Assembly (NCBI RefSeq): GCF_030052815.1
Contig: NC_079503.1
Coordinates: forward strand, 49,518,735-49,582,734
Source: Hevea brasiliensis
Lineage: Eukaryota > Streptophyta > Magnoliopsida > Malpighiales > Euphorbiaceae
Reading direction: 5' to 3'
Length of the DNA: 64,000 bases
Shown here: one piece after another, positions 1-64,000 of the stretch
How the letters are laid out: each line of letters begins with the position of its first letter
Numbering within the stretch: the first letter of the stretch is position 1
Notes under the pieces: generated by a model
What the model was told of the DNA's origin: nothing
The model's input: only the letters and a program-made list of their open reading frames with translations
Database searches by the model: none
Translations under genes and position numbers: made by a program

Positions 1-331
1 TCGAAGTAAATCTCGGGTCTCGGTCAGATATGATAGATGTTGGCACTCCATGTAGTCGGACTATCTCATCTATGTAAATCTCTGCTAACCTCTCCAATGA
101 GTAGTCAGCTCTAACTGGTAGGAAGTGAGCTGACTTGGTTAATCTGTCCATAATCACCCATATAATATCATGCTTCCTCTATGTCAATGGTAGTCCAGTA
201 ACAAAATCCATGGTGATGTGGTCCCATTTCCACTCTGGTATGGATATAGGTTGCAACAACCCTAATGGAACCTGATGCTCAGCCTTAACCTATCGGCATC
301 TCAAACATCGAGTCACAAAATCACCAATCTC
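1..331 (-). pseudogene. Gy-A integrase, zinc-finger end to catalytic core (partial)
   Basis: Translated on the minus strand, this piece begins at the second half of the HHCC zinc finger (CLRC), passes the first catalytic Asp region (MDFVTGLP) and [12 protein letters not shown], and reaches the second catalytic Asp in SDRDPRFTS at the left edge. The integrase would insert the cDNA into the host genome. Two in-frame stops are visible (after CLRCR and after GLPLT), so it is not functional. The preceding half of the zinc finger lies at about 4034-4090, on the other side of solo LTR sL1, which confirms that the two pieces were one gene. Confidence 0.88.
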
Positions 332-365
332 TGTCACACCCTACACCTCCGTGAGATGTAACATG

Positions 366-436
366 ATCCCGTAGTATACCTAATGAATTACCAAACTTCG
401 CCAACTGATAACCCATTAAATATACTACAAGGAATT
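366..436 (-). other. U5 long hairpin in sL1
   Basis: Inverted repeat: arm GTAGTATACCTAATG pairs imperfectly with ATTAAATATACTAC, extended by GATCCC and AAGGAAT on the outside. It lies about 35-105 bp from the LTR end that would adjoin the PBS. The same structure recurs in the other LTRs of the window. Confidence 0.6.
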
Positions 437-965
437 TTAAACCTTTTCTTATTTCTTTTTACAGTGGTGAGCACTTTTGACAGGTGTTAACAATTTTTTA
501 ATCAAAGTTAAATTACATATTAGGTCTAAAATAGCCACAAATTTTATAAAAATTTTCGCAGAGTGCCGTCTGTATTTGGAGCAAAACAGTTCTTCAAAAA
601 CTTGTAGAAAACACTTCCAATATATTTGTTTCAGTCCCAAACTCTAATATGGCTCAACACAAATCAATTTTCTCAAACATAAGTCAAACTCAATTCAACA
701 TCACTTTCAGTAGTTTCAAAAATATAATGCAAAATGACTAAGTATTTCAAAGCTGAGATAAGAAAATTATAATACAACATTTTTACAGGCCAAAATAATT
801 TATAACTTTAGTTTACAACTGCTCAAGACCAAGTACAATATATACATACAGTGCACATACATTATAATAATATTTACAAAGAAGTGGTATACTCAATATA
901 CCCGGTAAAATCCCCAAAGTATAGCACAAGCAACCTACTCTGCTGCTTTATCTGTCTGTCTACCT

Positions 966-1008
966 GCGACAACAATGAAAAAGCTATCGCTGAGTAAAAT
1001 TTACTCAG
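966..1008 (-). other. Conserved double hairpin, sL1 copy
   Basis: First stem GCGACA (966-971) with TATCGC (985-990), containing one mismatch or wobble pair. Second stem CTGAGTAAA with TTTACTCAG (990-1008). It is followed by the conserved TGGTGCA. See the copies in the other LTRs. Confidence 0.6.
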
Positions 1009-3790
1009 TGGTGCATAATAATAATTTAAAATGCGGTATATAAAACATTTATTGATAATTCACAATTCAAATGATTCACAATTTCATGTCACAATTTTCA
1101 AAGCTCATATAATATAAATTTGATCAAACAATTGAATAACACAGTGTTGCTAATTAATAATACAACTTAGGTCATGACACAAACTTTTCTGAACATGCCG
1201 TGTTGTACACCACGATAAGGCATACTCACCCTACTAATCGAAATCAATGAGGGAGGTGGCTAGCTAGCTAATGAGAACTCATCTATACTCACCTCAGACT
1301 GACATGTCAAAGAGGGAGGAATATAGTGTACCTATCAGAGCACTTGTAGGCGTTACGTATCGCCATCCCTGCAAGCTCCTGAGTTCACGCGTGAGAGTTC
1401 CCAGGAATTATAGGCATTAACTATCGCCGTCCCTACTTTGCTCTAATACCACTAAACACAATTTATCTCAAAATTTCCATTTTCAAAGTAGGCAACACAA
1501 TAATTTCCAAATAAAATTCCCAAAGCCAAAATAATAAAAAATTATTCATAACTCATTTCTCCAAATAAATTTTCTAGTAAAAGCAGTGAATATAAAAAGT
1601 ATTATGCACAGACCTGGTTTGAGTCACCTCTAGGCCTTGACTCAATGTTCCTTATGCTTTTCAATATCCTTTTCAACTGAAACACACAATTTGAAGTGTT
1701 TCAGTACTCATTTAAATTGTCTCTGACAATAAGATTCAATATTTAATTTATTTAATTCTATTGTTTTTCTTAGTCAATCTATAATGCTGACCTTTGATGC
1801 ACTCTAGGTGAATTAGGTTTAATGTTACCAATATGTCACATTTTGCATTTCAATATGCTAACAATATAGTGCAATTTACCATTTTTACAAGTTAGCATTC
1901 ATTGCCAAATTATTTCAAGCATCATTGTATGTAAATGTCAAGTTCTCAATTTTTGTTTACTAGATTGGTCTAGCTTAAAGTCCTATTTCTCTTGGTTTTT
2001 AGCTTCTAGTCAAAGAAGGAAAATTGTAGCTCTCTGTCTTATTGCAATCGGGACAAAATTTCAGGTCATTATGAGTTGTATAGACCAAGATATGGTCAAT
2101 TTACTAAAGCTGGACAGATTGCACTTAAATGGCAACTTTAGGTCATTTTTAGGTCATTTCTGGTTATGGCAGTTTTTATACCCGAATTTGTGCAAGTCTT
2201 TTGACTTGCTTATGGTCATTTCTGGGTTTTGGTGTCTTCATAAGAGTTGTAGCTCTGTGTCTAGTCTATTCATGGTAAAAAGTTTAGGTCATTTGGACCT
2301 GTTTTGAGTGAGTTATGGCCAAAACACTAACTGCTGCCCAAATGGTCAATTTTCAGGCTTTCAAGTCACTAATCCGGATTTGGTCATTTTTAAGGTCAGT
2401 TTCTAGGCAGAATTTTGGCAACATTTCCACATGAAAGTTGGCCTATTTGGTGTCTAGTTTCACCCCCCATTGGCCTCATACCAATTGGGTTCAGAATTTT
2501 GCACTTATAACCTAATTTAGTTACTGCCAACAACACACAACCTGTATAAGACAACTACACTTCCAATTTGACATTCTTTCTCCTCCTCATGACTTCATTA
2601 TTCATTCATAGCACTTCTACAAATACTAAACACAATTCCAGCAAGCATATTGGGTAGAACACTCAAGTGCTCAATGCACACAATTCACCATTAAAGTCCA
2701 AAATTCACATCTACCCAAATTCAATGTACATCAACACTTATTTTACACATACACTTCCATGGCAATTATACAAACTGCCCACAATTCAACACCATCATAT
2801 TTCATTAATAAACTTCATATTCACACACAAAAATTCATGATATTATAGGCTGCCAAACATGGCAGTTTGCCAAAGCTTTAAGGTCCCATTTCAAACCCTT
2901 CATTCAAGCACTAACATGCACATACTTGGATATTAACCTACTACAACTTTTATTTGAGTTAAGCAACCTTAATTCCCATCCATTAAATATAAGAATAAGT
3001 CACTAACCATGCATTTTCATGGCTGCCAAAACTAAGGTTCACCAATAATCAATCATTTCCTCAAATTTTCTTAGCAATTCAACTTACCCAAAGCTCAACA
3101 CAAGGATTAGTGAAGGAAAATGGGATGATTAAGCACTAACCTTTTTTGAGCTTCAACAAAACTTCATTAAATCCTCTTTTTTTTTTTGCTTCCAACATGC
3201 TGCCCAAGGTGTGTGTACAAGCTTTAATGAAGAAACCAAGTGGAAATGAGGCTTGAATCATGAGTGCATGGTGGTGGAGTGAGGTTTGGCCATGGAGGAT
3301 TTCCATGGTGTTTCTCTCTGCTGGTTTATTTCCAAGGTTGAAGATAAACATTTCTGTCTCAAATTGGCTTATATTTGTGTCCCAAAATCTGAGTTAGTGG
3401 AGCACTAACCATAAATTAATGATTTAATTACTTAAAGTTCCATAATTTGCACATTTGCCTCATTTCTTCCACTATTTATAAAATGTACTTCATTTTTATT
3501 TTTCATGACATTTTCAAAGTGTAATATCATTTATTTTTAATGGACATTGAGGTCAAAAGGCAACTAGGTGTCAAATGACCAAAATGCCCCTCTTCAGGTT
3601 TTATTCTCGATTTTTCGGTAACACCAATTTTTGTCTGTTTCTCGATTTTCGTTTTTCTTTGTACTAATTTATTAATTTTCCTTTGATATTTCTAGTGTCA
3701 ATTACATTTCAATAAACCTTTACTTATGTCCCAAAATTTAATTCCGAGGGTTCCCTGCAGTCCTGGGGTCGGCTATTGCCAGTGCCGTAA

Positions 3791-3837
3791 CTTCCCCGTG
3801 CGGTCACCCATCGCTGCGGTGCTGGCTCGTTTAACTT
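3791..3837 (-). promoter_or_regulatory. 5S rRNA-like internal promoter block, sL1 copy
   Basis: On the minus strand it reads AAGTTAAACGAGC, then GCGATGGGTGACC, then GGGGAAGTT. These match box A and box C of plant 5S rRNA in order. It lies about 180-220 bp from the LTR start. Resemblance is seen; promoter function is inferred. Confidence 0.6.
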
Positions 3838-4013
3838 AGTTTCATTTCATTGCTATTATTTTTCCTTTGTTTTTCTTATATTTTGCTTTCTTGTATTTCA
3901 TTATTTTATGTCTCCTCACTAATATTTAAATTTAGTTCTAGGCATCCTAACTGCCCGAACAAACATTGGTCACTGGAACAGTAGAACGCACTACTGAACA
4001 TAGGGGTGTTACA

Positions 4014-5005
4014 ATCTCTTTCTTCATTTCAGGCTACCAATAATGTATTTTCAGGTGTTGGTACATCTTGGCACTTCCAAGGTGCATAGCATGAAAGCTA
4101 CTGTGCACCTCTTTCAAGATATTCTTCTTTAGTTCCTCATCTCCTGGTGCACATATTCTGCCTTTATAATACAAGCACCCATCTCCTTTCAACTCAAAGT
4201 TAGTCTCCTTCCCCTCTTGAGTTCTGCCAATAACAGTTAGCAACTTTTCATCCTTTAACTGTGCTTCTTATATTTACTGTAACAAGTTTGGTTTTACAAG
4301 CAACTCAGCCAAAATTTCCCCATCCTGTGCTAAAGACAATTGAGCATTCAGTGCTCTCAAAGCCATCATGGACTTCCTGCTCAGTGCGTCAGCCACTACA
4401 TTTGCCTTTAAGGAATTCAATCCATCTTTTCTATCTCAAATTGAGTTCCTTCTGGGTTGGCAAATACTTCAGACTCTTATGATTCGTATAGATGTAGCAT
4501 TTCTCACCATATAGGTAATGCCTCCATATCTTTAATGCGAATATTATTGCTACCAATTCTAGATCATGAGTTGGGTAGTTCTTTTCATGTGGCCTTAGCT
4601 ATCTGGAAGCATAGGCAACTACTTTCCCTTCCTGCATCAGAACACACCCAAGCCCATTGTGAGAGGCATCACTGTAGATCACATAGTCATTCTCTGAATC
4701 TGGCTGTGTCAACACTGGAGCTTCTGTAAGCATAGCCTTCAACTTCTCAAAACTGGTTTAACATTTATCATTCCAATCAAACTTTGCATTCTTATATAGT
4801 AACTTAGTCAGTGGGGCTGCTATAAGGGAGAATTCCTTCACAAATCTCCTGTAGTATCCTATTAACCCCAAAAAGCTTTTGACCTCTGTTACATTTCTGG
4901 GAGGCTTCCAATCAACTATTACTTCAATCTTCCTTGGATCTACCTTGATCCCATCTACTAATACAATGTGTCCAAGGAAGGATATCTCATCCAACCAGAA
5001 GTCAC
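4014..5005 (-). pseudogene. Gy-A pol: end of RT, RNase H, start of integrase
   Basis: Reading leftward from 5005: the RT thumb/connection ([11 protein letters not shown], then [16 protein letters not shown], about 4758-5005), RNase H with a DASHNGLG motif near 4650-4690 and PTHDLEL near 4570, then the integrase zinc finger (HAMHLGSAKMYQHLK, about 4034-4110). The stretch 4244-4757 contains stops and frame breaks between RNase H and integrase. The right end stops at target duplication GTCAC (5001-5005), beyond which Gy-B is inserted; the RT resumes at 16793 with CISKCD-type sequence. It would have copied RNA to cDNA and degraded the RNA; now non-functional. Confidence 0.88.
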
Positions 5006-5655
5006 TGTCACACCTTACCCCTCTGTAAGGCATAACATGATCCCGTAGAATACTTAATGAACTACTGAACTTCACTTACCGATAACTCATTAAGTACCCT
5101 ACAAGGGATTTTAAAATGATTTTCTTACATTTTGGAAGTGGTGAGCATTTTAGTGAGAATTAAAAACCATTATTCAAGGTTTAAATACTAGTGAAAATTT
5201 TTGTCCATTTAAATTTTGCCGCAAATTTTATAAAAATTTTAACAGAGTTCCGTTTGTAATTGGAGAAAACAGTTCTTCAAATACCTAAAAAAAACACTTC
5301 CAAAAGTTTTTCACAACTCCTAACCTTCAATAAATCTCAATCAACCCAATTCAATCACTTCAAAGTAATTTCCACAATACAAATCAAAATTCATCATCTC
5401 AAAATTTTTAATACTTCATTCACAAGGCATAAATCATGAAATTCATATGTACAAATATTAAATTTACGAAAGGAAATCCAAAATAATATTATTACAATTT
5501 ATTTACAACTACTCAACTTACATTGATACATACAATATTTCTATATTTACATCAAAATTATCTACAAGGGTATAAACTAATACCCGTATAAAATGATCGA
5601 TGTGGTCCACAATTCGATAGTAGCTCACTCTGCTGCTTTCTCCTTGCTCTTATCT

Positions 5656-5697
5656 GCGACAGCAAAATAAGCTATCGCTGAGTATAAAAATACTCAG
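5656..5697 (-). other. Conserved double hairpin, Gy-B 3' LTR copy
   Basis: GCGACAGC (5656-5663) pairs with GCTATCGC (5671-5678) allowing one wobble. CTGAGTA (5678-5684) pairs perfectly with TACTCAG (5691-5697). TGGTGCA follows. Confidence 0.6.
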
Positions 5698-8233
5698 TGG
5701 TGCACAATAAAAATTTAAAATGCAATACATAAATCATTCATTGATGAACACAATTTGAATACTTCTCAATCACATTTCACAACTATCAAAGCTCATAACA
5801 ATTCCATTTAGTCAAATAATTTATTAAACACAGTGTTGCCAAAATCATATACACAACTTACGCCATGACACAAAATTTTCGATCAATGTCGTGTTGTACA
5901 CCACGACAAAGCAATCTCAACCCCATTAATCGAAAATCAATAAGGGAGGTGGCTAGCTAGCTAATGAGTACTCATCCGATCTCAACATCAACTGGCAAGC
6001 CAGAGAGGGAGGAAAATAAATGATCTCAACCCCATAAATGGAGGAGGAATAATGTGATACTGTCATGCTAAGTGTGAACATAAAATCAATTCAAAACAAT
6101 TTATTCAAACAATTTATGAGAAATCTGATCAATTTCCAAAGTCACATTTACGAATATAAAATGGCAGCACAGTACATAATTAATCAAAGAAGTCAAATTT
6201 TTGAGATTAAAATATTTAAACAATTATTATTGTGCACAAACCTGACGGGAGTCACCTTTAGGCCTTGACTCAGTCTCTTTGAGTTTCCAAGTCTTTTTCA
6301 GCTGAAACACAGTTTCACAGTGTTTCAGTACCATAACTTAGCATAAATCCAAAAATAAATTTCACTTCATTTTTACCTAGCTTTAATGTACTAATTTCGA
6401 CGTTCTCGAAGTTTATGTGTTTCGGGTTACTATTCACTACACTATTCAAGTCAAATTGTTGACTTTTTAAGGCTTAATAGGTATGGGAACTCCCACTTCA
6501 CCCACATACCACATTTTGGTCATTAAATTTGTTGGTTTTTGTCATTTTCTCAAAGATTAAATCCTTTTGGCCAAATTGTCAAATTTTCAGTTTTGGTGCT
6601 CCAAGTTGCACTGTTCCATTGGCAATTTTACTGTTGGAATTTGGCAAAACTTCCTTATAGAAAATGTTCCTTAATGTCTTAAGTTTATTCTCATTTTTGG
6701 ATCACCTCAATTGGAGTTTTGTAGCTCAAGTTATGGCCATTTGAACTAGGGCTGCCGGATTGAAAACAACCCAAATTTTCTGGGCAATTCTAGTGCTGGC
6801 AGATTTGAGTCACCAACTTGGGGTGGCCAAATGGCTTGGTTGCTGGCAGAATTTGGACTTGTGTTCCTCATGAAAGTTTTAGGTCTATATCTCATCTAAC
6901 CACTGGTAAAATTTCAGGTCAATTTGACCTATCTAGTTCGAGTTATGACCAAATGAATAAACACTGTTCATTTGGTCAGTTTGTACAGTGGCAGACTGCT
7001 CTTATTCAACTTTGGTCAATTTGTTTACTAGGTTTTGGTCACTTTTTGGGCATGGTTCCTAAATGAAAATTGTGTCATTTTATGTCTATTTTCATCCCCA
7101 ATTGGTACCATATCAATTGGACTTGTAAAATTTTAGTTTTTGTCCTTCAAAGTTGACTTGGTCATGCTGCCAGAAGCATGACCATTCAACCTCCGAATTT
7201 GGCTTCACTTCCAACAATTCAAACACAACTCATTTGGTCACAATTGACCATTTTTCACTTCACAATAGGTCAAACATGCCATTTACTCATTTCTTACATT
7301 TTTTGTTCACAAACCCTAAGTCCCAAAACTCTAACTCAATTATTGCAATTAACTAAATTCAAAGCTCTCAACCATAATCAATAAACTAAATAAGGTTTTT
7401 AAACTCATTCAAACCCATTAAATTCATGCAAATCATGGTCCCCTTCAAGCTGGCCGAAAATTCAATAGTGGTCCTTCCCCCATATTTTCATTTCATTTAA
7501 TTAATTCTAAGCTCATTTCCACAACTAATGATGCATTTAAAGAAATAAATTGTAAGTTAGCACACTAACCTTTCTTAGATCTTCAAAACCCTATCTTTAA
7601 CTCTTCTTTCTTCTTGTAATCTTCTTCTCAAGTTGCAATAACAAGCTCTAGTGAAGTTTTTAGGGGATTTATTAAGGTTGAGTGGAGGAATTAAAGCTTA
7701 AGTGCAAGCTTTAATGGAGGATTAGCAATGGTGAAATGAAGGAGAGAGTGAGGCGGCACCAAGGAGAAGAAGAAGAGATTTTTCTATTTTTTTTTCTTTT
7801 GTTTTCTTTTATCAATTTTGCTTATGGAAAACCACAAAATCTAATTTAATAAATATTTAATTAATTTAGTTATGGCATCATGCATGAGGTCATGCATGAT
7901 GTCATCACCTTTTTACTTTTTGATTTTCCTCTTCTTTTTTTTTATTAGTTTTTTAATTTAATTCTCGATTCGGAAATTTTCTTTTCTCCGATTTTATTTG
8001 ACAGTTAGGTCAGGAGTCAGCTCTCTGGGTCAATTAACCAAATTGCCCCTCGCCGGTTCATCCCGGTTTGCAAATAATTCCATATTTCTTCCGGCTCCCT
8101 GAGCTAATTATTTGACTGGCTTAACAGTTCTTTTTCGTGATTTTCTCTTTTCCACTGTGTTCATAATGGTCCTAAGGATAGCAGCGTCACATTTTACGAT
8201 TCGAAATTTGAGTTTAAAACGACTTCGCAGTCG

Positions 8234-8280
8234 TTCCCGAGGAGGTCACCCATCGCTGTGACTCTCGGCTCGTTTAACTT
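8234..8280 (-). promoter_or_regulatory. 5S rRNA-like internal promoter block, Gy-B 3' LTR
   Basis: On the minus strand GAAGTTAAACGAGC, then CGAGAGT, then GATGGGTGACCTCCT, then CGGGAA. The 15-mer GATGGGTGACCTCCT (8240-8254) is identical to box C of plant 5S rRNA as I know it, and CGAGAGT also occurs between the boxes of 5S rRNA. This is the clearest box C match in the window. Confidence 0.68.
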
Positions 8281-8300
8281 CTTATGTTCTGTTTTTCTTA

Positions 8301-8306
8301 TTTATA
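8301..8306 (-). promoter_or_regulatory. TATA-like box in Gy-B LTR
   Basis: TATAAA on the minus strand, about 20 bp upstream (in element sense) of the 5S-like box A and about 145 bp from the LTR start. The other copy is at 16642-16647. If used, U3 would be very short and most of the LTR would be transcribed leader. Inference only. Confidence 0.4.
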
Positions 8307-8452
8307 CTTAACTAATTGAACATTACTAATTATTTGTGTTTATGGATTCTCTAGTTGTCTTAAGTATGGTTCTAATCCCCTTAATTGTCCGGACCGACAT
8401 CGGTCACCGGAACAGTAAAATATACCAGGCTATACAAATAGGGGTGTTACAA

Positions 8453-8465
8453 TTCTCCCCCCCTT
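8453..8465 (-). promoter_or_regulatory. Gy-B polypurine tract
   Basis: Element-sense AAGGGGGGGAGAA lies one base inside the 3' LTR. It is the expected primer for plus-strand DNA synthesis. The same tract is present beside the Gy-C 3' LTR (32844-32855). Confidence 0.85.
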
Positions 8466-8513
8466 AAAATAAATTTCGTCTCGAAATTTTACCTGGTATA
8501 AATCTTTGAACAG

Positions 8514-9879
8514 CTATGGGTGTTGTTTCCTCATGTTCTCCTCTCGTTCCTAAGTAGCTTCCTTGCCCGAATGATGGTTCCACAGCACTTTTACCAATGG
8601 TATCTACTTGTTCCGTAGCTGTTTCACCTCATAAGCCAGAATCTTTATGGGTTCTTCTTCATATGTGAGGTCTGGATTTACTTCAACTTCTTCTACTGGT
8701 AGTACATGAGATGGGTCTGATCGATACCTCCTCAACATAGACACATGGAAGACGTTATGTATCTTCTCCAACTCTGGAGGTAGTGCCAAATGATATGCCA
8801 AAGGACCCACTCTTTCCAATACCTCATATGGCCCGATAAAACGAGGACTTAGTTTCCCCTTTCTGCCGAATCTCATAATCCTCTTCCAAGGAGAAACCTT
8901 GAGGAAAACTTTTTCACCCACTGCATATTCAATATCCCTTCTTTTCAAATCAATATAGGACTTCTGATGGTCTGATGCAGCTTTAAGTAGGTCTCTGATC
9001 ACCCTGATTTTCTCTTCAGTCTGTTGAACAATTTCGGGTCCAATCATTTTTCTTTCACCCACGTCATCCCAACACAACGGGGTTCTACATTTCGTGCCAT
9101 ACAAAGCTTCATATGGAGGCATCCCAATGCTTGATTGGTAGCTGTTGTTGTAAGCAAACTCAATCAAAGGCTAGTGTGTATCCCAACTACCCTCAAACTC
9201 AATCACACAAGCCTGTAGTATGTCCTCCAAGATCTGAATTACCCTCTCAGACTGGCCATCTATCTGTGGGTGGAATGCAGTACTGAAGTTCAATCTAGTT
9301 CCTAGGGCTCTCTGAAGACTACCCCAGAATCTAGAAGTGAACCTAGGATCTCTGTCTGATACAATGGATACTGGCACTTCATGAAGTCTCACAATCTCAT
9401 CAATGTACAACCTGGCCAATCTGTCTAAACTGTAGTCCATTCGAACTGGCAGAAAATGAGCAGACTTAGTCAGTCTGTCGACAATGACCCACACTACATC
9501 ATGACTCTTCTGTGTCCTCGGAAGTCCCATTACAAAATCCATTATTATTCTCTCCCATTTCCATTCTGGCACTGGTAGTGGATGTAACAACCCAGTTGGT
9601 ACTTGATGCTCTGCCTTTACTTGCTGACAAGTCAGGCATTTGGATACAAACTCTGCCACATCTCTTTTCAAACCCATCCACCAGTAATGCTCCTTTAGCC
9701 CTCTATACATTTTTGTACCACTTGGGTGCATAGCAAAAGGAGACTCATGTGCTTCTTTCAAAATGATCTGCCTCAAATCAACATCATTAGGAACACACAC
9801 TCTACCCTGGTGTAGCAGTAGACCATCACCTCTAATTGAGAACTCTGGTTTCTTGCCCTGCTGGACTTCTTCCAATAGC
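8514..9879 (-). pseudogene. Gy-B integrase and chromodomain
   Basis: The HHCC zinc finger is intact (His in [11 protein letters not shown] near 9730-9755; CLTC near 9635). The catalytic core shows MDFVMGLP (about 9520-9545), [12 protein letters not shown] (about 9325-9365) and [12 protein letters not shown] with the Glu (about 9235-9275). TAG 9171-9173 cuts the core end at a Leu codon. The C-terminal domain has KLSPRFIGPYEVLERVG and HNVFHVSMLRRY. The chromodomain (LRNK, then PLVKVLWNHHSG) is broken by stops at 8604 and 8550. In chromoviruses this domain guides insertion to heterochromatin. Confidence 0.9.
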
Positions 9880-11399
9880 TTCTGATACCTTTCATCATTC
9901 TGAGTAGCCATTTTGATCTGATCAATCAACACTGGCTGTATATGCCATGCAACTGCTGTCTGCCCCTCATCATTAATCTCTAAACTGGCATGTAATGATC
10001 TCAACTCATGTACCAAAGACAAAGGAGTAATCTGTAGACTCGCCATAGTCTTGCAACTTAGGGCGTCAGCCACAACATTAGCTTTCCCTGGCTGATAGTC
10101 TATTAGACAATCATAGTCTTTTATCAACTCTAACCATCTCCTCTGTCTCAAATTCAACTCTTTTTGGGTGCCCAAATACTTCAAACTCTTATGATCTGTG
10201 TAGATGTAACATTTCTCCCACTACAAATAATGTCTCCAGATCTTAAGAGCAAACACAATAGCTGCAAGCTCCAAATCATGTGTTGGATAAATCCTCTCAT
10301 GCAGTTTTAGCTGGCGTGATGCATACGCAACAACATTTCGATCTTGCATCAACACACAACCTAACCCATTATGAGAAGCATCGCTGTAAATTGTATATTC
10401 TTTACCCGGTGTAGGTAAAGTCAGGACTGGAGCCTCAGTCAAACATCTCTTCAATTCATCAAAACTTTGCTGGCATTTGTCCGTCCACTGAAATTTCACA
10501 TCCTTTCTAAGTAGCTTGGTCAATGGAGATGCCAACATGGAGAATCCCTTCACAAATCGACGATAGTATCCAGTTAACCCTAGAAAACTGCGAATCTTTG
10601 TGACATTTCTGGGTGGCTTCCAATTAAGGACGGCTTCAACCTTACTTGGATCTACCTTGATGCCCTCTTCTGATACTACATGCCTCAAGAAAGATATCTC
10701 CTTCAGCCAAAATTCACACTTCGACAGTTTGGCATATAGCTGTTTCTCCCTCAAAGTCTGTAGTACAATCCGCAGATGTCTATCATGGTCTTCTGTATTC
10801 CTCGAATAGACCAATATATCATCAATAAATACCACAACAAACTGGTCGAGGTATGGTTTGAAGATAGTGTTCATCAGATCCATAAAAGCAATCGGAGCAT
10901 TAGTTAACCCGAATGGCATGACCAAGAACTCATAATGGCCATAGCGGGTTCTGAAGGCAGTTTTAGGTATACTCTGCTCTTGTACTTTCAGCTGATAATA
11001 ACCTGATCTCAGGTCAATTTTGGAGAACACAGCTGCACCCCTCAACTGATCAAATAGGTCATCAATGCGGGGCAATGGGTATCTATTCTTTATTATCACC
11101 TTATTCAACTGCCGATAGTCAATGCATAACCGGAGAGTGCCATCTTTCTTCTTAACAAACAACACTGGCTCTCCCCAAGGTGACACACTAGGGCGGATAA
11201 AGCCCTTATTAAGCAGCTCTTGCAACTGCACTTTCAATTCTTTTAGTTCTGCTGGTGCCATTCTGTATGGTGTTATGGAGATTGGGTCCACACCAGGCAT
11301 AACATCAATTTCAAACTGCACTTCTCTTTCTGGAGGTAATCCTGGCAACTCATCAGGAAACACATCCGGAAAGTCACATACAGTAGGAATGTCCTTCAG
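9880..11399 (-). pseudogene. Gy-B reverse transcriptase and RNase H
   Basis: The RT is complete: [18 protein letters not shown] (about 11100-11155), [15 protein letters not shown] (about 10985-11030), [11 protein letters not shown] (about 10890-10925) and the catalytic FIDDILVYS (about 10800-10830, the YxDD box). The thumb/connection motif [16 protein letters not shown] is at about 10545-10590. RNase H begins with the first Asp in [10 protein letters not shown] (about 10370-10400) and contains [24 protein letters not shown] at 10221-10223, at a Tyr codon in the related Gy-C, interrupts RNase H between its active-site motifs. The TDHKSLKYL motif and [13 protein letters not shown] follow in the same frame. 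Confidence 0.92.
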
Positions 11400-13145
11400 T
11401 GCTGGACTCCCCACTTGGGTGTCTATCACATGTGCTAAGTACGCCTCACACCCTTTCCTAATCATTTTTCTAGCCAGTGCAGCTGAAATGATGTTTGAAG
11501 GCAGTAACTGCCTCTCCCCATGTGTTACTACATCACCATACGGAGGAAGACCAAAAGTGACTGTCTTCAATCTACAGTCAATCATGGCGTGATGCCTGGC
11601 TAACCAATCCATGCCCAAGATAATGTCATAATCTCTGAAGGGCATTTCAATTAAATCAGATAGAAAAGTGTGTCCTTGGATCACCAAAGGACAGTCCCTA
11701 TATAGCCTATTTACCCTGACCTCCTGGCCTAATGGGGTAGTTACTAGCACATCATAATCCATTGGTACACACTGAATAGCAGTAGAACACATCACCCTAG
11801 CACTAACATACGAATGTGTCAAGCCAGGATCAAATAACACATACACATCTTGGTCAAGGATGGAGAAAATACCAACTACTACATCTGATGTTTCAGCTTC
11901 CTCCCTCTGACGCATGGTATACACTTTGACTGGTGTGCCACTGGGTGCTGGCTGGTTAACAGTGCTTTGACTTCCAGGAGTGTTACCAGGACCCCTACCT
12001 CTGCCTCTACTTCTAGCAGCAGACTGTGACCCTCTAGGTGCAGAGACTTGGGCTGATCCTTCCGATGTAGCAAAAGATCCAGACTGGTGCAGACTAGTAC
12101 AATCTTTAGCGAAATGTCCGCTTCCTCCACAGTTAAAACATGCTCCGGTGGCCTTGAAGCAAACCCCACTATGAGTTTTACCACAAGTTTCACACTGCCG
12201 AACTGATAGAGATCCTCGAGAAGCTTGTTGGGTCGGCTGACCAGACCGGGGTGGTCTTTGGCCAAAAAATCTGCCTCTGCCGGATCTACAGGAGCTGGAT
12301 ACCCCAAACTGTTTTCTCTTTCCAGATCCACTTTCAGATGCTTGTCCAGTAGTCTTTTCAGTCTTATCTTTCTCTTGTGAACCCTTCTTCACTGCCCCTT
12401 CAGATTCTATCCTTTCTAGTTCCAAGGCCTGTGAGATCAATTCAGCAAAATTCTGATGTTGAAAACCCACGACTTGCATTCTCAAATTCGGCCTTAATCC
12501 GGACTCAAACCTCTTACATTTGTCTCTGAGGGTGGAGACTAAGCTTCCAGCATAGTGGCTTAGCCTTGAGAAGTCTCTCTCATACTCTGCTATGGTTTGG
12601 TCCCCTTGTTTCAAACTCAGGAATTCTTGCAATTTCTTATCTACATATGCATCAGGAACCCATTTCTGCCTGAATTCCCTCAGGAAGTCTGTCCATGTCA
12701 GCACAGGTGGCTCAACTAAGCTGTGGGGGATGGTCTTCCACCATTCATATGCATCCCCTTGTAACAAAGAAACAAAATACTCGAACTTCATCTCTTCCGT
12801 ACACTGCAGCTTTCTGTAAACTCGTTCCATTCTTTCCAACCACTGTTCTGCCTCCAGTGGATCCACAATGCCTTTAAACTCGGTGGCCCCAAATTTCATC
12901 AATTTTTCATACTGCCGAGCTGAGGACTGTGGTTGTGTTACAGGTACTGGCATTTGAGCTTGGGGTGGCACATTACCCGCCATTTGCTGGAAGAACACAG
13001 CCATCTACTGTACAAATTGAGCAGGAAACTGCGGTGCTGGTGCAGGAGATACAGTGGCTGACCCACTCACGTTCTGGAGTGCTGGGGCTTCCCCTTGAAC
13101 CTCAGCCTCAACAGATTGTTCTTTGGAATGATCTCCTCCTTCCAT
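11400..13145 (-). pseudogene. Gy-B gag and protease region
   Basis: The leader peptide from ATG 13145 ends at TAG 13005-13007, directly before a second Met (13004). Gag then shows the retrotransposon gag core ([16 protein letters not shown], about 12715-12760, and [18 protein letters not shown], about 12575-12640). A CCHC knuckle [14 protein letters not shown] lies at about 12100-12150 and binds element RNA. A basic RG-rich stretch follows (about 11990-12020). The protease has the active-site motif [11 protein letters not shown] (about 11810-11850); DPG in place of the usual DSG/DTG is common in related plant gypsy elements. The flap-side motif IILGMDWL is near 11600-11640. Confidence 0.9.
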
Positions 13146-13315
13146 TCCGTTTTCTCAAAATTTGTACTTCCTGAGATTAAACATAAGGAGGTTGACCTCC
13201 GTTAGTGCATATTCATGATGTAAATACGTCATATGTATCAATTTAAAGACACTTGAGCAATTGTACTTATCAAAGAAATATTAACATACATAGTCAAAAT
13301 TTATTGCAAAACCTG

Positions 13316-13327
13316 GCTCTAATACCA
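13316..13327 (-). promoter_or_regulatory. Gy-B primer-binding site
   Basis: Minus-strand TGGTATTAGAGC lies 8 bp inside the 5' LTR. It differs in one base from TGGTATCAGAGC, the complement of the 3' end of plant initiator tRNA-Met, which primes minus-strand DNA synthesis. Confidence 0.88.
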
Positions 13328-13370
13328 CTAAAACATGTCACACCTTACCCCTCTGTAAGGCATAACATGA

Positions 13371-13440
13371 TCTCGTAGAATACTTAATGAACTACCGAAC
13401 TTCACTTGTCGATAACTCATTAAGCACCCTACAAGGGATT
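13371..13440 (-). other. U5 long hairpin, Gy-B 5' LTR
   Basis: Arm GTAGAATACTTAATGA pairs with TCATTAAGCACCCTAC around a loop of about 30 bases, with outer bases TCTC/GGGA. It starts 35 bp from the LTR/PBS border, so the transcript would have a stem-loop directly upstream of the primer site. Confidence 0.6.
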
Positions 13441-16400
13441 TTAAAATGATTTTCTTACATTTTGGAAGTGGTGAGCATTTTAGTGAGAATTAAAAACCAT
13501 TATTCAAGGTTTAAATACTAGTGAAAATTTTTGTCCATTTAAATTTTGCCGCAAATTTTATAAAAATTTTGACATAGTTCCGTTTGTAATTAGAGAAAAC
13601 AGTTCTTCAAATACCTAAAAAAAACACTTCCAAAAGTTTTTCACAACTCCCAACCTTCAATAAATCTCAATCAACCCAATTCAATCACTTCAAAGTAATT
13701 TCCACAATACAAATCAAATTTCATCATCTCAAAATTTTTAATACTTCATTCACAAGGCATAAATAATGAAATTCATATGTACAAATATTAAATTTACGGA
13801 AAGAAATCCAAAATAATATTATTGCAATTTATTTACAACTGCTCAACTTACATTGATACATACAACATTTCTATATTTACATCAAAATTATCTACAAGGG
13901 TATAAAATAATACCCGTACAAAATGATCGATGTGGTCCACAATTCGATAGCAGCTCACTCTGCTGCTTTCTCCTTGCTCTTATCTGCGACAGCAAAATAA
14001 GCTATCGTTGAGTATAAAAATACTCAGTGGTGCACAATAAAAATTTAAAATGCAATACATAAATCATTCATTGATGAACACAATTTGAATACTTCTCAAT
14101 CACATTTCACAAATATCAAAGCTCATAACAATTCCATTTAGTCAAATAATTTATTAAACACAGTGTTGCCAAAAATCATATATACAACTTAAGCCATGAC
14201 ACAAAATTTCCGATCAATGCCGTGTTGTACACCACGACAAAGCAATCTCAACCCCATTAATCGAAAATCAATGAGGGAGGTGGCTAGCTAGCTAATGAGT
14301 ACTCATTCGATCTCAACCTCAACTGGCAAGCCAGAGAGGGAGGAAAATAAACGATCTCAACCCCATAAATGGAGGAGGAATAATGTGATACTGTCATGCT
14401 AAGTGTGAACATAAAATCAATTCAAAACAATTTATTCAAACAATTTATGAGAAATCTGATCAATTTTCAAAGTCACATTTATGATTATAAAATGGCAACA
14501 CAGTACATAATTAATCAAAGAAGTCAAATTTTTGAGATTAAAATATTTAAACAATTATTATTGTGCACAAACCTGACGCGAGTCGCCTTTAGGCCTTGAC
14601 TCAGTCTCTTTGAGTTTCCAAGTCTTTTTCAGCTGAAACACACAGTTTCACAGTGTTTCAGTACCATAACTTAGCATAAATAAAAAAATAAATTTTACTT
14701 TATTTTTACCTAGCTTTAATGTACTAATTTCGACGTTCTCGAAGTTTTTGTGTTTTAGGTTACTATTCACTACACTATTCAAGTCAAATTGTTGACTTTT
14801 TAAGGCTTAATAGGTATGGGAACTCCCACTTCACCCACATACCACATTTTGGTTATTAAATTTGTTGGTTTTCGTCATTTTCTCAAAGCTTAAATCCTTT
14901 TGGCGAAATTGTCAAATTTTCAGTTTTGGTGCTCCAAGTTGCACTGTTCCATTGGCAATTTTACTGTTGGAATTTGGCAAAACTTCCTCATAGAAAATGT
15001 TTCTTAATGTCTTAAGTTTATTCTCATTTTTGGATCACCTCAATTGGAGTTTTGTAGCTCAAGTTATGGCCATTTGAACTAGGGCTGCCAGATTGAAAAC
15101 AACCCAGATTTTCTGGGCAATTCTGGTGCTGGCAGATTTGAGTCACCAACTTCGGGTGGCCAAATGGCTTGGTTGCTGACAGAATTTGGACTTGTGTTCT
15201 TCATGAAAGTTTTAGGTCTATATCTCATCAAACCACTGGTAAAATTTCAGGTCAATTTGACCTATCTAGCTCGAGTTATGACCAAATGAATAAACACTGT
15301 TCATTTGGTCAGTTTGTACAGTGGCAGACTGCTCTTATTCAACTTTGGTCAATTTGTTCACTAGGTTTTGGTCACTTTTTGGGCATGGTTCCTAAATGAA
15401 AATTGTGTCATTTTATATCTATTTTCATCCCCAATTGGTACCATATCAATTGGACTTGTAAAATTTCAGTTTTGGTCCTTCAAAATTGACTTGGTCATGC
15501 TGCCAGAAGCATGATCATTCAACCTCCGAATTTGGCTTCACTTCCAACAATTCAAACACAACTCATTTGGTCACAATTGACCATTTTTCACTTCACAATA
15601 GGTCAAACATGCCATTTACTCATTTTTTGCATTTTTGGTTCACAAACCCTAAGTCCCAAAACCCTAACTCACTTAATTATTGCAATTAACTAAATTCAAA
15701 GCTCTCAACCATAATCAATCAACTAAATAAGGTTTTTAAACTCATTCAAACCCATTAAATTCATGCAAATCATGGTCCCCTTCAAGCTGGCCAAAAATTC
15801 AATAGTGGTCCTTCCCCCATATTTTCATTTCATTTAATTAATTCTAAGCTCATTTCAACAACTAATGATGCATTTAAAGAAATAAATTGTAAGTTAGCAC
15901 ACTAACCTTTCTTAGATCTTCAAAACCCTATCTTTAACTCTTCTTTCTTCTTGTAGTCTTCTTCTCAAGTTGCAATAACAAGCTCTAGTGAAGTTTTTAG
16001 GGGATTTATTAAGGTTGAATGGAGGAATTAAAGCTTAAGTGCAAGCTTTAATGGAGGATTAGCAATGGTGAAATGATGGAGAGAGTGAGGCGGCACCAAG
16101 GAGAAGAAGAAGAGATTTTTCTATTTTTTTTTTCTTTTGTTTTCTTTTATCAATTTTGCTTATGGAAGACCAGAAAATCTAATTTAATAAATATTTGATT
16201 AATTTAGTTATGGCATCATGCATGAGGTCATGCATGATGTCATCACCTTTTTACTTTTTGATTTTCCTATTCTTTTTTTTTTCTCTTAGTTCTTTAATTT
16301 AATTCTCGATTCGGAAATTTTCTTTTCTCCGATTTCATTTGACAATTAGGTCAGGAGTCAGCTCTCAGGGTCAATTGACCAAATTGCCCCTCGCCGGTTC

Positions 16401-16574
16401 ATCCCGGTTTGCAAATAATTCCATATTTCTTCCGGCTCCCTGAGCTAATTATTTGACTGGCTTAACAGTTCTTTTTCGTAATTTTCTCTTTTTCACTGTG
16501 TTCATAATGGTCCTAAGGACCACAGCGTCACATTTTACGGTTCGAAATTTGAGTTTAAAATGACTTCGCAGTTG

Positions 16575-16621
16575 TTTCCGAGGATGTCACCCATCGCTGT
16601 GACTCTCGGCTTGTTTAACTT
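16575..16621 (-). promoter_or_regulatory. 5S rRNA-like block, Gy-B 5' LTR
   Basis: Minus-strand GAAGTTAAACAAGCCGAGAG, then GATGGGTGACATCCT, then CGGAAA. Slightly more decayed than the copy in the 3' LTR. This is the copy positioned to drive the element. Confidence 0.6.
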
Positions 16622-16792
16622 CTTATGTTCTATTTTTCTTATTTATACTTAACTAATTGAACATTACTAATTATTTGTGTTTATGGCTTCTCTAGTTGTC
16701 TTAAGTATGGTTCTAATCCCCTTAATTGTTCGGACCGACACCGGTCACCGGAACAGTGAAATATACCAGGCTATACAAATAGGGGTGTTACA

Positions 16793-17097
16793 GTCACACT
16801 TAGATATCTTGGCATACAATTACTTTTCCCATAGTGTCTATAGTACTACTCTCAGGTGTTCATCATGCTCCTCCCGGTTCCTAGAATACACCAAGATATC
16901 ATTTATAAGGATCACAATAAACCGATCCAAGTAGGGATGAAAGATGCAGTTCATTAGGTCCATAAAAGCTGCTGGTGCATTTGTCAGCCTAAATGGCATC
17001 ACTAGAAACTCATAGTGTCCATATCGGGTCCTGAAAGCAGTCTTAGGAACATCTGTCTCCTTCACTCTCAACTGGTGATAGCTTGATCTGAGATCTA
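16793..17097 (-). pseudogene. Gy-A reverse transcriptase, middle part
   Basis: Minus-strand reading from 17097: [11 protein letters not shown], then [23 protein letters not shown] in pieces, then [16 protein letters not shown] and LYAKISKCD at 16793. The catalytic box is LINDIL instead of FIDDIL, so the first of the two metal-binding Asp residues has become Asn. A stop lies near 16825-16845 (before TLWEK). It is bounded by Gy-B on the left and by solo LTR sL2 on the right. Confidence 0.9.
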
Positions 17098-17664
17098 TGT
17101 CACACCCTATCCCTCTGTAAGGCATAACATGATCCCGTAGTATACCTAATGAATTACCAACTCCGTCTACTGATAATCCATTAAATACACTACAAGGGAT
17201 TTTAAAAACTTTTCTTACTTCTTTTACAGTAGTGAGCACTATTTACAGGTGTTAAAAACCTTTTTGAACTGAAGTGATAGAACTAACACGTTTGAATTAT
17301 TAGGAGTTTCTGTAAAAATTTTGGCAGAGTGCCATCTGTATTTTGGATAAAATAGTTCTTCAGAAAACCTGTAAAAAACACTTCAATAGATTTCCAAATC
17401 TCAACTCAAATCCACAGTGATTTTTCAAAGACTGAGGTAAAAGAAATATAATACAATTTTTACAAGCCAAAATAACTCATAATTATTTTACAACTTTAAT
17501 GTACAATTTTTATTTACAACTGCTCAAAACCAATAACAATATGTACATACAGTGAACATACATTACATTACAAAATACAAAATATTGGTATACTCATTAT
17601 ACCCGGTTGTCTCTCGCTGGAGGTACTAGCGACCTAGTCTCATCGCCTGCTCGTCTGGCCTACT

Positions 17665-17704
17665 GCGATAAAGAATAAAAGCTATCGCTGAGACAATGTC
17701 TCAG
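17665..17704 (-). other. Conserved double hairpin, sL2 copy with compensatory bases
   Basis: GCGATA (17665-17670) pairs perfectly with TATCGC (17683-17688). CTGAGAC (17688-17694) pairs perfectly with GTCTCAG (17698-17704). Both stems differ from those of Gy-B in ways that keep pairing. Confidence 0.65.
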
Positions 17705-20480
17705 TGGTGCACAACATTAATCAAATACAATTTAAATCACAATTCATAAGTCATGTAAATAGTGGATACTTAAAACTATAGTTAAATTCAAGACAAAAAT
17801 GTCATAAGGAATTTAACACAATATTACAATAAATCTCAGTAATCAAAACATAGCTAAATTCAAAAGACAGTGAATGTCAATAAGAATTTAAACTCATTTT
17901 ACAATCTTACAATATGCATCAATAAATCACACACAGCTTTAATCATGTTCCCAAGTTCAATTCATCCCAAAAGCCGATGGCTAATGAGGTATTCAATTCA
18001 TCCCAAAAGTCAATGACTAATGACGAATAACATAACTAGCTAGCAAAAATATGAGTACTCATTCTATTCGTCCTCAACAGGCACACACCTCAACACTTCA
18101 ACCAGAGAGGGAATTCAATTCATCCCACTAGACAAGCTAGCGAGGAATACAATCAATGTACATGATAGCTGTGGTTTCAAACCAATTACAGTGCTTTTCA
18201 ATCAATAAGTATCCATCAAATATCATTCAAACCATTTTTCATAATTTCACAACTTAAAACAATAATATGCAAATAGTCATAATTTATTTCAATTGAAAAT
18301 AATTCAAAAGAAATAGTTGTTGTGCACAAACCTCTGATGACTGTCTCCTGGTCTAGACTCAGTGTTTCCTTCCCTTTTCCTGAGTCTTTGGTAGCTGAGA
18401 AACACAATTTGAAGTGTTTCAGTACTAAATTAAACTGTCTCTAACGATAATGTTCGATAAGTAATTCACTGAAGGCTATTATTTGCTTAATCACCTAATA
18501 TACCGACCCTCGATGCGTTTTAGGTAAATTAGGTTTTAGTGTCATTAATATGTCACATTCGATAGGGTTTTAGGGTTGGTACGTTTTACCAAACTCATTT
18601 CCTTGTTTAGTGCATTTTAATGCAACTTGCTGGATTCCGGGATACTAGTTTGACCTAGCCGGACGACCTAGTTCCCTCAGTTTTCGGGTTTCGGTTAAAA
18701 CTACAAACTTGTAGATCTATGTCTTATGGAACGCGGGGCAAACTTTTAGGTCATTCTGAGTTAAGTAGACCAGGTTATGGTCATTATACTATTGCTGGTC
18801 AAATGGCATCAAATTAGGTCAATTTTATGTCAATTTGGTCAATTTTGGTTCGGCCAGTTTTTGGACCCGAACTTGTGCAAGCTGTTTGACTTGCTTATGG
18901 TCATTTCTGGGCTTTGGTGTCTTCATAAGACTTGTAGGTATGGATCTTAACTATTCATGGTTAAAATTTCAGGTCAATTGGACCTGTTTTGAGTGAGTTA
19001 TAGCCTAAATACTAACTGCTGCCCAATTGGTCAATTTTCAGGCCTCAATTGTACTCAATCCGAATTGGTCATTTTTCATGTCACCTTGCAAGCAGAATTT
19101 TGGTATGCTTTCTCAATGAAAGTTGGCACATTTTGTGCCTAGTTTCACCTCCAATTGGTCTCATACCAATTGAGGTTACACATTTAAAGTTATAGGCTAA
19201 AATGCATACTGCCCTTAATCACCTTGCTTAAACATACATCAATGACACATTTACCTTACTATATGTCCATTTCCCTTACCAATTCTGTTTTGGTACATTA
19301 CCAAAACCATATACCACTTCACTTTAAAATCACTTTGGGCAGATTATACACATCCTCAATCCACCAAATAAACTCAAATTTACAAAGTCTAAGTACAATC
19401 ACATATACACATAAACATTACTAATTCCTACATACACTTTACACAACTAATTTATATACATATCCATCAATCCTCAATGTCATAATTTTGCCAATATCTT
19501 TATGAACTCATACATTTATCAAAGAGTCCCAAGGCTGCCGAAATGTTCTACAATACCAAAGTGTCCCACAATTCGTCAATCTCCAAGTCAAGTACACAAT
19601 CACCACATTTTCATGGAAATAACTTACTAGGATATTAAATCCCTCTACTCAACATGAATTTACATCAAATATATGTAATAATAAATCATCAAACACACAA
19701 CTCCATGGCTGTCCAAACTGGATATATCAAGAACTCTTCAAACTTGAAAATTTTCTTCACCAAGCACACACCCATAACATGTACACAAAGTTTAACAAAG
19801 CAATATTCAAAATTGTAAACTTACCTATGGTTAGGACTTGCTAAACCTTGACTAAATTTCTTGATTTTGGTATCAAGCTCTTCCTTATGATGTGTAGACA
19901 ATCTTTAATGAAGAAACCTAAATGATTGGAAGTGAAATGAGGAGGTTAAATGAAGCTTAAGGTAAACGGCAATGGTGGACTTCCAATCCTTCATTTCGGC
20001 AAGGTTAAGAGCATTTGGAGAAGATGAAGTTTTTGATGGTGTAATGGAATTACAGCTGCCCCATTTTGTTTTTATTTTATTCATTAGTGGCCCACTCACA
20101 CAAATTAATCATTTAATAAGTTAAATTCTCACTTATTCCACATTAAACCCTTAATTCTTGTTATTTACTTTAGGTACCACCAAATTAATTTTTCATTTTA
20201 TTTTCTAAGTGTAATATTATTTATTTTTAATGGACATTTAGGTCAAAAGACAATTCGGGATGTCAAATGACCATAATGCCCCTGTTCGGGTTGCATTCCC
20301 GATTTTTCGGTAACACCGGGTTTTGTCTGTTTTTCGATTTCTCACTTTTCCTTGTACTAATAATTTAATTTTTCTTTGATATTTCTAATGATATTCCTAC
20401 TTCAATTGATGTCTCTTTAAGTCCTAAAAATATTTTCAAGGGTTCCCCGCGGTCCAGGGCCAGTCAACGGTCCACGCCGT

Positions 20481-20530
20481 GACTTCCCGGTGCGGTCACC
20501 CATCGCTAGGGTTCTCGACTCGCTTAACTT
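20481..20530 (-). promoter_or_regulatory. 5S rRNA-like internal promoter block, sL2 copy
   Basis: Minus strand: AAGTTAAGCG (20521-20530), GATGGGTGACC (20494-20504), GGGAAGTC (20481-20488). All three words are identical to 5S rRNA box A, box C and the following bases, in the same order. Box A to box C spacing is 26 bases against about 33 in 5S rRNA; box C to GGGAAGTC is 5 against 4. Confidence 0.7.
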
Positions 20531-20705
20531 GGTTACATTTCTTTGCTATTATTTTTCCTTTGTTTTTCTTGTGTTTTCTTTTCTTGTATTTCATTATTTT
20601 ATGTCCCCTCACTCATATCGAAGTGTAGTTCTAGGCATCCTAGCTGTCCGGACAACACTGATCACCGGAACAGTAGAATGCACTACCGAACATAGGGGTG
20701 TTACA

Positions 20706-21560
20706 ATCTATCTTGGAGAACACTCCAGCTCCTCTTAACTGATCAAACAAGTCATCTGCCCTAAGTAAAGGGTATTTGTTTTTCACAGTCACCCTATTTA
20801 GCTGCTAGTAATTTATACATAGCCGAAGGGTACCATCCTTCTTCTTCATAAATAGCACTTATGCTCCCCAGGGCAACACACTAGGGCATATGAAACCCTT
20901 GTTTAGTAGCTCCTGTAACTGAACTTTCAACTCTCTCAGCTTAATAGGTGCCATCCTATATGGAGCAATGGAGATTGGTGCAGTACCCGACATAACCTCT
21001 ACGGCAAATTCTACTTCTCTATCAGGTGGTAAACCCAACAACTCTTCCTAAAACACATTCGGAAATTCACATGCTGTGGGGATCTCCTGCATGCTTGGGC
21101 TAGTCTTCCTGGTGTCAACCACATGTACTAAGAAAGCCTCACAGCCCTTTCTTATCATTCTTCTGGCTGCTATAGCTAATATAATAGTAGAAAGACAACC
21201 CGTTGATTCATCCACAACTGTAATCTCATCCCCTTCTGCTGTTTGTAGTGACATCCTTTTTAGCCGACAATCTACCATCGCCTGATGACGTGATAACTAA
21301 TCCATTCCCAATATCACATCAAACTCATGGAATAGTAGCTCAATTAAGTCAGTTGGAAACTCATAACCCTATATCCTCAGAGGACAACTCTTGTAGACCT
21401 TTTTCACCATTACACTATGGCCTAAAGTGTTTGTGACTTGTATGTCCTCCACTAACTCCTCTATCTGTACCCCTCTATCAACTGGCAGTGTGATACACAC
21501 ATATGAATGTGCGGAACCGGGATCAATCAATGCGCATACTAACATATCATAAAGAGAAAA
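20706..21560 (-). pseudogene. Gy-A protease and start of reverse transcriptase
   Basis: From the right: protease active-site motif LIDPGSAHSYV (about 21510-21545), protease body with MVDCRLKRMSL (about 21240-21278), linker, then RT start with [15 protein letters not shown] (about 20920-20965), [12 protein letters not shown] and a KKKDGT-type motif near 20845. The RT runs into solo LTR sL2 at the KIDL motif. Stops interrupt it, for instance near 21045 and 20857. It processed the polyprotein and began the polymerase; now dead. Confidence 0.87.
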
Positions 21561-22412
21561 TGCACCTCTAATGACATCAGCTGGCTCTGGCTCATCTCGA
21601 GCTCTCATAGCATAGGCATGGGGTGCTACCCTAGTCTCCTGCCTTTGAACTATCTCTACAGTAGGCCACTGTGATTTACCAGCTATATTTGGCCTTGTAG
21701 GTCTTTTACCCTTCTGTGCAGCTGGGGCAGACCTCTCCATCTGAGGTGGAGCAGTGGGACCACTAGTATTCCTCTGTGGACAATCCTTCAGGAAGTGAGC
21801 CGTAGACCCACATTTGAAACATCCACCAGTCAACAATCTGTACTGTCCTCTGTGGGGTTGGCCACAATGTGTGGGGCTGATCCCTGTGTAGCTGAACCCG
21901 GAGAACTACCCACTGATGCACCAGACTGTCCTCCTCCTCTTCTTGCGGCAAATCAGGATTTCTGCTTCTTACCTCGACCTTGAAACTCCTTGGGCCTCTT
22001 ACTAACTGTGTCTGTTGAACTGGACTGATTAGATCTAGAACCCCTCTTACGTTGCCTATCCTTTCTGGACTACTCTTCATTTCTGACTTTCTCCACATCA
22101 AGGGCTAATGCTACCAACAGAGAGAAATCGGTGAAGTGGTGAGATGTCACTATCAGCCTGATGTTGTCATTCAGTCCGTCCTCAAACCTTCTGCACTTAT
22201 CAATTTCGTGTGCATCAACTCCAATGCATATCCATTAAGTCTCACAAATTCCTACTCATATTCGGAGATTGTAAGCTGCCTCTGTCTCAATGTCAGGAAT
22301 TCTCTCTTTCTAGCCTCCAAGTACACATGAATGATATATTTCTTTTTGAATTCAGCCAGAAAGAACTCCCAGGTAATCTCTGTAGGCTGTACCACTCTCG
22401 ATATTATCACTG
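21561..22412 (-). pseudogene. Gy-A gag, C-terminal two thirds
   Basis: From the right: SRVVQPTEITWEFFLAEF (about 22345-22400) and REFLTLRQRQLTISEYE (about 22252-22310), the gag core, then a basic linker, then a CCHC knuckle CFKCGSTAHFLKDC (about 21785-21830). Several frames are needed to follow it, so frameshifts are present around 21760-22100. The right end breaks off abruptly at 22412 where the copia sequence starts; the missing N-terminal part is at 52395-52879. Confidence 0.85.
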
Positions 22413-22768
22413 TGAAACTTTGGAGAAGTGGAAGGAGCATGATATGAGAGTTAAGTGTTACATGCTTGCTTCCATGAGTAATGAGTTACAGAAGCAGCAT
22501 GAGAACATACAGAGTGCGAGTGAGATCCGCCTTCATCTACAAGAGTTATATGGTGAGCACAGCAGGAATGCTAAGTATGAGATATCTAGGCAGCTGTTCC
22601 GCATGAGGATGTCTGAGGGATAGAATGTTGGGGATTATGTCCACAAGATGATTCGGCTAATTGAGCAGCTGGAACATCTTGACTTTAACATGGATTTCCA
22701 ACTGCATACGGATTTGATCCTTCAGTCCCTTCCTGAGTTTTTTTGGGAATTTTGTAACAAATTTCCAT
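22413..22768 (+). pseudogene. Cop unit 1 gag, central part
   Basis: Begins inside gag at the codons for ETLEKWKEHD and continues with CYMLASMSNELQKQHENIQS and YEISRQLFRMRMSEG, the copia gag core (UBN2-like). TAG at 22621-22623 replaces a CAG present in unit 2. Near 22738-22745 a longer T run than in unit 2 shifts the frame. Gag would form the particle shell. Confidence 0.88.
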
Positions 22769-23780
22769 ATGACTAAACAAGAATGCACATTAGCTGGTTT
22801 ACTCAACATGCTGGTTATTGCCCAAAAGAATATGCTGAGCAATAAAGAAAAAGAGGTAGCTTTGACTGCATCTTCTTCTGCTAGAAAGTCCAATAAGAAG
22901 AAGAGCAATAAGAAAAAGAAACCTCAGATTCCTGGTCCTTCCAAGAAAGTAGCTAAACAAAAAGGGAAGACTAAAGTTGATGGAGGCAAAGGAAAGTGTT
23001 TCCACTGCCAGAAGGATGGGCACTGGAAGAGAAACTACCTAGAGTATCTTGCTTCTTTGAAGGACAAGAAGGATAGACCTTCAAAAGGTATGTCCATATC
23101 TTGTTATTTAGATTCTGATGATTCTCATAGTTCATCTACAGCTTGGGTTTTAGATATTGGTGCCAGTTCTCACATTTCTTATGATATGCAGGAACTAGCA
23201 AATAGTAGCAGCTTGTGTTCTCGAGATGTTAGAGTCTGGATTGGCAATAGCTCAACTATTGAAGCTTTAACCATAGGATCTAAATCATTTTACATGTTTG
23301 GACATATTTTGTGTTTGGATAATATTTTATATGTGCCTGATGCTTTTAAGAACATCATTTCTATATCTAGTTTGACTAGAAATGGCTATGAATTTCAGTT
23401 CACAAAAGATGTTTGCAATATTTATTTTGGAAATAAATATGTTGATTCGGGTTATATGAATGATGGTCTTTATTATTTGGATAATAATGACAAACACAAA
23501 ATGAATACAATTGATCTAAATGAATGCAATGTCATGGTGAAAATCAACTCAAGTTCAAAATATATTTGGCACTTAAAGTTATGTCATGTTGCAGAAGATA
23601 GGATTGCAAAACTGGAGAAATTGGGGATTCTTTCCTCATTGGGCTCTGAGCCTACTCCAACTTGTGAATCTTGCCTTCAGGGCAAAATGACTAGATCACC
23701 CTTTGTTGGACAAGGCCTAAGGGTTGAAAATATTTTGGAGCTAATACATAGTAATGTATGTGGTCCATTTAAGGAAATGG
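22769..23780 (+). pseudogene. Cop unit 1 gag end, protease, integrase start
   Basis: An open frame of about 337 residues. A Lys-rich stretch precedes the knuckle CFHCQKDGHWKRNY (about 22999-23040), whose last Cys is Tyr. The protease motif is WVLDIGASSHI (about 23144-23176) where the family has DTG. The integrase zinc finger follows: HLKLCHVAEDR and CESCLQGKM (about 23569-23690), then LELIHSNVCGPF with Asn where the catalytic Asp is expected. It stops at solo LTR sL3 and resumes at 27019 in the same frame. At least three key residues are lost. Confidence 0.9.
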
Positions 23781-24368
23781 TGTGACACCCCTTACCCGAC
23801 TACAGTGTAGCCGAGCAAGTTATGCCACTCAGTGTGTCGGAGCACTCTATTTTTATCTTAATTCATTTTTATCGTAGTTTTGAATATAACTTGTGAAATA
23901 TAATTCATTTATTGAAATTGTAATTTATTTGAGGTTCCGAAAATTTTAAAGAAAATCTGGCGGAGTACCGGCTAAAAATGGAGAAAACAGTTCTTCAGAA
24001 CCTGTGAAAAACACTTCTAATAATCATATTCATCTATTCACAAACTCCAATATCAAAATCTCAATATTTTTCAACCATTCGTTTCTCAATCATTCATCAC
24101 ATTTGATAGTCATGTATGATCCAGATCAATATTCACTTTTCCATTTACAAACACAATTTTGCATTATTTACATGAAAATCAAAATACATTACATAAGTTT
24201 CATTTACACAAAAGAAAATAAAAATCAATTACAAAATACCAAAATGAAGCCTAGTGTCCTACCAATGCACTGTAGACGGTGAGGTGACACGGACACTATG
24301 CAGAACTGTGAACTGCCTTACCGAATCTGTGGTCTACTGGGCCCTCTGTCCAAATCTTCAGTACCTAC

Positions 24369-24404
24369 GCATTGCAAAAGCGATGCGCTAAGCATAAAGC
24401 TTAG
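24369..24404 (-). other. Conserved double hairpin, sL3 copy
   Basis: GCATTGC (24369-24375) pairs with GCGATGC (24380-24386) with one wobble. CTAAGC (24388-24393) pairs perfectly with GCTTAG (24399-24404). TGGTGC follows as in the other family. Confidence 0.6.
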
Positions 24405-24819
24405 TGGTGCCAATAATACAAGAAAATATAATATGCAAATAAAAATAATAATTTCCTTGCTATTGTGTTCATAAGAAATGAGTAATTACTAACTTATTGT
24501 TTAGTCGAGGGCTAATCATGTTTTATGATATTAACTTCTTCATGCATTTCGTTAATTTTTTTTTTTTTCATGATCTTGAGCTTCCTTGTTTTTTTTTAAT
24601 CATTCCTGATACTTAATTTTCGTATTTTCTTTAATAATCAGTTCACAGTTATACTTTTCCATTCATTTGGTTGCCCAAGTAACCTATACTGGATGACTGG
24701 ACTGGATAACGGGTCGTTGGCACTGGGCACCGCGGTGCCTCGGGCCGTCATACCATGGGATGCAGAACGTCAACCATGTATGCAGTCAATATAGCTAAAA
24801 GCTATGATATCACATAATC

Positions 24820-24892
24820 GGGCATAAAAGCCATGAATACGGGCATAAAAGCCATGGATACGGGCATAAAGCCATGAATACAGGCACAAAGC
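24820..24892. repeat. 21-bp tandem repeat in sL3
   Basis: Units GGGCATAAAAGCCATGAATA plus C, three near-perfect copies (24820, 24841, 24862; the third lacks one A) and a partial fourth (24882). The related LTR sL4 lacks the expanded array. Confidence 0.85.
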
Positions 24893-26796
24893 CTTTCCTT
24901 TCGCAGTACTGCTAAACAATACCCTATTGGCATGCCAAACTATCCAAACCAATCTAGTTAGGTATACTAGGGCATTTGATACTTTTAAATTTTTCAAATT
25001 TTGAATTTCAAGTTTTGGTGTCACTATTCACCTCATTGGTCAACAAAAATGTTGACTTTTGGATAGAAAATAGGTGTATTGGTTTTAACACCCCAAACAT
25101 ACCACATTTTGTATTTAAAACTTGTTGGAATTGATTACTATTACCATTTCTAAGTTTAAACCAAGGGAAGCAGAATTTTCAGTTTGTGAAGCTTAATTTT
25201 ACTGTTCCATTAAGCACTGTTGCAGTGGGAATTTGAAGAAATGGCAAACATGAAAGTTGTTCCTTATTTTGTCTAGTTGAATTTCCTTTTTTGAATCACT
25301 CCATTTGGAGTTTTGTAGCTCCAGATATGGTCCAAAAACCACATCTGGCCGGATTTCCATTCTGCAGAAATTACCATATCTACAGTAACATGAACAGTGA
25401 ATGCCACTGCCATTTGGGTTAGGTTCTGGTCATAATTTGGGGTAGGTTTCTTCATGAAAGTTGTTCGTCTATGTCTTAACTTGTTGCTGTAAAAATTTCA
25501 GGTCAATTGACCTTATCTACAGTGAGTTATGGCCTTACTGTTCATTTGGTCATTTCTGCAAGTGCTGTTGCAGGGTATCCGGATTGAGGCCAACTTTTGG
25601 TCCACTTGCTTTGGTCTTTTGGGCATGGTTTCTTCAGAAAAAATGTTCCATTATAAGCCTAGTTTCATGTCCAATTGGCCAAACACCAATTGGACCAACA
25701 CAGCCAAAGATATGGCAGTCCAAGTGGACTGAAATTTCAGTCACCCTGCTACTGTCTTTAGGCAGCCTACACATTCACTTTGCCATGCATTAACTCACTT
25801 CAAATTATGATTAACTTGCCTTAAATGGTCACTAATTGACCACTAGAATGTCCATTAATCAATTCAAATGCCAAGTCCAATTTTCACCCTTAAAACCCTA
25901 ATTCCCATTATGAATTTTCACAACTTACCTTAATTAACTACTAGTTCATTATCCTTATATTTATACACTTTAAACATGGTTTCTAGTTCACTCCAAGTCC
26001 ATCACAAACACTCAATCCTATTCCTTCCTTAGGGCAGCTGAAATCCATGGCATACATACCCATAAGTTTCATTCATTTAATCCACAATTTCATACTCATT
26101 TTTAAGTCCTTAACATGGAACAAGAGATATACATGCATAATTAAGCACTAACCTCTTTGCTCAACTTATTGAGCTTGTGAAAACTCTAGAATTTCTCCTC
26201 TTTGTGGCTGCCTAGAGTTGCCTTGTGATGTGGGGACAAGTTTTAGTGAAGGTGACTTAGGGTTTAGTAGTGGAATTTCATGGGAAATGGAAGAAATTAA
26301 AGGAAACTTTCATGGAGGGTTATGGAAAAGGGGAGGTCACGTTTTGGCTGAAGAAGAAGAAGAAGAAGATGACCAGAATTTTTGGTCTCCTTTGGTCTCT
26401 TTTATTAGTTAATTAAAGGGTTGTTTAATTGTGATTGGAGGAAGCTTTTTAAATGACATCACAATATGTCATATTTGGCATTTTATTGCATTTTCTTTTC
26501 TTTTCTTTTCTACTAACTTTCAATTAATTTTTCATCAATATTAATTCATATTTTATGTCATAATAATTATTTACTCAACTGGACAAGTAGGCCAAAAATC
26601 ATCTCTGAAAGCGAAATGACCAAAATGCCCTCCGTTTGGCTTAACGGGTCAAAATTGTCTGTACCGATTGTAAAATTTTTCTAAATATTTTCTTGGCATT
26701 CTAATGCCATAGGAACCTCAATGACCCTTCTCTGGAGTCCCAAAATTATTTTATGAATTTTTTCCCGGGTCTAGGGCTCCTCGTTGCGAGAACCGC

Positions 26797-26844
26797 AACT
26801 TCCCTCTGGATTACCCATCGCTTGGGCACCGGCTCATTTGACTT
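26797..26844 (-). promoter_or_regulatory. 5S rRNA-like block, sL3 copy
   Basis: Minus strand: AAGTCAAATGAGCC, GCGATGGGTAATCC, GAGGGAAGTTG. A weaker match than in the sL2/Gy-B families but in the same order and position. Confidence 0.5.
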
Positions 26845-27013
26845 GGTTGTATTTTATTTCAAAAATTTTTCCTAAATTTTTCTTATTAATATTTGAGTTA
26901 ATTTTGGTTCTTGACTTTAGTTTAAATATTTTTCCGGATGTTCTAGCTGTCCAGACCGACACCGGTCACCGGAACAGTAGAATGTACGGAGTTGCTACCG
27001 GGAGGGTGTTACA

Positions 27014-28296
27014 AATGGCTAGAGGCGATTTTCATTACTTTATTACCTTTACTGATGATAAATCAAAGTTTGGGTAAAAGTTCAAAGAATTTAAATCTGA
27101 AGTAGAAAATCAAACAGGAAAGAGTATTAAAGCTCTTCGATCAAATCATAGAGGTGAATATTTGAGTATTCAATTTGATGAATACTTGAGAGAGCACGGC
27201 ATTGTTTCCCAGCTGACTCCTCTAGGAACACCACAGCTGAATGGTGTATCTAAAAGGAGAAATCCTATCCTATTGGATATGGTACGTAGTATGATGAGTT
27301 ATACTGATATGCCAATCTCCTTTTAGGGAATTGCATTAGAATCAGCTTTGTATATTCTGAATAAGATTACATCAAAATCAGTTTCTTTCACACCTTATGA
27401 GATATGGCATGGAAGAAAACCAAGTCTTAAGCATGTTAAGATTTGGGGTTGTCCAGCTTATATCAAAAAGCTTAACACTAATAAATTGGAAACCAGATCA
27501 GAAAAGGGTCGATTTGTTGGATATCCAAAAGATAGTTTTGGATACTATTTTTATTTGCCTACTGCACAAAAAGTTATGGTAAGTAGAGATGCCATATTTC
27601 TTGAACAACAGTTTGTTCAAGAAGGAGGCAAAGGAAGGCAAATAGAGTTAGAATTGGAGAATTCTGACCAACCAATAGATCAGACGGATATAGATCCATC
27701 TAGTCAACCTACACCCGTTGATGAAACATCTACAGCTGTTCCTCGTAAAACAACCAGGGTATCTCACCCACCAGTGAGATATGGTTTCCTTCATGAAGAA
27801 GAATAAGAGTTGCTACTCATAAAGAAGTGGATCATGGAGATGATCCACTTACCTATGAAAAAGCCATATTAGATATAAACTCTTCAAAATGGATTGATGC
27901 TATGAAATTCGAGATTGATTCCATGTATAAGAATCAAGTTTGGGATCTTATTGACCCACCTGAAGGTATTGTACCTATAGGAACAAATGGGTTTTCAAGA
28001 AGAAAATTGGTTCTGATGGAAAGGTAGAGGCCTATAAAGCAAGGCTAGTAGCGAAAGGGTTTCACCAAAGGCAAGGAATCGACTATGAGGAGACTTTCTC
28101 ACTTGTTGCCATGCTTAAATCAATTAGGATTCTATTAGCAATAGCTGCATAGTATGATTATGAGATTTGACAGATGGATGTCAAAATAGATTTTCTCAAT
28201 AGATACATTGAAGAAAACATTTTCATAGAATAACCTAGGGGTTTTGAATCCCAAGATGGTTATAAGGTATGTAAGCTAAAGTGATCCATTTATGGG
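27014..28296 (+). pseudogene. Cop unit 1 integrase core to RT start
   Basis: After the duplicated AATGG the reading continues ARGDFHYFITFTDD (catalytic core), HRGEYLSIQFDEYLREHGI, TPQLNGVSKRRN (active-site Glu region, Glu replaced), and an open stretch 27348-27806 with PYEIWHGRKPSLKHVKIWG and KGRFVGYPKDSFGYYFY, the integrase C-terminal part. RT begins near 27880 (KWIDAMKFEIDSMYKNQVWDL). Stops at about 27076 and 27326 and frame changes near 27800 and 28020 break it. Integrase and RT are therefore inactive. Confidence 0.88.
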
Positions 28297-29313
28297 TTGA
28301 AACAAACTTCGAAGAGTTGGAACATCGGTTTTGATGAAGCCATTAAATCATTTGGTTTTATCAAAAATGAGAATGAGCCATGTGTATATAAGAAGGTTAG
28401 GAACAGTGCTATCACTTTCCTTGTTTTATATATGGATGACATACTATTGATGGGTAATGACACAGGTATGTTGACAACTATAAGGGTATGGTTGTCAAAT
28501 ATATTCTCCATGAAAGACTTAGGGGAGGCAACCTATATTCTTGGGATTCACATCTATAGAGATAGAGCGAAAAGAATAATTAGTTTATCCCAAAGTCTAT
28601 ACTTGGAAAAGGTATTAAAGAGGTTTAACATGCTTGATTCCAAGAGAGGATTGCTGCCAGTGAGACATGGTATCCACCTTTCTAAAGAGATGTCTCCAAA
28701 GACACCTGAAGAAAGAGATAAAATGGCCAGGATTCCATATGCTTCGGCTATTGAAAGTTTAATGCATCCAATGTTGTGTACTAGGCCAAATATTGCATAT
28801 GTTGTTAGTTTGACTAGCAAGTATCAATCCAATCCAGGTTTGGAACAATGGATAGCTATCAAGAATATCCTTAAATACTTGAGAAGAACTAAGGATTTAT
28901 TCTTGATTTATGGAGGTGGAGACTTACAATTGGATGGTTATACTGATTATGATTTCCAATCAAATATCGATGATAGAAAGTCTACCTCTGGGTATGTGTT
29001 TATTTGTAATGGAGGTGCAGTCAGTTGGAAGAGTTCCAAACAGAGTACGACTACAAATTCCACTACCGATGTCAAGTATATTGCTGCATCAGATGCTGCA
29101 AAAGAAGTTGTTTGGATATAAGGAATCCCGGTCTTACTAGAAACCCAAACACATAGAAAGGCACTACCATATTATCAGAGAAATAGTTGAACGAGGGGAT
29201 GTAGCCATGCAGAAAATAGCATCAGCTGAAAATCTAGCTGATCCATTCACTAAGCCTATGTCACAAACTCAGCTAGACCGACATAATGAGAAGATGGGTC
29301 TAAGATATTATAA
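28297..29313 (+). pseudogene. Cop unit 1 reverse transcriptase and RNase H
   Basis: Open for 274 residues (to 29121): SWNIGFDEAIKSFGF, LYMDDILLMGND (the YxDD catalytic box, intact), LGEATYILGI, and RNase H with YTDYDFQSNIDDRKSTSGY (about 28939-28995) and WKSSKQST. The usual STTEAEY motif reads STTDVKY, so the RNase H Glu is gone. The end of the protein, SAENLADPFTKPMSQTQLD, lies at about 29220-29280 in another frame. Gy-C is inserted in its last codons; the final bases are at 43353-43384. Confidence 0.9.
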
Positions 29314-32300
29314 TGTCACACTTTACCCCTCTATAAAGCATAACATGATCCCATAGAATACGTAATGAACTACCGAACTTCACCTACGATAACTCATTAA
29401 GTACCCTACAAGGGATTTTAAAACCATTTTCTTACTTTTATTAGTGGTGAGTATTTTCTAATAGGTATTAAAATCATGTAATTAAAGTTGAAAACTAGTT
29501 AAAATTTTTGGCCCATTTTATTTTTTCGCAAATTTTATAGAAATTTCGGCAGAGTGTCGTCTGTATTTTGAGAAAATAGTTCTTCAAATACCTGAAAAAA
29601 AAAAAAAAACACTTTCAATAATTTGTCTCAACAACTTCTTCAAATTCACAACCATCCCAATCAATTTCAACATCATTTACCAATTTTCAAAAATTCAAAT
29701 CCACAATTTCCAATATTCAATAATCATCAAAATACCATTAATTAATTTCATTCAATTTTAAGCAAAATACTTCCATTCATATTTCATTAAAGATAAAACA
29801 ATTTATATACATCCTTACAAAAATTTACACTAAGAGAAATTCAAACTAAAATTTATTACAAACTTTATACAAACTGCTCAAGACCAGTTTTACAGGTCTA
29901 TACCTTTACATACATTATATGCATCAAAATAGTTTTTATAATCAGGGTATAAAATATACCCGATAGAACTTCCAGGTAGGTCACTCCACAATCCTCCGCA
30001 GCTCACTCTGCTGCCCCTCTAGTCTCTATATCTGTGAAAGCAATAATAGCTATCGCTGAGTACTAGGACTCAGTGGTGCACAACATACTAAAATAATCTT
30101 TATGCGAAATTTAAAACATACTTCTTCAAAAATTAAACTGAACAAGAAATATAAATTCAAAACATGCTTTGCAAGATTTTAATTCAAAGAATTTCATTTC
30201 AAAAATCTCAAACAACTTTTATAAAAACTCACAGTTATATCATGCCATTCGAAACAAATATAATCTCAATAGCCAAAGGCTAAGGAGAAGTCACATCACA
30301 AGGCTAGCTAGCTCAAATATATGGATATCCATTCAATTTCTTCTTCTACTGGCACACACCTCAACACTTCAGCCAGAGAAGGAATCAAAATTCGAAACTG
30401 ATTATCCCCACTAGTCATGCTAGTGAGGTGTTCAAATATATGGTCATGACACTGTGGTTTTAAAACTTATCTTAACAATTTGCTAAACATTGCCAATTCA
30501 AATATACACAAATAAACTTTCAATAATTCAAAGAAAAAGTAAAATACATATTTCATTCACTTTGTAAATGAATTTTAAAGCATGTTGATGTTATGCACAA
30601 ACCTTAAGCGAGTCACCTCTTGGCCCTAACTCGATCCCTCGGGTTCTTTCCCGGTATTATTTTCCACTGAAACACACAGTTTCATAGTGTTTCAGTATCA
30701 TAAATCATTATAAATCTAAAAATAAATTCAAATTCACTTATACCTAGCTTTAATATGCTAAACTTGGCGTTCTTTAAATTTTGTATTTTGAGGTTACTAT
30801 TCACGATAATATTTAAGTCAATTTGTTGACTTTCTAAGACTTAATAGGTATGGAAATTCCAACTTCACCCACATACCACATTTTTGTTACCTACTTTATT
30901 GATTTTGGTTGTTTACTCAAATTCTAAGTCTTTTAGGCAAATTTGCAAATTTTCAGTTTTGGGTGTCTTATGTTGCACTATTCCATTAGTCATTTTACTA
31001 TTAGAATTTGGAAAATTTTTCTTCATAGAAATTTTTCCCTATTGTCTTAACTTTATTATCCTTTTTGAATCACTCCAATTGGAGTTTTGTAGCTCAAGTT
31101 ATAGCCATTTGAATCATGGCTGCCGGATTAGACTTAACCCAGATTTCTAGGCACCAAACTGATTCTAGCAGTTTTAGGTCACCAATTTTGGGTGGCCAAA
31201 TGACTTGGTTAAGGGCATAATTTGGGTTTGTGTTCTTCATGAAAGTTTTAGGTCTATATCTCATCTGTCTACTGGTAAAATTTCAGGTCATTTAGACCAA
31301 CCTAGCCCAAGTTATGGCCAAATAAACAAACACTGTTCATTCAGTTATTTTTGTACTGGTCAGACTGCATAAATCTAGATTTGGTCAATTTGTTCACTAG
31401 GTTTTGTTCACTTTTTGGGTATGATTCCTAAATGAAAAATGTTCCATTTTGTGTCTATTTTCATTCTCAATTGGTCTCATACTAATTGGACTTGTAAATT
31501 TTCAGTTTTGGTCCCTTAAAAGGACCTTGGTCTTGCTGCCTGTAGCATGACCATTTTCAATCGAATTTAAACTCACTTCTAACACTTCGAACACATCTCA
31601 ATTGGTCACAAATGACCATTTCTCACCTCAAACCAAGTCCAACACACCATTTAACACATTCTCATATTTTTTTTGTCCAAAACCTATATGCCAAAACCCT
31701 AGTTCATGCCATTTGTTGCATTTAGCTAATTAAACACCTATAAACATGTTTCCTTAACTCATTCAAGCTTACCTACTCTACTAATTCAATCAAAACACAT
31801 GTATACACCATCAAACCCTAGCTGGCTGTAATTCAACTTTGTCCCCTAACCCTTGTTTTCATTTCATTTTAAGTTTATTTCCAAGTTCATGCAATCATAA
31901 ACACTATAATTAAACCAAAAAAATTCAAGTTGGGTCACTAACCTTAGTGTAGAATTTTCTTCCTCTTCAACTCCTTCCTTTCTTCTTTCTTTCTTTCTCT
32001 TAACTCTTGTTTTCTACTTGCCCAAGAAAACTTTAATTATGGAACTTGCAATTTCTATGGCTGAAATTTAGTTTCTTCAAGCTCACAAAAGAGCTCTAAT
32101 GGAGGAAAGTGAGGGTGAGGGAGAGATAGGTGGTTGACGGCTTGAAGAAGATAAGCTTTCCTTTTTTTTTTTTCTTTTCTTTTCTTTATGTTTTTAGTCT
32201 TATGGAAGACCATAAAATCAAATTAATTAAATTTATTAATTATCTATTTATTGCATCATGCATGAGGTCATGCATGATGTCATCACTTTTTACTTTTTCT

Positions 32301-32842
32301 TTTTCATTTCTCTTTTTTTTCTATTTATTTTTTCATTAGTTCTTTAATTTAATTCTCGATTCTGAAATTTTTTTTTCTTCAATTTTATTTGATAGTTAGG
32401 TGAGGAGTCATCTCTCAGGATCAATTGACCAAATTACCCTTCGCCGGTTTGACTCGGTTTACAAATAATTCAATATTTATTCTGGCTCCCTGACTTAATT
32501 ATTTGACTGGCTTAACAATTCTTTTTTGTGATTTTCTCTTTTTTACTGTATTCGTAATAGTCCTAAGGGCTGCGGCGTCACATTTTACTATTCGAAATTT
32601 GAGTTTAAATCGACTTCGCAATCCTTCCCGATAAGGTCACCCATCGCTGTGACTCTCGGCTCATTTAACTTCTTATGTTCTGTTTTTCTTATTTATACTT
32701 AACTGATTGACAATTACTAATTATTTGTGTTTATGGCTTATCTAGTTGTCTTAAGTGTGGTTCTAATCCCCTTAATTATCCAGACCGACTCCGATCACCG
32801 GTATAGTGAAATATACCAGGCTGTGCAAATAGGGGTATTACA
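29314..32842 (-). repeat. Gy-C 3' LTR (3,529 bp)
   Basis: TGTCACACTTTACC to GGGGTATTACA, followed by the polypurine tract. Related to the Gy-B LTR but clearly diverged. Contains a U5 hairpin (about 29348-29417), double hairpin (about 30034-30073), 5S-like block (32624-32671) and a TTTATACTT (TATA-like on minus) near 32690-32700. ORFs at 30169-30414, 30884-31150 and 32130-32339 show no domain. Confidence 0.93.
32624..32671 (-). promoter_or_regulatory. 5S rRNA-like block, Gy-C 3' LTR
   Basis: Minus strand: GAAGTTAAATGAGCCGAGAG, GATGGGTGACC, CGGGAAGGA. Box C core is exact. Confidence 0.6.
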
Positions 32843-32843
32843 A

Positions 32844-32855
32844 TTCTCCCCCCCT
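32844..32855 (-). promoter_or_regulatory. Gy-C polypurine tract
   Basis: Element-sense run of A and G with seven consecutive G beside the 3' LTR, as in Gy-B. Confidence 0.85.
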
Positions 32856-32859
32856 AAAA

Positions 32860-33505
32860 TAAATTTCGTCTCGAAATTTCACCTAGTATTAATCTCTGAA
32901 CAGCTGTGGGTGTTGTCTCCTCATGTCCTCCTCTCGTTCCCATGTAGCCTCCTCGCCCGAATGATGGTTCCACAGCACCTTCACCAATGTTATTTGCTTG
33001 TTCCGTAGTTGTTTCACCTCATAAGCCAGAATCTCTATGTGTTCTTCCTCATATGTGAGGTCTGGATTCACTTCAATTTCCTCTACTGGTAGTACATGAG
33101 ATGGGTCTGATCAATGCCTCCTCAACATAGATACATGGAAGACATTATGTATCTTCTCCAACTCTAGAGGTAGTGCCAAATGATATGCCAAATAACCCAC
33201 TCTTTCTGGAACCTCATATGGCCCGATAAAACGAGGACTCAGTTTCCCCTTTCTGTCGAATCTCATAATCCTCTTCCAAGGGGAAACCTTGAGGAATACT
33301 TTCTCACTCACTGCATACTCAATATCATTAGGAACACACATTCTGCCCTGGTGTAATAGTAGACCATCATCTCTTATTGAAAATTCTGGTCTCTTGCCCT
33401 GTTTGACTTCTTCCAATAGCTTCTGATACTTTTGGTCATTTTGAGTAGCCATTTTGTTCTGATTTGATCAATCAACACTGGCTGTACATGCCATGCAATT
33501 GCTGT
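32860..33505 (-). pseudogene. Gy-C integrase remnant with intact chromodomain
   Basis: The frame 33111-33452 runs from the RNase H-integrase linker ([14 protein letters not shown]) straight into IEYAVSEKVFLKVSP, the integrase C-terminal domain. By comparison with Gy-B (8936 to 9785) 849 bp are missing, exactly 283 codons, covering the zinc finger and the whole catalytic core. After a break near 33072-33110 the frame 32889-33071 carries an uninterrupted chromodomain (KQLRNKQITLVKVLWNHHSG, then EATWEREEDMRRQHPQLF). So the chromodomain survives without a catalytic integrase. Confidence 0.9.
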
Positions 33506-34960
33506 CTACCCCTCATTATTAATCTCTAAGCTGGCATGTAATGATCTCATCTCATGTACCATAGACAAAGGAGTAACCCATAGACTTGCCATAGTCTTGC
33601 GACATAAGGCGTCAGCCACCACATTAGCTTTCCCTGGCTGATAGTCTATCAGACAATCATAGTCTTTTATCAACTCTAACCATCTCCTCTGTCTCAAATT
33701 CAGCTCTTTATGGGTGCCCAAATACTTCAAACTCTTATGATCTGTGTAGATGTAGCACTTCTCCCCATACAAATAGTGTCTCCAGATCTTAAGAGCAAAT
33801 ACTATAGCTACAAGCTCCAAGTCATGTGTCGGATAATTCCTCTCATGCGGTTTTAGCTGGCGTGATGCGTAAGCAATGACATTTCGATCTTGCATCAATT
33901 CACAGCCTAACCCATTGTGAGAAGCATCACTATAAACTGTATATTCTTTACCCAGTGAAGGTAAAGTCAAGACTGGAGTCTCAATTAAACTTTTCTTCAA
34001 TTCATCAAAACTCTGTTGGCATTTATCCGTCCACTAAAATTTCACATCTTTTCGAAGTAGCTTAATCAATGGAGATGCCAACATAGAGAACCCTTTCACA
34101 AATCGACGGTAGTATCCAACTAAACCCAGAAAACTGTGAATCTCTGTGATATTTCTGGGTGGCCTCCAATTAAGGACAACTTCTATCTTACTTGGATCTA
34201 CCTTGATGCCCTCTACTGATACTACATGCCCCAAGAAAAATATTTCTTTCAGCCAAAATTCACACTTCGACAATTTGGCATATAGCTGTTTCTCCCTTAT
34301 AGTTTGCAGTACAATCCGCAGATGTCTATCATGCTCTTCTGCACTCCTCGAATAGACCAATATATCATCTATGAATACCACAACAAACTGATCGAGGTAT
34401 GGTCTGAAGATAGTGTTCATCAGATCCATAAAAGCAGCCAGAGCATTAGTTAACCCGAATGGCATGACCAAGAACTCATAATGGCCATAACGGGTTCTAA
34501 AGGCAGATTTAGGAACACTCTGCTCTTGTACTTTCAGCTGATAATAACCTGATCTTAGGTCAATTTTGGAGAACACAGCTGCACCCTTCAACTGATCAAA
34601 CAAGTCATCAATGCAGGGCAATGGATATCTATTCTTTATTGTCACCTTATTTAACTGGTGATAGTTAATGCATAACCGGAGAGTGCCATCTTTCTTCTTA
34701 ACAAACAACACTGGCACTCTCCAAGGTGACACACTAGGGCGGATAAAGCTCTTGTCTAGTAGCTCTTGCAACTGCACTTTCAACTCTTTCAATTCTACTG
34801 GTGCCATTCTATATGGTGTTATAGAGATTGGGTCCACACCAGGCATAACATCAATCTCAAACTGCACCTCTCTTTCTGGAGGTAATCCTGGCAGTTCATC
34901 AGGAAGCACATCCGGAAAGTCACATACTGTAGGGATGTCCCTCAGTGCTGGGCTCCCCAC
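33506..34960 (-). pseudogene. Gy-C reverse transcriptase and RNase H
   Basis: RT 34034-34960: [56 protein letters not shown] (catalytic box intact, about 34350-34385), [17 protein letters not shown] stop near 34033-34035 separates it from RNase H (33506-34000) with [39 protein letters not shown] and [13 protein letters not shown]. RNase H is complete here, whereas Gy-B has a stop in it. A frame break near 33453-33505 leads to the integrase remnant. Confidence 0.9.
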
Positions 34961-35470
34961 TTAGGTGTCTATCACATGTGCCAAGTATGCTTCACACCCC
35001 TTTCTTATCATCCTTCTAGCTAGTGCAGCCGAAATGATGTTTGATGGCAGTAAATGCCTCTCCCCATGTATTATCACATCTCCGTACAAAGGGAGACCAA
35101 AAGTGACTATCTTCAGTCTACAGTTTATCATGGCGTGATGCCTGGCTAACCAATCCATGCCCAAGATAATATCATAATCTCTGAAGGGCATTTCAATCAA
35201 ATCTGATAGAAAAGTGTGTCCTTGGATCACCGAAGGACAATCTCTATAGATTCTATTGACCAGAACCTCTTGTCCTAACGGACTAGTTACTAGCACTTCA
35301 AAACCCATTTGCACACATGGAACAACAAGTGAACTGACTATGCTAGCACTAACATACGAGTGGGTTGAACCTGGATCAAATAACACAAATACTTCTTGAT
35401 CAGAGATAGAAAATATACCAGCTATAACATCAGAAGTCTCAGCCTCTTCTCGCTATCTCAATGTATAAAC
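34961..35470 (-). pseudogene. Gy-C protease
   Basis: Active-site motif LFDPGSTHSYVSASIV (about 35335-35386), then [35 protein letters not shown] and the C-terminal [18 protein letters not shown]. It runs to a stop at 34961, directly before the RT frame. The protease would cut the polyprotein. Confidence 0.88.
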
Positions 35471-36625
35471 TCGTCAAGCACTCCCTTATCTTTGATCGAC
35501 CAACAAGATTGCCACATGCTGAGCAGTGCCTCTACCTCTGCCTCTTCCTCTGCCAACTGATTGTGAACCTCTAAGAGTAGGACTCTATATAGATCCTTCT
35601 ACAGTCGTAGGAGCTGGACCGAATCTAGGAGCACTAGTACAGTATTTAGCTAGATGGCCCTTGCCTCTACAGTTAAAACAGGCTCCTGTTGCCCAATAGC
35701 ATTCTCCCCCATGAATCTTGCCACAAGTCTCACAGGGCAGGGAGGTTGTGAACCCCTGCTTGACTGTTGACCAGACCTAGGGGATTTCTGTCCAGAGAAT
35801 CTGCCCCTTCTAAACCTTCCACCTCGACCTTTGCTAGGTCCACCAAATTTCTTTCTCTTTCTAGAGGTACCACCAGAACTTGGCTCTACTGACTTTTCTC
35901 CCTTATCTTTTTCTTATTTCTCAGCTTTCTCTGATTTTTCCTTTACTGGGTCGCTTCTGTTTCAATTCTCTCCAACTCAAGTGCTTGAGAAATGAATTCT
36001 GAAAAAATACTGTGTCTGAATCCCACTACCTGCATCCTCAAACTGGGCTTTAAACCTGTCTCAAATCTCTTGCACCTTGCCTTGCTGGTAGAAAGGAGAC
36101 TCCCAGCATAGTGACTTAAGCGGGAGAACTCCCTCTCATATTCTGCCACTATTCTATTGACTTCTTTTAGACTCAGAAATTCTTGTAACTTTTGATCCAC
36201 ATATGCGTCTAGGACGTATTTTTGTCTGAATTCTCTGATGAAGTCATCCCAGGTCAGTATTGGTGGTTCAGCCAAGCTGTGGGGGATGGTCTTCCACTAA
36301 TCATACGCATCCCCTTACAGTAGCGACATGGAGTATTCAAAGGGTCTACTGTACCCTTGAATTCAGTAGCTCCATACTTCAATAGCTTGTCATACTGTCT
36401 GGCTGGAGGTAGTGGTTGCACCACAGGTGGTTGGGGCGGAGCTTGAGTAGGCATACCCCCAGCCATTTGTTGAAACATTGCCGCCATCTACTATGCAAAC
36501 TGTGCAGGAAATTACGGCATTTGTGAGATTGGTGCCACTGACCCACTGACATTCTGTAAAGCTGGGGCTTCCCCTTGTGCCTCAACTTCAACAGATTGCT
36601 CAACTGAGCGATCCCCTTCTTCCTT
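35471..36625 (-). pseudogene. Gy-C gag, start codon lost and small deletion
   Basis: Gag core pieces: KLLKYGATEFKGTVDPL (about 36330-36390), LTWDDFIREFRQKYV and FLSLKEVNRIVAEYEREF (35943-36275), CCHC region near 35650-35700 (CFNC part visible). Where Gy-B has ATG at 13145, Gy-C has AAG (36623-36625). Two stops stand directly before the second Met (36484-36489 region), at the place of the single TAG in Gy-B. A deletion of roughly 75 bp after TVDPL shifts the frame. The RG-rich tail at 35470-35600 is decayed. Confidence 0.85.
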
Positions 36626-36796
36626 ATCAATCTGAAATTTGGGTATCTCCTGAACAAAAAACACAAGGAGATTTCCCTCTGTTAGTTCATATTTATGATG
36701 TAATGCACTGTACGTAACAAATAAGGACATTGAGCAGTTGTACTTATCAAAGAAAATACACAAATTCATGAGTTAAAACATACTTCAAAAATTTTT

Positions 36797-36808
36797 GCTC
36801 TGATACCA
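36797..36808 (-). promoter_or_regulatory. Gy-C primer-binding site
   Basis: Minus-strand TGGTATCAGAGC, exact complement to the initiator tRNA-Met 3' end, 8 bp inside the 5' LTR. Confidence 0.9.
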
Positions 36809-37428
36809 CTAAAACATGTCACACCTTACCCTTCTGTAAGGCATAACATAATCCCGTAGAATACCTAATGAACTATCGAACTTCACCTATGATAACTCAT
36901 TAGGTACCCTACAAGGGATTTCCACAAATTTTATAGAAATTTTGCCAGAGTGCCATCTGTATTTTGAGAAAACGATTCTTCAAATACCTGAAAAAAAAAA
37001 AAAACACTTCAAATAATTTGCCTCAACAACTTCTTCAAATTCACAACCATCCCAATCAATTTCAATAACATTTACCAATTTTCAAAAATTCAAATCCACA
37101 ATTTCCAATATTCAACAATCATTAAAATACCATTAATCAATTTCATTCAATTTCAAGCAAAATACTTCCATTCATATTTCATTCGAGATAAAACAATTTA
37201 TATATATCATTACAAAAATTTACACTAAGAGAAATTCAAACTAAAATTTATTACAAATTTTATACAAACTGCTCAAGACCAGTTTTATATGTCCATACCT
37301 TTACATACATTACATACATTAAAATAGTTTTTACAATCAGGGTATAAAATATACCCGATAGAACTTCAGGGTAGGTTACTCCACAATCCTCAGCAACTCA
37401 CTCTGCTGCTCCTCTAGTCTCTATATCT

Positions 37429-37468
37429 GCGACAGCAATAATAGCTATCGCTGAGTACTAGGACTCAG
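37429..37468 (-). other. Conserved double hairpin, Gy-C 5' LTR copy
   Basis: GCGACAGC (37429-37436) with GCTATCGC (37444-37451), then CTGAGT with ACTCAG around the loop ACTAGG (37451-37468). The first stem is damaged in the 3' LTR copy (GTGAAAGC). Confidence 0.6.
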
Positions 37469-38089
37469 TGGTGCACAACATACTAAAATAATCTTTATGC
37501 GGAATTTAAAACATATTTCTTCAAAAATTAAACTGAACAAGAAATATAAATTCAAAACATGCTTTGCAAGATTTTAATTCAAACAATTTCATTTCAAAAA
37601 TCTAAAAACAACTTTCATAAAAACTCACAGTTATATCATGCCATTCAAAACAAATATAATCTCAATAGCCAGAGGCTAAGGAGAAGTCACATCACAAGGC
37701 TAGCTAGCTCAAATATATGGATATTTATTCACTTTCTTCTTCTACTGGCACACACCTCAACACTTCAGCCAGAGAAGGAATTAAAATTAGAAACTGATTA
37801 CCCCCACTAGTCATGCTAGTGAGGTGTTCAAATATATGGTCATGACACTGTGGTTTCAAAACTTATCTTAACAATTTACTAAACATTGCCAATTCAAATA
37901 TACACAAATAAACTTTCAATAATTCAAAGCAAAAGTAAAATACATATTTCATTCACTTTGTAAATGAATTTTAAAATATGTTGATGTTGTGCACAAACCT
38001 TAAGCGAGTCGCCTCTTGGCCTTGACTCGATCCCTCGGGTTCTTTCCCGGTATTATTTTCCACTGAAACACACAGTTTCACAGTGTTTC

Positions 38090-41000
38090 TGTGACACCCC
38101 TTACCTGTGTACAGTATACCCGAGTAAGTAATGCCACACGGTGTACTGGCACATTCTAATATACCTTAAATAATTTATACCATGCTTGTGAATATAATTT
38201 ATGAAATATAATTTATTTTAGCCATTTATCAAAAGTATTATTTATTTGAGGTTCCGAAAATTTTAAAGAAAATCCGGTAGAGTACCGGCTAAAAATGGAG
38301 AAAACAGTTCTTCGGAACCTGAAAAAAAACACTTCCAATATTCACATTCAATCATTCCCAAACTCCAATATCCAAAATCTCAACAATTTTTCAATTTCAG
38401 GTCTCAACAACCTTTTCATTTCTCAAACATCCATTTCTCAGAATACTCTATACAAACAACAAATAAATGCTCAAATTTTGCATTCATGACCATAACTTTC
38501 ATTATTTACATGAACATCAAAATGCATTACATAGATCCAAATACATATGAGAAAATAAAAATTTAGTTACAAAATGACAAAATGACACCTAGTGCCCTAC
38601 CAATGCACTGCAGGTAGTGAGGTGACACGGACACTGTGCAGAACTGCAGGATGGACTCACCCAGTCTGCGGTCTACTGGGCTCACGATCTGTATCTCCAG
38701 TACCTACGCATGGCAAAAGCAACGCGCTAAGCAATAATGCTTAGTGGTGCAATAATATGATAAAAGAAAATAGCTGAAAGTAAGTATGTATAGAATGTGT
38801 ATGATTTCTTTATTTGGTATTGGTATATCTATTATTTCATTAACTTTGCCCACTTTTATTCATTTGGTTGCCCAAGTAACCTACACTAGACGCATCGGAT
38901 CGATAAACGGGTAAACTGGCACTGGGTATCGAATACCTCGGGCCGTCACACCATCGGTCACATATGCATCTCCCGGTGTGCAACAGAACAGCTAACAAGC
39001 TGTAAATAATATCAGGCACAAGGCCAAGTCTCAATGCAAGGTCAGAATGGCTAAAAGCCATAAAATCACAGAATGGCATATTGCCATGTGCAGTACTGCT
39101 AACTGAACCCTATTGGCATGCCAAACTATCCAAACCAATCTTGTTAGGTATACTAGGGCATTTGAAACTTTTAAATTCTTCAATTTGTGAATTTCATGTT
39201 TTGGTGTTACTATTCACCTCATTGGTCAACAAAAATGTTGACTTTTGGATAGAAAATATGTACATTGACTTTGGCACTCCCAACATACCACATTTTGTAT
39301 TTAAAACTTGTTGGCATTAAGCGTTAATACCATTTCTAAGCATTAAACCAAAGGAGCAGATTTTTCAGATTTTGTACCATAACTTTACTGTTCCATTAGG
39401 AACTGTTACAGTGGAAATTTGAGGAATTGGTAAACATAAAAGTTGTTCCTTATTTTGTCTAGTTGAATTTCCTTTTTTGAATCACTCCATTTGGAGTTTT
39501 GTAGCTCCAGATATGGTCCAAAAACCACAGCTGGCCGGATTTCCATTTTGCAGAAATTACCATATCTACAGTAACATGAACAGTGATTGTGACTGCATAT
39601 TTGAATAGGTTCTGGACATAATTTGGTGGTAGGTTTCTTCATGAAAGTTGTTTGTCTATCTCTTAACTTGTTGCTGTAAAAATTTTAGGTCAATTGACCA
39701 AATCTACAGTGAGTTATGGCTTCATTTGGTCATTTCTGCAGGTGCTATTGCAGGGGATCCGGATTGAGGCCAACTTTTGGTCCTCTTGCTTTGGTCTTTT
39801 GGGCATGGTTTCTTCAGCAAAAATGTGCCATTGTAAGCCTAGTTTCATGTCCAATTGGCCAAACACCAATTGGACCAACACAGCCAAAGATATGGCAGTC
39901 CAAGTGGACTGAAATTTCAGTCACTCTACTGCTGTCTTTAGGCAGCCTACACACTCACTTTGCCATGCTATATTTCAGTCCAAATTGTGGTCAACTTACC
40001 TCAAATGGTCACTAATTGACCATTAAAAGGTTCTCTAACAATTTCCTAAGCCAAGTCAAATTTTCACTTCTCAAAACCCTAATTTCCATATGAGTTTTCA
40101 CAACATGCTTGAATTAACTATCTCATTCACTATCCACATGCATATATGGTTTAAACATAATCTCTAATCCACTTTAAGTCCATCAAAACACTCCATTATT
40201 GTTCCTACAATAGGGCAGCCGAAATTTATGGTATGTATACACATAATTATTGTTCATTTTAGTTACAAATTCTTACTCAATTCAAGTTACTAATCATGAA
40301 AATAAAGAGTTTTAGGTATCTAATGCACTAACCTTTAAGTGGCACTTTTTTCCCAAGTTTAATCTTCACTTTTCTTGTACTCTCTTGGCTGCAAAACACT
40401 TCCTCTAGGTCCAAGGATTCATTTTAGTGTTGGGGTCTTGAGGAAATATGGTGAGGAAGCATGAGAATGAAAGCTTGCAAAGAATGGCTATGGTGGAAAC
40501 CCTATCTTCTCTCTCTCTATGTTTTGGCTGGTTTGAAGGAGGTGGTTGCTGTATTTTTGGTTAATTTGGTCTTCATTTAGTCTCTTTTATTAGTTAATAA
40601 TATGGTTGTTTAATTATAATTGGTGGAGACTTTCAAATGACATCATAATGATGTCATATTTGGCATTTTTATGGATTTTTCTTTTCTTTTCATCACTACT
40701 CAATTTCAATTTAATTTTTAGTAATGTTTCTTCATATTTTATGTCATATTAATTATTTACTTAACTGGACAAGTTGGCCAAAAATCACCTCTGAAGGCGA
40801 AATGACCAAAATGCCCTCCGTTTGGCTTAACGGGTCAAAATTGGCTGTACCGATTGAAAAATTTTCCTAAATATTTTCTTGGCATTCTAATGCCATAGGA
40901 ACCTCAATGACCCTTCTCTGGAGTCCCAAAAATTATTTTATAATTTTTCCCCCGGGTCTAGGGCTCCTCGTTGCGAGAACCGCAACTTCCCTCTGGTTAC

Positions 41001-41199
41001 CCCTCGCTAGGGCACTGGCTCGTTTAATTTGGTTGTATTTTATTTCTAAAATTTTTATTAAATTTTTCTTATTAATATTTGAATTGATTATGGTCCCTCA
41101 CTTAAGTTTAAATATTTTTCCGGACATTCTAGTTGTCCGGATCGACACTGGTCACCGGAACAGTAGAATGTACGGAATTGCTACCGGGAGGGTGTTACA
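38090..41199 (-). repeat. Solo LTR sL4 (3,110 bp), TSD GTTTC
   Basis: TGTGACACCCCTTACCTG to GAGGGTGTTACA, flanked by GTTTC (38085-38089 and 41200-41204). Same family as sL3. It lies inside the 5' LTR of Gy-C and is the innermost element of the deepest chain. Second stem of the double hairpin: CTAAGC (38727-38732) with GCTTAG (38739-38744). No gene seen. Confidence 0.95.
40985..41030 (-). promoter_or_regulatory. 5S rRNA-like block, sL4 copy
   Basis: Minus strand: AAATTAAACGAGCC, GCGAGGGGTAACC, GAGGGAAGTTG. The most diverged copy together with sL3. Confidence 0.45.
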
Positions 41200-43133
41200 G
41201 TTTCAGTATCATAACTCATTACAAATCTAAAAATAAATTCAAATTCACCTATACCTAGCTTTAATATGCTAAACTTGGCGTTCTTTAAATTTTGTATTTC
41301 AGGGTTACTATTCACGATACTATTCAAGTCAATTTATTGACTTTCTAAGGCTTAATAGGTATGGAAATTCCAACTTCACCCACATACTACATTTTGGTTA
41401 CCTAATTTGTTGGTTTTGGTTGTTTACTCAAATTCTAAGTCTTTTAGGCAAATTTGCAAATTTTCAGTTTTGGGTGTCTTATGTTGCACTGTTCCATTGG
41501 TCATTTTACTGTTAAAATTTGGCAAAATTTTCTTCACATAAATTGTTCCTTATTGTCTTAACTTTATTTTCCTTTTTGAATCACTCCAATTGGAGTTTTG
41601 GAGCTCAAGTTATAGCCATTTGAACCATAGCTGCCGGATTGGACTTAACCCAAATTTCTAGGCACCAAACTGGTTCTGGCAGTTTTAGGTCACCAATTTT
41701 GGGTGGCCAAATGACTTAGTTAAGGGCATAATTTGGGTTTGTGTTCTTCATGAAAGTTTTAGGTCTATATCTCAGCTGTCTCCTGGTAAAATTTCAGGTC
41801 ATTTAGACTACCTGGCCCAAGTTATGGCCAAATGAACAAACACTGTTCATTTGGTCATTTTTGTACACGTCAGACTGCATAAATCCGGATTTGGTCAATT
41901 TGTTTACTATGTTTTGGTCACTTTTTGGGCATGATTCCTAAATGAAAAATATTCCATTTTGTGTCTATTTTCATTCCCAATAGGTCTCATACCAATTGGA
42001 CTTGTAAATTTTCAGTTTTGGTCTCTCAAAGGGACCTTGGTCCTACTTCCTGCAGCATGACCATTTTCAATCCAAATTTAAACTCACTTCTAACACTTCC
42101 AACACATCTCAATTGGTCACAAATGACCATTTCTCACCTCAAACCAAGTCCAACACACCATTTAACATATTCTCACATTTTTGTCTCTAAAACCCTAGAT
42201 GCCAAAACCCTAGTTCATGCCATTTGTTGCATTTAGCTAATTAAACACCTATAAACATGTTTCCTTAACTCATTCAAGCTTACCTACTTTACTAATTTAA
42301 TCAAAACACATGTATACACCATTAAACCCTAGCTGGCCAAAATTCAACTTTGTCCCCTAACACTTGTTTTCATTTCATTTTAAGTTTATTTCCAAGTTCA
42401 TGCAATCATAAACACTAGAATTAAACAAAAAAAATTCAAGTTGGGCCACTAACCTTAGTGCAGAATTTTCTTCCTCTTCAACTCCTTCCTTTCTTCTTTC
42501 TTTCTCCTTAACTCTTGTTTTCTAGTTGCCCAAACAAACTTTAATTATGGAACTTGCAATTTCTATGGCTAAAATTTAGTTTCTTCAAGCTCACAAAAGA
42601 GCTCTAATGAAGGAAAGTGAGGGTGAGGGAGAGAGAGGTGGTTGACGGCTTGAAGAAGATAAGCTTTCCTTTTTTTTTTCTCTTTTCTTTTCTTTATGTT
42701 TTTAGTCTTATGGAAGACCATAAAATCAAATTAATTAAATTTATTAATTATCTCTTTATTGCATCATGGATGAGGTCATGCATGATGTCATCACTTTTTA
42801 CTTTTCCTTTTTCATTTTCTCTTTTTTTTTCCTATTTATTTTTCCATTAGTTATTTAATTTAATTTATGATTCTAAAATTTTCTTTTCTCCAATTTTATT
42901 TCACAGTTAGGTCAGGAGTCAGCTTTCGGGGTCAATTGACCAAATTGCCCCTCGCCGCTTTAACCCGGTTTGCAAATAATTCAATATTTCTTTCGGCTCC
43001 CTGACCTAATTATTTGACTAGCTTAACAATTCTTTTTCGTTATTTCTCTTTTCCACTGCATTCGTAATAGTCCTAAGGACTGCGGCGTCACATTTTACAG
43101 TTCAAAATTTGAGTTTAAATCGACTTTGCAATC

Positions 43134-43181
43134 CTTCCCGAAAAGGTCACCCATCACTATGACTCTCGGCTCATTTAACTT
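43134..43181 (-). promoter_or_regulatory. 5S rRNA-like block, Gy-C 5' LTR
   Basis: Minus strand: GAAGTTAAATGAGCCGAGAG, GATGGGTGACC, CGGGAAGGA, with GTGATGGG in place of GCGATGGG. Confidence 0.55.
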
Positions 43182-43352
43182 CTTATGTTTTGTTTTTCTT
43201 ATTTATACTTAACTAATTGACAATTACTAATTATTTGTGTTTATGGCTTATCTAGTTGTCTTAAGTGTGGTTCTAATCCCCTTAATTATCCGGACCGACT
43301 CCGGTCACTGGAATAGTGAAATATACCTGGCTATGCAAATAGGGGTATTACA

Positions 43353-43384
43353 TGTAATGAATGGCTCTAGTGCTAGTGGAAGAT
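43353..43384 (+). pseudogene. Cop unit 1: last codons and polypurine tract
   Basis: Continuation of the copia end after Gy-C (NEWL-like codons, then a stop) and the purine-rich AGTGGAAGAT (43375-43384) directly before the LTR start TGTTAG. This is the expected plus-strand primer position. Confidence 0.8.
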
Positions 43385-45479
43385 TGTTAGTAGTATGCCC
43401 TAAAGCTTATCATTTAGTATGTATCTTGTACATGATTTTATTTATAAAAGGCATTTCCACTTTTCCGTTTACATAATGTATTTATGTGTAATAGAAAAGT
43501 CCATTGATATTTTGTTAGAAATTCTATTCTTAAGTTGTTAAGAATATGAGTGACAGTATTTATAGCACAAAGTATCATAAATAGGTTCAAAATCGAGGAT
43601 ACTTAACAATAAGTACATGTCTTATCCAAAAAGATTGTATTCATGTTTGTTCCCAAGTTATTTATATGAGATATAAATAAGATAGAATGGTGAGTCTCAT
43701 GCCATATGACAAACATGATAGGCACTTATACATGATAAGTAAGTCGAACCTGTGACACTTATGACAAGCATATGGAGTTTACTCTTGTCAATGTATTGCC
43801 ATAAATCATATCAGTGCATAGAATCTTTAGACCTGAGATAGCACAGTTATCTTGTATATAGGTGGTTTAAGTTTGATACTAATTTCATACTTGTACTGTG
43901 TATGGGTATATGGGCATGTGTTGGCTCCTACTAGTTATATATGGAGGTAGGTGTTGATCAAGATGGAATCTGTTCCTCTTAGTAAATAGGGATAAAATCC
44001 TATGTTCATTTAATTGTTCTTGATGTTTCAAGTTCCTGGCCAAGACAGATAGATTTAATCAAAAAAGAGTTTCTAATGAGAAAATCTTTTTAATCAAGAA
44101 CTGAAATTAAAAGAGAATATAATATTCATAGCAAATGGAGTTTCACATAAACCATGACTCCAGCTTGAATTGGGATTTTGTAACAGAGAGATTCTAGTGC
44201 ATGGTAGCATATGATTATAGGTTCATTTAAGGTAAACCTTATTACTAATTGGGTGGCCATGGCATGCTATGCTAGGTATTAACCATGGTCTATGAGGTGC
44301 ATAAAATGATTTAGAGAAATCATTTATGGTAAGAAAGAGTTCTGATGATATTAAAAATTAATATCATGTCTCATTGCCAATTAGTGATGAGCCTAATAAG
44401 TCACACACATACATAAGTAATCACCAAATTAAATATGATTTAATTAATTAATTAAATAGTTTAATTGATTAATTCAATAGAATTGGTTTTCAATTAGATT
44501 GCAAAGTCTCTAGCATGGCTTGAAACCAAATCTAGGTTATTTGATGTATAGTATAAGTTAAATTTATATTTAAAATGTTGAAATATGAATTTAATTAATA
44601 AAGATTAATTAATTTATTTATATTTGATATAAATTGATTAAAAGAAGAGAAATAATTATTTTGGGTTGAGAACTCAAAATTAAGACACAGGGGTATTTTG
44701 GTCATTTCACAGGGTGACATGTGGCACCATGAGATGGTGACATATGGCACTACACATAAGCTTGCAAAATGTCTTTTAATCATGTAAGATGATTAAAATT
44801 AAGATTAAATATTGGTTTGACACTTGGCACAATGTGATTGGGTCAATTAAACCTAGAGCCAATCAGAATGTGATATGTGGCAAGGGTTTTAAGTGGTAAC
44901 CTAGCTATATAAGTGTAAGGATGAAAGAATAAAATACAACCAGTTGCTACCTCCCTTTGTGCCGCCACCCTTGGGGCTGCCATTCTCTCTTCTTCTTCAT
45001 CTGTCATCAATTCCAAGAGATTAGCAAACAATCTCTTGAATTAAAAATACTAGAAATTGTTTCTAGTGTTCTGTTTACATCTCTAATCTCTCAAAAGGCA
45101 AAACTTGATTTTCTAATTCATAGAAAAAGCTTTGGAAGCTGTTCAAGGGCTGTCATAGGTGATCTTGGTGTGGACAAGCTAGAGAGACAACATCTGGTGT
45201 CCTAAAAACGCATCCCAAAGGTGCCAAACACACTAAAGTGCATCAAGAGGTTAGTGCACTTGTTCTTGATCTAATCTAGAGTTCTAAAATTAATTTGATT
45301 AATTCTGAAATCTTAAATGGCAAATATAGATCCAAAAACATATTAAAAGAGTTTTAGTATATTGTTTATCATTGAAATCAAATAGATAAAAATAAATCTT
45401 GCATGATGCATATGACCCTAGGTGAAAATTTTTTAATTCAATGATATAAACTTCTGCTTTTCATGCTTTTGCTCTTTCA
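43385..45479 (+). repeat. Complete copia LTR (2,095 bp) shared by both Cop units
   Basis: Starts TGTTAGTAGTATGCCC after a polypurine tract and ends GCTCTTTCA before a primer-binding site, so it is at once the 3' LTR of unit 1 and the 5' LTR of unit 2. It has a TATA box (44906-44912). Short ORFs inside it (44595-44783, 44957-45205) show no domain. No gypsy-type 5S-like block was found in it. Confidence 0.9.
44906..44912 (+). promoter_or_regulatory. Copia LTR TATA box
   Basis: TATATAA within CTAGCTATATAAGTG, about 570 bp before the LTR end; transcription would start near 44935-44945. Expected for a Pol II promoter in U3. Confidence 0.65.
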
Positions 45480-45481
45480 AT

Positions 45482-45493
45482 TGGTATCAGAGC
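45482..45493 (+). promoter_or_regulatory. Copia primer-binding site
   Basis: TGGTATCAGAGC, exact complement to initiator tRNA-Met 3' end, 2 bp after the LTR end. Confidence 0.92.
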
Positions 45494-47145
45494 CACTATA
45501 TTTACCATTTAGATTATTCAATATGAGATTTGATTGTGTGATTTGATCAAAAGTTGATCAATTCATTACTGGTTGGAATGAAGAAGGTAGCGGCATGGTG
45601 GAGTGCACCATGGGCGCATGGTTTGGCTCCTCCCATGGTGTGTGCAAGGTTTGGCTTTTTAATTTGTAATTATTGTATGATCTAAAAGCTCATCTTATTT
45701 CTAATTAAATTGTTTAATTAGAGTTTTAATCACACAATCAAATTGTGATTCAAATCTGAATTTTAAAAGTTGTTTGAATGTGATTCAAATCTGAATTTTT
45801 AAATTTGTTTGAATCATATTCAAATCTGAATTTTTAAAGTTGTTTGAATAATATTCAAATCTACATTTTTAAAAAATTGTTTGAATGTGATTCAAATCTG
45901 ATTTTTAAAAATTGTTTGAATGTGATTCAAATCTAAATTTTTAAATTTGTTTGAATCATATTCAAATCTGGATTTTTAAGTTGAATATGAGATATTCAAT
46001 TTAATTTAAGTATGTATATTTTATTTAATTGTTAAATAGTGATATGCATGATGGATGATCGTGGACTATAAAAGACCAATGTGATTGGATTTATTTCTTT
46101 TATGTTTCTTTGGGATTGTAAATTAATTAATTTATTTTAATTTATTTTGAGCATGTATTATTAAGGTTGTAATAATTTTGGGTTGTAATTTCATTTATTT
46201 AAGTTCTTGTAAATTTGCCTTTGTATGGCAAGGATTACTATGTAATTGGATTGCAAGAAGATAGAGCATTGGTGGGACCAGTGGGAGGAATTCAAGATCA
46301 AGTGTTGATTATGTACTCCTTCAGCAACTCTTGTAAAATGAATGAATGAAATGCACCTAGGAATGCCCTGATTCAATTCTTAGTGGCTTAGAATTGAATC
46401 TCTTAGAAAGTCCATGATCATACAATATTTACTGTTTATCCATGAATGCATGAGATGTATCGAAATATATGCAAGTATATGATATATGCATGCTAAATGG
46501 ATAATGTGCAAAGTGAGACCTTAATAGTAATTAAGATAACCATAAAATCTTCCAAACACATGATTGAGTTGGAAATGCTATAATTAAAGTAATTATAACA
46601 TGGGCCCTCCATTGAGGCAATTATTTTAAGAAGTTTTAAATACTTGCATAAGATGCAATTAATTTAAGAGATTTCTTAAGAATAATTGTTAAGCATGAGA
46701 TGTTGTAAATATGTAAATGGTTTGGTGGCCAATATTGAATGTACCTGAGGACATTAAAATTGTTTGCATAATTACTGGCTCAATAGGATCAACTTAACTA
46801 ATGCAAGATAAGTCAATAATGGATGCACCTGAGATTTTGAGCATTAGGGGCTAGCTCAAGGATTGAATCTTACATGAGATGTGATGGGCAAGGAGTTGCT
46901 CACTTATAGTTTATTGTAATTCCAATAATGGATGTATCTGAGGATGATCAATAGAATTGTAAGAATTCAATCACCCACTAGAAATCCATTCAACTAGGAT
47001 TTCCGTTTTCTACTTTGGAAGTGTAGGATTCGTTAAGTTAGTGGGAGGACCAATTTAATTAAAAGACCATAATCATTTTGGTTAATTACATGATACATTT
47101 ACTAATTAATCTATATTATTTTTTGCAGTTAATTTTCTGATAATA
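45494..47145 (+). other. Copia untranslated leader, unit 2
   Basis: About 1.65 kb between PBS and the gag ATG at 47146, with no credible ORF (46191-46376 on the minus strand has no domain). It holds the stem-loop array at 45739-45966 and is otherwise AT-rich without clear structure. Unusually long for a leader. Confidence 0.75.
45739..45966 (+). repeat. Tandem stem-loop array in copia leader
   Basis: Six perfect TTTGAAT-nnn-ATTCAAA hairpins start at 45773, 45808, 45843, 45880, 45915 and 45950, spaced 35, 35, 37, 35, 35 bp. The three-base loops differ (GTG, CAT, AAT, GTG, GTG, CAT) while both arms are unchanged. A decayed unit precedes them at 45743. Between hairpins stands TCTGAATTTTTAAA or a close variant. 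Confidence 0.9.
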
Positions 47146-47846
47146 ATGAGCACAGAACAACCACCACCATTCAATATCCTTGCAAGCATACTTAATCGTA
47201 ATAGGTTGACAGGACCTAATCTGTCTAATTGGCTAAGAAATTTGAAACTTGTCCTGAACCTTGAATATATAGGATATGTTCTAGACTCAAATGTTCCTGG
47301 TCCCTTACCTTCAGAGGCCACCCAAGAGGAACATGAAACTTTGGACAAGTAGAAGGAGCATGATATGAGACCTAAGTGTTACATGCTTGCTTCCATGAGT
47401 AATGAGTTACAGAAGCAGCATGAGAACATGCAGAGTGCAAGTGAGATCCTCTTTCATCTACAAGAGTTATATGGTGAGAACAACAGGAATGCTAGGTATG
47501 AGATATCTAGGCAGCTGTTCCGCATGAGGATGTTTGAGGGACAGAATGTTGGGGATCATGTCCACAAGATGATTTGACTAATTGAGCAGCTGGAACATCT
47601 TGACTTTAACATGGATTCCAACTGCAGACGGATTTGATCCTTCAGTACCTTCCTGAGTCTTTTGGGAATTTTGTAACAAATTTCCATATGACTAAACAGG
47701 AATGCACATTAGCTGGTTTACTCAACATGCTGGTTATTGCCTAAAAGAATATGCCGAGCAATAAAGGAAAAGAGGTAGCTTTGACTGCATTTTCTTTTGT
47801 TGGAAAGTCCAATAAAAAGAAGAGTAATAAGAAAAAGAAACCTTAG
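47146..47846 (+). pseudogene. Cop unit 2 gag, N-terminal part
   Basis: ATG 47146 opens MSTEQPPPFNILASI, then LTGPNLSNWLRNLKLVLNLE, the typical copia gag N-terminus, which unit 1 lacks. TAG near 47350 (after ETLDK, where unit 1 has TGG) and TGA near 47576 interrupt it. The text YMLASMSNELQKQHE matches unit 1. It stops in the Lys-rich stretch at 47846 and jumps to the LTR end. Confidence 0.9.
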
Positions 47847-47890
47847 ATTCAATGATATAAACTTGTGCTTTTCATGCTTCCGCTCCTTCA
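47847..47890 (+). repeat. Last 44 bp of a copia 3' LTR
   Basis: ATTCAATGATATAAACTTGTG to GCTCCTTCA matches 45436-45479 with few changes. It joins gag at ATTC, a word present in both partners. What follows (TACAT...) is fragment Y, so this marks the true right end of the copia insertion. Confidence 0.85.
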
Positions 47891-50579
47891 TACATATGTT
47901 GCCAATTTCATTTCAAAGCTTATAGCATTTTATTACAATTATTCAGATTTCATGGCCAATGTTTACTGTCTATTGGACCAAGCTACAGTGTAAATTTAAC
48001 AAATTTCTCTTCATTAAATTGTTTCTCATTGTGTCTTCTTTAATTTTATTTTTGAATCACTCTATTTGGAGTTATATAACTTATGGTCATTTAACCATAA
48101 CTAGGTCAAAGTTAAAATTTGACTTCCTTATTAGGCATTTTCGGTTCTGACTTTACTAATTTATTTGGACTATTTGTAATCACATTGAGGTCTAGCATTT
48201 TTCATAAGTATTATTGCCCTATGTCTTAGGGTCAATCGGAAATTTTACTTGTAATTTGTGAAGTCTTATAGAATTATTTATAGCCAAATTATTGACTTAG
48301 ACTCAAAGGTCTTATATTGGCATGGTCCTTAATTAGGTCAATGGCTTTGACCTTAAATTCTGACCTTATACATTTATAATTTGAGGAAGCTGTCTAAAAT
48401 AAAGTTTTATGTCTCTTTCTTAGCTTTCCAGATTGGCATGGCTCATTACATTGGGAGATTTCTTATGGGAGATATGCCTATTTGAATTTTCTGGACTTAA
48501 TGGTCAATTGTACCAATTCCAGATTTTATACATCAACTTGATCAAACTAATTGACCTATTTTTCTTGGTTTTGGTCCAATTACCAATTTTGTAGATCTAT
48601 GTCATATTGAAATTTTGGCACTAATTTCAGGTCATTTGGAATTTTTTGGGCCAAGTTATGGTTATTTTACTAATGCTGGTCAAGTTGCACTTATTTGACA
48701 ATTCTGGGTCACTTTTAGGTCAAAGTCAATTCAGCCAGTTTTTGTAACCCAACTTTGGTAATCATTTTGACTTGGTAATTGGCATTTCTAGGCTTGGTGG
48801 TCTTTACCAAAGTTGTAGCCCTATGTCTAAGCTTTCCAAAGGTATAAATTTTAGGTTATTTGGACAGTTTTGAGTGAGTTATAGTCATTTTAATAACCAC
48901 TGTTCATATAGTCAATTTCTAGGTTCTCAAAGTTTCAATTCCGGATTAGGTCATTCTTTTAGGTCACTTCTAGGCAGAATTTGGGCAACACTTCTACATG
49001 AAAGTTGGCATATTTTATGTCTAGTTTCACTTCTAATTGGCCTCATACCAATTGGAGTCACAACTTTACACTTATAACCTAATTATACACTGCTAACAAT
49101 CATAACTTGATAAGAGAATTTACACTCCCAATTTGGCAATCCTCCTCCTCCCGATACTTCAATATTCATTCTTGGCACTTCTATATTTATTCAACACAAT
49201 TCTAGCAAAGTAAATTGGGTAGAATGCTTAAGATTTCAAGGTCACAATACTCCATTAATATTCAACATGTAAGCCAACCCAAATTCAATATACATACTCA
49301 TCAAATTGTCACATACACTTCCATAACAAATACACACATACTGCCCCCAATTCAACTCTATCATATTTCATGAATAATTTTCATCAATTCACATACAAAT
49401 TTAAGGGTTTACAAGCTGCCAACCATGGAAGTTTACTAAGGTATTCAATTCCCTTTTTAAACTCCTAATTTCAAGCACTAACATATATATACATGGGCAT
49501 TAACTTGCTACACTTCAATTTGAGTTAATCAACCTTAATTCCCATCTATTTGAGGTAAGAAATAAACTCAAGTAAACCAAGTTTCATGGCTGTCGAAATC
49601 ATAGTGTAGCAAAACTCAAACATTTCCTCACTATTTCTTAACCATTTAACTTGTTTCAAGCTTAACACAACTTTTACTTAAGAAATTTTAAGAAAATAGC
49701 ACTTACCTTGTTATGGAGCTTGATCAAACCTCAACTAATCCCCTTCAAATTACTATCAATCTCTTCCTTGTGATGTTGTGAGAAACTTTAATGAAGAAAT
49801 TAAGTGGAAAGCATGGCGTGAAGGTGGTTGCATGGGAGGTTAGGAAGCTTCAGCCATGGAGTCCTTCAATGGTGTTTTGGCTGGTTTGTTTTCCAAAGGT
49901 TGAAGATGATTAAATATGTCCCATTTACCTTTTATAGGTGTCCCAAATTTCTACATTAGTGGAGCACTAACTATATTTTAAATATTAATTAATTAAAGTT
50001 TCACAATTTATATTTTATGCCTCAAACTTTTATTATTTGCATTATATACTACCATTTTAATTTTCATGACATTTTCAAAATTTAATGCCATTTATTTTTA
50101 ATGGAAATTTAGGTCAAAAGCCAATCCTAGGTGTTAATTGACCAAAATTCCCCTCTTCAGGTTGCATTCCCGATTTTTCGGTAACACCGATTTTTATCGG
50201 TTTCTTAGTTTTTCATTTTTCTTTGTACTAATTCATTTTTTTTTTTGACATTTCTAATGTCAATTATACCTCTATAGGCCTTTAATTATGTCTTGAATTT
50301 TAATTCCGAGGGTTTCCCCCAGTCCTGGGGTCAGCTATTGCCTGCGCTGTAACTTCCCGGTGCGATTACCCATTGCTTTGGTGCCGGCTCATTTAACCTA
50401 GTTTCATTTCCTCTCTTTTATTTTTTCTTTAATTTTTGTTGTATTTTTTTTTATTTATTTCATCATTTCATGCCTGTTTATTATCACTGAAGTGTAGTTC
50501 CAGACATCCTAACTTGTCCATACCGACATTAGGTCACCGGAGTAGTCGAATATACAGATTACATAAAGTGAGTGTTACA
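47891..50579 (-). repeat. LTR fragment Y (sL1-like family)
   Basis: Resembles sL1 over its right two thirds (for example the stretch with CCTCATACCAATTG and the 5S-like block 50352-50398) and ends GTGAGTGTTACA at 50579. The left end with TGTCACACC is absent: the copia inserted here, and the far side was lost in the deletion at 22412/22413. ORF 48874-49077 has no domain. Confidence 0.8.
50352..50398 (-). promoter_or_regulatory. 5S rRNA-like block, fragment Y
   Basis: Minus strand: GGTTAAATGAGCC, GCAATGGGTAATC, CGGGAAGTTAC. Decayed but in order. Confidence 0.5.
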
Positions 50580-52394
50580 AGAAATTTGACAAAGTTTTCT
50601 TCATAAAAGTTGTTCCTTATTGTATTATATTAAATTCCCTCTTTGAATCACTCCATTTGGAGTTTTGTACACCAAGTTATGGCCATTTGAACATGGCTGG
50701 CCGGATTGGTTTAACCCAAATTTTCTGGGCACCTAAGTGGTTCTGGCAGTTTTGGACTATTAATTTTTTGTGGCAAAATGACTTAATTATGGATAGAATT
50801 TGGATTGGTGTTCTTCATGAAATTTGTAGTGCTATGTGATACCTTTCCAATGCCACAAAAATCAGGTCATTTGGACCTGTTTAGCTCAAGTTATGGCCAA
50901 ATGAACAAATATTGTTCATTTGGTCATTTTGGTACACTGGTAGTGCACAATATCCAAATTTGACCTAATTGTTTATTATGTTAATGTCGTTTTCTGGGCA
51001 TGGTTTCTCAATGAAAAATATGTCATTATGTGCCTAATTTCATTCACAATTGGCCTCACACCAATTGGATTAGTAAATTTTCAGTTTTGGTCCCTAAAAT
51101 AGACCTAGGTCAAGCTGTTAGAATAGGAACCCTAACCAATCCGTATTGCAATTTGTTTCTACCAATTCAAACACATCACAGATGGTCCCAATTGACCATT
51201 TCTAATCTTAATTAAGGTCATTTGCATCAATTTACCATTTCCTTCAATTTTCAAGAGGCTTAAGAACCCTAATTATGCAATTGTTTCAAATCATGAAATT
51301 AAACTATCTAAACATCATTTACACACTCAATCAAACTTGCCAACATATTTAATTGCATCCAAATCCATCAATTCCTACTTACTACTAGGTTGGCCAAAAT
51401 CTCTAGGTTACCAATCATGCATATTTTTTCACTTTTCTTCATATAATTTCATTCAATCCTATCCTAAATCAACCATTTATACCAAAAAGGGAAGGTTAGA
51501 TTAGCTTACCTTTCATGGAGCTTTTCCAATTCTCAAAATCCTTCCAATTTTTTTTGTTTCTTTTGCTTCAATTCTTCCTATCAAGTGTCAATTGAATGTT
51601 TTCTATTAATTTAGCATGGGATTTATGGAAGAAATGGGAGTGTTAGAGCTTAGTGGTGTTGTTAATGGTGGAAAGAAAGAGAGAAGAGAAAGATGAATGA
51701 AATGGGGCGACAAGGAGGTTGAAGAAGAAGATAACTATTTTGTTTTTTTTATCTTTTAATTTTAATTGGTCCCTTTTGTATTGTATTTGTCCCATAATTT
51801 CCTAAATTTTAATTATAGCTTTATGATGTCATGCATGATGTCATTAATCCTTATTTTCTTTTCTTTTCTTTTTTCTTTCTTTATCCTCACTTCTTCAATT
51901 TAATTATATATTTCACAATTTTAATTTCTCACATTTTATTGGACAGTTAGGTCATGAGTCACCTCTAGGGGTGAATTGACTAATTTGCCCCTCGCCTGAT
52001 TGATTCGGTTTACAAATAATTCGGTATTTCTTTCGGAGTCCTGACCTAATTATTTGACCTACTTATCAACTCTTTTCTGTGATTTCCTCTTTTCTATTAG
52101 CTTCGCAATAGTCCTTAGGACTGCGGTGTCACAATTTCCCGTTCAAAATTAGGGTTAGGACTGACCTCGCAGTCACTTCCCTGTGTGGTCACCCATCGCT
52201 GTGACCCTCGGCTCATTTAACTTTTTATGCTCTGTTTTTCTTATTTATATTTTACCTTTTGGTAATTACTATTAATTTTTATTTAGGGCTTTTCTAGATG
52301 ATATAAGTGTATGCCTAGACATCTTGACTGTTCGGACAGACACCGATCACCAGAACAATAGAATGCATAAACTGCTTAATATAGGGGTGTTACA
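50580..52394 (-). repeat. LTR fragment X (Gy-B/Gy-C-like family)
   Basis: Starts inside the LTR (GAAATTTGACAAAG corresponds to GGAATTTGGCAAAAC in Gy-B), because Y was inserted there, and ends AGGGGTGTTACA at 52394. GTCAC (52395-52399) follows, then the gag of Gy-A. At 22401-22412 the other flank reads ATCAC followed by TGTGA, a possible decayed target duplication and LTR start. Contains a 5S-like block (52175-52222). Confidence 0.8.
52175..52222 (-). promoter_or_regulatory. 5S rRNA-like block, fragment X
   Basis: Minus strand: AAGTTAAATGAGCCGAGGGT, GATGGGTGACC, CAGGGAAGTGAC. Box C core exact. Confidence 0.58.
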
Positions 52395-52879
52395 GTCACC
52401 CACCATCTATAAGAATCCTCTTATAGCAGTGACAGAGCACACTCCAACTGCTACTCTAGGGTGCAGTGCAACTGCTGCAATACCCTCTCTGTCCTCTCTA
52501 GCTAATACTCTGCTGCAGTTGGATCATCCTCCTTCTTACCTCTGAAGTCAACTGCCCCATACTTCTGTAGTTTCTCTAGTGGGAATTTGTGTACAGGCTG
52601 TGGCTATGGGGGCGGTGGTGGCTGTACAGGTAATGAGGGTTGTGGCTGTGGCTGTGGCTATGGAGGTGGAGGTGGTTGTGGTTATGGGATGGCTTCAGTG
52701 ACCTGACAGAGCAGCTGAGTAATCTGTTCTAAGAAGGTCTGTTGTGCTCTCTCTGCAGTACCACAAGATGACTTGGCCCTACTGCTTCGCTCCCTACTAG
52801 GAGCAGGTGCAAGTGCGTGACTCTCTACCTCTTCCTCTATTGGTCTTGGAGGTCCGTGCTCTGAAGGATCAGATGCCAT
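52395..52879 (-). pseudogene. Gy-A gag, N-terminal part
   Basis: ATG at 52879 opens MASDPSEHGPPRPIEEEV, followed by a Pro/Gln-rich stretch (about 52590-52690) with stops, then LEKLQKYGAVDF (about 52540-52575), YWLERTERVLQQLHC and DSYRWW at 52395-52415. The frame resumes at 22412 with SRVVQP. The start is preceded by PBS and leader at the usual distance. Stops and the 30-kb interruption make it dead. Confidence 0.85.
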
Positions 52880-53004
52880 CGATCCTATAAAATAGACAAA
52901 GAACATATCTGCATTAGTATCACCTCGACTCTATTTAAAGGCCCATGCATGTGATACTCTCTATCTATTTCTAACTATCTAGGTCTAGGACCGCCTAAAC
53001 CTCT

Positions 53005-53016
53005 GCTTTGATACCA
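53005..53016 (-). promoter_or_regulatory. Gy-A primer-binding site
   Basis: Minus-strand TGGTATCAAAGC, one base from TGGTATCAGAGC, 6 bp from the LTR. Confidence 0.85.
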
Positions 53017-53022
53017 CTAAAA

Positions 53023-56000
53023 TGTGATGCACCTTACCCGTCTACTGTATAGCTAAGCAATAAGTGCTACATTCAGTATCAGAGCACCCTATCTTGTCTT
53101 ATCTTGTCCATTGTAACTTTTTAGTGTCATTTAAAAATAGGTAGTTTGAGTGTAGAAATTTTTTTTTATAACTTATTTATGTGGAAATCCGGATAGAGCC
53201 TCCTCTGTTTTATTAGCATATGGCGGGTTCCACTAATCACCTGTTAACATGTTCATATTTATTTCACACATTTCCATATCATTTTCTCTTTTATCATATC
53301 ATTCAAAACTATTTATGAGATCTCAAAATGAAGTATCATCTATTTCATTCATATAGAAATCCATAGATAATAAATTATAAGTTTTCATTTCAATCTCAAA
53401 GTTTAATTACAAGTCCAAAATGAAATACATCATAAACTAGTAATTACATCATGATTAGACATAATGAACCAAAATACTAGTCTATACATAGGCCCTACCC
53501 AAAATACAAAAGACTGATGAGGTGACTCTGGACGGTGGTAGATCTGGTCTAAACTCTGTCCGTACACTACTGTGGCGGCTGCTGCTGTGGCGGTTACTGA
53601 TCTCTAGTACCTACGCGATGGAAAACCATATTTCCAAGAAATAACAATAACTAATAATTTATAATAACGCTTAGTGGTGCATAATTTATAATAACAATAA
53701 CTAATAATTGAAATAATAATGGCAATTCCTAATTTCTGGGTTTTTTATATTTTTATTTTACTTTGAAAACAATTAAAATTATTTGGATCTTTTATGTTTA
53801 CTTATTAGATATTCAATCTTAATTAATTATTACCAATGCCCAAGAAACCAATAACAAACTATAAAAGCTAGATACACGGGAGTGTACGAATTAGATAGCC
53901 ATATGTCCACTCTGTATACATCTGTTAGGCACGAGGCCAGCTGTCAGGCTTGTAAAGTCAGAAATAATGTTAGGCACAATGGCCAGTAAGTAGGCATATA
54001 GCCTGTAGAACAATCATACCAGACATATATTGTCAGTTCATGATTTTCTTGGTAGGCAGTACTGCTATCTGTAGTCCCTAATTGGTGTATCAATCGATCC
54101 AAACTAAATAAATAAGTCTAGGTATACTATGGGCAATTACACATTATTACATATTTATTTGAATGTTAACATCACTTTATAGTGGGAAAATAGGTCCCAC
54201 ATACCTCTTTCATGTGGTTTAGTGTTTAATAGCTTGTTAGGGTTAAATTCCCTACCATAAGATAATTTATCTCATGGACCTTTCTTTAGTTTTAATTTTT
54301 GTGTCTCACTTTTACCTATCCATATAATCAGTTTGTAGCAACTGTTTGGCTACACTTCCTTCATGGAAGGTGTTCCTCTATGTCTTATCTTTATTTTCCC
54401 TTTTGAATCATGTCAATTTGATTTTTAGAACTCAAGTTATGGATGGATAACCATAACCGACTCATTTCTAGATTCTGGTTCCTTAACTAGGTAGCTTTTG
54501 GACTTAGAGGTTACCTAATTAATGGAATAGGTTGTAGTCACTTTTAGGCATATTGATCTGCATAGAAACTGTTTCCCTATGTCTTGTGGTCACTTAGAAA
54601 TTTTAATCACAATTTTTCAAGTTTTGTGGAATTATTTATGGCCAAATAGCTGACCTGGACTCATATACCCTGTGCCAACAAGTGTTCAGTTCAAGTCAGT
54701 GACTGCAGGTCACTTTTTTAGGTTTTTTCATTCATAATTTGAGATAGGTTTCTAAAAAAAAGTTGTATCCTGTCTCTCAGGTTTCTAGAAAGGTTTGTTT
54801 CATCTCAATTGGATTTTTCTAGTGGGCAATATGACTAAAACACTGTTATGGGGTCAAGTGAAGTTTGGTCAAATTCCAAGTTTTGCTGCAGTGAATTTGA
54901 CCTAGTTCTCTTGAGTTTTGGGTTTTGGTCAAAATACTAGTTTTGTAGGTCTATGTCTTGTTGACATTTTGCCACTGGTTTCATTACATTTGAGTTCTTG
55001 TAGACCAAGTTATGGCCATTTTGCCAAAACTAGTCGGGTGAGTTTATGTCCAGCAATTTCTGGACAACCTAATTTTGGGCAGTTTTGTGACTCAACTTGG
55101 GCCAGCACTTTGGTTTGATTTTTGACATTTCTGGGTTCAGTGATCTTCATGAAAATTGTAGCCCTATATCTAAGCTTTCCAATGGTATCAAATTCAGGTC
55201 ATTTGGACTAGTATAGAGGGAGTTATGACCAAATAAATATGTACTATTCATTTGGTCATTTTCTAGGTTTTGTGCAGGGTCATCCAGATTTGGGTAGTGT
55301 TTAGGTCAAGTTTTTGAGAAAATTTGGGCATGCCGTCTACATGAAAAATGGGCTATTTTGAGTGTAATTTCACCGCCAATTGGCCTCATACCAATTGGAG
55401 TCACACATTTTCAATTATGGTTCAACAAACACACTGGACTCATTGAGTCCCAACCTGCAGAAAAATGACACTCCCAAAATTCAATCTCCTCTATCTTCCT
55501 TATTTCAATTTGCATACAAAACACTTCAATTTGGCAACAAATAATCTCAACCAAGTTAATCTCAACAATTACACAACAATCCTCAAATCATGTACACAAA
55601 CCTTTGTTTCAAAGTTTCAATTACATATATGTCGATGCAAATCAATTCCAACATATAATACCTTGTTAATTCACTTCCCTAACTAAATTAAAACTATCAA
55701 AATCATCAATTTCATGCTTCATCTAGGGCTGCTGAAATTCAAGGGATTCTTTCCTTAAGATTTTCCTTTTAATTTCATGAAATTTATACTTGGCTAAACA
55801 TGCTTTTCATGTTTAATGAAGAGAAAGAGATGAATTAGTGCACTAACCTTACTTAAGCTTCCCAAACTTCAACTTTTTTACTTCTTACTACTATCAATAG
55901 CTTCCTTATGGAGTGGGCTAAATTTTTAATGAAGAGGATTATAGGTTTTGGTGAGTGGATGAAGTGAGATTCAAGCTTAAAACTTGAAAAAAAAAAATGG

Positions 56001-56084
56001 AGGAAGAGGGCAATAATGGTGGATGGCACAAGAGAGAGAGAAGAAATGGAGAAGATGACTTTGGGTTGGTGAGTTTTGTCCTCT

Positions 56085-56117
<33 letters not shown>

Positions 56118-56510
56118 ACTTAAATTTTTAAATTTCCATAAGTCTTTTTATTTTCTTTTCCTTTCTTCTTTATTTTCTTTTTCTTCCTAATTCAATTCAT
56201 AATATTAATTTGTTTTAATTATTTTATTCTCTAAATTCTTAAATTTGGCATTTAGGTCAAAATTCACCTATGGGGGTGAAATGACCAAAATGCCCTTCAA
56301 AGTGCATATCGGGTTATTTTATTATTATTGTACCATTTAATAATTTCTCTAAATTTTTTTTTCTCAAAATTTTTCCTATATTTTATTAACATTTATTTCA
56401 TCAATTTATGCTTCCTCACTATAGTTTAAGTCTAGTTCCAGACATTCTGATTGTCCGAACAAACATCGGTACAATAAAATGTACGGACTACTTACAGTGA
56501 GGGCATTACA
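53023..56510 (-). repeat. Gy-A 5' LTR (3,488 bp)
   Basis: TGTGATGCACCTTACCC to GAGGGCATTACA. A third, more diverged LTR family. Its double hairpin is reduced to ACGCTTAGTGGTGC (53668-53681). Where every other LTR has the 5S-like block, this one has AT-rich sequence only (56330-56390), apparently by deletion. It contains a TA/TG microsatellite. ORFs 54918-55118 and 55465-55686 have no domain. Confidence 0.88.
56085..56118. repeat. (TA)n(TG)n microsatellite
   Basis: Compound dinucleotide run in the Gy-A LTR: TATATATATA followed by about eleven TG. Confidence 0.95.
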
Positions 56511-56905
56511 TTAATATTTTGTTCTCTTTTTTGGTATGCAAAGTTTTATATTTGAGTTGAATCGAATGAAATGCTATTAAAATTGCTTGAATTTGTGCTG
56601 ATTGACTTGAATTGTGTTGACCATAAATGGAGTTGTGGGTATTATATGCATATTGAAAGTGTTTTAACAGGTTTTGAAGAACTGTTTTTTCAATTTATAG
56701 CAAGCATTCTATCCAAATTTCTGTAAAATTTTTAAAATCTCAAATTAATCAAAATTTGAGTTCATAACATAAACTTCAATTAAAGGTTTTTAATAATTAA
56801 AATCCCTTGTAGTATATTTAATAGATTATCGGTAGGTGAAGTTCAGTAATTCATTAGATATACTACGGGATCATGTTATGCCTTACAGAGGGGTAAGGTG
56901 TAACT
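56511..56905 (+). repeat. Gy-D 5' LTR, last 395 bp
   Basis: Reads as the reverse complement of the left ends of the other LTRs: it includes CCCTTGTAGTATATTTAAT and CATTAGATATACTACGGGAT (the U5 hairpin, about 56800-56872) and ends GGGGTAAGGTGTAACT. The beginning was separated by the Gy-A insertion. Confidence 0.85.
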
Positions 56906-56913
56906 TGTTTTAG

Positions 56914-56925
56914 TGGTATCAGAGC
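56914..56925 (+). promoter_or_regulatory. Gy-D primer-binding site
   Basis: TGGTATCAGAGC, exact, 8 bp after the LTR end, preceded by TGTTTTAG as in Gy-B. Confidence 0.9.
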
Positions 56926-57095
56926 AATATTTTAAAATGAGTTTTGAACTATGAATTTGAAATATTTTCTTGATTAGTACAACTACTCAAGTATCCTTAA
57001 TTGATACATATGATGCATTTACATCATGAATATGAACTAATGGGAATAATTCTCCTTGTGTTAGTTGCCAGCGAGTAGAATTTTTGTAAATTGAA

Positions 57096-58043
57096 ATGGA
57101 AGTAGGAGATCGCTCAGTTGAGCAATCAGTTGAGGCTGAGACACCAGGGGAAGCCCCAGCTCTTTAGAATGTTAGTGGGTCAGCTGCACCTGCTCCACCC
57201 ATGCTGCAATTTCCTACTCATTTTGCTTAGCAAATGGCTGCTTTATTCCAACAAATGGTTGAAAATATGCTAACACAGGCCCCAATTCAAGCACCAGTAG
57301 TGCAACCACAGCCTCCATCCAAGTAATACTATAAATTGATGAAATATGGGGCTTCTGAGTTTAAGGGCACTGTGGATCCACTAGAGGCAGTGCAGTGGAT
57401 TGAAAGGATGGAATGGGCATTTAAAAAGTTACACTGCATAAAAGAATTAAAGTTTGAATACTCAGTTTCTCTACTACAAGGGGATGCGTATGAGTGGTGG
57501 AAGACCATCCCCCATAGTTTAGTAGAGCCCCCAGTTCTAACCTGGTCAGATTTTCTGAGGGAGTTTAGATAGAAATGAGTCCCTGATACTTATATTGATA
57601 TGAAATTGCAAGAATTTCTGAGTCTGAGGCAAGGGGGCAGAATAGTAGTAGAATATGAGAGGGATTTCTCCAGGCTGAGCCACTATGCTGTAAGCCTACT
57701 TACCACTGCTAGAGATAAATGTAAACACTTTGAGGCCAGGTTAAGGCCTAGTTTGAGAATGCCAGCTGTGGGGTTCAGACATCATAACTTTTTAGAGCTA
57801 ATTTCATAAGCCCTGGAGTTAGAGAGAGTTGAAATGGAAGGGGAACCTAAAAAGAGATCAGAGGAGAAAGAGAAGGGTGAAAAGACTATTGGTCAAGCTT
57901 CTGATAGTGGGTTAAGAAAGAGGAAACACTTTGGAGGATCTAGTTCTGGCAAGTCTAGTAGAGGTAGATCTTCAGGACAAAGGCCACCCAGGTCTACCCA
58001 ACAGACATCCAGAGGAAAATTGGCAGTCCGCACCTGTGAAACA
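57096..58043 (+). pseudogene. Gy-D gag, N-terminal and central part
   Basis: ATG 57096 opens MEVGDRSVEQSVEAETPGEA, like Gy-B. Then KLMKYGASEFKGTVDPLEAV (57336 on), [35 protein letters not shown], and a basic RG/SG-rich tail (57890-58030). Stops include TAG in place of Gln near 57165 and 57230 (the latter directly before the second Met, as in Gy-B), TAG and TGA near 57571-57580, and TAA near 57809. All the clear ones fit C-to-T or G-to-A changes. Ends at RTCET, where sL5 is inserted. Confidence 0.9.
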
Positions 58044-58650
58044 TGTCACACCCTACTCCCCTGTAAGATGTAACATGATCCCGTAGTACACCTAATGAAT
58101 TACCGTACTTCGCCTACTGATAATCCATTAAATATACTACAAGGGATTTTAAAACAATTTTCCTGAAATTTAAATCATTGATTAAAATCTGATGTTATAA
58201 AAATTTTTCAAAATTTCAGTAAAGTGCCGTTTGTATTTTAAGAAAACAGTTCTTCAATCCTGCAAAAGAAAATGCTCCCAATATGTTTTCTCAAATACAA
58301 CTCCAATAAACTTTATTTCAATTCACAATTCAATTCTCAATAAACAATCAATTCATTTTCAAACCAATCTCATCATGAAGAAATATTTCATTGATTATAA
58401 GACTCAAAATTTATATTACAAAATTATTCAAGTAAATGAAATCTCAAATTTACATTTACAATAATTTACATTTAATTACATACAAAAATATTTTACAAGA
58501 GTTTTCATACAACTGCTCAAATAATTTATATACATATTATTACATGCATACATCAAAACCTATGTACATGGGTATACCTATGATATACCTGGAGCTGATT
58601 TGAATATGTCTTCAAAGAAACTTACTCACTGCTCTATGCTCTTCTTACCT

Positions 58651-58689
58651 GCGACAGCATACAAAGCTATCGCTGAGTGGTGAACTCAG
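58651..58689 (-). other. Conserved double hairpin, sL5 copy
   Basis: GCGACAGC (58651-58658) with GCTATCGC (58666-58673); CTGAGT (58673-58678) with ACTCAG (58684-58689) around the loop GGTGA. TGGTGCA follows. Confidence 0.6.
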
Positions 58690-59054
58690 TGGTGCACAAC
58701 TATAATTTAAAACATTGTACAATATACATTGACAAATTTTACAGTAAATAATTTGGAAATCTGAATACTCATCAAATTCCAAAACTCAACATATTCATTG
58801 CCAATAATGTAAATCATTTGTATAAAATGACTTTGATCGCGAAATTCAATTTATCAAATCATGACTAACCATTTAAAGTAGTTCCAACAAAATCAATTAT
58901 ACATAAATCATAACTGAAATCATAATTCTTTACTGTTTAAAAACATTCTGTGTCTCAAAAATCATATTGTATCTCAAAAACCATGCTGTATCTCAAAAAT
59001 CATTCTTTATCTCACAACTATGCAAGACTAATCCGAAAGGGCCATATTCGATGT

Positions 59055-59124
59055 GATTCTAACTCCCTATGGTCGGGGAGGTCGAATCAGATTCTAACTC
59101 CCTATGGTCGGGGAGGTCGAATCA
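59055..59124. repeat. 35-bp direct repeat, two copies, in sL5
   Basis: Two identical adjacent copies (59055-59089, 59090-59124) beginning GATTCTAACTCCCTATGG and ending GGTCGAATCA. GC-richer than the surroundings. Confidence 0.95.
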
Positions 59125-61839
59125 TAATGCACAGTACCATCATAATAATGAATCTTTCGCAAGGGCCATAACGATAAAATAAACTTAGATCTAACCTCAA
59201 ATCAGAGGAAAATCTAAGCTTTGCACGTACCATGGTAATCAAAACACAACTAACTCCATTGTCTTCTCAACAAATGAGAGAGACGGGTAATAACCTAGTC
59301 AAGCATCTATAGTGAGATATAAAACAATATCACAATCCTTTTAGTGAGCATAAATCACAATATAATTCGATTCAAATTCAATTCCAATATCCAATAATTT
59401 TTATGCTCATCACAATTCAAATCATAAATTTGCATTTTCCATGAAAATTACCATCACAATTCAAAACATGTTCTATCACAATTTTCCAAAACATAATTTA
59501 TTCAATCTATAACAATGCTTAATACTTGTGGAAATACCATTTCACAAAGCTAAATTCATACATACTATAACAATTTTCAATAATCATTGAATTAAATCCA
59601 ATGCTTGTTAAACATAATACATAAAAAAAAATATGTCATTTAATCATATGAAATATTCAAATCAGTTAAAAACTAGTTGTGCACAAACCTCTGATAACTG
59701 TCTCCTGGTTTTGACTCAGTGTTTTCTTCCCTTTTCCTGAGTCTTTACTAACTGAGAAACACAATTTGAAGCGTTTCAGTACTAAATTAAATTGTCTCTA
59801 ACGATAATGCTTGATAAGTAATTCACTGAATGCTATTATTTGCTTAATCAACCTAATATATCGACCCTCGATGATTCTAGGTAAATTAGCTTTTAATGTT
59901 ACTAACATATCACATTCGATAGTCTTTAAGGGTTGGTACATGTTACCAAGTTCATTTCCGTGTATACTGCATTTTCTTACAATTTGCTGGATTCCGGAAT
60001 ACTAGTTTGACCTAGCCGGACGACCTAGTTCCCTCGGTTTTCGGGTTTTGGTCAAAACTACAAACTTGTAGATCTATGTCTTATTGCACGCGGGGCAAAA
60101 TTTCAGGTCATTCTGAGTTATGTAGACCAAGTTATGGTCATTTTACTATTGCTGGTCAAATTGCACTAAAATTGGTCATTTTAGGTCATTTTAGGTCAAT
60201 TTTGGTTCGGCCAGTTTTTGGACCCGAACTTGTGCAAGCTGTTTGACTTACTTATGGTCATTTCTGGGCTTTTGTGTCTTCATAAGACTTGTAGATATGG
60301 GTCTTAACTATTCATGGTCAAAATTTAAGGTTAATTGGACCTGTTTTGAGTGAGTTATGGCCTAAACACTAACTGCTACCCAAATGGTAAATTTTCAGGC
60401 CTTATTTGCACTTAATCCGGATTTGGTCATTTTTCAAGCTACCTTGTAGGCAGAATTTTGGCAAGCTTTCTTCATGAAAGTTGGCACATTTTGTGCCTAG
60501 TTTCACCTCCAATTGGTCTCATACCAATTGGAGCCACACACTTAATGTTCTAGGCCTAAAACTCAAACTGCCTTATTGCATTTCCTTTATACACATCAAA
60601 GACCACTTTTAACACTTACCAAACTCAATATTCAAGTAAATTCTGGTTGTATCATGACCTAAACATAACAACACATTATAGGTCATTTTGGCAGCTTACA
60701 ATTACATTCAACATACATCATAAAGTGCAGAATTTTTCAACTCAATTTACAACAATTCAATCACCTAACCATAACATTTTTTTCATGTCCAACTTCACAC
60801 CATCATATATACACTCAAACTGCCCTAACATCCAACACAATTCAGCATTAATATACCATAAACCAAGCATGAATTCCAGCATTCTTTAAGAGTTAACAAC
60901 CTGCCGCAATGGTATCTTTACATTCATTTAATTTCCAAGCTTCAAATTTCAATTCACATTTACATGTACCAAGTATAAATCACCCAAAAAATTTCCTATA
61001 CAATATACATTTAATCATTCATTTAATTCACCATTTACAAGCAAAAATAAACTACCTTCAAAGTGTTTCCATGGCTGCCAAAAGTACACTTCCCCATTCA
61101 ACATCAAACCTCAAAAATCTCTCCATAAATCAAACACCCATAACATCCTTACAAACTTTAACAAAGCAACAATCAAAAACACAAACTTACCTGTTGTTGG
61201 AACTTGCTAAATCTTCACTAAAACTTCTTAAAATTGCTATCAAACTCTTCCTTGTGACGTGGGGATAAACTTTAATGAAGATAAGTGAAGAAAATGTAGC
61301 TTGAAAATGGGTGTAAAGAGCCATGCATTTGGGCGGCCATGGGAGGACTTTGGGAGCTCTTAATTTTGGCCATGGTGTTTGAATGAATGAGGAAGATGAA
61401 GTTTTAGTGGAGTAATCTGCCCACTTAGAGTTTATTAATTCCCATAGTGCTCCACTCACTTAAGAAAATAATTTTATATGTTTAAGTGCTAATTACTCAA
61501 ATTACGCCCCACTTTTGCTATTTATATTAGGTACCCCTAATTTAATTTTTCATGACATTTTCCAAGTGTAATATTATTTATTTTTAATGGAAAATTAGGT
61601 CAAAAGACAACTCGGGATGTCAAATGACCACAATGCCCCTGTTCGGGTTACATTCCTGATTTTTCGGTAACACCGGGTTTTATCTGTTTTTCGATTTCTC
61701 ACTTTTCTTTGTACTAATTATTTAATTTTTTATTTATTATTTCTAATGGTATTTGTATTTCAATAGGTGTCTATTTAAGTCCTAAAAATATTTTCCAGGG
61801 TTCCCCGCAGCCCAGGGCTAGTCAACGGTCCACACCGTG

Positions 61840-61888
61840 ACTTCCCGGTGTGGTCACCCATTGCTAGGGTTCTCGGCTCGCTTAACTT
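61840..61888 (-). promoter_or_regulatory. 5S rRNA-like block, sL5 copy
   Basis: Minus strand: AAGTTAAGCGAGCCGAGAAC, AATGGGTGACC, CGGGAAGTC. Box A word AAGTTAAGCG and GGGAAGTC are exact. Confidence 0.62.
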
Positions 61889-62063
61889 GGTTACATTACT
61901 TTGATATTATTTTTTCTTTGTTTTTCTTGTATTTTCTTTTCTTGTATTTCATTATTTTATGTCTCCTCACTCATATCGAAGTGTAGTTTTAGGCATCCTA
62001 GCTGTCCGGACAACACTGGTCACTAGAATAGTAGAACGCACTACCGAACATAGGGGTGTTACA

Positions 62064-62890
62064 AGACATGCGAAAAGGTGCATGGTGGGATATGCTACAA
62101 AGACACTGAGGCATGTTATAACTGTGGCGACACTGGTCATTTTCCTAAGGATTGTATGAGTGCCCGCTGTTCTGGACCATTTGCTACTTTAGAGGGATCA
62201 GCCCAAGTTTCTACCCCAGAGGTTCACCATCAGTTAGCAGAGGCAGCGGCAGAGGCAGAGGTAGGGATAGTACACCTGGCAATCAAAGCACAGTAAATCA
62301 GCCAGAGCCAAGTGGCGCACCAATCAGAGTGTACATGATGCATTAGAGAGAGGAGGATAAAACGTCGGATGTAGTAGCCGATACTTTCCTTATATTTGAC
62401 TAAGATGCTTATGTATTATTTGATCCTGGCTCCACACATTCATATATTAGTACTAGTGTTGTCTATTTTGCTGCTATTCTATGTGTGAAAATGGACTTTG
62501 ATGTGCTAGTAACTAGTCCATTAGACCAGGAGGTCAGGGTAAACAGAGTGTACAAGGTTTGTACTTTGGTGATCCAAGGACATACTTTCCTATCTAATTT
62601 GATTGAAATTCCCTTCAGAGATTATGACATCATCATGGGCATGGATTGGTTATGCAGGCATCATGCAATGATTGAATGTTGACCGAAGACAGTCACTTTT
62701 GGTCTCCTTCAATATGGTGATGTGGTAATATACGGGGAGAGATAGTTATTGCCATCAAACCTTATTTCAACTGCACTTGCTAGAAGAATGATCTGAAAAG
62801 GGTGTGAAGCTTATTTTGCCCACGTGATAGACACCCAAGTAGGGAGTCCAACATTGAGGAAATTCCTACTATATGTGATTTTCCGAACGT
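62064..62890 (+). pseudogene. Gy-D gag end and protease
   Basis: Continues with the CCHC knuckle CYNCGDTGHFPKDC (about 62117-62158), an RG-rich tail after a frameshift (about 62220-62290), protease motif VLFDPGSTHSYIS (about 62413-62455) and FRDYDIIMGMDWLCRHHAM (about 62617-62672). Stops at about 62344, 62399 and 62681 and a further frame change lie between. Non-functional. Confidence 0.88.
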
Positions 62891-64000
62891 GTTTCCTGAA
62901 GGATTGCCAGGGTTATCTCCGGAAAGAGAATTGTAGTTTGAAATAGAGGTTATGCCTGGTGTGGACCTAATCTCCATTACACCTTATAGAATGGCACCTG
63001 TAGAGTTGAAGGAGTTGAAGGTGCAGTTGCAAGAATTGCTTAATAAGGGCTTCATTTGCCCCAGTGTGTGACCTTGGGGAGGACCAGTGTTGTTTGTTAA
63101 GAAGAAAGATGGTACTCTCTGTCTATGTATAGACTATAGATAATTGAATAAGGTGACTATAAAGAATAAATATCCGCTGCCTCGCATAGATGACTTGTTT
63201 GATCAGTTAAAGGGTGCAGCTGTGTTCTCCAAAATTGATTTAAGATCGGGCTATTATCAGTTGAAGGTGGAAGAGCAGAGCATTCCAAAAATTGCTTTTA
63301 GAACTCGATATGGCCATTATGAGTTTTTAGTTATGCCATTCGAGTTAACTAATGCTCCAGCTGCTTTTATGGACCTGATGAACACTATCTTCAGGCCATA
63401 TTTTGATCAATTTGTTGTGGTATTCATCGATGACATTTTGGTGTGTTCAAAGAATCCAAAAGAGCATGATAGGCACCTGAGGATTATACTACAGACCCCA
63501 AGGGAGAAACAGCTGTATGCTAAGTTGTCCAAGTGCGAATTTTGGCTGAAGGAAATTTCTTTCTTAGGAAACATTGTATCAGCTGAAGGCATTAAGGTAG
63601 ATCCCAGAAAGGTAAAAGCTATCCTTAATTGGAAGCCACCTAGAAATGTTACAGAAGTTCACAGTTTTCTGGGCTTAGCTGGTTACTACAGCCGTTTTGT
63701 AAAGGGGTTTTCTATGTTAGCATCTCCACTGAACAAGCTGAAAAGATGTAAAATTTCAGTGGACTGATAAGTGCTAGTAGAATTTTGATGAACTGAAGAG
63801 ATGTTTGATTGAAGCTCTAGTCCTGACTTTACTTACACCGGGTAAAGAATATACTATTTATAGTGATGCTTCTCACAATGGGCTAAGCTGTGTACTGATG
63901 CAAGACTGAAATGTCATTACTTATACATCTCATAAGCTGAAAACCCATGAGAGAAACTATCCTACACATGACTTAGAGCTTGCTGCCATTGTATTTGCTC
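62891..64000 (+). pseudogene. Gy-D reverse transcriptase and start of RNase H
   Basis: RT: linker with [20 protein letters not shown] (about 62968-63030), KKKDGTLCLCIDYR (about 63100-63140), open frame 63144-63767 with [39 protein letters not shown] (catalytic box intact) and [16 protein letters not shown]. RNase H starts with [10 protein letters not shown] (about 63860-63890) and [12 protein letters not shown] at the right edge. Stops near 63069, 63140, 63768 and 63908, and a frame change near 63735, break it. Confidence 0.88.

Follow-up and report, generated by a model that had tools for sequence, protein, structure and literature searches.

Why should the LTRs of large, protein-coding retrotransposons carry, always at the same place, a short block that reads like part of a 5S rRNA gene, and what might such a block do there? 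The question is raised by eleven LTRs in the window, which is the whole stretch of 64,000 nucleotides analysed in this study (C11:49518735-49582734 of the plant genome G000, 1.88 Gb in 755 contigs). The window contains nested Ty3-gypsy elements, most of them on the minus strand, and its features are collected in Table 1.

The block and the elements that carry it

The first-pass annotation had described the block in eleven LTRs at one common place, and a pattern search found it at 11 of 11 coordinates, always on the minus strand, which is the element sense. Box A begins at LTR position 170–181 and box C at 195–206, the block as a whole occupying positions 170–225 out of about 3450, i.e. within the first 7% of the LTR. 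Box A reads AAGTTAARYG and box C GATGGGTGACC, or decayed versions of these, and the distance from box A to box C is 25–26 bp as against 33 in 5S, a shortening of 7–8 bp. The LTRs belong to three families, A, B and C. The motif CGAGAG, which we take to occupy the place of the 5S intermediate element (IE), is found only in family B; most A copies carry CGAGAA, and there is none in C. A related twelfth LTR start at 56510 (−) is missing the stretch that should hold the block, and was excluded from the 5S match tests. In one LTR of family A (L017, ~850–910 (+)) the box A segment is tandemly duplicated.

Table 1. Coordinates of the blocks and of the associated features in the window.
Feature	Family	Position	Strand	LTR start	Remarks
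Block A1	A	3789..3837	-	4013	5S-like
Block B1	B	8234..8280	-	8451	3' LTR of Gy-B; box A, IE-like CGAGAG, box C + TCCT
Block B2	B	16575..16621	-	16792	5' LTR of Gy-B; 5S-like
Block A2	A	20481..20530	-	20705	box A AAGTTAAGCG 20530-20521, box C GATGGGTGACC, then GGGAAGTC
Block C1	C	26797..26844	-	27013	solo LTR; without 5S signal alone
Block B3	B	32624..32671	-	32842	5S-like
Block C2	C	40985..41030	-	41199	solo LTR; without 5S signal alone
Block B4	B	43134..43181	-	43352	5S-like
Block A3	A	50352..50399	-	50579	decayed; score within shuffles
Block B5	B	52175..52223	-	52394	5S-like
Block A4	A	61840..61888	-	62063	5S-like
Predicted Pol II TATA box	B	8299..8306	-		TATAAATA; 26 nt upstream of box A
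5' LTR of Gy-B	B	13336..16792	-	16792	~3.46 kb; starts TGTAACACC, ends GGTGTGACA
3' LTR of Gy-B	B	5006..8451	-	8451	from repeat map; TSD at both element ends
Gy-B primer binding site		13315..13327	-		TGGTATTAGAGCC; adjoins 5' LTR
Gy-B gag-protease-RT-RNase H frame		10221..13004	-		open, 927 aa
Gy-B remaining pol (integrase, SH3_Tf2-1)		8604..10220	-		broken by in-frame stops
Chromodomain open stretch	B	32892..33110	-		73 aa; element with 3' LTR start 32842

The best preserved carrier, Gy-B, spans 11.8 kb of the minus strand (16792–5006), with LTRs of about 3.4–3.46 kb each that are 96.8% identical and a 5-bp target site duplication (TSD), GTCAC, at 5001–5005 and 16793–16797. Its primer binding site (TGGTATTAGAGCC) and a further one at 36808 (TGGTATCAGAGC) are presumably of the Met-tRNA type. 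RT precedes integrase, as in Ty3-gypsy elements, and plant proteins (Theobroma, Gossypium, Hibiscus, Sesamum, Tanacetum) occur among the best 120 of 7993 RT relatives, together with one labelled Staphylococcus aureus, which is probably contamination. The earlier description of the LTRs as long and chromovirus-like also held, as they measure ~3.4 kb and chromodomain coding directly precedes the block-bearing 3' LTR in three copies: a family B element of the window (Chromo E 3.9e-5, 23.9 bits, slightly under the cut-off of 25.1), the sampled copy L021 with a family C LTR (28.6 bits, above the cut-off) and the sampled family A copy L026 (23.3 bits, E 6e-5, slightly under it). Since a chromodomain is encoded just ahead of their 3' LTRs, the block-bearing elements are chromoviruses, and they likely belong to the Tekay clade, an assignment suggested by LTR length and chromodomain position. 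According to the repeat map, Gy-B (5005/16793) and a solo LTR (17097/20706) were apparently inserted inside the internal region of an older, like element, and Copia-type pol pieces (Pol_BBD, gag_pre-integrs, RVT_2) lie at 22718–23785 and 28285–29121 (+).

Likeness to plant 5S rRNA

Two queries were used, an Arabidopsis-type 5S rRNA and a host 5S gene read from the genome. Local alignment with shuffled controls, one of two comparisons put forward in the first-pass annotation, favoured the 5S likeness: with the Arabidopsis-type query, 8 of the 11 blocks outscored all 500 shuffles of their own sequence, the exceptions being C1 (26797), C2 (40985) and A3 (50352), which did not rise above theirs. 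The top score in the window, 45, came from B1 (8234) in an alignment to 5S nt 39–101, and compares with 38 or less over 300 scans of the whole window with shuffled 5S; with the blocks masked, the best 5S score fell to 26. B4 (score 31) drew level with the top scorer among 500 shuffled 5S sequences. When the 11 LTRs were taken together against host 5S, their mean of 25.4 (top score 39) was reached by none of 3000 shuffled 5S sequences, in agreement with the claimed 5S likeness, and with the three families weighted equally a single shuffle in 3000 did as well. By family, the likeness held for B (0/3000 shuffles as good) and A (8/3000) and failed for C alone (2219/3000). The Arabidopsis-type query gave 0/3000 for the mean, the equal-weight score, family B and family A, and 1740/3000 for family C, which counts as 5S-like only by way of its alignment to families A and B.

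A second sample consisted of 20 LTRs from randomly chosen stretches of two contigs, 200 kb in all, 3 of 23 sites having been dropped where the match fell short of the block. None of 1500 shuffles matched their mean 5S score, and Gumbel extrapolation gave 3e-7 with the host query and 4e-9 with the Arabidopsis-type one. The match lies in nt 49–104 of plant 5S. The 5' half (nt 1–48), already thought to be lacking, is absent from the LTRs, with 1094 of 1500 shuffles scoring as well. Reverse-complemented, the entire 5S gene scored 16.9, near the forward null mean of 16.0, and its 5' half 16.7 against a forward-half null mean of 13.6 and maximum of 18.1. The other comparison put forward, a search with the Rfam 5S model RF00001 by Infernal, went against the likeness, with no hit either over the whole window or over two block stretches; nor did any other known RNA match better, all Rfam matches over the tested blocks being weak (E above 1). 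A 5S rRNA gene or pseudogene was rejected on account of the missing 5' half and the silence of RF00001.

Beyond the boxes, GGGAAGT (5S nt 97–103) follows box C in families A and C, in B5 and in copy L018. The match past box C, assessed over 25 nt by shuffling, had p values of 0.0001–0.005, with 0.0001 for GGGAAGTC in A2, and 0.10 in B1. Ahead of box A, CAGAAC (5S nt 39–44) is found in B1 (p 0.0006) and weakly in B5 (0.03), and is absent in L031 (p 0.33). Because these motifs and the CGAGAG of family B continue the match outside the boxes, capture of a 5S segment followed by small deletions is favoured over convergence, in which the block would bind some other conserved factor and have come to resemble 5S without common origin. 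Such a coincidence seems rather unlikely. It would sit well with a match that lies largely within two short boxes, a linker that differs from that of 5S and is shorter, the lack of a match in family C and the silence of RF00001, but the joint shuffle tests on the window and on the 20 sampled LTRs speak against chance, as does the continuation of the match beyond the boxes in A2 and B1. Among 31 copies, 22 are nearer to Arabidopsis-type 5S, 6 nearer to host 5S and 3 equally near to both, so no recent exchange with host 5S genes is visible, and ongoing homogenisation with the host 5S array was rejected on the same figures.

Conservation, copy number and spacing

The block had been regarded as the best conserved part of the LTR, and this is only partly borne out: it is the top 47-column window between families among the window copies (0.740), but the columns from ~28 are nearly equal (0.727) and lie slightly above it in the 31-copy set. 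These columns form a second GC-rich patch at LTR ~28–75 (e.g., 8424–8377 (−), TTCCGGTGACC...GTCGGTCCGGAC-like), a possible upstream enhancer. As the patch is conserved equally well, conservation by itself proves no 5S or TFIIIA role for the block. Between families the boxes share 83% identity; in flanks of 60 columns the figure drops to 47% upstream and 33% downstream.

The two boxes and GGGAA amount to 286 letters over the 11 window copies and show 20 departures from 5S. Fifteen of the departures are C>T or G>A, as in the decay of methylated DNA. Box A is exact in 14 of the 31 aligned copies, box C in 18 and both in 12, the worst copy (the sampled L021-1228) having five mismatches in box C. 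A copy as eroded as this suits a neutral relic, that is, a 5S fragment captured long ago and carried along without function, as does the fact that after insertion the block decays as other GC-rich DNA does, B1 and B2 being unlike at several of its positions in spite of the high identity of their LTRs. Such a relic nevertheless appears very unlikely, given the preservation of the boxes relative to the 33–47% of neighbouring columns and a spacing that is almost invariant across 31,550 pairs, themselves selected for exact boxes.

These pairs come from the genome as a whole, where the exact pattern AAGTTAARYGAGYC-N6..14-GATGGGTGACC occurs 31,529 times (15,849 + 15,680) and a reversed control pattern 0 times. 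Widening the gap to 0–30 added only 21 pairs, and among the matches listed the box starts, by eye, are 25 or 26 bp apart, with one at 27, and the linkers are diverse; this spacing describes pairs chosen for their exact boxes. That the matches lie in LTRs was established in the window and in the random sample. Since, judged by eye, the exact pattern is present in 9 of the 20 sampled LTRs, block-bearing LTRs may total ~70,000, a rough extrapolation from two contigs only. 5S-type control regions, for comparison, gave 105 matches in the assembly, all but 5 of those listed lying in an array on C16 at 40.7–40.8 Mb (40.716–40.829 Mb), which makes the exact block pattern ~300 times commoner (31,529 vs 105). 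Assemblies often under-represent 5S arrays.

The 5S genes themselves provided some side observations. The C16 array includes at least two gene variants in adjoining units, AAACG...AGCAGTACTAAG and AAGCG...AGCGATGCTAAG. A solitary complete 5S was found outside the array at L006 1501–1619 (G000:C4:5920671-5920789), in surroundings that look LINE-like by eye, and could be a 5S-headed retroposon or the product of a template switch. Two further lone 5S-type regions are located on C11.

Possible function and relation to known systems

The reading that we prefer, tentatively and as a possibility to which we would not give an even chance, is that a 5S internal control region (nt ~49–104) was captured into an LTR and then shortened, and that the block would now serve as a DNA element, a putative TFIIIA-type site fixing the start of chromovirus LTR transcription. 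Pol II would produce the full-length RNA, and short Pol III side transcripts are possible. Every family B copy, 13 of 13, has a TATAAA that begins 26 nt before box A (as TATAAATA in 11), from which Pol II is predicted to start within box A; a TATA box is lacking at this position in families A and C. Pol II is also the polymerase to be expected for a full-length RNA of >10 kb. Plant TFIIIA is described as working with Pol II in one case, as a 7-finger form on viroid RNA, in the available part of PMC6164485; by analogy this would be a precedent rather than evidence for the block. The preferred reading is weakened by the short spacing, the silence of RF00001, the lack of signal in family C and the one in 12 LTR starts that has no block, and equally by the second patch of equal conservation and the restriction of both the IE-like CGAGAG and the TATA box to family B.

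Two other readings share some of this evidence. The block could be a type-1 Pol III promoter, one of the roles put forward in the first-pass annotation, that recruits TFIIIA, TFIIIC and Pol III to make short LTR RNAs, perhaps 150–200 nt, in the manner of Cassandra. Box A and box C, and in family B the IE-like CGAGAG too, stand in the 5S order, and 9 of the 11 copies (all except B3 and A3) have runs of four or more T at 35–76 nt beyond the first base of box C, but such runs are frequent in AT-rich DNA. The box spacing is short, the 5S model fails, and a genomic RNA of >10 kb is hardly a Pol III product. Plant 5S genes, according to PMC13087485, have their TATA box at gene position −28; none was seen by eye in the LTRs at the corresponding distance, ~76 nt upstream of box A, and family B has its TATA at −26 instead. 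A Pol III promoter of this type is thus unlikely. The block could also act at the RNA level, as the conserved 5' end (R start) of the genomic RNA used in packaging, strand transfer or translation, and the start predicted from the family B TATA box would place it at about +1 to +45. However, in 5 of 6 blocks the predicted RNA folds were no more stable than those of shuffled sequences, the exception being A4 (z = −2.9), and a DNA-level role is therefore likelier than an RNA fold; conserved RNA structure was rejected as the main reason for the block, and a leader function seems quite improbable.

Several searches for a direct counterpart were negative. The block patterns had 0 matches in viral contig and genome contig collections; the viral contig collection held no RT-bearing loci, and the five RT-bearing genome contigs (3–5 kb, bacterial names) had nothing block-like (best 5S score 23). 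In the open-access literature, Cassandra, Ajax and Helenus were found and no block was reported in a coding element; no lead was taken from a text search with TGTAACACCCC.

Cassandra LTRs, in the excerpts available of PMC10853983, carry the A-box, IE and C-box region of 5S as a ~70-bp core within 25–75% of the LTR that tracks host 5S changes; the elements have a Met-tRNA primer binding site and no coding region, are 563–968 bp long and have LTRs of roughly 200–400 bp. The present elements resemble Cassandra in the A and C boxes of families A and B and in the Met-type primer binding site. They differ in that the IE counterpart CGAGAG is limited to family B, the box spacing is compressed to 25–26 rather than 33, and the block lies outside the 25–75% range, at no more than 7% of the LTR length. 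They are also coding, Gy-B having gag, PR, RT, RH and INT in 11.8 kb with LTRs of ~3.4 kb, and most copies (22/31) are nearer Arabidopsis-type than host 5S, unlike host-mirroring Cassandra. A Cassandra copy was rejected because the element is coding and its LTR long, and the 5S-type pattern revealed no dispersed Cassandra family among the matches listed, although divergent letters would escape it.

In the accessible sections of PMC10886601, two TRIMp3 elements are described, both non-autonomous: Ajax, of two nemertean worms, whose LTRs keep only the 5S promoter region, and Helenus, tRNA-derived and present in fungi, animals and plants. The likeness is in LTRs that include promoter sequence from a small RNA gene; the block, in contrast to that of non-coding Ajax, sits in coding chromoviruses. 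The same sections argue that autonomous partners of such TRIMs must use Pol II, and they state that an autonomous family behind Cassandra is not known. Tekay-type chromoviruses, as characterised in the available part of PMC3605345, have a Ty3-gypsy gag-pol, a chromodomain upstream of the PPT, a Met-tRNA PBS and a 5-bp TSD; gag-pol, chromodomain, a Met-type PBS and a 5-bp TSD are found here too, and that part of the source mentions no 5S-like LTR block. A plant 5S gene has box A, box C and GGGAAGT in common with the block, in the same letters and order; the block differs from it in the missing 5' half, the 7–8 bp fewer between the boxes and the silence of RF00001.

Should TFIIIA bind these blocks, this would have a bearing on 5S dosage, on the evolution of LTR promoters and on the origin of Cassandra. 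It could be speculated further, though we consider it distinctly unlikely, that in a dominant autonomous chromovirus lineage the compressed 5S (TFIIIA) region and a Pol II start form a hybrid Pol II/Pol III promoter, that its copies, numbering in the tens of thousands, serve as a sink for TFIIIA throughout the genome, and that 5S-carrying TRIMs such as Cassandra have in this lineage or its ancestor their long-sought autonomous source or helper. LTR 5S control regions were known before from tiny non-coding TRIMs, Cassandra and Ajax, in the portions available of PMC10853983 and PMC10886601. What appears to be new, judged from the open-access literature, is a compressed 5S-type LTR control region present at very high copy number in a chromovirus lineage of the autonomous type.
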